Positions 1-36,964 of a stretch of DNA of 36,964 nucleotides are shown here, piece by piece (the stretch's first letter is position 1; each line of letters opens with the position of its first letter). The position numbers and the translations under genes are program-made. Under the pieces are notes generated by a model, which saw only the letters and a program-made list of their open reading frames with translations, did no database searches and had not been told where the DNA came from. The DNA lies in assembly GCA_030537135.1 (NCBI GenBank), contig JAUNOP010000029.1:1-36964 (forward strand), read 5' to 3'. This stretch comes from Eubacteriales bacterium (GTDB lineage: Bacteria; Bacillota; Clostridia; Lachnospirales; Lachnospiraceae).

Positions 1-75
1 CACAGAATGAAAGAAAGGGGCTAAATTTATGCCTAAAAATCAAGTTTTCGGACAGGCTGAGGGAGGGCGAGAGCA

Positions 76-648
76 ATGCAAATAATTTCAACAATAATCA
101 CCAACGTTCTTACTGCCCTTTACCAGCCTTTCTGGTTTTCAGTCATCCTGTCTGTGCTGTTTATGTTCGTATACAAGGCTTACCCTTCAATAAAGCACGC
201 AGCGAAAGACTGGATTTCATGGTTTAAGTCTGATTCTAAATTTCGCCGTACCTTCTTCCTGGTATTCTATACTGTGATGATCTTGTTCCGGACATTACTG
301 AACCGCAACATGTGGTCGAATCCAGTGAGTAATGTCATAGGTGTATGGGGACTTTATAACACAAAGGGAGAACTCACGACAGAGTGTATCGAGAATCTGG
401 CATTGTTTATTCCGTTTACGATATTTCTACTGTGGGCAGCTAAGGATAGAGATTTAGTAAGGATGACAATAGGGTCTGTACTATGGAATAGTACGAAGAT
501 AACATTCCTGTTTTCCTTTGCAATAGAAATGCTCCAGCTATTTCTCAGACTTGGAACCTGGCAGCTATCAGATCTCTTCTGTAACACATTGGGCGGTGCA
601 ATCGGTGGGCTGATTTACTTTGCAGGATACAAGGTTAAACACAGGTGA
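76..648 (+). CDS. VanZ-like integral membrane protein (long form 1)
   Basis: A 190-residue membrane protein with about five hydrophobic segments (roughly residues 12-33, 59-75, 105-121, 141-159 and 165-187). The C-terminal part carries the VanZ-like signature: EMLQ near residue 150, then a GTWQLSD segment and NTLGGAIGG in the last helix. The VanZ family includes the protein giving low-level teicoplanin resistance in vanA clusters, but most members have no known function, so no resistance role is claimed. The ATG at 76 follows GGGAGG (61-66) at good spacing. It closely resembles the protein at 4756-5385, so the two are paralogs about 4 kb apart; the N-terminal 100 residues are especially alike. 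No terminator is visible before the broken AraC gene that follows. Confidence 0.85.
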   Translation: MQIISTIITNVLTALYQPFWFSVILSVLFMFVYKAYPSIKHAAKDWISWFKSDSKFRRTFFLVFYTVMILFRTLLNRNMWSNPVSNVIGVWGLYNTKGELTTECIENLALFIPFTIFLLWAAKDRDLVRMTIGSVLWNSTKITFLFSFAIEMLQLFLRLGTWQLSDLFCNTLGGAIGGLIYFAGYKVKHR

Positions 649-662
649 ATGCTTATAGGAAA

Positions 663-713
663 GGAAGGTGAAAACACAATATGCAATCTAATCTCTTTAC
701 ATCTTCACCTTCC
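663..713 (+). promoter_or_regulatory. Inverted repeat pairing the Shine-Dalgarno region with early codons
   Basis: A perfect 10-bp inverted repeat, GGAAGGTGAA (663-672) and TTCACCTTCC (704-713). The left arm is the ribosome-binding site of the gene starting at 681, the right arm lies in codons 8-11, and the start codon is in the 31-nt loop. In RNA this could hide the ribosome site. The function is inferred; the pairing is seen directly. Confidence 0.5.
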
Positions 714-1605
714 GTCCAATCCTCGCGTATCCTATACACCCCGTCCTCCTTTGCTCGTTCTTCGCTGCTTCATCTTCAGGAGGTCGGTTCTCTGACGGCG
801 ATAAAACCGCACACCAGCAAGCGTGAGAAACTTCAATCTTACCTTTGCTTTATGGTCGAGGATGGGGAAGGAGAACTGGTCCAATGAAGGGAAGCAGTAT
901 ACGTTGAAAGTCGGCGATGTAGTCTTCATTGCCTGCCAGAAGGCGTATAGCCACAGCACCGGTAATAACAATCGAACCGGTGATGGTCAAAGCGACAGTG
1001 CGGGTGTGAATTCCTGCAAGAAATTGTGGTCTCTCCAATGGTGCCACTTCTACGGTCCCAACATGAACGCCATCTATCGAAAGTATCAGGAACGCGGCGG
1101 CAGGCCGGTATTCCAAACCGAGCAGCTTCACTATTACCGAACTATCTTAACCGAGCTTTATCAGATTGCTAAATCGGACGATTATGTCCGTGATATGCGG
1201 ATACATGAGAAGTTGTCATCGCTTTTGATTCTGCTCATGGAGGACGCATGGTGCGGAGAAAAGGTATCGAAAGGTACACCTTCACCCGTGGATATCCAGC
1301 AGGTGAAAGAATACTTGGATATTAATTTTACTGAGAAAATCATGCTGGACGATCTGGCTTCCAAGTTTTATATCAACAAGTATTACCTGCTCTCCTGCTT
1401 CAAGGAACGCTACGGCGTGACGATCAATGCCTATCTGAACCAGGTACGGGTGACCTACGTCAAACAGCAGCTCCGCTTTATGGATAAAACGGTGGAATGT
1501 CTGGCGATTGAGTTAGGCATGGAACCCAACTATCTGAGCAGGCTGTTTAAAAAGGTGGAGGGTGTGAGCCCTACGGAGTTCCGGTCAAAGTGGCGCGGGA
1601 ATTGA
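681..1605 (+). pseudogene. AraC-family transcriptional regulator, frameshifted
   Basis: Two frames together make one AraC/XylS-type regulator. Frame one runs from ATG 681 (site AAGGAAGGTG at 661-670) and encodes an N-terminal cupin start with HTSKREKLQSYL. It ends at TGA 885-887. The downstream frame resumes with NEGKQYTLKVGD, continues through WSLQWCHFYGPNM and ends with two helix-turn-helix motifs (LDDLASKFYINKYYLLSCFK and TVECLAIELGMEPNYLSRLF). Removing one C in the CC at 881-882 joins the frames as ELV-NEGKQY, which fits the family. About 15 extra residues (STGNNNRTGDGQSD region) also interrupt the cupin. As read, no full-length protein is made; a GTG at 823 could start a shortened product lacking the cupin start. 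A sequencing error is an alternative to true decay. Confidence 0.75.
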
Positions 1606-1917
1606 AAGGTATAATGAGGAAGGTACTGTGCATAAAAGCAGCTTACATTTGGAGAATGAGGAAGCAGATAGACATGAGCATTGTGTGGTAGCAGCTTGCG
1701 GGTTGCATAGCTATTTTGGAATGTTGCCTTTAAAGCAGTCGGAAACTGGGCAAACGTTGTTACCTCGGAACCCGACCTGTGTGATAATCAGATAGTGGCT
1801 ATGTACATAATTCTGTGGTAAGATAGTTCCTATCAGTGCAAGAATAATTAGTGCAGGAATGAAATATTATTCTCATTAGCACAAGGAGGCATTGCATTTG
1901 ACGGGAGGTAAAACACA
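1606..1917. other. Intergenic stretch without a convincing gene
   Basis: About 310 bases between the broken AraC gene and the short VanZ-like gene. I see only a 25-codon open frame near 1615 with no ribosome site and a weak promoter (TGGCTA 1796-1801, 17 nt, TAAGAT 1819-1824). No repeats, terminator or RNA gene were recognised. Confidence 0.4.
1796..1824 (+). promoter_or_regulatory. Possible extended -10 promoter for the short VanZ-like gene
   Basis: TGG precedes TAAGAT (1819-1824), giving an extended -10. The -35 candidate TGGCTA is poor at 17-nt spacing. The same TGGTAAGAT string occurs in two better promoters nearby (2506 and 6203), which is the main reason for listing it. Confidence 0.35.
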
Positions 1918-2313
1918 TTGGCATTTTATGTATGCTTGATACTGACAATTCTTTGGTTTTTCTTCATGACATACCTTTCCCATCAGGACGGGGAACACAC
2001 AAGCAGGGCAAGCCGGGATCTGGCGGAGCATCTTCGCTTCCTTGACACAGATATTAATGACTTGAACGGAAAGCTGCGACGGGCGGCGCACATTGTTGTG
2101 TTCGCTGTGTTTACGTTTCTGTTGGGTCTGACATTGGATTTCGGAGGTGCATCACTTAAATGGATGATAATAGCGGCTGTGTGGAGTTATGTGGATGAGA
2201 CCACAAAGCCGTGGATACAAGGGCGGCATTTCTCATGGTTTGATGTGGGGCTAAATCTGATCGGCACAGCTATTGGCAGCAGTTTCCTTTTTCCGGTACT
2301 TTGGATCGTATGA
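1918..2313 (+). CDS. VanZ-like membrane protein (short form)
   Basis: A 131-residue protein with the core VanZ-like pattern. It has an N-terminal hydrophobic segment (residues 3-20), RRAAH near residue 55 followed by a hydrophobic helix, then a DETTKPWIQGRHFSWFDV segment and NLIGTAIG in the last helix. The D-E-x-x-(Q/K)...GR...D-(V/I)...N-x-x-G spacing is what the family shows. The start is TTG at 1918, chosen because GGGAGG (1903-1908) lies at good spacing and the next ATG would remove part of the first helix. It is much shorter than, and not obviously a copy of, the long VanZ-like proteins at 76 and 4756. Function unknown; probably a membrane protein of the cell-envelope class. Confidence 0.8.
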   Translation: MAFYVCLILTILWFFFMTYLSHQDGEHTSRASRDLAEHLRFLDTDINDLNGKLRRAAHIVVFAVFTFLLGLTLDFGGASLKWMIIAAVWSYVDETTKPWIQGRHFSWFDVGLNLIGTAIGSSFLFPVLWIV

Positions 2314-2484
2314 GTGGAGGATGTCTCGTAAAATCCTCATTGTTGCTTGTGTGCGGGAGGAAAAGTTATATTGAAAGGAAGTTAAGGCTTGCGATGGAAC
2401 TGTCGGGCTATAGCTGCTTTGTGTTGGGACTATGAGAAGGACATTCCCGCTTCCAAATTTTCTGTAAAAACAATTTCTGCAATC

Positions 2485-2513
2485 TTGCAATTAGACAGTT
2501 TTGATGGTAAGAT
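2485..2513 (+). promoter_or_regulatory. Sigma-A-type promoter upstream of the broken Rpn gene
   Basis: TTGCAA (2485-2490), a 17-nt spacer, and TAAGAT (2508-2513) with a TGG extension. It lies 54 bases ahead of the ATG at 2567. Confidence 0.65.
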
Positions 2514-2566
2514 AGAACTAGTTGAAATAGCGCTAAAAGAAAAACAGAATGGAGGCGGTCGCCGAC

Positions 2567-3430
2567 ATGGATCAGGAAGTAATGGACAGCGGATTGGAAG
2601 CCCGCTATGAAAAATATAAAGGTATTTTGAAAAATCTCACGATTATGAGCGATGTGTTCATGCGCAACGTGTTTAAAAACCGCGAATGCACAGAATATGT
2701 TCTGTAAGTTATTATGGAATGTAAGAATTTGAAGGTTCTGGATCAGGTTCTTCAGAAGGATTATAAGAACCTTCAGGGGCGTTCAGCTATTCTTGATTGC
2801 GTAGTACGTGACGCAGATGGCCGACAGTTCGATGTGGAAATCCAACAGGATAGTGAAGGCGCATCTCCGAAACGCGCCAGATACCATAGCGGTCTGCTGG
2901 ATATGAACACCTTAAATTCTGGACAGGATTTCGATGAATTGCCGGAAACACATATTATATTTATTACACGGGATGATGTCCTCGGATATGATCTCCCAAT
3001 CTACCATATTGGAAGAAGGATTCAAGAGGTTAATGAAAGTTTTCAGGACGAATCTTACATCATATATGTAAATTCCAGTAAGCAGGAGGATTCAGAACTT
3101 GGACGGTTGATGCATGATTTCCATTGTAAATCCGCCGCAGATATCCACAGTGAAATTCTGGCAAAACGGGTATATGAATTGAAGGAGACTCAGGAAGGAG
3201 CTGATAGTATGTGTCGTGAAATGGACCAGATTTATAGTGAAGGAGCGAAACGAGGTCGGACAGAAGGAATTGCCGAAGGAATAGAAGTAGGCGAGATGAA
3301 AGCAAAGCGGGAAACCGCCTTTGAGCTTGCCGACATGGGTCTTCCAGCAGAAAAGATAGCAAAAGCCGTAAAGGTCAATCTGGAAACGGTCAAAGGATGG
3401 CTTTCTGGAACACCATCTGTGGCAAGGTAA
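2567..3430 (+). pseudogene. Rpn-family (PD-(D/E)XK) transposase-like nuclease, nonsense-disrupted
   Basis: The frame opens at ATG 2567 after GGAGG (2551-2555) and reads the usual family start, with MSDVFMRNVFKNRECTEYVL, before TAA at 2705-2707. It continues in the same frame with VIMECKNLKVLDQV and the nuclease core: LDCVVRDADGRQFDVEIQ supplies the D and E-x-Q residues, and ASPKRARYHSGLLDM follows. The C-terminus has the Gly/Glu-rich EGIAEGIEVGE linker and a small helix-turn-helix. A single C-to-T change (CAA to TAA, codon 47) explains the break. An internal ATG at 2714 could give a 238-residue product that keeps the D and E-x-Q nuclease residues but lacks the N-terminal 49. Rpn proteins promote recA-independent recombination in E. 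coli; many clostridial copies are mobile-element-like. Confidence 0.8.
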
Positions 3431-3451
3431 TTAATAGTAGAAATGTAGATG

Positions 3452-3513
3452 CCCCCTGTGGATCAGATACACACAGTATGAAGCTGGATATCTGAGCCAC
3501 AGGGGGTATTTTT
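3452..3513 (+). terminator. Long-stem terminator after the broken Rpn gene
   Basis: CCCCCTGTGG (3452-3461) pairs perfectly with CCACAGGGGG (3497-3506). After one A-G mismatch the stem continues as TCAGATA/TATCTGA. A TATTTTTA tract follows. The combined stem of about 17 pairs is longer than usual for an intrinsic terminator. Confidence 0.75.
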
Positions 3514-3738
3514 ATATGTCGCGGTTAGCTGAAACTTCCTGCGTTTAGTCTCCCACAGGGGGATTGACAGGTGCGCTATAATGGAGTCAAAGAGAGGGCG
3601 GCAGAGCGGCTGTGGAAAATCCGTTAAATAATGTGAAAAATCGTGAGAGGAATGCTCATCCCTTCTGCTATTCCACAGGTCAATTGACGCAGATACATCG
3701 CACCTGTGAAGGTTTTCAGAAAGTTTAGAATTGACTGC

Positions 3739-3767
3739 TTGATATACGCACGGGGCTATGGTAAACT
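3739..3767 (+). promoter_or_regulatory. Promoter of the intact Rpn-type gene
   Basis: TTGATA (3739-3744), a 17-nt spacer, and TAAACT (3762-3767) with a TGG extension, about 50 bases upstream of the coding start. Confidence 0.65.
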
Positions 3768-3818
3768 AAAAATATAATAGGGGGAGAGTACCTTGTTGTG
3801 GATTGGAGGCGATTTCCA

Positions 3819-4637
3819 ATGGGCGAATATTTGACACAAAGATATAATCAAGATCATCAGCAGACGTTGGAAGACATAGCAAGATTCCGATTGTTGGATG
3901 ATGATTTCATGAGCGTGGTTTTTGATGGGAATACTGAAGCGACCGAATTGCTTCTTAATATCATTCTTGACAGGGATGATTTGAAGGTAAAACAGGTTGT
4001 AGCACAACGAGAGTTTAAAAATCTGGAAGGCCATTCAGTAAGGTTTGACATCTTTGCTGAGGATTCAATGGGCAGACCGTTTGATGTGGAAATACAGCGG
4101 AAAGATAAAGGGGCTAGCCCTCGAAGAGCCAGATATAACAGTAGCCTGATTGATATGAAGGTTCTTCCTAAAGGAAAAGATTATCCAGATCTGCCGGACA
4201 GCTATGTGATTTTTATTACTGAGAGTGACTTTTATGGTGCTGGACTGCCGCTTTACCACATAGATAGAGTTGTTCGGGAGCTTAAGGAAAAGTTTGGGGA
4301 CGGTTCCCATGTGGTTTATGTGAACGGACAGTATAAAAACGATAATGAGCCAATCGGGAGGCTGATGCATGACTTTAGATGTACGAATGCCGCCGATATG
4401 TATTATTCAGTTTTAGCCGATAAAGTTCACCATTTCAAGGAGACGGAAGGAGGTCGAGCAGCTTTGTGTAAGATGATTGAAGATAGGATGATTGAGCAGA
4501 ACGTGAGACTGTATGCGGAGGCTTGTCAGGACTTCGGCCTGAAAGACTTGGAAGAGATCATAAAAAAAGTCCAAGGGAAATTTAGTGATTTGTCTGAAGG
4601 AAGAATAAGGGAGATTCTTGTAGGCAAGTCCGCATAA
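3819..4637 (+). CDS. Rpn-family PD-(D/E)XK nuclease / transposase-like protein
   Basis: A 272-residue relative of the broken gene just upstream. The nuclease core is visible as RFDIFAEDSMGRPFDVEIQ, with the Asp and the E-x-Q that replace the classical (D/E)xK, followed by GASPRRARYNSSLIDM. Next comes YVIFITESDFYGAGLPLYHI and a conserved RLMHDFRC segment. The helical C-terminus is charged and ends with a short helical domain. I chose ATG 3819 because GGAGG (3805-3809) sits nine bases ahead; a GTG at 3798 would add seven residues and has a weaker G-rich site. The family is linked to DNA cleavage during recA-independent recombination and often behaves as a selfish element. No terminal inverted repeats were found, so independent movement is not shown. 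Confidence 0.85.
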   Translation: MGEYLTQRYNQDHQQTLEDIARFRLLDDDFMSVVFDGNTEATELLLNIILDRDDLKVKQVVAQREFKNLEGHSVRFDIFAEDSMGRPFDVEIQRKDKGASPRRARYNSSLIDMKVLPKGKDYPDLPDSYVIFITESDFYGAGLPLYHIDRVVRELKEKFGDGSHVVYVNGQYKNDNEPIGRLMHDFRCTNAADMYYSVLADKVHHFKETEGGRAALCKMIEDRMIEQNVRLYAEACQDFGLKDLEEIIKKVQGKFSDLSEGRIREILVGKSA

Positions 4638-4656
4638 CAACAATAACGACAACCCT

Positions 4657-4716
4657 GCCCGCCAAGTCACGGTCCTGCCTGTGTATGCCCACAGCCTGGA
4701 AAGCGACTCGGCGGGC
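4657..4716 (+). terminator. GC-rich hairpin after the Rpn gene (possible terminator)
   Basis: GCCCGCCAAGTC (4657-4668) pairs with GACTCGGCGGGC (4705-4716) along 12 pairs including one G-T. The loop of 36 nt is large. The sequence after the stem is not T-rich, so termination is uncertain. Confidence 0.45.
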
Positions 4717-4755
4717 TGCTTCACGGCTTAGTATTAATTTTGAAAGGACGGATAT

Positions 4756-5385
4756 GTGCATTTGACAGAAATCATAAAATCTATCATATCAGATATATTG
4801 ATTGCTCTTTATGAGCCATTTTGGTTTGCGGTTATTCTTTCGGTTCTCTTTATGTTTGTATATAAGTCCTACCCAGGAGTCAAAGCAGCAGCAGAGCAAT
4901 GGATACTTTGGTTTAAAACTGATAAATCCTTCCGTAGGATGTTTTTGCTTGTATTTTACACAGTCATGATTTTGTTTCGGACTCTGTTGAATCGCAGTAT
5001 GTGGGCCAATCCATTATCAGATGTATTTGGAAACTGGGGATTATTTAAGCAAGATGGGAGATTAACTACAGAGCCAATAGAAAATTTTATATTATTTATA
5101 CCGTTTATTGTAATATTGTTTTGGACCTATAAGAATAGATTATTGGGCAAAACGATTCGTCTAAAAAGAACGCTTTTGATTTCTGCCAAGATTACAGTTC
5201 TGTTTTCTTTTACGATTGAAATGCTTCAGTTGCTCCTTTGTTTAGGTACCTGGCAATTATCGGATCTGTTTTATAATACTTTGGGCGGTACTGTTGGAGG
5301 CTTGATCTATTATATTATGTATCAAATTAAGCACCGAAAAAATAAACGTATCAAGGAGCAGAAAAGCGGTATAGAAGGGAGATAA
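4756..5385 (+). CDS. VanZ-like integral membrane protein (long form 2)
   Basis: A 209-residue membrane protein with the same plan as the one at 76-648: five hydrophobic segments, the shared string VFYTVMILFRTLLNR in the second, EMLQLLLCLGTWQLSDLF near residue 160, and NTLGGTVGGL in the last helix. A lysine-rich tail (KHRKNKRIKEQK) follows. The GTG at 4756 follows AAGGACGG (4743-4750); a TTG six bases later is also possible. The next gene starts only eight bases after its stop, so it is probably co-transcribed with the lipoprotein. Function unknown beyond family membership; the duplication within 4 kb suggests local copying of the gene. Confidence 0.85.
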   Translation: MHLTEIIKSIISDILIALYEPFWFAVILSVLFMFVYKSYPGVKAAAEQWILWFKTDKSFRRMFLLVFYTVMILFRTLLNRSMWANPLSDVFGNWGLFKQDGRLTTEPIENFILFIPFIVILFWTYKNRLLGKTIRLKRTLLISAKITVLFSFTIEMLQLLLCLGTWQLSDLFYNTLGGTVGGLIYYIMYQIKHRKNKRIKEQKSGIEGR

Positions 5386-5393
5386 TAAAAATA

Positions 5394-6131
5394 TTGAAAA
5401 AAAGAATGCTGCAGATTGCTCTGCTGTCTTCTCTTTGCTTTTGTGGATGCAGTGAAAAAAGAGCAGTTTTTTCATGGGAAACCATTACAGATGTCACTGC
5501 GCTCAAGAGCAATAATATCAGCGTCATATACCAGTACGTCCGTCCAGAGGAAAATCCGGCGGATGTGCAGCAAGCCCTTGAGGGATATTGCCTCTACTAT
5601 CTCGTAGGGGAGAGCTGGGCAGACACAGATTATCTGTTGGAAGCGGTTGAGCGAGGCGCTAATTTCCAGGGAATCATGCTTGACTGTGAGCCATATATCA
5701 GAGACGACTGGGAGGAAAAGAAGGAAGAATACTTAGAACAGTACATCCAGCAGGTAAAGCTTTTGAGCCAGGAGGCGGACAATGAACTATGGATTACATT
5801 GCCGCGCTGGTATGATGAGGTTGGTCTGGAGACACAGCTGGAGCAGCTGATCGCTTCTGTAAAGACTGGAATTTGCCTGCTTGATTATTACCAGGGCTCA
5901 GAGGCAGAGTTTGCGGCTTTGGAAATTGCCTTGTGTAAGAAATACGGAAAACAGATTGTGATTGCATATGAGCTGAAGAAAGCTGACGGAGAGGAAATCA
6001 AAGAAAAAAATACATATTATCATCTGGGAATTCAGGCAGTTGTTGAGAATTACAGGGAAAATTTCACAAAAGACGTCTATGGGCTTGCCTTTCATGATTA
6101 TACACATGTTCAGGAGCTGACAAAGAAATAG
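5394..6131 (+). CDS. Putative lipoprotein with TIM-barrel-like features, unknown function
   Basis: A 245-residue protein with a short basic N-terminus, a hydrophobic stretch and a cysteine at residue 19 (CFCGC), which reads as an imperfect lipobox (Phe rather than Leu/Val at -3). The mature part alternates strands and helices. It contains GIMLDCEPY near residue 99, LWITLPRWYD near 134, a GICLLDYYQGSE segment and IVIAYELKKAD, a pattern reminiscent of alpha/beta-barrel glycosidase-like proteins with acidic residues at strand ends. I do not recognise a named family, and catalytic activity is not claimed. The TTG at 5394 follows AAGGGAG (5375-5381); an ATG at 5406 is an alternative. It starts eight bases after the VanZ-like gene, which suggests a shared envelope role. 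Confidence 0.7.
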   Translation: MKKRMLQIALLSSLCFCGCSEKRAVFSWETITDVTALKSNNISVIYQYVRPEENPADVQQALEGYCLYYLVGESWADTDYLLEAVERGANFQGIMLDCEPYIRDDWEEKKEEYLEQYIQQVKLLSQEADNELWITLPRWYDEVGLETQLEQLIASVKTGICLLDYYQGSEAEFAALEIALCKKYGKQIVIAYELKKADGEEIKEKNTYYHLGIQAVVENYRENFTKDVYGLAFHDYTHVQELTKK

Positions 6132-6181
6132 AGGAGAACTCTTGTTACTGAGAACGAAGTGAACAGTAACGAACTCTTTGC

Positions 6182-6210
6182 TTGCTAAAGCATTGTGCCT
6201 ATGGTAAGAT
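6182..6210 (+). promoter_or_regulatory. Promoter of the BlaI/MecI-like gene
   Basis: TTGCTA (6182-6187), a 17-nt spacer, and TAAGAT (6205-6210) with TGG extension. An imperfectly spaced inverted repeat GTTACTG/CAGTAAC (6144-6150 and 6164-6170) lies just upstream and could be an operator. Confidence 0.65.
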
Positions 6211-6260
6211 AAAAACGTACAGGGGCAATCTCGCGATGAAATAAGAAAGGATAACCCACT

Positions 6261-6662
6261 ATGAGACCAAAAGAACCGATTGATGTAAATTCCCTGAAAA
6301 AGCTTTCCCTAAAGGAGCTTGAAATCATGAACATGTTCTGGAGTACAGATAAGCCGCTCAGCCGTTCTGACATCTGTATGCAGAATCAGGCTCTGAACAG
6401 AAACACAATCAATGTTTTGATTCCAAGGCTTCTGAAGGAAAAATTCCTTTACACCTCCAAGATTGTGCAGACAAAGACGGTTCTGGCTCGTGCCTATCGT
6501 CCTACTGTCAGCAGGCAGGCTTATCTGGCCAGAGAGCTGGGATATGAGAATGCCAATGCCATGCTTGTCGCCATGCTTTGCTCCAGTCTTGAGGAGGAAA
6601 ACAATCAGGAACTGATACAGGAGCTGAAGCGTTTGATACAGAAATATGACGAAGAATTGTGA
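6261..6662 (+). CDS. BlaI/MecI-family transcriptional regulator
   Basis: A 133-residue protein with a winged-helix DNA-binding domain of the BlaI/MecI (penicillinase repressor) type. Visible are KLSLKELEIMNMFW near residue 14, then a SRSDI turn and the recognition helix NRNTINVLIPRLLKEKFL, and a wing rich in Tyr/Lys. The C-terminal helices (LEEENNQELIQELKRLIQKY) fit the dimerisation region. Classical members repress beta-lactamase or mecA genes and are cleaved by a partner BlaR/MecR protease, but no such partner is encoded in this window, so the target is unknown. The ATG at 6261 follows GAAAGG (6245-6250). It has its own promoter. Confidence 0.8.
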   Translation: MRPKEPIDVNSLKKLSLKELEIMNMFWSTDKPLSRSDICMQNQALNRNTINVLIPRLLKEKFLYTSKIVQTKTVLARAYRPTVSRQAYLARELGYENANAMLVAMLCSSLEEENNQELIQELKRLIQKYDEEL

Positions 6663-6673
6663 AAATCCTTTTC

Positions 6674-6702
6674 TTGTAAATCAATTTTTGAGGTGTTATA
6701 CT
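6674..6702 (+). promoter_or_regulatory. Promoter of the two-gene unit at 6741-7371
   Basis: TTGTAA (6674-6679), a 17-nt spacer, and TATACT (6697-6702) with a TGT extension, 39 bases before the ATG at 6741. Confidence 0.7.
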
Positions 6703-6740
6703 GGATACATACGCTACGATTGAGAAAGGAAGAGAAATTT

Positions 6741-6974
6741 ATGTTAAATCCGGCGTCACTTATAAAGCTGGCAGAGGCGAAGAAGAGGTTTGTGCAGAAT
6801 CATCCGAAATTTCCCGCGTTCTGCAAAGCTGTCTATGCAAGAGGGATGGAAGAGGGAACAATTATTGAAATTACGGTAAAAAAGCCTGGAGACAAGGATA
6901 TGGCTGCTAATTTTAAGATACAGGAGACAGACCTGGAGCTGATTGGAGAGCTTCGGGAATTACTTGGAAAGTAG
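6741..6974 (+). CDS. Small conserved-looking protein, unknown function
   Basis: A 77-residue soluble protein. It begins with an amphipathic helix (LIKLAEAKKRFVQNHPKF), followed by a strand-turn-strand segment (GTIIEITVKKPGDKD) and a C-terminal acidic helix (DLELIGELRELL). Small helical proteins of this shape are common in Lachnospiraceae, but I cannot name a family. The ATG at 6741 follows GAAAGGAAG (6724-6732); an upstream in-frame start would overlap the promoter and was rejected. It is followed after ten bases by the membrane protein, so the two form an operon. Confidence 0.65.
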   Translation: MLNPASLIKLAEAKKRFVQNHPKFPAFCKAVYARGMEEGTIIEITVKKPGDKDMAANFKIQETDLELIGELRELLGK

Positions 6975-6984
6975 GAGGCATGAC

Positions 6985-7371
6985 ATGAAGAAATATGCAC
7001 CCAGTATCATCCGGCTTCTCCTGACTCTTGTGTTTTTTGCAGCCTATCTGCCTCTGAGACGGCTCTTTGAGGGGAACTATTATAATGCGAACTCAAAGGG
7101 AATGATGGTTTTCTATTGGACGGTTCCGGCAATTTTTGCCCTGATTGTGAACCTGGAAAATCTGGTTCTGGCTGTTGGAGCGAAGAGGAAGAGGCTGGAT
7201 GCTTTTGCCTTCCTGGCTTTTCTGGCAATTGGACTTTATCTTGCGCTGAGTGTTTATTTTCAGCGCTCAGGGGTTGTGGCAATGCTGTTTGACATCAATG
7301 AGAATACCTATCGCACACTGCTTTTATTTTTTCTATGGAATTCATTTTTCAATATTGTGAGAAAGAGATAA
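6985..7371 (+). CDS. Four-helix membrane protein, unknown function
   Basis: A 128-residue protein with four predicted membrane segments (about residues 8-25, 42-62, 72-93 and 107-124), short basic loops (RRLFEGNYYNANSK, KRKRLDA) and a basic C-terminus (RKR). No family was recognised. The ATG at 6985 has an AGGAGG site at 6973-6978 placed in the gap after the upstream gene, indicating a two-gene operon. Two hairpins follow. Confidence 0.65.
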   Translation: MKKYAPSIIRLLLTLVFFAAYLPLRRLFEGNYYNANSKGMMVFYWTVPAIFALIVNLENLVLAVGAKRKRLDAFAFLAFLAIGLYLALSVYFQRSGVVAMLFDINENTYRTLLLFFLWNSFFNIVRKR

Positions 7372-7372
7372 C

Positions 7373-7391
7373 CCTCTGTTTTTTACAGAGG
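7373..7391 (+). terminator. Small hairpin immediately after the membrane gene
   Basis: CCTCTGT (7373-7379) pairs with ACAGAGG (7385-7391) around a five-T loop. The downstream tract (ATGTTTTG) is only mildly T-rich, so this is a weak candidate. Confidence 0.4.
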
Positions 7392-7424
7392 ATGTTTTGC
7401 AGGCTGCACAGGAAGCTGCGGTAC

Positions 7425-7469
7425 ATACAGAAAAGAAGGACTGCCAGAGGCAGTCCTTCTTTTCTGTAT
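7425..7469. terminator. Bidirectional terminator between convergent genes
   Basis: A perfect 20-bp inverted repeat (7425-7444 with 7450-7469) around CAGAG. The outer arms are A-rich on the left and T-rich on the right (AGAAAAGAAGG / CCTTCTTTTCT), so it can act on both strands. It lies between genes ending at 7371 (+) and 7530 (-). Confidence 0.85.
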
Positions 7470-7529
7470 GATGGTGAATACCAAATTCACCCACAGTGAA
7501 ACAAATGCAATCAAACGGATGGAACAAAG

Positions 7530-9203
7530 CTAAGCTGCTGCATCTGTCTCATCGTCAAAGCTGACGCCATCTGATTCATCCTCAGAAGACGGTTCAATCG
7601 AGATTTCAAACTCATTGGCCAGCTCTTCGGGAACGCCGGCTTCTATGCACTTGTCTATAATAGAAGAGGTATCTATTTGGGCGCTGTAAGCTGTCATATC
7701 TTCTTCGCTGTTCATATCATAAACAGGGGAAAGAGAGGACAGATCCGGAATCTCAATCTTGTCTCCATAGCCAGTATTAATCTGCAGAGCGCCAATAGGA
7801 GCATTGGCGATTGTTACTGTAAGCTCCAGAAGGTTTGTCTTTGAGGAGGAATCTCCCTCTCCATGGATAATCAGTCCAAAATTAACAAGAGGATTCTGCA
7901 TGGTCTGGCCGTCCTCTGTGGTGACAGAAGCCATGTCCGGAGACGGCGTGATGGTATAGGTTCCGCTTAGATAGCCCTCTTCCAGGGCTGCCGGGTCATA
8001 ATCTGTCATAACAATGTCAGCGGCTGCCTGGGAGTTGACAGAAACATGATAGGTGCCGTTTGCCTTTCCATCTGTCATCTCGCTGCTTCCTGAGAAGGAG
8101 ATGACGTCCTCTCCGTCATTGATTTCCAGGAAAAGACCCTGCTTGTCGTCAGAAGAGGGAGCCTTCCAGGTAAAGAGAGGAGTAGAGCTTTCCAGTCCTT
8201 CGTACATGGAGAGCTCTCGTCCCACAATAGTATCATCCTCCCCAACCCAGATCTTTGATACAAGGTAGGCGTCGTCAGATTCTTCGGCAGTGTCTGTAAA
8301 CTCTGAAAGTGCCTCGTCTATGGCTTTCTGGAATTCCTCATAGGGATTTTCACCGTCAACAGCAGCAGGAGTCCAGGTCTCAATCAGAGTCTTAAGGCTT
8401 GCATCCTCCCTGGCAGTGGAGAGTATATCCTGCATTATAGCTGTGCCTTCTTTTTCGCCAATCTGCCCTTCATAGGTCATGCAGCTCTGGCTGATTCCTT
8501 CTACAGACAGCTCCTCCTCTCCGGAAGCGCCCTCGATTGTGCTGTCAATGATTTTATTTCCATAGGTATCCAGAAGATTGCTTATAACAGAGGCCTCCGG
8601 AAGAGCGGACGCAGGATCCGCCATAATCTTATCATAGAGATTCAGATAGAATTCATTGATTTCCATAAGCTCCTGCATTTCAGCGGCGTCCCCGGCAGTG
8701 TCCTCATCTGCCGGCTCATAGGTCACAGAGGGAGCAAGGCTTGCCTTCAGATAAGACGGGGAAAGCTCAGGAATACAATAATATGCCATCTGATTCTGCA
8801 TATCTACATACATCTGGAAGGTACACAGCTCTGTGCCGTTTAAATACAGACCTCCGTCGATCCCCTCCAATCCGTCGGCAACAGACATATTATAAAGAAT
8901 GTTCACATCACTCAGCCAGGACATATCCACAGGAACCGAAAGCCCAAGAAGAGAACGGCCTGCATCGTCCACGCGCAGAGCCACGTTTGCGGTCATTCCC
9001 TGGAGGCTGTTTATATCATAGCCGTCCAGAGAAGCCTGATATGCTTCAGAGATTTGCTCAATCAGGGAAGAGAGCGCCTTTTTCTCTGCGTCCTGATAGG
9101 ACTGTGCTGCCGGTACAGTGGCTGCGCAGGCAGTAACAGTCAAGACCGAAGCAGTAAAAATAGCTGTTAATTTTTTTGAAGATAATAGCTTTGCTTTTTT
9201 CAT
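7530..9203 (-). CDS. Large acidic secreted lipoprotein of unknown function
   Basis: A 557-residue protein with a signal sequence (basic KKAKLLSSKK start, hydrophobic stretch) ending in VTAC, a good lipobox with Cys26, so it is probably anchored outside the membrane. The mature part is acidic and rich in Ser, Glu and Asp, with repeated beta-strand-like stretches (e.g. GTYHVSVNSQAAADIVMTDY, GTYTITPSPD). It ends in a low-complexity acidic tail (EPSSEDESDGVSFDDETD). It resembles domain-of-unknown-function lipoproteins seen in Clostridia (possibly the group catalogued as DUF6583, from memory). The start at 9203 was chosen because AGGAGG lies seven bases upstream on the minus strand; an upstream in-frame ATG adds 24 residues without such a site. 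It stands alone. Confidence 0.75.
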   Translation of the reverse strand: MKKAKLLSSKKLTAIFTASVLTVTACAATVPAAQSYQDAEKKALSSLIEQISEAYQASLDGYDINSLQGMTANVALRVDDAGRSLLGLSVPVDMSWLSDVNILYNMSVADGLEGIDGGLYLNGTELCTFQMYVDMQNQMAYYCIPELSPSYLKASLAPSVTYEPADEDTAGDAAEMQELMEINEFYLNLYDKIMADPASALPEASVISNLLDTYGNKIIDSTIEGASGEEELSVEGISQSCMTYEGQIGEKEGTAIMQDILSTAREDASLKTLIETWTPAAVDGENPYEEFQKAIDEALSEFTDTAEESDDAYLVSKIWVGEDDTIVGRELSMYEGLESSTPLFTWKAPSSDDKQGLFLEINDGEDVISFSGSSEMTDGKANGTYHVSVNSQAAADIVMTDYDPAALEEGYLSGTYTITPSPDMASVTTEDGQTMQNPLVNFGLIIHGEGDSSSKTNLLELTVTIANAPIGALQINTGYGDKIEIPDLSSLSPVYDMNSEEDMTAYSAQIDTSSIIDKCIEAGVPEELANEFEISIEPSSEDESDGVSFDDETDAAA

Positions 9204-9344
9204 TATGTTTCCTCCTTCATTCTTGTTTCTTAGATAATATGATAGAAAGGCCTTGGCAATGTTACTACAGTCCAATCTTTTTTATCATATGCACTTTGCG
9301 CCGAGACTCGCAGCGCTGTCTTTATCTTTTGCAAGTCTATAGAA

Positions 9345-9350
9345 ATTATA
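9345..9350 (-). promoter_or_regulatory. Extended -10 element for the lipoprotein gene
   Basis: On the minus strand TGATATAAT gives a perfect -10 hexamer with a TG extension. There is no recognisable -35 hexamer 17 nt upstream. Confidence 0.45.
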
Positions 9351-9424
9351 TCATATTTTGTAGAAATATACTAGATAAACAATAAAAATGACATAAAAAT
9401 CCTCAAAAATAACCAAAAATTTTC

Positions 9425-9480
9425 CAAAAACCAATCGTGGGGGGGCAGGCTTTGCTGTAAAGTCTGCCAGCGCACGATTG
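9425..9480 (-). terminator. Terminator of the esterase/ATP-grasp operon
   Basis: CAATCGTG (9432-9439) pairs with CACGATTG (9473-9480), with a second pairing inside (GGCAG near 9444, CTGCC near 9465). Read on the minus strand, the stem is followed by GGTTTTTGG. Confidence 0.65.
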
Positions 9481-9579
9481 ATAAAAATTTTCTTCTGAAA
9501 TTCAAAGCCTCTTTTGGAAAATTGTTCTGCAATTAACAAACAAAAGTTTTACACTTAGTTTCCGAAGAGAAGGTCTCTT

Positions 9580-10776
9580 TTATTCATAGCATTTCAAAAT
9601 TTCCTTATAGAAGTCGTCAAGCTCCTTGTGGGAGCTAAAGGTTGCCACATACATTTGATTTCCCATAGCCCCGGAGAGAACGTCTGGAACACGCTCGGAC
9701 ATTTTAATCTGCGCGCCGTATTTGTTCACAATGTCATCATGGCTCATAACAAAATCCTTGCCGTCTCTGCGGCCTGCAAAGGCACAGTAAGCAGAACCTC
9801 CTACCGGCATGGTGGAGCGGTCAAAGGCAATCATGTCTGCCCAGATTTTATATACGTCTGTGCTGTGGGCAAAATCAATCATGTCCGGAGTAACGCCGCC
9901 GCTTGGACGCATGTTTACCTCCAGAGCAACCAGGTCTCCCTTTTTACCAAGTCCTTCCTGGTCCTTTAAAAGGCGGAAGAATTCAAAATGTACAAAGCGG
10001 CTCCTGACTCCAAAGCTCTTCAGGGTAGCGCGTCCAGCCCTTCTGGTATCCTCTGGAAGGTGCTTGAGAATATAGAAAATGGAATTATCCTCATTATTTA
10101 CGATATCCATGATAGAAACGGGGGAGACATTTCCGGTCTCAAACATAGGCTCTCCGTTAGAATCAATGATAGCGTCATAGGAATTAACCTCGCCATTGAT
10201 AAATTCTTCCATAATGTACTGGGTGTCTGGCCATTTAAAGGAGAAGAAGCGGTTCATTTCCTCGTCATTGGCAATCTTGAAGGTGTGGGACGCTCCCACG
10301 CCATTGTCAGGCTTTGCAACTACCGGATAGCCGACTGTTCGGGCAAACTCCAGGCAGTTTTCGATTGTGTCTACCATGTGATATCTGGCAACCGGAATGC
10401 CTGCCTTTTTATAAAATTCTTTCATCTTTGACTTGTATTTAATACGTGGGATATCTGTCACCTGGAAGCCGCTCGTGATATTAAAATCGGTTCTCAGCTT
10501 GGCGTCGCGCTCCAGCCAGTATTCATTGTTGGATTCCAGCCAGTCGATTCGCCCGTGCTTAAAGATAAAAAAGGCAACTGCACGGTAAACCTCATCATTG
10601 TTTTCCAGGCTGCTTACCTTGTAATATTCGTTCAGACTGTTTTTGAGGTTGTCGCTCAGCTCATCATAGGGCTGATCTCCGATACCCAGCACATTTAAGC
10701 CGTTTTTCTTGAGTTCACGGCAGAACTGCCAGTAATTTGCTGGAAAATTAGGCGAAATAAAAATAAAGTTTTTCAT
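9580..10776 (-). CDS. ATP-grasp domain protein (carboxylate-amine ligase type)
   Basis: A 398-residue cytoplasmic protein. The N-terminal 110 residues form a Rossmann-like pre-ATP-grasp domain (FIFISPNFPANYW at the start). The ATP-grasp fold follows: YPVVAKPDNGVGASHTF near residues 150-166 is the glycine-rich ATP-binding loop with its Lys; YIMEEFINGEVNSYDAI gives the Glu at the adenine pocket; and ALEVNMRPSGGVTPDM near residue 290 supplies the metal-binding Glu and Asn. The family joins carboxylates to amines or thiols via acyl-phosphate; the substrate here is unknown. The start at 10776 follows GGAGG on the minus strand. It is the last gene of a three-gene operon, 20 bases after the esterase gene, so it may make or trim an ester/amide product with its partners. 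Confidence 0.85.
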   Translation of the reverse strand: MKNFIFISPNFPANYWQFCRELKKNGLNVLGIGDQPYDELSDNLKNSLNEYYKVSSLENNDEVYRAVAFFIFKHGRIDWLESNNEYWLERDAKLRTDFNITSGFQVTDIPRIKYKSKMKEFYKKAGIPVARYHMVDTIENCLEFARTVGYPVVAKPDNGVGASHTFKIANDEEMNRFFSFKWPDTQYIMEEFINGEVNSYDAIIDSNGEPMFETGNVSPVSIMDIVNNEDNSIFYILKHLPEDTRRAGRATLKSFGVRSRFVHFEFFRLLKDQEGLGKKGDLVALEVNMRPSGGVTPDMIDFAHSTDVYKIWADMIAFDRSTMPVGGSAYCAFAGRRDGKDFVMSHDDIVNKYGAQIKMSERVPDVLSGAMGNQMYVATFSSHKELDDFYKEILKCYE

Positions 10777-10796
10777 TGAAAATTACCTCCGTTGTT

Positions 10797-11555
10797 TTAA
10801 GATTCACCCAGAAGATAGGGAACAAAGTATGCAGCCTGTTTATACCACCATGGCCAGTCATGAGAGCAGTCAAAGCCCCAGAAATCCACCCATGTGTGAA
10901 TCTGCTTCTGCTTGAGAATTTCCTGAAGCTCTCTGGTGGACTGCGGAAGCTCCCAGGGTCCCTGACCTGTGCAGATGACAGACTTCTTCAGGTTATACAG
11001 CTCAATATAGGGATGGTCTTCGGGCATATTGGAGAGATAATGTATGGGAGAATTTGCATAAACCAAATCGTCCATATAGGAGCCAAACCCATATTCTGCA
11101 GTGTAAATGCCGCTGAGCGCCAGAAGGCCGTCAAACAAATCCGGTCTTCTGAAGAAAAGGTTGGCAGCATGAGTGGCTCCAAGGCTGCACCCAAAGACCA
11201 TGACTCCCGGATAGCCGCTCCAGCCATTGCGGCCGTTTACCATTTCTCTCATAAATGGAACCATCTCATCGGTTATGTAGCGTATCCATTGCTCGTAACG
11301 GCAGATGCGCCGTCTGGCGTCTCCATGAGCGTCAGACCAGGTTTCTTTGTCTATGGTGTCAATGGAAAACACCATCACTTGCCCAGAATCCAGCCAGGGA
11401 GCCCATACGTCTGTCATATGATAGTTCTCAAAGTCAAAAAATCGTCCATCCTGACAGGGGATAAACAAAACCGGACGGCCTGCATGTCCGTAGACCTTGT
11501 ATTCCATGTCTTTGCCAAGAGAAGGGCTGTAGCGCTTATAATACTGAACCTCCAT
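10797..11555 (-). CDS. Alpha/beta-hydrolase esterase (putative esterase family)
   Basis: A 252-residue cytoplasmic hydrolase with no signal sequence. The nucleophile elbow is FGCSLGATHA with Ser124. A likely acid (Asp224 or Asp229) and His232 lie in VDFWGFDCSHDWPWW, completing the triad. RPVLFIPCQDGRFFDFENY near residue 27 forms the strand and loop that usually provides the oxyanion hole. This layout fits the enterochelin-esterase/antigen-85-like 'putative esterase' family, whose members cleave acyl or peptide esters; the substrate is not known. It lies 47 bases downstream of a related esterase and 20 bases upstream of the ATP-grasp gene, in the same direction, so it belongs to a three-gene operon. 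Confidence 0.8.
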   Translation of the reverse strand: MEVQYYKRYSPSLGKDMEYKVYGHAGRPVLFIPCQDGRFFDFENYHMTDVWAPWLDSGQVMVFSIDTIDKETWSDAHGDARRRICRYEQWIRYITDEMVPFMREMVNGRNGWSGYPGVMVFGCSLGATHAANLFFRRPDLFDGLLALSGIYTAEYGFGSYMDDLVYANSPIHYLSNMPEDHPYIELYNLKKSVICTGQGPWELPQSTRELQEILKQKQIHTWVDFWGFDCSHDWPWWYKQAAYFVPYLLGES

Positions 11556-11602
11556 AAGAATATCTCCTTTGCAAAATATACTTTATGATAAACACACGCT
11601 CC

Positions 11603-12367
11603 TTAGGAGCAATACAAAAGCGTATTCATGAAAAAGGGAATCTGCCTCTCCCAGCTTGCCTCGCAGTGGGTTCCTCCGGGAATGATGCGGCTGGTCAAAT
11701 GTACCCGTTTTTTTATGAGCTGAGTGACAATTTTTGCATATTTCTGATCCATTCCCTCACGCTGCCTCAGTTCCTTTGAGCCATAGTCCATGTAAATCAC
11801 AGTGTCAGGTCTGATGTCTGCATTTTGAATCAGACGGGCGAGCAGGTTGGGAGCCACCCACACAGAGGGAGACAGGGCGGCAGCTCTGGAGAATATAGAA
11901 TTATATTCCATGGCTGCATACAGGCTCATCAACCCTCCCATAGAGCTTCCTGCAATCAATGTATGCTCTCTGTCAGGCAGAGTGCGATAGCGGCTGTCGA
12001 TTTGGCGTTTAAATTCCCCTGTCATCCAGTTCATGGTAAGCCCTCCCAGTCCAGTGATAGTTCCAAGCCCTGGATCTCTGAAGGTAAAGGGAGAATATTC
12101 TCTGAGTCTTCCATTGTCAGGACTGTGACTGCATTCTACTGCTGCAATAATCATCTGCGTCCTGGAAGCGTCCATATACTCCTTCATTCCCCAACATTTT
12201 CCAAAGGTAGCATGGGAATCAAAAAATACGTTGTGTCCGTCGAACATATACAGAACCGGATAGCGTCTCTGCTCGTCCTCATAATAGGATTCCGGAAGAT
12301 ACACATATACGTTTCGAGTCTCTTCGCCTGCTAATTCCGGAATCGTGGTTTTCCATATATCTACCAT
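11603..12367 (-). CDS. Alpha/beta-hydrolase esterase (enterochelin-esterase-like)
   Basis: A 254-residue hydrolase typical of the 'putative esterase' family. It has RNVYVYLPESYYEDEQRRYP followed by LYMFDGHNVFF at the N-terminus, the nucleophile elbow IAGSSMGGLMSLYAA with Ser142, a likely acid near Asp194 (YMDYGSKE) and His234 in GGTHCEASW. There is no signal peptide. The ATG at 12367 was chosen because GGAGG lies directly upstream (short spacing of four bases); a longer frame adds 35 residues without a ribosome site and would overlap the leader hairpins. It is the first gene of the operon esterase - esterase - ATP-grasp. Relatives include Fes and IroE, which open siderophore esters, but nothing else here points to siderophores. 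Confidence 0.85.
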   Translation of the reverse strand: MVDIWKTTIPELAGEETRNVYVYLPESYYEDEQRRYPVLYMFDGHNVFFDSHATFGKCWGMKEYMDASRTQMIIAAVECSHSPDNGRLREYSPFTFRDPGLGTITGLGGLTMNWMTGEFKRQIDSRYRTLPDREHTLIAGSSMGGLMSLYAAMEYNSIFSRAAALSPSVWVAPNLLARLIQNADIRPDTVIYMDYGSKELRQREGMDQKYAKIVTQLIKKRVHLTSRIIPGGTHCEASWERQIPFFMNTLLYCS

Positions 12368-12382
12368 ATTTCCTCCATTCTG

Positions 12383-12406
12383 CACCTGTGCGAATCTGTA
12401 CAGGTG
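12383..12406 (-). promoter_or_regulatory. Leader hairpin of the esterase operon
   Basis: CACCTGT (12383-12389) pairs with ACAGGTG (12400-12406) in the 5' leader, close to the ribosome site of the first esterase. Role unknown. Confidence 0.35.
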
Positions 12407-12430
12407 TGCAACCAGATTTTTATGATTATC

Positions 12431-12453
12431 ATTCACAGTACAGAGCTGTGAAT
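12431..12453 (-). promoter_or_regulatory. Perfect palindrome, candidate operator of the esterase operon
   Basis: ATTCACAG (12431-12438) and CTGTGAAT (12446-12453) form a perfect 8-bp inverted repeat with a 7-nt centre. It lies just downstream of the predicted transcription start, a common place for a repressor site. Confidence 0.5.
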
Positions 12454-12478
12454 AGAAAACATTCTGGTTCAATACTGT

Positions 12479-12507
12479 ACTATAGCACAGAATGTGGTAA
12501 ATAACAA
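12479..12507 (-). promoter_or_regulatory. Promoter of the esterase/ATP-grasp operon
   Basis: On the minus strand, TTGTTA (12502-12507), a 17-nt spacer, and TATAGT (12479-12484). The start codon is about 110 bases downstream. Confidence 0.65.
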
Positions 12508-12649
12508 TAAAATAACGTTTACAAGGACTTTTTTAATTGAAGAAGAATTGACATATAATGTGAAAATATTAAATATATTTTCTGTAATATGGAGAAAATT
12601 TAAGAAATTATCACAAATAAATAGGAAGATGTATGTAGACTGGAGACAT

Positions 12650-12805
12650 TTTCCCTCAAAAAAGCGCCAGGGGCAGGAGGGAATCGGCCTCAAAAGCATG
12701 CATATGATTGCAGAAAAATACCAGGGCATACTGGTCATGAAGGCAGAGGATAACCGATTTATTACAAAAATTGGCCTGCAGATACCAGAGACAGAGAACA
12801 GCTAA
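12650..12805 (+). pseudogene. Fragment of a GHKL sensor-kinase ATPase domain
   Basis: An open frame of about 50 codons reads FPSKKRQGQEGIGLKSMHM, then IAEKYQGIL and a final KAEDNRFITKIGLQIPE. This is the last part of an AgrC/GHKL-type histidine-kinase ATPase domain: the G-x-G-I-G-L-x-S turn, the I-A-E-K-Y-x-G helix and the last strand. The phospho-acceptor and first ATP-binding boxes are missing. The same frame can be followed upstream to about 12494, but that part is A/T-rich and does not match the domain. It is therefore a remnant of a deleted kinase gene. No start codon or ribosome site is apparent at the homologous boundary. Confidence 0.65.
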
Positions 12806-12856
12806 ACAGCGCGGCATAGATTTTGCTGCGGGACGGATGAGTGATTTCTGCTCCAA

Positions 12857-12887
12857 ACCAAAAATAATACCAAAATTAGAAAAAGAA
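12857..12887 (+). promoter_or_regulatory. A-rich repeated element, copy 1 (candidate operator)
   Basis: A 31-nt stretch centred on AATACCAAAATTAGAAAAAG. It differs from copy 3 (23670-23699) by about two substitutions and one inserted base. ACCAAAA occurs twice, 12 nt apart, as in direct-repeat sites of AraC-type regulators. A TAAAAT hexamer begins at 12915, exactly 50 bases after the TAATACC start, as in copy 2. Confidence 0.6.
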
Positions 12888-12998
12888 TACATGTTTTGAA
12901 GGAAGGTAAGCTGATAAAATAGATGTTAAAATAAATTGCTTCTTTGAAACTAAGCCTTGGCAGACACAGGCCTTGGTATATGCAAATCAATAGAAATC

Positions 12999-13027
12999 TT
13001 GCGGGAATCATGATGGAATGCTATAAT
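12999..13027 (+). promoter_or_regulatory. Second promoter ahead of the binding protein/kinase operon
   Basis: TTGCGG (12999-13004), a 17-nt spacer, and TATAAT (13022-13027), about 73 bases before ATG 13100. Confidence 0.7.
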
Positions 13028-13099
13028 TTTTGAAGAAATGATGTTACCGTATCAAGGAAGTCCCTTGACAAGAACTGGATTTTTATTGGAGTGAAACAC

Positions 13100-14746
13100 A
13101 TGAGAAAGTATAGAAAAATCACAGCCTCTATTTCGGCGCTGTGTGTATTGACGCTTGTGGGCTGTGCCAAAAGTGAGGCAGAGACAAAGAAAATGACAGC
13201 CAGGGAGGAGATTACCTGGGCAGAGCTGTACTGCGATGTAGACTGGTGGCATCCCGGTGCATGGAGTACAGAGAGCGGGACCATTACAGGAGAGATTACA
13301 AGGCAGACCGGCGTGGCCTTAAAGAGTACAGTTCCTCTCCAGAATGCGGACAAGCAGCTTAGCCTGATGCTCTTAAACGATGAGCTGCCGGATCTGGTCA
13401 CGGTTGTGAATTCCACACTGATAGGCCAGATTACATCATCAGGAAAGGTATGGAAGCTGGATGAATTCCTGGAAACCTACTGTCCGGATTCTCATTTGCT
13501 GAGCGCATTTCCGGAAGATATCAAGGAGGCTCTCATCAAGAGGGATGGAGCCTGGTACGCCTATCCATCCCATATGAATTCTGTAGATGCGAGGAAAATC
13601 TGGAAGCCCTGTGACTCCTATTATTGGGATTTGGTGAATTATAACGACAATAATGGAATCATGTGGAACCGAAATCTATTGGAGCGGCTTGGGATTTCTG
13701 TGGACGCCCTGTCCACAGAGGAACAGGTGCTGGACGCCTGGAACAGGGCGCGCAATTCGGATGTTTGGATAAACGGAGGGGAAATCATCCCTCTTCTGGT
13801 GGATGGCTCTGGCTATTGGGATCCAACAGTCAAGTATCTGCAGTATACCTTTGGAGCGGAATACATTGACAAGGACGGAAATTACAGGGATATCCTACTC
13901 TCGCCTGAGAGCAAGCACGCGTTGTATTTTCTGAATAAAGCCTGCAGGAATGGGTATCTGCAGCCAGAGCAGCTAAATTATACCAATGATACGGTGAAAC
14001 AGAAAATCGCATCAGGCAATGTACTCTGCTTTATTGGAAACGTTGCCAATACGGATCTGGACGCCACCGAATGGGTATCCTCTGGAGCGATTCTCTCCTC
14101 CCAGGGAAAAACTCCTGTTCTTGCCAAAAATCTCCAGGGAGGAATCGGCTGGATGCAGACATTTATTTCAAAGGACTGCGAAAACCCAAAGGAACTGGCA
14201 AGGTTCCTGGATTATATGACGAGCGAGGAGGGAATGCTGGATTGGTATTTTGGAACCGAGGGAGAGCATTATTCTGTGGGAGAGGATGGCCGGATTATTC
14301 AGAACCAGGAGCAGGCAGATCTGAAATCCAATTACAGCGAAACCAATCTGGCTGTCTTTTGGATGTTTGAGAATACAAGCTGGATAAGAAGCATTTTGGC
14401 ACCCCCAGAGGAGAGCAGCCGTCAGGCACAGGACGACGCCATAAAGAACGCCTTTGGAAAGGATAAGCATACGGTCATTTATAATTCAGCTCCTCTGGCA
14501 CTTTATAGCAGCCTGCTTTCCGATAACCCGGAGCTGTTGAAAATGGATGAGGAGCTAACGAGCCTTAAGGAAGCCTGGATAAGCAGGGTGATATTAGCAG
14601 AATCAGAAATAGAGTTTGAGCAAGAGTATGAAGCAATGCAAAAGGCCTTTTGCGCACACGGCATTGCGGAAATTGACGAGGAAAAAAACCGCATCTTTCA
14701 GGAAAATCAGAGGGAAATGGGAATCTATCTGAAAAAGATTAATTAG
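13100..14746 (+). CDS. Extracellular solute-binding lipoprotein (CUT1 sugar type)
   Basis: A 548-residue lipoprotein. The signal sequence ends in LTLVGC with Cys22, so the mature protein is tethered outside the membrane. The body has the size and pattern of LplA/family-1 oligosaccharide-binding proteins: repeated LPDLVTV, GAWYAYPSHMNS, MWNRNLLERLGI, a GGIGWMQTFISKDCENPKEL segment and a C-terminal helix region rich in Glu. The ATG at 13100 was preferred over a GTG at 13091 because TGGAG (13087-13091) is at correct spacing. It lies directly before a sensor kinase gene (11 bases between) rather than the permeases, which suggests a role as ligand-presenting partner of the kinase. It could also supply sugar to the permeases at 17440-19312. 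Confidence 0.85.
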   Translation: MRKYRKITASISALCVLTLVGCAKSEAETKKMTAREEITWAELYCDVDWWHPGAWSTESGTITGEITRQTGVALKSTVPLQNADKQLSLMLLNDELPDLVTVVNSTLIGQITSSGKVWKLDEFLETYCPDSHLLSAFPEDIKEALIKRDGAWYAYPSHMNSVDARKIWKPCDSYYWDLVNYNDNNGIMWNRNLLERLGISVDALSTEEQVLDAWNRARNSDVWINGGEIIPLLVDGSGYWDPTVKYLQYTFGAEYIDKDGNYRDILLSPESKHALYFLNKACRNGYLQPEQLNYTNDTVKQKIASGNVLCFIGNVANTDLDATEWVSSGAILSSQGKTPVLAKNLQGGIGWMQTFISKDCENPKELARFLDYMTSEEGMLDWYFGTEGEHYSVGEDGRIIQNQEQADLKSNYSETNLAVFWMFENTSWIRSILAPPEESSRQAQDDAIKNAFGKDKHTVIYNSAPLALYSSLLSDNPELLKMDEELTSLKEAWISRVILAESEIEFEQEYEAMQKAFCAHGIAEIDEEKNRIFQENQREMGIYLKKIN

Positions 14747-14757
14747 AGGTGGTGAGT

Positions 14758-16464
14758 ATGAAAAGGAGGAAATTAAAAGCCAGCCTGTTCGGACGATTTA
14801 TCGCGATCACACTTCTGGTACTGGCATTTCTCACAGGATGCTTCTGGGTGATAAATCAGTACGAAAAACAACTCTTAAAGGAAAATACGCTGCAGATGAA
14901 TGAGAAGCTTCTTCAGCAGATAAACAGCAAGGTAGAAGAGTTCTATAAGACCTTCCAGAACATTGCGTCCATGGTGATGTATTCTCCTACAGCTTACAAT
15001 TATGTAAAGGCAAACGTAAAGGAACGCATCCTTACCAGGGATGATTTGTTTTCTGTGTTTTTAAGCGCCATGGAATTGGAGGAAAATATTGACGGCATTT
15101 ATCTGTTTGATGAAAACCTGCGCCAGATTGTTGGTATGAAAAAAGAAACCGTACTGACTGCCCGACTCGAGGAGACCCTGGAGGAGATTCCAAATCAGAT
15201 GACCTTTGGTAATCTGATTCAGCCAGAAGGGGAGGAAGTCTATTATCTTATTCAGTTTCCAATTTATGATTTGGATAATCCACAATATGGGGTATTGCTT
15301 GGCATGGCAGTTTTTCAAATGAAAATAGACGGATATATGGAGCTTCTTGGGGATACCCAGGCAACCGAGTATTCACAGATGTATCTGATAGATGGAAATC
15401 AGAGGGTGATTGCCTCCGATAGTCTGGAAAAGCTGGAAGAGATTACAGAGGATATGCTCAATGACCCGGAGGAATTCCATGTACAGGTGCAAAAATGCGG
15501 CATAGGAGACTGGCAGATTGTAAGCCGTATTCCCGTATGGGATCTCTATCGGGAGTCCAGGGGAGTGAAATGGATGATGCAGTATATTTTCGTGATTGCT
15601 GCCGTTCTTATGGGCTGTCTGGTGCTGTTTTGCTATGTGTATCTCATACGTCCTATCCGGCAGCTTGAGCAGTTTATAAAAATGCTGACAGAGGATTCCT
15701 CCTGCCGCCTGGAAAGCAGACGGGAGGATGAGATAGGAACCGTTATCCGCAGCATGAACCACATGCTGGATAAAATCGACGAGGCCAATCGGGAACAGCA
15801 GATTTCCCAGAAAAAGGCCTTTGAGGCGGAAATTGCCAAGAAGCAGATGCAGGTTCTGGCCTACCGCAACCAGATTAATCCGCATTTCCTCTATAATACC
15901 TTTGAGTGTATCCGGGCCATGGCTCTGTATTATGACGCCGAGGATATCGCGGAAATTACAATGGCCCTTTCCAGGATATTCCGGTTTGCCACCAAAGGGG
16001 AAAATATTGTGTCCATTTCCCAGGAGGTGAACTATATCCGGGAATATGGAAAAATTATCGGTTATCGTTTTATGGATAAGATTGACATACAGATAGAAGT
16101 GGAGCCTGGATGCCAGGAAAAAAAGGTGATTAAGCTGCTGCTTCAGCCTTTGGTGGAAAATGCGGTATTTCACGGATTGGAACAAACCATGGAAGGCGGA
16201 GAGGTTTTGGTGAGCGTTCGTTCCTATAAGGAGAAGTATCTGGAAATACGCATAGAGGACGACGGCTGCGGAATCCCTCCGGAAAAGCTGGAGCATATCA
16301 TGCATACCTTAAGCAGCAGCAAAAAGGAGGAGGGAATAGGCATTGCCAATATTTACCAGAGGCTCCACCTGTTCTATGGAGATGATGTGATATTTGAGAT
16401 ACAAAGCCGGGAGGGGGAGGGAACCCAGATACGAATCGTGATTCCTGACCATATTTCGGAATAG
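14758..16464 (+). CDS. YesM-type sensor histidine kinase
   Basis: A 568-residue membrane kinase. A first membrane helix (about 12-32) and a second (275-296) enclose an extracellular region of some 240 residues, likely a Cache/PAS-like sensor. A HAMP linker follows (RPIRQLEQFIKMLTED). The His_kinase domain has QINPHFLYNT with phospho-acceptor His376. The ATPase part shows the N box LLLQPLVENAVFHG (Asn468), the G1 box EDDGCGI (about 501-506) and a second glycine box EEGIGIANI. This is the LytS/YesM group of kinases that usually sense sugars. ATG 14758 follows AGAGGTGG (14745-14752); GTG codons at 14749 and 14752 are alternatives. It sits between the binding protein and its response regulator and is surely co-transcribed. 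Confidence 0.9.
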   Translation: MKRRKLKASLFGRFIAITLLVLAFLTGCFWVINQYEKQLLKENTLQMNEKLLQQINSKVEEFYKTFQNIASMVMYSPTAYNYVKANVKERILTRDDLFSVFLSAMELEENIDGIYLFDENLRQIVGMKKETVLTARLEETLEEIPNQMTFGNLIQPEGEEVYYLIQFPIYDLDNPQYGVLLGMAVFQMKIDGYMELLGDTQATEYSQMYLIDGNQRVIASDSLEKLEEITEDMLNDPEEFHVQVQKCGIGDWQIVSRIPVWDLYRESRGVKWMMQYIFVIAAVLMGCLVLFCYVYLIRPIRQLEQFIKMLTEDSSCRLESRREDEIGTVIRSMNHMLDKIDEANREQQISQKKAFEAEIAKKQMQVLAYRNQINPHFLYNTFECIRAMALYYDAEDIAEITMALSRIFRFATKGENIVSISQEVNYIREYGKIIGYRFMDKIDIQIEVEPGCQEKKVIKLLLQPLVENAVFHGLEQTMEGGEVLVSVRSYKEKYLEIRIEDDGCGIPPEKLEHIMHTLSSSKKEEGIGIANIYQRLHLFYGDDVIFEIQSREGEGTQIRIVIPDHISE

Positions 16465-16502
16465 GTATATGGGAAGAAATTTTACAGGAAAGAGGGAAAA
16501 AG

Positions 16503-17252
16503 ATGTATCGGGTATTTTTGGCAGATGATGAAATGTGGGTATTATTTGGGCTGAAAAAGTTGATAGAGAAGTCAGGGCTTCCTTTTCAGATTGTCGGAGA
16601 GGCTACCAACGGTGTGACCACTCTGGAGGAACTGGAAAAGAAAAGACCAGATGTACTATTTTCGGATATTCGGATGCCCGGACTGGACGGACTAGAGCTT
16701 CTGGAAAGGATAAAGGAGAGAGGACTGCAGGTAGAGGTGATTTTTGTCAGCGGCTACGCAGAATTTGAATATGCAAGGCGGGCGCTTCAGATGGAGGCCT
16801 TTGATTATATTCTAAAGCCTGTGGAGCAGGAGATATTGAACAATATCCTCCTGCGCCTTATGAAAAAGCTAAGTAGGGGGGGCATCGAGGCAGATAAAAC
16901 GGATCAGAAGGAGCAAAAGGAACAGGAGATGATAAGCCCGACAGTGGTCAAGCAGATGGTCAACGAGATTAAAGAACATTATACAGAGAATATCACTCTG
17001 GTGGCTCTTGCGGAAAAATACGGGTTCAGCGTGGGCTATGTCAGCTCTCTTTTAAAGGATGAGCTGGGTCTATCCTTCTCAGAGTATATTACAGCCAAGC
17101 GGATACAAAAGGCAAAGGAGTTGCTGGCGGATTTTCGGCTTTCCATTGATATGGTGGCAGAGCAGTCCGGGTATAACGATTATTTTTATTTTACCAAAGT
17201 GTTCAAGAAGGTTGTAGGCATTTCGCCCAGTAAATACCGTAAAAATTTGTGA
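16503..17252 (+). CDS. YesN-type response regulator with AraC DNA-binding domain
   Basis: A 249-residue two-domain regulator. The receiver domain (1-120) has the acidic pair DDE (8-10), phospho-acceptor Asp55 in FSDIRMPG, Ser83 in VSGYAE and Lys105 in ILKPVE. A short charged linker (DKTDQKEQKEQE) follows. The AraC domain (about 150-249) shows two helix-turn-helix units (LVALAEKYGFSVGYVSSLL and IDMVAEQSGYNDYFYFTKVF) and ends GISPSKYR. It is the partner of the kinase just upstream. Such regulators activate adjacent sugar-transport operons by binding direct repeats beside the -35 region. The A-rich element at 12857, 17276 and 23670 is a candidate target. ATG 16503 follows GAGGG (about 16493-16497). 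Confidence 0.9.
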   Translation: MYRVFLADDEMWVLFGLKKLIEKSGLPFQIVGEATNGVTTLEELEKKRPDVLFSDIRMPGLDGLELLERIKERGLQVEVIFVSGYAEFEYARRALQMEAFDYILKPVEQEILNNILLRLMKKLSRGGIEADKTDQKEQKEQEMISPTVVKQMVNEIKEHYTENITLVALAEKYGFSVGYVSSLLKDELGLSFSEYITAKRIQKAKELLADFRLSIDMVAEQSGYNDYFYFTKVFKKVVGISPSKYRKNL

Positions 17253-17275
17253 AAATCATACAAAATGCAGAAAAA

Positions 17276-17305
17276 ATCAAAGATATTACCAAAACACAAA
17301 AATAA
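17276..17305 (+). promoter_or_regulatory. A-rich repeated element, copy 2 (candidate operator)
   Basis: A 30-nt stretch around ATATTACCAAAACACAAAAA that matches copy 3 (23670-23699) at 26 of 30 positions. It ends 28 bases before the -10 hexamer TATAAT of the ABC operon. Confidence 0.7.
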
Positions 17306-17310
17306 TTTCA

Positions 17311-17339
17311 TATGAGAATTGAGGAAACTCTTTTATAAT
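17311..17339 (+). promoter_or_regulatory. Activator-dependent-looking promoter of the ABC operon
   Basis: TATAAT (17334-17339) is perfect, but the hexamer 17 nt upstream is TATGAG, a poor -35. The A-rich element sits immediately upstream, as expected for an activated promoter. Confidence 0.6.
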
Positions 17340-17439
17340 GTGCTTGAAAAGAGAAAAGCGCATATAGAAGAGTTTCTTGTGTTTTAGAAACATTTTTATG
17401 CGGCTTTCAGGAAAGAGAAAAAGGAGGAGGAAATGTAAA

Positions 17440-18396
17440 GTGAAAAAAAGCAAATCAGGTGCTGCTGTAATGAAAGCACCGAAAAAACCCTTTCTGAGTA
17501 AGGTGAAGGACAGCAGGGTGCTGCTTCTGATGTGCCTGCCGGCAATTATTTTCTTTGTGGTATTTAACTACTGTCCGCTGCCTGGCGTGTATATGGCCTT
17601 TACGAACTATAACTTCCGGGATGGCATCTTTGGAAGTCCCTTTGTAGGAATGAAGAACTTTGAATTTCTGTTTCGTTCCGGAGAGCTGTGGAACTTGACC
17701 AGAAATACGGTTCTGTATAACCTGGCATTTATCTTGATCGGCAATATACTGCAGATTACCCTGGCAATCATGCTGAACGAAATTGGAAACAAGTGGTTCA
17801 AGAAGGTTTCCCAGACATTAATGTTTCTGCCGTATTTCATTTCCGTGGTTCTGATCGGCGCGATTGCCTTCAATATTCTGAACTATGATACCGGCGCCCT
17901 GAATACGCTGATTCGTTCCTGCGGAGGAAATCCCATTAAGATTTACAGTCAGGCAGGAATCTGGCCATTCATTATTATTTTGTGCAACCTCTGGCAGCAG
18001 ACAGGCTATGGCTCTGTGGTTTACTTTGCAGCAATCTGCGGAATCGACGCCGGCATGATTGAGGCAGCAGAGGTAGACGGAGCCACAAGCTGGCAGAGAA
18101 TCCGGTATATCATTCTCCCCAGTCTGAAACCGACCTTCATCATTTTGCTGCTGTTCGCTCTTGGCGGCATTATGAAGGGCAACTTTGGATTATTCTGGAA
18201 CCTGGTAGGAAATAACTCACAGTTATATTCCACTACAAACATTATTGAGACATTCGTATACCGCGCCATGATGTCACAGAACAACTTCGCCACATCTTCT
18301 GCAGTGGGTCTGTATCAGTCAGTCTTTGGCTTTGTACTGGTAATGTTCAGCAACTGGCTTGTAAAACGAATCGACCCGGATTACGCATTATTCTAG
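17440..18396 (+). CDS. CUT1 sugar ABC transporter permease (LplB-like)
   Basis: A 318-residue permease with six membrane segments, beginning with LLLMCLPAIIFFVVFNYCPLP after a basic N-terminus. The inner-membrane permease signature EAAEVDGATSWQRIRYIILP (the EAA loop that docks the ATPase) is present near residue 210. The sequence is typical of the first permease of LplB/YtcQ-linked oligosaccharide importers. The start is GTG at 17440, set by AGGAGG at 17425-17430; a longer frame from 17377 lacks a ribosome site. It precedes the second permease by ten bases. No ATPase gene lies in the operon; such systems commonly share an MsmX-like ATPase encoded elsewhere. Confidence 0.9.
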   Translation: MKKSKSGAAVMKAPKKPFLSKVKDSRVLLLMCLPAIIFFVVFNYCPLPGVYMAFTNYNFRDGIFGSPFVGMKNFEFLFRSGELWNLTRNTVLYNLAFILIGNILQITLAIMLNEIGNKWFKKVSQTLMFLPYFISVVLIGAIAFNILNYDTGALNTLIRSCGGNPIKIYSQAGIWPFIIILCNLWQQTGYGSVVYFAAICGIDAGMIEAAEVDGATSWQRIRYIILPSLKPTFIILLLFALGGIMKGNFGLFWNLVGNNSQLYSTTNIIETFVYRAMMSQNNFATSSAVGLYQSVFGFVLVMFSNWLVKRIDPDYALF

Positions 18397-18406
18397 GAGG
18401 TACGAG

Positions 18407-19312
18407 ATGGCAAATCAAAAAACAAAAATTAAGAAAACAGCCAGTACAAAAGCGGTAAAGGGTGTGTCTTATACAGTGATTACCCTGTTTTCCCTGGTGT
18501 GCCTGCTTCCGTTTATCCTGATTATTTCAGCATCCTTCAGTACAGAGGCAACCATTGTGCAGGAGGGCTTTGGACTCCTTCCAAAGGGCTTTACCTTATC
18601 TGCCTATGCATGGGTATTCCGTTATCCGAAGATGATTCTTGGTTCCTACGCAGTTACAGTGATTATGACCATATGCGGAACAGCGGTTGGGTTATTTATT
18701 ATTTCCATGACAGGCTATGCGCTTCAGAGAAAGGACTTCCCGTTCCGAAACGCTATTTCCTTTTTCATTTACTTTACAACCCTGTTTTCTGCTGGTATGG
18801 CGCCCACTTTTATCTGGATTTCCAGATATCTGAATCTGCGCGGCAGCTACCTGGCAGTGTTCCTTCAGCTTCTTATGAGTCCATGGCTGATTATTCTGAT
18901 GAAGAACTTTGCCAAGTCTGTACCCTATGAGATTACAGAATCCGGCAAGCTCGACGGTGCGGGAGACTTTAAGATTTTTACCTCTCTGATTCTCCCCATG
19001 TTAAAGCCGGCACTTGCCACTGTGGGACTGTTTCTGGCACTTGGCTACTGGAATGAATGGTATCAGTCGTCCCTGTACTTAGGCTCCAGAGTGGATTATA
19101 AACCGCTGCAGTATTATCTGTACGGAATCATCAATGAGGCCAACGCCCTGAAGGGCTCTCTGGCAGGAGCAAACGTTACCTATACGGATCTTCCATCCAA
19201 TACCTTAAAAATGGCTACGGCAGTTGTGGCTACCGGCCCCATCATTTTCCTGTATCCATTTGTGCAGAAGTACTTTATCAGCGGTATTACCGTCGGTGCG
19301 GTAAAGGGCTGA
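18407..19312 (+). CDS. CUT1 sugar ABC transporter permease (YtcP/AraQ-like)
   Basis: A 301-residue permease with six membrane helices. After a basic lead (NQKTKIKKT) comes the first helix with LFSLVCLLPFILIISASFS, then the family pattern FISMTGYALQRKDFPFRN. The EAA-like loop reads ESGKLDGAGDFKIFTSLILP near residue 180. It ends in PFVQKYFISGITVGAVKG, the usual AraQ/YtcP C-terminus. The ATG at 18407 follows AGGAGG at 18396-18401. It forms the channel together with the protein encoded just upstream; the binding protein follows after a stem-loop. Confidence 0.9.
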   Translation: MANQKTKIKKTASTKAVKGVSYTVITLFSLVCLLPFILIISASFSTEATIVQEGFGLLPKGFTLSAYAWVFRYPKMILGSYAVTVIMTICGTAVGLFIISMTGYALQRKDFPFRNAISFFIYFTTLFSAGMAPTFIWISRYLNLRGSYLAVFLQLLMSPWLIILMKNFAKSVPYEITESGKLDGAGDFKIFTSLILPMLKPALATVGLFLALGYWNEWYQSSLYLGSRVDYKPLQYYLYGIINEANALKGSLAGANVTYTDLPSNTLKMATAVVATGPIIFLYPFVQKYFISGITVGAVKG

Positions 19313-19327
19313 TACATAGGATATGTA

Positions 19328-19346
19328 AATACCATGAAATGGTATT
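19328..19346 (+). promoter_or_regulatory. Intercistronic stem-loop before the binding-protein gene
   Basis: AATACCAT (19328-19335) pairs perfectly with ATGGTATT (19339-19346) around GAA. It lies between the second permease and the binding protein. Such hairpins often protect or process mRNA so that the binding protein is made in excess; that role is inferred. Confidence 0.5.
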
Positions 19347-19379
19347 CATATATAAAAATTATATTTTAAGGAGGCTACA

Positions 19380-20960
19380 ATGAAAAGAAAGAATTTTACA
19401 AGACGCATGCTTACCATGACCTTGTGCGCAGCCATGAGCGTAGGTATGGTACTCCCTGCTATGGCAGAAGAAAATGCAGATGCATTTGAAGGAATCGACA
19501 CTTCAAAGCATGAGGTTATCAACATGCTGGTTCTCGGAAACAAGCCGACCAACGGCAGGCTGGAAGCCATGCTGGAGAAGCTGAACGAGGTTCTCACAGA
19601 AAAGGTAAACGCAGAGCTGGAGCTTACCTACATTGAGTGGACAGACTGGCAGACACAGTACAATGTACAGCTCCTTAGCGGCGACAGCAGCATGGATATT
19701 ATTACCACTGCAACGGACTGGCTGTTCGGCTGGGAAAATGCGCAGAAGGGCGCCTTCCTTCCTTTATCTGAGGATATGCTCCAGACCTATGCGCCAAAGA
19801 CCTGGGCACAGGTAGATGAAGCAGGAGACTGGGATATCTGCAAGCTGGATGATGAAATTTATTTTATTCCAGAGGATCATTATACACAGTATGTAAACCA
19901 TGGCCTTTTCTACCGCGGAGACTGGGCAGCAGAAGCAGGGCTGGAAAATGGTGATGTGAAATCCTTTGAGGATCTGGATACCTATTTCAGCTACATTCTG
20001 GACAACAAGGAAGGTGTGATTCCTTTTGACGCTACAAAGAACAGCGGCGCTCCATGCCATGGATATCTGGTATCCAACACAGATAACATTGAGTTTACCA
20101 ATGTTTATGTAGGTAACTATACCTTCTGGTTCGGCGAGTCTGTGGATGATCCGTACACCGTTACTTCTCCGTATATGGAAAGCGACGCACTCTATGATGC
20201 AGCAGATCTGATGAAGAAGTGGAACGATGAGGGCGTGTGGAGAGAGGACGTACTCAACTATGACGGAGACACACGTGAGGCATTTTATGCAGGAACCTCT
20301 GGTTCAGACCAGCATCATAGCCAGACCTACTACAGCCAGGTAAAACCGAACATGGATATTAAGCAGCCAGGTTCTGATGTAAAGATGTATTACTGGGGCG
20401 AGGACAACAACAATGTTTCCAAACCGCTCAAAACCCATGGTGCAGCAGCCATCAGCGCATGGTCCGAGCATCCGGAAAGAGCGCTCATGGTTTACGATCT
20501 GCTCCGCAATGATGAGGAATGCTATCGTCTGATCAACTATGGTATTGAAGGAACCGACTACATTGTTACAGAGGACGGCAAGCTGGATTATCCGGAAGGC
20601 TATGATTCCAGTACAGACGCACTTGGCGCAAACTTCTGGTGCGGACGTAACGATGACCTTGAGCTTGAAAACTCCTTCAACTGGGAAGGAACCGACGACA
20701 TGATCGCAAATTACGACAGCTTTGCATTTGAATATCCATATGAGGACCTGATCGTTGACAAGACCTCTATTGAGGCAGAGCAGGCAGCTATGGCAAACGT
20801 GCTTGCAGAGTACCTGCCGCAGCTTTACTGGGGTAAATTTGACGACCCGCACGCTGCTATCGACGAAATGAGAGAAAAACTCATTGCAGCAGGCTATGAG
20901 GACGTGAAGGCATCTATTCAGGCAGACATGGACGCATATGTAGCTTCCAAGGCAGAATAA
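19380..20960 (+). CDS. Sugar ABC transporter substrate-binding protein, no lipobox
   Basis: A 526-residue secreted binding protein of the large LplA/YtcQ oligosaccharide group. The N-terminus is basic, then hydrophobic, and ends at VLPAMAEE, a signal peptidase I site near residue 29. There is no lipoprotein Cys box (the early TLC has Leu at -1). The mature part contains NVQLLSGDSSMDIITTATDW, VNHGLFYRGDWAAEAGL and HGAAAISAWSEHPERALMVY, all typical of this class. ATG 19380 follows AAGGAGG (19368-19374). It is the third gene of the permease operon. Gram-positive importers normally tether this protein, so the lack of a lipobox is odd; wall retention or a permease-bound form are possible. Confidence 0.85.
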   Translation: MKRKNFTRRMLTMTLCAAMSVGMVLPAMAEENADAFEGIDTSKHEVINMLVLGNKPTNGRLEAMLEKLNEVLTEKVNAELELTYIEWTDWQTQYNVQLLSGDSSMDIITTATDWLFGWENAQKGAFLPLSEDMLQTYAPKTWAQVDEAGDWDICKLDDEIYFIPEDHYTQYVNHGLFYRGDWAAEAGLENGDVKSFEDLDTYFSYILDNKEGVIPFDATKNSGAPCHGYLVSNTDNIEFTNVYVGNYTFWFGESVDDPYTVTSPYMESDALYDAADLMKKWNDEGVWREDVLNYDGDTREAFYAGTSGSDQHHSQTYYSQVKPNMDIKQPGSDVKMYYWGEDNNNVSKPLKTHGAAAISAWSEHPERALMVYDLLRNDEECYRLINYGIEGTDYIVTEDGKLDYPEGYDSSTDALGANFWCGRNDDLELENSFNWEGTDDMIANYDSFAFEYPYEDLIVDKTSIEAEQAAMANVLAEYLPQLYWGKFDDPHAAIDEMREKLIAAGYEDVKASIQADMDAYVASKAE

Positions 20961-20978
20961 GAGATTGTGTTTTTCAGA

Positions 20979-21013
20979 CAGAGGCGTGGGCAAAACCATG
21001 CCTCTGTTTTTTA
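20979..21013 (+). terminator. Terminator of the ABC operon
   Basis: CAGAGGCGTGG (20979-20989) pairs with CCATGCCTCTG (20996-21006) along 11 pairs with one G-T, followed by TTTTTT. Confidence 0.85.
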
Positions 21014-21158
21014 CGCGATAAGCCCGTCAAACGGCCGCCGTGCGTACACGAGCGGACATTTGACGGGCAACGGACAGCGAGGAGCTTTGCTGTGAGCTGC
21101 CCGTGGGATCACGCCGGATAGGGGAACTGGCTTCCCCTATCCGATCGCGATAAGCCCG
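21014..21158 (+). repeat. Structured element flanked by 13-nt direct repeats
   Basis: CGCGATAAGCCCG occurs at 21014-21026 and again at 21146-21158. Between them are three hairpins. The first is GCCCGTCAAA/TTTGACGGGC (21022-21031, 21059-21068). The second is ACGGGCA/TGCCCGT (21063-21069, 21098-21104) with inner ACAGC/GCTGT. The third is a perfect 12-bp stem (21115-21126, 21132-21143). The first two share ACGGGC and cannot form together. It could be a switching leader of the AraC gene or a small repetitive element. Confidence 0.55.
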
Positions 21159-21174
21159 GAAAGGAGAGAGACGG

Positions 21175-22116
21175 ATGTATTTTGTGATGGACAGCCGTAT
21201 CCTGCCAAAGGTTCGGCTGGCGGATTATTTTATTTTGAAGCCTCCCTGCGCGCATAAGAAGCGGGTGCCTCATGAATATATTGCCTATCTGGTGGAAAAG
21301 GGAGAGCTGTATCTTATGGAGGAGGGAATCACCTACCATTTAAGACCAGGAGATTTTATTCTCCTGAATCCGGAGAGCTATCATGAGGGGAAGCTTATCA
21401 CCTACTGCGAATATTACTATATTCATTTCCACCACGAGGCTCTTCGTCTGGCAGAGGACGGGGAGAGCGCAATGCACGAACAGATGATGGAGATCCGCAG
21501 GGATGCTCTGAGAAGCGATTCCTGCGAGGAGCAGAGCAAAATCAGCCAGGGTCTCATCATCCCCAAGTATTGCCATATACAGGACGAGACTTTGCTGGCG
21601 TCCCTGACCAGGCAGCTTCTCTCTGTGGTGACGGCGAATTTTGATCATATGGAATACTATAAAGCCTTAAGCGGTATTCAGTTTTTGTCCTTTTTGATAG
21701 AGCTGTCACGAAGCTGCTTATCCTTACAGCTCCAGGAGAGCAAAATGACCACTGCCAGGGGGTATAAAAAGGTGCTGGAGGTACAGAGCTTTCTCCATGA
21801 GTGCTACCGGGAGCCGGTGAGCGGGGATTCTCTGGCGGAAAAATTCGATATGAATTTTGACTATCTAAACCGCCTGTTCCGCAAGAACATAGGAAAGCCT
21901 GTCTTTCAGTACCTCCGGGACATCCGCATTGCCAAGGCCAAGGAGCTTCTCACCACGACCTCCATGCGGATTGTGGAGGTAAGCGATTGTGTGGGTTTTA
22001 CGGATGAGAGCTATTTTAGCAAGGTTTTTAAAAAACAAACCGGCATCTCCCCGGCAGACTATGCCAGAACCGAGGCAAAGGCAGAAGGAAACCCTCATTC
22101 ACAGCTGCCTAGGTGA
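21175..22116 (+). CDS. AraC-family transcriptional regulator (cupin type)
   Basis: A 313-residue regulator. The N-terminal 150 residues form a sugar-binding cupin (KRVPHEYIAYLVEKGELYL, YHLRPGDFILLNPESYHEG, CEYYYIHFHH). The C-terminal 100 residues carry two helix-turn-helix motifs (SGDSLAEKFDMNFDYLNRLF and IVEVSDCVGFTDESYFSKVF) and end QTGISPADYAR. The ATG at 21175 follows AAGGAG (21161-21166). It lies downstream of the ABC operon behind a terminator and a structured leader, and its 3' end overlaps that of the convergent MATE gene by eight bases. It is a second candidate regulator of the local sugar genes, besides the YesN-type protein at 16503. Confidence 0.85.
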   Translation: MYFVMDSRILPKVRLADYFILKPPCAHKKRVPHEYIAYLVEKGELYLMEEGITYHLRPGDFILLNPESYHEGKLITYCEYYYIHFHHEALRLAEDGESAMHEQMMEIRRDALRSDSCEEQSKISQGLIIPKYCHIQDETLLASLTRQLLSVVTANFDHMEYYKALSGIQFLSFLIELSRSCLSLQLQESKMTTARGYKKVLEVQSFLHECYREPVSGDSLAEKFDMNFDYLNRLFRKNIGKPVFQYLRDIRIAKAKELLTTTSMRIVEVSDCVGFTDESYFSKVFKKQTGISPADYARTEAKAEGNPHSQLPR

Positions 22117-23476
22117 GCGTCTTTTTTATCCATTTTTTGGATTTCCAGCGGAAGAAATAGTTGATTCCTCGGAACGCTTCATCCATGGCAAAGGCGATCC
22201 AGCACCCGGTAAGTCCCAGCCCAAGCCGAACTCCCAGGATATAGGAGAACAGTACGCTCATCACCCAGCAGGAGCAGATAGACACCACCATGGGGAACAC
22301 CACGTCGCCGGCGCCCCGGAGGGAATTTTCTTCAATATGATTAAAGCCCCGGAAGATTTCTACGAAAATATCAAAAAACAGCAGAGTTGTTCCTGCCTTC
22401 AGGATGATGGGATCCCTGGTAAATAGGGAAAGCAGCGGCCGTCCCAATAGAAACAGCAGGATAGACAAGGAGGCATTCAGAAGAAGCGTCACCTTCAGAT
22501 TCTGCAGATTCAGCCGATAGGCCTGTTCGTATTTCCCTGCGCCGCACAGCCATCCAATGAGCAGGGCAGTGGAAAGCCCCAGAGACATGCCAAGCACATA
22601 CACATAAAACACCAGGTTTGATACATAGATTTTGGTGGATATGGCGGACATTCCCACAAGTGCGATGATGGAGGTGGTAACTGTCTGGGAAATATTGTAG
22701 GACATGCTACTGATTCCTCCTGGAATGCCTACACCAAGAATGGCTTTGATTTTGGAAAAGCTTTTCCATGTTATGTGAGCAAAGTTCAGCCCCAGAGGCA
22801 GGCGAAGCAGCAGAAGGACCATGCATGCCAGGGCAGCAGCGCGGCTGAAATTGTTGCACCAGGCGATTCCGGAGACGCCCTTTAAGGGAAAAGAAACCGG
22901 CTGGAAGATGACCAGATAATTCAGCAGCGCATTGAGGACATTCATGCCAAGGGACACCCCAACAGAAATTCTTGGAAAGCCATAGCTTTTAAACACAGAA
23001 GAAATAATGGAAAAAAGCGCGCCCAGGAAGGAAAAGCGCATACAGATAGAAAAATAATCTACTGCATTTTCCAGAATTTCTCCCTCAATATTCATAAGAC
23101 GCATACACGGAAGCGCCAGACTGGAAATCAAAAGGCTTACAAAAAGGCTCAAAAACCCTCCAAGCACCAGGGAACACAAAACAGCATCAGAGGTCTGCTC
23201 CTTTTTGCCTGCTCCCAGATAGTGACTGATCACAATGGAGGCTCCGGTTCCGATAACAGTATAAAAGGTCTGGATCATGCCGGAAAACTGGCTCGCAGCT
23301 CCCACAGCAGCCACTGCAGTATCAGAAAAATAGGACAGCATAAAGGTATTGACAGTTCCCATGAAATTCATAAGGAACATTTCCAGGAAAAAGGGAAGAA
23401 AAACCTTTGTGAGGGTCATAGTTCCCTGGGGTGTTTCCACTTTTCCAAGGGATGGGTCATAAGTAAAAAATTGCAT
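22109..23476 (-). CDS. MATE-family multidrug/metabolite efflux transporter
   Basis: A 455-residue protein with about twelve membrane helices in two related halves. Typical MATE stretches are seen: FMGTVNTFMLSYFSDTAVAA in the first half, GTGASIVISHYLGAGKKEQT after the second helix, and GLSTALLIGWLCGAGKYEQA at the equivalent place in the second half. MATE carriers export drugs or metabolites in exchange for sodium or protons; the substrate here is unknown. The ATG at 23476 follows AGGAG on the minus strand. It is convergent with the AraC gene and divergent from the GH2 gene, so it appears to be a bystander within the sugar locus. Confidence 0.9.
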   Translation of the reverse strand: MQFFTYDPSLGKVETPQGTMTLTKVFLPFFLEMFLMNFMGTVNTFMLSYFSDTAVAAVGAASQFSGMIQTFYTVIGTGASIVISHYLGAGKKEQTSDAVLCSLVLGGFLSLFVSLLISSLALPCMRLMNIEGEILENAVDYFSICMRFSFLGALFSIISSVFKSYGFPRISVGVSLGMNVLNALLNYLVIFQPVSFPLKGVSGIAWCNNFSRAAALACMVLLLLRLPLGLNFAHITWKSFSKIKAILGVGIPGGISSMSYNISQTVTTSIIALVGMSAISTKIYVSNLVFYVYVLGMSLGLSTALLIGWLCGAGKYEQAYRLNLQNLKVTLLLNASLSILLFLLGRPLLSLFTRDPIILKAGTTLLFFDIFVEIFRGFNHIEENSLRGAGDVVFPMVVSICSCWVMSVLFSYILGVRLGLGLTGCWIAFAMDEAFRGINYFFRWKSKKWIKKTLT

Positions 23477-23512
23477 TGAAATCTCTCCTTTCCAATCGGA
23501 AGTATGGATTTT

Positions 23513-23518
23513 ATTATA
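23513..23518 (-). promoter_or_regulatory. -10 element of the MATE gene
   Basis: TATAAT on the minus strand about 40 bases before the start codon. The -35 candidate (ATTCTA at 17 nt) is poor. Confidence 0.45.
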
Positions 23519-23600
23519 GTGATTTAAAGGAAAAATAGAATGGAGGAGAGAGGGAAAACTTGTAAATTAGCGACTTTTGTGAGAACATGGGGATATGTTG

Positions 23601-23659
23601 ATCAAGCGGAAATTCGTAATGCCCACAGGGTACGATGTCCGCGTCGCTACTTGCTTGAT
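23601..23659. other. Nested inverted repeats in the MATE/GH2 divergent region
   Basis: ATCAAGC/GCTTGAT (23601-23607, 23653-23659) encloses GCGGA/TCCGC and CGTA..CCC/GGG-TACG. It lies upstream of both flanking predicted promoters, so it belongs to neither known transcript. Confidence 0.4.
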
Positions 23660-23669
23660 ACGTTAAAAC

Positions 23670-23699
23670 ATCAAAAATATTACCAAAATAGAAAAAGAA
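23670..23699 (+). promoter_or_regulatory. A-rich repeated element, copy 3 (candidate operator)
   Basis: A 30-nt stretch around ATATTACCAAAATAGAAAAA, 26 of 30 identical to copy 2. A TATACA hexamer (23733-23738) follows at 55 bases, with no good -35, upstream of the GH2 gene. Confidence 0.7.
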
Positions 23700-23768
23700 C
23701 TCCATACCAAAAGAAGGACTTTGTTGATACCTTATACATATGATGTTGGAGTCAAAAGGAGGTATCAT

Positions 23769-26147
23769 ATGGATACAGTGATAAAAGATCTGTGTATGAA
23801 TTGGAAGTTTCATTTTGGTGAATGTGAAGAGGCATGGTTCAAGGGATTTGACGACAGAAGCTGGGAATGCGTTTACCTTCCTCATGACTGGTCCGTAAAA
23901 CAGCCGTTTTCAAAGGAATATTCCAGCGGAACCGGTTATCTTTGCGGAGGAATTGGCTGGTACAGGCTGCATTTTTCCATTCCAGAGGAGTATAGGGGAA
24001 AATCTATTCGTATTGTTTTTGATGGTGTCTACAAAAACAGCCAGGTCTGGTGCAACAGCTATTACCTGGGAAAACGCCCTAATGGATATATTTCCTTTTC
24101 ATACGATCTCACCCCTTTTTTAAATTACGGGCAAGAGGAGAATGAAATCAGCGTAAAGGTTACACACACGGATTTAGCAGATTCTCGCTGGTTTACAGGA
24201 AGCGGCATTACCCGCAAGGTGCAGCTGGTGATAGAGGAACCAGTACATCCTGTGGAATATGGCGTTTTCTTGAAGACCATACAGGCGGACAAGAAGCAGG
24301 CGGAAATTATGGTAGAGCATGAAGCAGCAAATACGACAGGTCATGATGCGAAGCTGGCTGTGGAGACGGTTCTTCTTGATAAAGATCAGAAGCGCATAGC
24401 AGGAAAGAAGATAGAAATGCATGTGAAAGCAGGAGAAAGCAAAAAGACCTCTGTGACAGATACGCTTACTGACCCAAAGCTATGGTCTCCTGAAAATCCG
24501 TATTTGTATACATTGAAGGTGTATTATGCATTGGATGGGAATTCTCCTTATTTGGTATGGCAGGAGCAGGTGGGAATACGTACCCTCCAATTTGATCCTG
24601 ACAACGGCTTTTTCCTGAACGGCGAGGAAATGAAAATCAAAGGCGTCTGTGTACATCATGACGCAGGCTGCCTTGGAGCTGCTGTGCGGCCGGAGATATG
24701 GGAGAGACGTCTGGAACAATTAAAAGGCTGCGGCTGCAATGCCATCAGATGCAGCCATAATCCTCACATGCCGGAGCTATATGAGCTGTGTGATGAAATG
24801 GGCTTTTTGGTAATGGATGAAGCATTTGATGAATGGGAAAACGCAAAGAATAAGTGGTCTACAGGGCATAATGTGTATCCGCCGAAGCATCAGGGATATT
24901 TTGAAGACTTTCCCCAGTGGCATGAAGCAGATCTGAGGGCCATGGTAAGGCGTGACAGGAATCATCCCTCTGTGATTTTATGGAGCATAGGAAATGAAAT
25001 TGATTACCCCAATGATCCATATTGTCATCCAAGGTTTCAGACCATGACAGGAAATAATGACGCAGATAAACCAGCAGAGGAACGGAAATATAACCCGGAT
25101 CGGCCAAATGCAGAACGTCTGCCCGTTCTGGCGACTCATCTTGCAGAAATTGTCCGCAGGTCAGACACATCAAGACCGGTTACCTTGGCAGCCGCTTTTC
25201 CAGAGCTGTCTTCTTATCTTGGGTTTTTTGAGCCATTGGACGTAGTGGGCTATAATTACAAAGAACATCTGTATGAGACAGACCATAAACGTTTTCCGAA
25301 CAAGCCGCTGCTTGGAAGTGAAAATGGCCACAGCTATGCTGCATGGCTTGCTGTGAAAAACAATTCCTATATCAGCGGACAGTTTCTCTGGACAGGCATT
25401 GATTATCTGGGAGAAGCAAAGGGATGGCCGGTTCGTGGCTCAGGGGCCGGAATTATCACCTGCGCAGGGTTTGCAAAACCAGAATATTATAGAAGAAAGT
25501 CATTTTGGTCGCAAAAGCCTATGCTTCATATAGCGTCCAGGAATGCTAAGGGAGTATTGATTGATTCATGGAACTATGAAGAGGGGGAGCTTGTCACAGT
25601 CGAATGCTATTCGAATCTGCCGCAGGTGGCCTTGTCCCTTAACGGCAGGGAATTGGGCAGAGCAAAAGAATATACAGCAGAGGGCGTTTATCTTTTCCAG
25701 GTGCCTTATGAGGCAGGCTGCCTTGAGGCAACGGCTTACGATGATAACGAAAGCCCGTGCCTTACAGATACACTTCGGACTGTAGAAAAGGCGGAATGCG
25801 TTATCTGCAGCCTGTGGCAAGAAAATGAGACAAAAAGAGAAGCTGCCCGGACAAACAGAGAAAAGCCGGGATATTTGTATCAGATCGAAATCAGGCTCTG
25901 TGACAGAGCAGGCAGTCTGGCAGCTTCAGACGACAGGATGATAGAGCTGCAGGTTTCCGGCGCAGGAGAATTGGCTGGCCTGGAAAGTGGAAATCTTTCA
26001 GACTGTACGCCATACTATGAGAGCAGAAGACAGACCTGTGCGGGCAGGCTGATCGGATATGTGCGCAGAACTGGAGACGGAGCGATAAAGGTTCAGATAA
26101 CAGCAGACATGGAAGGAAAAAACAGCTGCATATTAGAGATGGAGTAA
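23769..26147 (+). CDS. GH2 family glycosidase (beta-galactosidase-like), cytoplasmic
   Basis: A 792-residue retaining glycosidase of family GH2 without a signal peptide. The order is: N-terminal sugar-binding jelly roll (1-160, with GGIGWYRLHF and RWFTGSGITRKV), immunoglobulin-like domain (160-275), TIM barrel (275-590) and a C-terminal DUF4982-like beta domain (VALSLNGRELGR near 640). The acid/base Glu410 is in ILWSIGNEID and the nucleophile Glu518 in LLGSENGHS; HHDAGCLG and IRCSHNPH near 297 and 326 are usual GH2 landmarks. ATG 23769 follows AGGAGG (23757-23762). The A-rich element upstream ties it to the ABC and kinase operons. It could remove beta-galactose from imported oligosaccharides; other GH2 specificities (e.g. 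beta-glucuronidase) cannot be excluded. Confidence 0.88.
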   Translation: MDTVIKDLCMNWKFHFGECEEAWFKGFDDRSWECVYLPHDWSVKQPFSKEYSSGTGYLCGGIGWYRLHFSIPEEYRGKSIRIVFDGVYKNSQVWCNSYYLGKRPNGYISFSYDLTPFLNYGQEENEISVKVTHTDLADSRWFTGSGITRKVQLVIEEPVHPVEYGVFLKTIQADKKQAEIMVEHEAANTTGHDAKLAVETVLLDKDQKRIAGKKIEMHVKAGESKKTSVTDTLTDPKLWSPENPYLYTLKVYYALDGNSPYLVWQEQVGIRTLQFDPDNGFFLNGEEMKIKGVCVHHDAGCLGAAVRPEIWERRLEQLKGCGCNAIRCSHNPHMPELYELCDEMGFLVMDEAFDEWENAKNKWSTGHNVYPPKHQGYFEDFPQWHEADLRAMVRRDRNHPSVILWSIGNEIDYPNDPYCHPRFQTMTGNNDADKPAEERKYNPDRPNAERLPVLATHLAEIVRRSDTSRPVTLAAAFPELSSYLGFFEPLDVVGYNYKEHLYETDHKRFPNKPLLGSENGHSYAAWLAVKNNSYISGQFLWTGIDYLGEAKGWPVRGSGAGIITCAGFAKPEYYRRKSFWSQKPMLHIASRNAKGVLIDSWNYEEGELVTVECYSNLPQVALSLNGRELGRAKEYTAEGVYLFQVPYEAGCLEATAYDDNESPCLTDTLRTVEKAECVICSLWQENETKREAARTNREKPGYLYQIEIRLCDRAGSLAASDDRMIELQVSGAGELAGLESGNLSDCTPYYESRRQTCAGRLIGYVRRTGDGAIKVQITADMEGKNSCILEME

Positions 26148-26220
26148 GAGCTTTACCGCTGCTTTTATGCGAATATTGGCAATGGAATGGATTTGTATCC
26201 ATGAGACAGAATGGCAAAAG

Positions 26221-26268
26221 GCTTTCCTGAAGAACTAGAGACAGGGGTTCTTTAGGAAGGCTTTTTTT
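26221..26268 (+). terminator. Terminator of the GH2 gene
   Basis: GCTTTCCTGAAGAAC (26221-26235) pairs with GTTCTTTAGGAAGGC (26247-26261) along 15 pairs with two G-T, followed by TTTTTTT. Confidence 0.85.
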
Positions 26269-26547
26269 GACAGCCTTTTGCTTCTGGCAGGGCATTTGGG
26301 GGTGATGAGCTTTTATTCTGGCAATGGACAAGCATTTATGAAAAGAGTATGACTTTGTTGCCAGGAAAGAGAATGATACGGGATCTGACATTTCTAAAGA
26401 ATAAGACAGTAAATCATCCGATTATAAAAAAGCATGGGAATATTTCCCTGTAGGCAGCTGCGCTCAACGCAGCCAGCGGCGACATTTCCAAGGAGCTTTA
26501 GATTGACTGTTACCGTGTAAAATTTCACTTGCATGAGAAGAATAAAG

Positions 26548-26582
26548 GGCTTTCCCCCAGATAAGGAAAGCCTTTTATTTTT
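26548..26582 (+). terminator. Orphan terminator upstream of the GH42 gene
   Basis: GGCTTTCC (26548-26555) pairs with GGAAAGCC (26565-26572), followed by TTTTATTTTT. The transcript it ends is unknown. Confidence 0.65.
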
Positions 26583-26788
26583 GCTAGTTCTTCAGGGCGC
26601 GAGCAGACATTTAGACCAACTACGATTTTTCGGGCGAAAATCCTCAGATTTTTTCAGTATTTTTCAATGGATGAATTCTGTAAAATATAAAGTTGAAAAT
26701 AGGATTTTTCTGCCTGCAGCAAGAAAACACCCTGCAAAGTAGTTGTCCATGAATAGTGGCAGAAATACACCTTATGAGGAGGACAAAA

Positions 26789-28801
26789 ATGATTGGAGAT
26801 TCGAGAATTACAAAGGTTCTGTATGGAGGAGATTATAATCCAGAGCAATGGCCAGAGGAAATCTGGGAGGAGGATATGCGGCTCCTTGCTCTGGCAGGCA
26901 TTGATATTGTTACCTTGAATGTATTTTCCTGGGCTCTGCTTCAGCCGGATGAGAACACCTACTGCTTTGAAAAACTGGACAAAATTTTGGATATGGTGAC
27001 AAGAAATGGAATGAAGGTGTGCATGGCGACCTCTACAGCAGCGCACCCTGCCTGGATGGCGCGGCGTCACCCAGATGTTCTGCGCACAGAATTTAATGGA
27101 ATGAGAAGAAAATTCGGAGGCCGACACAATTCCTGCTCCAATAGTCCCACCTATCAACATTATTCTGCTATGCTTGCCAGACGTCTGGCAGAGAGGTATA
27201 AGGACTGCAGCAGCATTGTTGCATGGCATGTAAACAATGAATATGGAGGCGGCTGCTGGTGTGAAAACTGTGAGAAAGCCTTTCGGGTATGGCTGAGAGA
27301 AAAATACCATACTCTTGAAGAACTCAATCAGGCATGGGATACAGCGTTTTGGGGACATACCTTTTATGATTGGGAGGAAATCGTGGTTCCCAATCTTCTG
27401 AGCGAGCATTTTGAGGAAAACCGGACAACCTTTCAGGGTATTTCCCTGGATTATAAGCGTTTTCAGTCAGAGAGCATGCAAAAAAACTTTGAAAGCGAGG
27501 CAGAGGCCATCCGCTCTGTGATTCCCAATGCAAAAATCACGACAAACCTTATGGGTTTTTATAAGCATCTGGATTATCAGAAATGGGCTGCGTCCATGGA
27601 TTTTATTTCCTGGGATAATTATCCCGCAAACGAAGACCCCTACTCAAAGATGGCCATGAACCATGACCTGATGAGAGGGCTAAAGGGAGGCTTGCCCTTT
27701 GTCCTTATGGAACAGACACCGAGCGTCACAAACTGGCTGTCCTACAATGCCCTGAAACGCCCTGGCGTGATGCGCCTGTGGAGCTATCAGGCGATAGCGC
27801 ATGGAGCCGATGCTGTGATGTTTTTTCAGATGCGCAGAAGCATAGGAGCCTGTGAGAAATACCATGGCGCAGTCATTGACCATGCTGGTCATGAGAACAC
27901 ACGTGTTTTCCGGGAGATTCAGGAGCTTGGGAAGGAGCTGAAAAAGCTTGGAAGCGCTACGCTTGGAGCTGTGACGTGCGCCAAAATCGCGATTCTCGCA
28001 GACTGGGATAACTGGTGGGCAGTCGAGTATTCTGCCGGCCCAAGCCGGGACTTGAACTATATGCAGGAGGTCTTTTTGTACTACAGAGCGCTTTGTGAAC
28101 AAAATTACAGTGTGGATATCATTGGAATGGAAGATAGCTTAAGCTCCTACAAAATGGTGCTTGCGCCGCTTTTGTATATGACAAAGGGAAGCTTTGATGA
28201 AAAAATCAGGGCTTATGTAAAAAAAGGAGGAATTTTCCTTACCACCTTTTTCAGCGGCTTTGTGGATGAACATGACCTGGTTGTCACAGGGGGTTATCCC
28301 GGAAAACTGAGAGATATTCTTGGAATCTGGGTAGAGGAGAGCGACGCCCTGCCAGGGGGTGTGTACAATCGTTTTACGTATCAGGGAACTTCCTATCAGG
28401 CAGGGCTTCTCTGCGATATTGTGCATTTGGAGGGAGCAGAGGCGCTTACAGAGTATGAAGAGGATTTCTATGCCGGGTATCCTGCAATTACCAGAAATGC
28501 GTTTGGAACAGGAGAGGCCTATTACATAGGAACACAGACAGAGGAAGGTTTTTTAAAGAAATTTTTAAAGGAATGTCTCAGCAGAGTGGGCGTATGGCCG
28601 GTTTTGGAGGTTTCGGAAAACATAGAGGTAACAGAGAGAAGAAAGGATGGGAAGAGCCTTTGGTTTGTCTTAAATCATGGGGATGAGGAAAAGACCTTTT
28701 CCCTTCCATGCAGGAGAAGAGAGCTTCTTACAGGACAGATTTTTGAAAAGGGAGAGGAAGTATCTATTTCCAAGAAGGGCGTGCTGATTCTGGAGGAATA
28801 G
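26789..28801 (+). CDS. GH42 beta-galactosidase
   Basis: A 670-residue cytoplasmic family GH42 enzyme. It starts with YGGDYNPEQWPEEIWEEDM, the family hallmark. Acid/base Glu151 lies in AWHVNNEYGG and nucleophile Glu308 in FVLMEQTPS. Four cysteines (116, 156, 158, 161; in NSCSN and GCWCENC) make the usual zinc site. The trimerisation domain follows after residue 390 and a small beta domain closes the protein. GH42 enzymes release terminal beta-galactose, often from plant or galacto-oligosaccharides rather than lactose. ATG 26789 follows AGGAGG (26777-26782); an in-frame GTG at 26756 was rejected. A two-component system, an alpha-xylosidase and a beta-glucosidase follow, which suggests galactosylated xyloglucan fragments as substrate. 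Confidence 0.93.
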   Translation: MIGDSRITKVLYGGDYNPEQWPEEIWEEDMRLLALAGIDIVTLNVFSWALLQPDENTYCFEKLDKILDMVTRNGMKVCMATSTAAHPAWMARRHPDVLRTEFNGMRRKFGGRHNSCSNSPTYQHYSAMLARRLAERYKDCSSIVAWHVNNEYGGGCWCENCEKAFRVWLREKYHTLEELNQAWDTAFWGHTFYDWEEIVVPNLLSEHFEENRTTFQGISLDYKRFQSESMQKNFESEAEAIRSVIPNAKITTNLMGFYKHLDYQKWAASMDFISWDNYPANEDPYSKMAMNHDLMRGLKGGLPFVLMEQTPSVTNWLSYNALKRPGVMRLWSYQAIAHGADAVMFFQMRRSIGACEKYHGAVIDHAGHENTRVFREIQELGKELKKLGSATLGAVTCAKIAILADWDNWWAVEYSAGPSRDLNYMQEVFLYYRALCEQNYSVDIIGMEDSLSSYKMVLAPLLYMTKGSFDEKIRAYVKKGGIFLTTFFSGFVDEHDLVVTGGYPGKLRDILGIWVEESDALPGGVYNRFTYQGTSYQAGLLCDIVHLEGAEALTEYEEDFYAGYPAITRNAFGTGEAYYIGTQTEEGFLKKFLKECLSRVGVWPVLEVSENIEVTERRKDGKSLWFVLNHGDEEKTFSLPCRRRELLTGQIFEKGEEVSISKKGVLILEE

Positions 28802-28840
28802 CCGTGAAAGGGGGATTTTCCCGATACGTTAAAAATCAGG

Positions 28841-28869
28841 TGACGAGAGCTTTCCTTATCTGATATAAT
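28841..28869 (+). promoter_or_regulatory. Promoter of the second kinase/regulator pair
   Basis: TATAAT (28864-28869) with a TGA extension. TGACGA (28841) at 17 nt, or GTGACG at 18 nt, serves as a fair -35. About 75 bases before ATG 28945. Confidence 0.6.
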
Positions 28870-28944
28870 AATACTGCCAGAGGCAGAAGCTCACGGGTTT
28901 TCTGGCTGAAATATTATAAAAAATTAAGACAAGGATTCAAGGGT

Positions 28945-30780
28945 ATGAAAAAGCTGATTACAAAATTAGAACCGTTTTTAGATAAAATTCTTGGAACAAA
29001 GCTCAGATATCGAATGCTGATTCTCTACTTTTGCGGAGGAGTTCTGCCTGCCATTCTAATCGGGGGGTATCTTATACAAGGTACCAGAAATATCCTGGTA
29101 GAGCAGACAAAGACAGTAGAGGTGACAGAGCTTGAGATGGCCAGAAGGCAGCTCGAAGAAATTCTTACCACTGTGAATATGGTTTCAAAATATTTTTTCT
29201 TTGATGAGGAACTGGAGAAAATCGCCTTTGAGCAGTATGAGGATTATCAGGAGATGGTTGACGACTACAAGGCTTATACTGCTTTTGTGGATTATGGACA
29301 GTATTACAATCAGCTGATTTCCAGGTTCACTGTTTATCTGGAAAATGAGACCATTCGGGGAAACTCACAGTTTGTCAAGGTGAATGATGCCATTCGGGAG
29401 CAGAAATGGTATCAGAATGTGCTTAATAAGGGAGGCGGCGCTCTTTGGCAGAACGTACCCTCCAGTATGAATGCTGATGAAGGTTTTGCCCTCACCAGAC
29501 TTTTGAAGACAAAGCGCGGAAAAAATGTGGGCGTACTGGTTCTTCACATCCAGAAAGAACGAATCAATGATATTTTAAGGAGCAGAGAGTACGATACCTT
29601 TGTTGCTCTGGACAAAGACCAGATTATTTCTGAGCGGATAAAGAGCGATATAGATTTGGATAACATCACGAAATTTCTTCCAGAGGAAGATTTTGATACC
29701 TATCAGGATATGGTTTCTGTGGACGGAAAAAAGTACATCCTGACAAGTGTGGGAATTTCTCCGGATGAATCGCAGGATTCTCTGCAGATTGTCAGTATGC
29801 GCTCTCTTCAGAAGATTTTGCAGGAGGCGAACAGACAAAATCAGAAGAGCGTGTACCTTTTTCTCCTCAGTATAGGCCTCTCCTGCTTTATGATTGCCGC
29901 CTTTTCCTGGTCCTTCAGTGAGCGGGTCGCCCGCTTTCATAAGGAAATGAGAAAAGCAGCAGAGGGAAACTTTCAGCTTGAGAAGAAGCTGGGTGGAAAT
30001 GATGAAATCAGTGAGCTGTACGATTATCTGGGAACTATGATTTTTGAAATCCAGAAGCTTTTATCTGAAATTTATCAGGAAAAGCTCCACGCAGAGCGTC
30101 TGAAGCGAGAGCAAAAGGAAGCAGAGTTTAAAATGCTGGCAAGCCAGATTAACCCGCACTTCCTTTACAACACGTTGGAGGTCATCCGTATGAAGGCCAG
30201 AATGAACAAGCAGTATGAGATTGAGGAGCTGGTGAAGATGCTGGCCAAAATCCTCAGAAAAAATATTCAGGCAGGAAGTCAGGATGTATCTATCTGTACA
30301 GAGGCAGAGCTGGTTGCCTGCTACCTCAGAATTCAGCAGTACCGCTTTGGAGACCGCATCCAGTATGAAATTCATGTGGATCCGGAGCTTGAGGAACACA
30401 AAATCTTGCCCCTTCTTCTCCAGCCGATTGTGGAAAATTCTATTATTCATGGATTGGAAATCAAGGAGGGAATCGGCCATATTTTCATCAATATCACACA
30501 GACAGATAAGCGGATTTGCATTGTGATTGAGGATGACGGTATGGGAATGACAGAGGAAACGCTTCAGAAAATCCAGAGAGACATGAATCGAAGAAACCAG
30601 GACGGAACGCATATTGGAATCGGAAATGTACATCAGAGGGTGCGTCTGAGGTATGGAGAGGCTTATGGGGTGAAAATCAACAGCGAATGGCAGAAGGGTA
30701 CCAAGGTGGAGATTGTACTTCCAAAGGAAGAGAATGAAAAAGAAAGAGGGATAGAAGTTGTACAAGGTAATGGTTATTGA
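28945..30780 (+). CDS. YesM-type sensor histidine kinase (second system)
   Basis: A 611-residue membrane kinase: first helix about 23-44, extracellular sensor domain 45-300 (Cache-like), second helix about 303-324, and HAMP linker. Phospho-acceptor His405 lies in SQINPHFLYNTLE. The N box is LLLQPIVENSIIHG (Asn498), the G1 box IEDDGMGM (about 528-535) and the second glycine box THIGIGNVHQR. It is longer than, and only moderately similar to, the kinase at 14758. ATG 28945 follows AAGGA (28931-28935). The 3' end overlaps the response-regulator start by 23 bases, so the two are translationally coupled. It lies between GH42 and GH31 genes and probably senses the oligosaccharide these enzymes degrade. 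Confidence 0.9.
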   Translation: MKKLITKLEPFLDKILGTKLRYRMLILYFCGGVLPAILIGGYLIQGTRNILVEQTKTVEVTELEMARRQLEEILTTVNMVSKYFFFDEELEKIAFEQYEDYQEMVDDYKAYTAFVDYGQYYNQLISRFTVYLENETIRGNSQFVKVNDAIREQKWYQNVLNKGGGALWQNVPSSMNADEGFALTRLLKTKRGKNVGVLVLHIQKERINDILRSREYDTFVALDKDQIISERIKSDIDLDNITKFLPEEDFDTYQDMVSVDGKKYILTSVGISPDESQDSLQIVSMRSLQKILQEANRQNQKSVYLFLLSIGLSCFMIAAFSWSFSERVARFHKEMRKAAEGNFQLEKKLGGNDEISELYDYLGTMIFEIQKLLSEIYQEKLHAERLKREQKEAEFKMLASQINPHFLYNTLEVIRMKARMNKQYEIEELVKMLAKILRKNIQAGSQDVSICTEAELVACYLRIQQYRFGDRIQYEIHVDPELEEHKILPLLLQPIVENSIIHGLEIKEGIGHIFINITQTDKRICIVIEDDGMGMTEETLQKIQRDMNRRNQDGTHIGIGNVHQRVRLRYGEAYGVKINSEWQKGTKVEIVLPKEENEKERGIEVVQGNGY

Positions 30781-32287
30781 CGATGAGGAAATTGTGCGAA
30801 TGGGACTTCGCGACTTGATTGACTGGAATGCAGAGGATTTTTATATCTGCGAGGAGGGAAGAGACGGACGTGATGGTCTGGAAAAGCTTCTTCACACGCA
30901 GCCAGACGTTGTTCTGGTGGATATCAAAATGCCTGGGCTCAGTGGCCTGGAGCTTATCCGCGCAGCAAGGGAAAATAAATTTGAAGGGCATTTTATTATT
31001 CTCACAGGCTACTCAGAGTTTGAGTTTGCAAGAAGCGCCATCTCCTACGGAGTAAGAGAATATCTTCTAAAGCCCATTGACGAGGATGAACTGCTCGGCA
31101 TTATCCGTTCTCTTAAAAAAGAGCTGGACAAAAAAAGGGGAGAGCTTGTCTTTCACAGCAATAATGAAATAATTGCCAGAGAAGAGCTTCTTAGAAAGAT
31201 TCTTCTCAAGCTGGAAGACAGAGAAAGCCTGGAGGAGAAGATTTCCCTGTATAAAATGGACTTTTCCGCTCCGATTCTGTGCATTGCCATGCTCTATGAC
31301 AAGGATTTGGCTCCTGGAAATGACAACAGCTTGTTTATGGAAAAGGCCAGAGATCTTCTGGGAAACGAAGTGTTTTATCATGACAAGGTATTGATTGATA
31401 ATTGTGTGGCAGTTGTGAACAGGGGAACAGACTATAAGACCTGGGCAAAGCATCTGGAAAAGCAGAATGAAAGAATTCAGAGAACCTATGGAAAGGGACT
31501 TACCATTGCTGTGGGACATAATGTGAGCGTCTGGCATGACCTTGCTCATTCCTATGAGTTTGCACAGTTCCTTTTGGAGCATGAATTCCTGTTCAGCGGA
31601 TGCAGTGTTCTGACCATAGATACTATTGAAAATCAACAGTATGCGGCTGAGAATCCATCTGTGGACTATTTCTGTATGCTGATTGAAGTGGGAGATATGG
31701 ATGGAATAAGAGAGTGCGTAAAGATTTTTCGGCAATACTGCATCCGCGATATGATGAAGGAGCTGGATATCAAGATTCAGGTTCTGTATAATCTGATGCA
31801 GATTAAAAACTGGGCGGAAAAGAAATACACAGGAGAAAGCCCGGATATCTCCGGGCTTATGGAACAGCTCAACCGCACAGACGGTCTTGACGCTCTTCTT
31901 GACCTGTATTGCCGGATTCTTCAGGATTTCTGCAAGCAGGTGGGGATGCAGGGCTCAGAGACTGTGATTAAGCGAATGTATTATTATATGGAAAAGAATT
32001 ATGACAAGGATCTGAAGCTGGAGACCTTTTCCAGGCTGTTTAATTATAACAGCAATTATCTGGGCAAGATTTTCAGAAGAGAAATCGGGGACAGCTTTAA
32101 CAATATTCTGGATACCATACGCATTACCAATGCCAAAAGGCTTCTTTCAGAGACAGATTTGAAGGTATATCAGATTTCAGAGAGGGTGGGCTATAGTAAT
32201 ATTGACTATTTTTACCTGAAGTTCAAAAAGTATGTGGGAATGAGCCCAAAGGAATATAAAAAAGAATATCATCAGACTTCTCTGTGA
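30758..32287 (+). CDS. YesN-type response regulator, long form
   Basis: A 509-residue regulator, about twice the size of the one at 16503. The receiver (1-120) has DDE (8-10), Asp55 in LVDIKMPG, Thr83 in LTGYSE and Lys105 in LLKPID. A 280-residue central region of unknown fold follows (as in YesN-type proteins), then an AraC domain (about 405-505) with two helix-turn-helix units (LETFSRLFNYNSNYLGKIF and VYQISERVGYSNIDYFYLKF) and the usual GMSPKEYKK end. The start is TTG at 30758, supported by AGAGGG (30745-30750) and by overlap with the kinase gene. It likely activates the GH31-GH3 unit and perhaps GH42; no clear repeated operator was found there. Confidence 0.88.
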   Translation: MYKVMVIDDEEIVRMGLRDLIDWNAEDFYICEEGRDGRDGLEKLLHTQPDVVLVDIKMPGLSGLELIRAARENKFEGHFIILTGYSEFEFARSAISYGVREYLLKPIDEDELLGIIRSLKKELDKKRGELVFHSNNEIIAREELLRKILLKLEDRESLEEKISLYKMDFSAPILCIAMLYDKDLAPGNDNSLFMEKARDLLGNEVFYHDKVLIDNCVAVVNRGTDYKTWAKHLEKQNERIQRTYGKGLTIAVGHNVSVWHDLAHSYEFAQFLLEHEFLFSGCSVLTIDTIENQQYAAENPSVDYFCMLIEVGDMDGIRECVKIFRQYCIRDMMKELDIKIQVLYNLMQIKNWAEKKYTGESPDISGLMEQLNRTDGLDALLDLYCRILQDFCKQVGMQGSETVIKRMYYYMEKNYDKDLKLETFSRLFNYNSNYLGKIFRREIGDSFNNILDTIRITNAKRLLSETDLKVYQISERVGYSNIDYFYLKFKKYVGMSPKEYKKEYHQTSL

Positions 32288-32342
32288 TTTTTGAAGTAAT
32301 TTATAGCTAAAAACTAAGGTTTTTTTTAAAGCAGGCATCTGT

Positions 32343-32348
32343 TAAAAT
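32343..32348 (+). promoter_or_regulatory. Extended -10 element ahead of the alpha-xylosidase gene
   Basis: TGTTAAAAT gives a TG-extended -10 (TAAAAT, 32343-32348). The -35 position is TTTTTT, so an activator is likely needed. It lies 36 bases before ATG 32384. Confidence 0.45.
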
Positions 32349-32383
32349 AAACTCGACAAACAGAAAACAGGAGGATATTATTT

Positions 32384-34711
32384 ATGAAATTCCATAATGG
32401 GTGTTGGTTATTAAGAGAAGGATATGCCTGCTTTTCGCCGAAGCAGATTTATGAAACAAGGATACACGAAAAGGAACTTGTTTTGTGCGCACCCACCAGC
32501 AGGATTGAGAAGAAGGGAGATACGCTTGCCTGTACAAATCTTACGCTTCGCATTACGTGTCCTATGCCCGAGGTGATTCGGGTACAGACCTGGCATTATA
32601 AGGGAGTAAGAAAAAAAGACCCCTCTTTTGAGCTGGATTTATCCAAAGAGCAGAACATAGACGTGACAGAGCAGGAGAATCTTCTTACTGTGAGAAACGG
32701 TCATCTGTCATTGGTGATTGACAAGAAAAATGGCTTTATGCGTTATGAGAATGACGGAAAGCTTCTGACAAGAAGCATGAGCCGTGATCTTCAGTATATA
32801 AGGGCCGACTGGAAGGGAGCTGCCTATGAGAAGGGACAGCCTGCCTATATGTGTCAGCAGCTGAATCTGTCTGTGGGAGAACTGATTTATGGACTTGGCG
32901 AGCGCTTTACTCCGTTTGTGAAGAACGGTCAGTCTGTTGTTATCTGGAATGAGGACGGGGGAACGAACACAGAGCAGTCCTACAAAAACATTCCGTTTTA
33001 TCTTTCCAACCGCGGATACGGCGTGTTTGTGAATCATACAGATAAGGTGGAATTTGAGGTTGCCACAGAGCAGGTGACAAAGACTGCCTTTAGTGTGGAG
33101 GGAGAATGCCTGGATTACTTTTTTATCAATGGACCTTCTATGAAAGAGGTTCTGATGCGTTATACAGACCTCACCGGAAAGCCGTCCCTTTTGCCGCAGT
33201 GGACCTTTGGTCTGTGGCTTTCTACTTCTTTTACAACAGATTATGATGAGAAAACGGTTATGAGCTTTATTGATGGAATGCTGGATCGGGGAATTCCGCT
33301 CAGTGTTTTCCATTTTGACTGTTGTTGGATGAGAGAATTTCATTGGACAGACTTTATCTGGGATGAGAGGGTATTCCCTGACCCAGAGGGAATGCTTCAG
33401 AGAATCCATGATAAGGGAATTAAGGTATGCGTCTGGATTAACTCCTATATAGGCCAGGAATCCGCCTTGTTTGACGAGGGAGCAGAAAAGGGATATTTCC
33501 TGAAACGCCCAAACGGCGATGTATGGCAGTGGGATATGTGGCAGCCAGGTCTTGCCATTGTGGATTTCACCAATCCAGAAGCAGTGAGATGGTATCAGGA
33601 AAAGCTGGAGAGGCTTCTAGACATGGGAGTAGACTGCTTTAAAACCGATTTTGGTGAGAGGATTCCAACCGATGCTGTCTATTATAATGGAGCTGATGCA
33701 AGAAAAATGCATAATTTTTATACATATCTGTATAACAAGGCAGTTTATGAGGTTCTGGAAAAGAAGAGAAGAAAAGAGGAGGCAGTACTTTTTGCGCGTT
33801 CTGCCACAGCAGGCGGACAGAAGTTTCCGGTACACTGGGGCGGAGACTGCTGGTCTGACTATGAATCCATGGAAGAAAGCCTGCGCGGCGGCCTCTCTCT
33901 GACAAGCAGCGGCTTTGGCTTTTGGAGCCATGATATCGGAGGCTTTGAGAGCCAGTCCACGCCGGATGTGTATAAGCGCTGGGCAGCCTTTGGTCTCTTA
34001 TCCACACATAGCAGGCTTCATGGAAGCACCTCCTACCGTGTGCCGTGGGTTTATGACCAGGAAGCTGTGGATGTGGTTCGTTTCTTTACCAGGCTGAAGA
34101 TAGAGCTTCTTCCTTATCTGTACAGCAGCGCTGTGTATACCTCAGAGACAGGAGTTCCCATGCTGCGCAGCATGGCTCTTGAGTTTGAAAAGGACAGGAA
34201 CTGTCAGTACCTGGATAAGCAATACATGCTAGGCGACAGCCTGCTGGTGTCTCCGATTTTTAATGACGAGGGAATGGGCGTATATTATCTGCCAGAGGGA
34301 AACTGGACCAATTATCTGACCGGCGAGAAGGCCAGGGGAGGCTGCTGGAGAGAGGAAAAGCACGATTATCTGTCAATTCCTCTGTGGGTGCGTGAAAATA
34401 CCATCCTTCCTGTACAGAAAGGCGCAGAAAACGCGTCAGAGCCCTATGCAGACAGGCTGGAGCTGAAGGTGTATGAGCTGAAAGACAAAGGCGCTCTGGC
34501 TGTGTACCAGAACCAGAGAAGGGTTCTGGATGCAGAGCTTACTTTAGAAGAGAATCAGATAAGAATCCATATAAACGGAGAAGCTTCCTGCACGGTTCGT
34601 TTTGTAAACTGTCATTTATCGGTAGCAGAGGGGGCAGAGATGCAATATGAGGGAGAGGATACCCTTCTTCTCGTTCCTTCTGGTCTTTCACAGCTTATTT
34701 GCAGAAAATAA
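32384..34711 (+). CDS. yicI: GH31 alpha-xylosidase (YicI-like)
   Basis: A 775-residue cytoplasmic GH31 enzyme. An N-terminal beta domain (1-270) is followed by the barrel. Catalytic nucleophile Asp422 lies in CFKTDFGERIP and acid/base Asp488 in VHWGGDCWSDY; the positions match Asp416 and Asp482 of E. coli YicI. The stretches FHFDCCWMREFHWTDFIWD and VCVWINSYIGQES are diagnostic for alpha-xylosidases rather than alpha-glucosidases. YicI-type enzymes remove alpha-1,6-xylose from the non-reducing end of xyloglucan oligosaccharides and isoprimeverose. ATG 32384 follows AGGAGG (32369-32374). It stands about 96 bases after the regulator and 99 bases before the GH3 gene; no strong terminator separates it from GH3. 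Confidence 0.93.
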   Translation: MKFHNGCWLLREGYACFSPKQIYETRIHEKELVLCAPTSRIEKKGDTLACTNLTLRITCPMPEVIRVQTWHYKGVRKKDPSFELDLSKEQNIDVTEQENLLTVRNGHLSLVIDKKNGFMRYENDGKLLTRSMSRDLQYIRADWKGAAYEKGQPAYMCQQLNLSVGELIYGLGERFTPFVKNGQSVVIWNEDGGTNTEQSYKNIPFYLSNRGYGVFVNHTDKVEFEVATEQVTKTAFSVEGECLDYFFINGPSMKEVLMRYTDLTGKPSLLPQWTFGLWLSTSFTTDYDEKTVMSFIDGMLDRGIPLSVFHFDCCWMREFHWTDFIWDERVFPDPEGMLQRIHDKGIKVCVWINSYIGQESALFDEGAEKGYFLKRPNGDVWQWDMWQPGLAIVDFTNPEAVRWYQEKLERLLDMGVDCFKTDFGERIPTDAVYYNGADARKMHNFYTYLYNKAVYEVLEKKRRKEEAVLFARSATAGGQKFPVHWGGDCWSDYESMEESLRGGLSLTSSGFGFWSHDIGGFESQSTPDVYKRWAAFGLLSTHSRLHGSTSYRVPWVYDQEAVDVVRFFTRLKIELLPYLYSSAVYTSETGVPMLRSMALEFEKDRNCQYLDKQYMLGDSLLVSPIFNDEGMGVYYLPEGNWTNYLTGEKARGGCWREEKHDYLSIPLWVRENTILPVQKGAENASEPYADRLELKVYELKDKGALAVYQNQRRVLDAELTLEENQIRIHINGEASCTVRFVNCHLSVAEGAEMQYEGEDTLLLVPSGLSQLICRK

Positions 34712-34810
34712 AAAGGCGTCCCAGGGGAGAAGGCGCCATACTTATGCTGTGACAGAGAACGCAAAGAAAAGTATTGCCTTCCTCACGGGGGATTTCTGAC
34801 GGAGGTTTTT

Positions 34811-36892
34811 ATGAATAAGAATCAGTATAAAGAGAAGGCAGCAGCTCTTACAGCCAAATTGACGCTTGAAGAGAAAATCGGCATGATACATGGAGCGCAG
34901 CTCTTTCAGACAAAGGGAGTAGAGCGGCTTGGAATTCCTCCTCTCAAAATGTCGGACGGCCCTATGGGGGTCAGACAGGAATTCTATCCTGCAAGCTGGA
35001 AGACGGTTGGAAATTCTGATGATTTTGTTACCTACCTTCCGTGCAACAGCGCTCTTGCTGCTGCCTGGAACCGCAGGCTTGCCTATGATATGGGAAGCGT
35101 TCTGGGAGAAGAAGCCAGAGGACGGGGAAAGGATGTTATTCTGGCTCCTGGAATCAATATCAAGAGAAGCCCTCTCTGCGGCCGAAATTTTGAATATTTC
35201 AGTGAGGATCCCTATCTTACAAAGGAGCTTGCTGTCCCGTTTGTACAGGGCGTGCAGCTCTGGGATGTAGCTGCCTGCGTCAAGCATTTTGCAGCCAATA
35301 ATCAGGAAACAGAACGATTGTGGGTGGATGTAGAGATTGATGAGACGGCTCTTAGAACCATTTACCTGCCTGCCTTTTATGAGGTGCTTACAAAGGGAGA
35401 CTCCCTTACTGTCATGGGCGCGTATAATAAGCTGCGTGGAGAGCATTGCTGTCAGAGTGATTACCTTCTGAACCAGCTTCTGCGCAGGGAATGGGGGTAT
35501 GACGGCGTCGTGATTTCTGACTGGGGAGCAGTTCATGACACGTATCTTGCAGCGAATTCCCAACTGGATATTGAGATGTCTGTGACCTATGATTTTGATT
35601 CTTACTTTATGGCAGACCCGCTCAGGGAAAAGATTGAAAAGGGAGAAATCTCAGAAGCTGTTGTTGACGAGAAGGTGACAAGAATCCTTATGCTTATGAT
35701 GCGCCTTCATATGATGGACGGTCAGAGAAAGACAGGAGAGTACAATACTCCAGAACACAGACAAAAGGTTCTGGAGATTGCCAGAGAATCCATTGTGCTT
35801 CTGAAAAATGAGCATCACTGCCTTCCGCTTTCTGTAGAAAAGACAAAAAGAGTTCTGGTTATTGGCGATAATGCAGATATGCTTCATTCTAATGGCAGCG
35901 GAAGCGCGGAGATTAAAGCGCTGTATGAAATTTCCCCTCTTATGGGAATAAAGATGCTTTTGGGAGGAAATGCGCAGGTAGTTTATGCACGGGGGTACTG
36001 CCGGGACGAGGAAGAAGCGTCTGATGATGTGAACTGGCAGGAGACTAGCTTGGAAAATGGAGGCGGAAGAGTAGGAAGCGCACAGGAGACGGCTGCCCTT
36101 GCACAAAAACGCAGAGAGCTTCGCAGAGAAGCGCTTTCTCTTGCCGCGCAGTATGAGACGGTTATCTTCATCGGAGGTTTGAATCACGCGCAGGATTGTG
36201 AGGGAAACGATCGCCCGGACATGAAGCTTCCTTATGAGCAGGATCTTTTGATTAAGGAACTTCTTGCTGTCAAACCAGATATGATTGTTGTCTTGACAGG
36301 AGGCAGTCCTGTGGAGATGAATGCCTGGATTTCAGACGCTCGTGCAGTGGTATGGAGCTATTATGCTGGCATGGAGGGAGGACGTGCGCTGGCAGAGGTG
36401 CTGTTTGGCAAGATAAATCCCTCTGGAAAGCTTCCGGAAACCTTTTATAAAACTCATACAGACTGTTCGGCGCACTGTATTGGGGAATTTTCAGGAGAGG
36501 AGAGAGTTTCCTATAAGGAGGGCGTGTTTGTGGGGTACCGTTATAATGATACCTTCCGGGTGGAACCGCAGTTCTGCTTTGGACACGGTCTGTCTTATAC
36601 GGAATTTTGTTATGAGAAGTGCAGAATTGTACAGGAGGATGGAAAAACCTTTGTGCAGTGCTGCATTGCAAACACAGGCAGATATGAGGGGGCAGAGACC
36701 GTACAGCTCTACCTTGCACCTCCGAATCTGGGAAAAAAGGAGCCTGTACAGGAGCTAAAGGGCTTTGATAAGGTCTTTCTGCTTCCCGGACAGACCAAAA
36801 CCATTCGGATTCTGGCAGAGGACTGCAGGGAAGGAGATATGCTCAGAGTCGGTTCATCTTCCAGAGACATTCGTTGGATGGGGAAAATCTAA
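34811..36892 (+). CDS. GH3 beta-glucosidase
   Basis: A 693-residue cytoplasmic GH3 enzyme. The order is: N-terminal barrel (1-300) with KMSDGPMGVR, APGINIKRSPLCGRNFEYFS and nucleophile Asp237 in GVVISDWGAVH; an alpha/beta sandwich (320-570) with VLVIGDNADMLHSNGSGSAE and acid/base Glu464 in DCEGNDR; and a C-terminal fibronectin-like domain (about 610-690). In the family this set hydrolyses beta-linked glucose or xylose from oligosaccharides. The ATG at 34811 follows GGAGG just upstream. With the alpha-xylosidase before it and the GH42 enzyme upstream, it would remove glucose exposed after side chains are taken off. A strong terminator follows. Confidence 0.92.
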   Translation: MNKNQYKEKAAALTAKLTLEEKIGMIHGAQLFQTKGVERLGIPPLKMSDGPMGVRQEFYPASWKTVGNSDDFVTYLPCNSALAAAWNRRLAYDMGSVLGEEARGRGKDVILAPGINIKRSPLCGRNFEYFSEDPYLTKELAVPFVQGVQLWDVAACVKHFAANNQETERLWVDVEIDETALRTIYLPAFYEVLTKGDSLTVMGAYNKLRGEHCCQSDYLLNQLLRREWGYDGVVISDWGAVHDTYLAANSQLDIEMSVTYDFDSYFMADPLREKIEKGEISEAVVDEKVTRILMLMMRLHMMDGQRKTGEYNTPEHRQKVLEIARESIVLLKNEHHCLPLSVEKTKRVLVIGDNADMLHSNGSGSAEIKALYEISPLMGIKMLLGGNAQVVYARGYCRDEEEASDDVNWQETSLENGGGRVGSAQETAALAQKRRELRREALSLAAQYETVIFIGGLNHAQDCEGNDRPDMKLPYEQDLLIKELLAVKPDMIVVLTGGSPVEMNAWISDARAVVWSYYAGMEGGRALAEVLFGKINPSGKLPETFYKTHTDCSAHCIGEFSGEERVSYKEGVFVGYRYNDTFRVEPQFCFGHGLSYTEFCYEKCRIVQEDGKTFVQCCIANTGRYEGAETVQLYLAPPNLGKKEPVQELKGFDKVFLLPGQTKTIRILAEDCREGDMLRVGSSSRDIRWMGKI

Positions 36893-36896
36893 GAAA

Positions 36897-36939
36897 AGAA
36901 TGCATAGCAGAATGCACTTGCTGTGCATTCTTTTTTTTT
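36897..36939 (+). terminator. Terminator closing the GH31-GH3 unit
   Basis: AGAATGCATAGC (36897-36908) pairs with GCTGTGCATTCT (36920-36931) along 12 pairs with one G-T, followed by a run of about eight T. Confidence 0.85.
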
Positions 36940-36964
36940 AGAAAATTCCCTATAGTATAAAAAT

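Follow-up and report, generated by a model that had tools for sequence, protein, structure and literature searches.

Three near-identical elements in the window, a stretch of 36,964 nucleotides from a Lachnospiraceae genome, are very probably binding sites of one sugar-sensing regulator that is encoded between them. On the strength of the sequence comparisons presented below, we estimate a probability of roughly 0.86 that the element serves the response regulator RR1 as its operator. Signalling from a solute-binding protein (SBP) through a sensor kinase to RR1 would then lead to class II activation of the regulator's own operon, of a sugar importer and of glycosidase genes. The sites, their geometry, the order of the surrounding genes and the co-occurrence of site and regulator gene are directly established. 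Related gut and rumen bacteria have this site together with the same regulator gene.

Results

Gene content of the window

The genes for the SBP, the YesM-type kinase and the REC-AraC regulator are consecutive in the window (Table 1), and this order is kept in relatives. RR1 is the last gene of the resulting lipoprotein-sensor/kinase/regulator operon. The two hydrophobic stretches of the kinase lie near residues 9 and 280-284, as judged by eye and with a simple scale. RR1 carries a REC domain with its phosphoacceptor Asp and an AraC-type HTH; D8, D9, D55 and K105 are invariant in 11 of 11 RR1 orthologs. Across orthologs, the second HTH is almost invariant and the first more variable. A gene for a MatE transporter lies on the opposite strand between the gene for the AraC protein (21175) and the GH2 gene.

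A 103-aa ORF (12494-12805) just 5' of copy 1 of the element has the appearance of a kinase remnant: of a GHKL ATPase domain (HATPase_c_5) it retains just the end. Between GH42 and GH31/GH3 lies a second kinase/YesN pair (28945-32287; 611 and 509 aa), which has no operator copy nearby and may run a separate regulon.

Table 1. Operator copies, -10 hexamers and genes discussed in the text (bits from the 12-site model; offsets counted from TACC)
Feature	Position	Strand	Remarks
Operator copy 1, 36-mer	12858..12893	+	TACC at 12868; 5' of SBP-kinase-regulator operon; 42.2 bits
-10 hexamer TAAAAT of copy 1	12915..12920	+	at +47
Putative sensor solute-binding lipoprotein (SBP_bac_1)	13091..14746	+	lipobox-like LVGC near N-terminus, by eye
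YesM-type sensor histidine kinase	14749..16464	+	two hydrophobic stretches, HAMP, His_kinase, HATPase_c
Response regulator RR1, 249 aa, REC + AraC-type HTH; proposed binder	16503..17252	+	
Operator copy 2, 36-mer	17277..17312	+	TACC at 17287; 24 nt 3' of RR1 gene, 5' of ABC operon; 42.8 bits
-10 hexamer TATAAT of copy 2	17334..17339	+	at +47
ABC sugar permease	17377..18396	+	listed ORF; true start may be further in
ABC sugar permease	18407..19312	+	
Transporter solute-binding protein (SBP_bac_1 + DUF3502)	19380..20960	+	
AraC protein with AraC_binding domain; rival binder, disfavoured	21175..22116	+	
Operator copy 3, 36-mer	23671..23706	+	TACC at 23681; 5' of GH2 gene; 40.1 bits
GH2 family gene	23721..26147	+	listed ORF; ATG after AAAGGAGG at 23769
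Weak -10 hexamer TACCTT of copy 3	23728..23733	+	at +47

Three copies of one element

A sequence-only reading of the window had placed three near-identical elements at 12857-12887, 17276-17305 and 23670-23699, and they are present at those coordinates; its count of 26 identical positions out of 30 between copies 2 and 3 was obtained again by eye. The inserted base that it had assumed in copy 1 is unneeded. When TACC is set as offset 0, the three copies line up without gaps as an A-run, TACCAAAA, a second A-run, CAT at +22 and a -10 hexamer at +47. The equal spacing of the -10 that had been described for copies 1 and 2 is correct and extends to copy 3, where the hexamer is poor and a better-scoring one is found at +58.

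A 22-nt pattern derived from copies 2 and 3 (up to 3 mismatches) matched the window at exactly these two copies, with 0.00 matches expected and 0 in 100 shuffles; copy 1 is too divergent from the other two to fall within its reach. With the final matrix, whose training set includes all three copies, copies 1, 2 and 3 scored 32.0, 35.7 and 39.6 bits, and no other place in the window exceeded 2.8 bits.

The proposed regulon in the own genome

The assembly of the own genome (3.07 Mb, 91% complete) contains five matches at 40-44 bits to a 12-site model built from own and other genomes, the sixth match reaching 14.4 bits. All five strong sites belong to the training set of this model. A matrix built from four sites (the three window copies and a site on contig C33) located the fifth, on contig C51, untrained at 37.2 bits. 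The earlier claim that three sugar operons carry the element is confirmed, and the strong set of the genome is larger than the three noted. Rather than occurring at random across the genome, the five strong sites stand before the sensor operon, the ABC operon, the GH2 gene and two glycosidase clusters. The C33 site lies about 340 bp 5' of the first gene of a cluster that encodes an arabinofuranosidase, a GH43 protein and a melibiase, and the C51 site lies 5' of arabinofuranosidase and GH115 genes; we take the arabinofuranosidases to be GH51 and the melibiase to be GH27 enzymes. At C51 the listed ORF starts a little 5' of the inferred transcription start, so that the true start codon probably lies further in. 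This target set points to an arabinose-bearing plant glycan, e.g. arabinogalactan or arabinoglucuronoxylan.

A pattern search of the own genome (up to 3 mismatches) gave 18 matches, against 10 in the reversed control. They include two window copies, the real C33 site and one C51 match that overlaps the real site in another register. None of the other pattern matches (L003, L008, L013, L015 and L016 were inspected) is among the five strong model matches.

Contig C51 also carries, 3' of the arabinofuranosidase-GH115 genes, an N-terminal fragment of the sensor SBP (L042 8582-9355; 249 residues, 71% identical). The 19-kb stretch around it gave no kinase or regulator match, and the fragment is perhaps the remnant of a second system. 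About 100 bp 3' of it lies a glycine riboswitch aptamer (RF00504, 48.8 bits; L042 9454-9545). The genome contains 86 occurrences of a dispersed repeat, CAAGCAAGTAGCGAAGCGGAC and its variants, on many contigs (up to 3 mismatches allowed); the reversed control gave 0. One occurrence is found at 23602-23662 of the window, just 5' of copy 3, where the repeat folded as DNA is not notable (z -1.17), and another at C33:33227-33247, 3' of the C33 promoter.

The site follows RR1 orthologs across genomes

Among 397 genomes of the family, taken as one identical set for the ortholog search and the operator scans, 10 further genomes encode RR1 orthologs with 47-64% identity. The site lies directly 3' of the regulator gene in eight of these ten (in G294 with an additional base in front of CAT). 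G145 has two sites, before two GH2 genes, and no site was found in G328, an RR1 genome that is 68% complete. G407 and G198 were outside the matrix used for this search.

The AraC-family one-component regulator at 21175 (AraC_binding + HTH), which the sequence-only reading had named as the rival, is encoded between copies 2 and 3 and has the appropriate type of HTH. However, an ortholog of this protein is missing (E<=1e-30) from the ten other RR1 genomes, nine of which have sites, one as a shifted variant, and it was never the top match of any kept ORF in the mapped loci. The missing orthologs rule against it, and we consider it very unlikely that this protein binds the three elements. The binder which that reading had preferred, the YesN-type regulator at 16503 (RR1), is backed by the comparison, as the site tracks RR1 orthologs and not most paralogs.

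A scan of the contigs of named genomes with the regulator alignment yielded 80 loci: 28 ortholog loci at >=46% identity, the partial L176, and 51 paralog loci at <=38%. L176, which has a site and whose regulator is related at 49-50%, was for these reasons dropped from the 52 lower-ranked loci before paralogs were counted. The ortholog loci L108, L110, L118, L123 and L125 are, judging by equal lengths, on the same contigs as loci in the family-genome set. With the kinase as query, the named-genome contigs gave no relative, and 145 genomes, including the own, gave one other match at E<=1e-60.

In 19 of the 28 ortholog loci, a matrix made from the five own sites alone put the best match of the locus 0-150 nt 3' of the RR stop codon. 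Eleven of these matches exceeded every reversed-matrix control (highest 16.0) and eight did not, so that for the eight only their placement counts as evidence. Among the 28 ortholog loci (46-68% identity), a refined matrix found the site in 25 (L125 is counted through its shifted variant), in 22 of them 0-129 bp past the RR match; orthologous operons of other genera thus also have the element in front of them. The final matrix gave scores of at least 29.7 bits for 24 of the ortholog loci, and none of the 51 paralog loci (31-38%) exceeded 14.0 bits, the maximum for paralog loci having been 16.0 bits with an earlier matrix. Twenty-one of these 24 loci were in training. The remaining three, L107, L109 and L134, did not enter the training of model R3 and scored 36.8, 34.8 and 29.7 bits; they are the closest relatives in gene order, and only the site 3' of the regulator was found in them. 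The three ortholog loci free of a site (L111, L114 and L122) belong to genomes with untrained sites elsewhere: G517 has three, two of which lie just 3' of additional RR1-like genes (48 and 52%); G518 has four, each 5' of a GH2-like gene; and G519 has one, 5' of the transporter binding protein.

In the family scan, matches of at least 24.5 bits were confined to 8 of the 11 RR1 genomes, with 0 in the 386 others. Seven of these eight genomes supplied sites to model R1, and most sites at this level were trained, so that the untrained site-bearing cases weigh more: G407 in the family scan and, with R3, G407, G198, L107, L109, L134, G517, G518 and G519. The family scan missed G198 although its site sits in place. 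Weak matches (E<=0.05) occurred in 138 of the 397 genomes, and those below 24 bits away from RR1 were treated as chance. When 36 genomes were scanned with R3, only G345, G452 and G530 reached E<=0.01 outside RR1 carriers, with a best score of 21.3 bits. Of the weak matches of the family scan, those in G452 and G345 were inspected; an adjoining RR1 homolog is absent or present only at 26%. Model R2, made from the five own sites, proved too weak for whole genomes, reaching E<=0.01 in 3 of 10 RR1 genomes and in 0 of 27 others. The genome searches score part of the first-look candidates (6 or 12 per genome), so weak matches can be lost.

A YesN paralog, either the 509-aa regulator at 30758 or another one, could bind the sites alone or together with RR1. 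A case of this kind may be seen in G251, where a similar site (C44, L188 8693-8759; 24.5 bits), followed by a -10-like TATGAT, lies 3' of the gene for a 582-aa YesN paralog and 5' of that paralog's SBP operon. Its position indicates that paralogs can use a similar operator; cross-binding of paralogs at RR1-type sites is possible, and the operator style may be older than the RR1 clade. For the protein at 30758, however, a search of 30 other genomes, of which 10 have RR1, gave no match at E<=1e-60, and hence it cannot account for the sites elsewhere. Nor does a further window site lie near its neighbour genes, and the site is missing at the 51 paralog loci and at 5 same-genus homologs (35-41% identity; 60 genomes searched). 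We regard binding by a paralog as very unlikely, and RR1 remains the preferred binder.

Many RR1 orthologs, several of them from rumen samples, precede a different transporter type. The ATPase of this type comes closest to those for arabinose, xylose and ribose, with scores that do not reach NCBI's cut-offs.

Promoter geometry and structure of the motif

We compared 30 sites that had been collected with operator matrices excluding the -10. The shifted variant of L125 was left out, and the -10 was known beforehand for copies 1 and 2 only, from the first reading. TA...T stands at +47 in 30 of the 30 sites and the best -10 is located there in 27, while CAT stands at +22 in 28. If the -10 hexamer is assigned to -12 to -7, the operator extends from about -67 to about -35. 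Hexamers at a spacing of 16-18 bp match the -35 consensus at 4 of 6 positions at most, in agreement with the earlier statement that copies 1 and 2 have no good -35. The proposed layout of an AraC-type activator site holds as well: the placement at the -35 position is that of class II, with the -10 at a constant distance. This layout is reminiscent of araI.

The CAAA-type direct repeat about 12 nt apart, which had been read as part of this layout, can be seen in the letters but is not the conserved feature. Across the 30 sites the motif matches itself best at a shift of 20 bp (-4.6), then at 19 (-8.5), and scores -28.1 at 12, so that the 12-nt repeat is rejected as the basis of the operator. 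Tentatively, one might prefer direct half-sites that recur imperfectly at about 20 bp, or about two helical turns; the self-match score is negative at every shift tried, even at 20 bp, so any repeat is loose. In L127, L129 and L130, a second, overlapping register of the motif lies 18-19 bp 5' of the operator, possibly as the site of an additional regulator subunit.

Since the motif is A-rich, an UP-element-like contribution is possible. One might go further and regard the elements as A-tract or UP-element promoter sequence, or as duplicated promoter copies, with no specific regulator involved. They adjoin the -35 region; copy 1, C33 and C51 have GATAAAATA in common at the -10; and copy 1 and C33 share a 66-bp DNA match (78.8%). 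Against this, the most informative positions in the 30 sites are the C residues of TACC and CAT, despite the A-rich remainder, the compared promoters show little conservation outside the operator and the -10, and the presence of the site tracks RR1 across genera. We thus find an explanation without a regulator highly improbable and retain the reading of the element as the RR1 operator.

Discussion

Relation to known systems

The regulon is nearest to CuaDSR, the gene layout of which it matches. In this system of Ruminiclostridium cellulolyticum, the sensor SBP binds the kinase and the sugar is cellobiose (PMC10384115). As described there, an SBP/kinase/REC-AraC operon likewise adjoins an ABC operon, which CuaDSR activates (PMC10384115). 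In contrast, CuaR has 538 aa with a middle part of 318 aa, whereas RR1 has 249 aa and no such part, and cuaDSR is described as constitutively expressed, whereas the operon of the window has its own site (PMC10384115). The main text of that paper uses none of the terms operator, promoter and binding site (PMC10384115).

No record from Clostridium beijerinckii was among the 80 regulator loci kept. Its XylFII-LytS-YesN system reportedly consists of an SBP, a kinase and a YesN regulator controlling a monosaccharide ABC transporter; in this its gene layout is similar, and many RR1 orthologs precede a transporter of such a type. A solved XylFII-LytS complex is named in PMC10384115.

Tandem-repeat sites 5' of promoter elements have been described for AraC-type two-component regulators of Caldicellulosiruptor bescii, which are inferred activators of sugar genes (PMC8579813). 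These regulators differ from RR1, and the likeness was judged from the description of the sites (PMC8579813). XydR of the XydS/XydR system of Clostridium cellulolyticum is, like RR1, a response regulator with an AraC-type HTH; it activates glycosidase genes, and its effector domain binds 5' of its targets (PMC3572039). No agreed operator is given for XydR; the source lists shared sequences (PMC3572039). No matching motif was found in the accessible parts of PMC11034029 and PMC10766802. A search of the open-access literature by words rather than motif letters, covering titles and the start of abstracts, found no description of the RR1 regulator or its motif.

Proposed mechanism and significance

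We propose that the lipoprotein SBP (13091) captures a plant-glycan sugar and would signal its presence to the YesM-type kinase (14749), which would in turn phosphorylate RR1. RR1 could then bind the operator, probably as a dimer on the imperfect repeat of about 20 bp, covering roughly -67 to -35 relative to the inferred start. The promoter-proximal end of the operator would occupy the place of the -35, and RR1 would recruit RNA polymerase to the -10 at its fixed distance, in the class II, AraC-like manner. The predicted targets of activation are the ABC importer, the GH2 gene and the two unlinked clusters (arabinofuranosidase-GH43-melibiase and arabinofuranosidase-GH115), as well as the regulator's own operon; the position of copy 1 before the sensor operon implies positive autoregulation, and hence a positive feedback. 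The inducer would presumably derive from an arabinose-containing glycan.

To our knowledge, an operator has been assigned to few of the YesM/YesN-type pairs in gut Lachnospiraceae. New in this work are the operator of the RR1 clade, its fixed promoter geometry and its target list, so that one regulator clade is given all three with precision across many species. Operator and targets lead to a substrate prediction that is directly testable, and the promoter is a candidate sugar-inducible promoter for gut anaerobes.

A broader reading, for which we see the odds as evenly balanced, is that Lachnospiraceae have one portable promoter code, made up of RR1 and an operator of about 36 bp with a locked -10. 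This code would have stayed constant while the surrounding parts were exchanged, namely the gene 5' of the kinase, the ABC transporter (of two types) and the targets (GH2, GH43, GH97, GH127, arabinofuranosidase or rhamnosidase), and autoregulation would have been added in the lineage of the window. If this is true, gaining the promoter could suffice to bring new sugar loci into the regulon.
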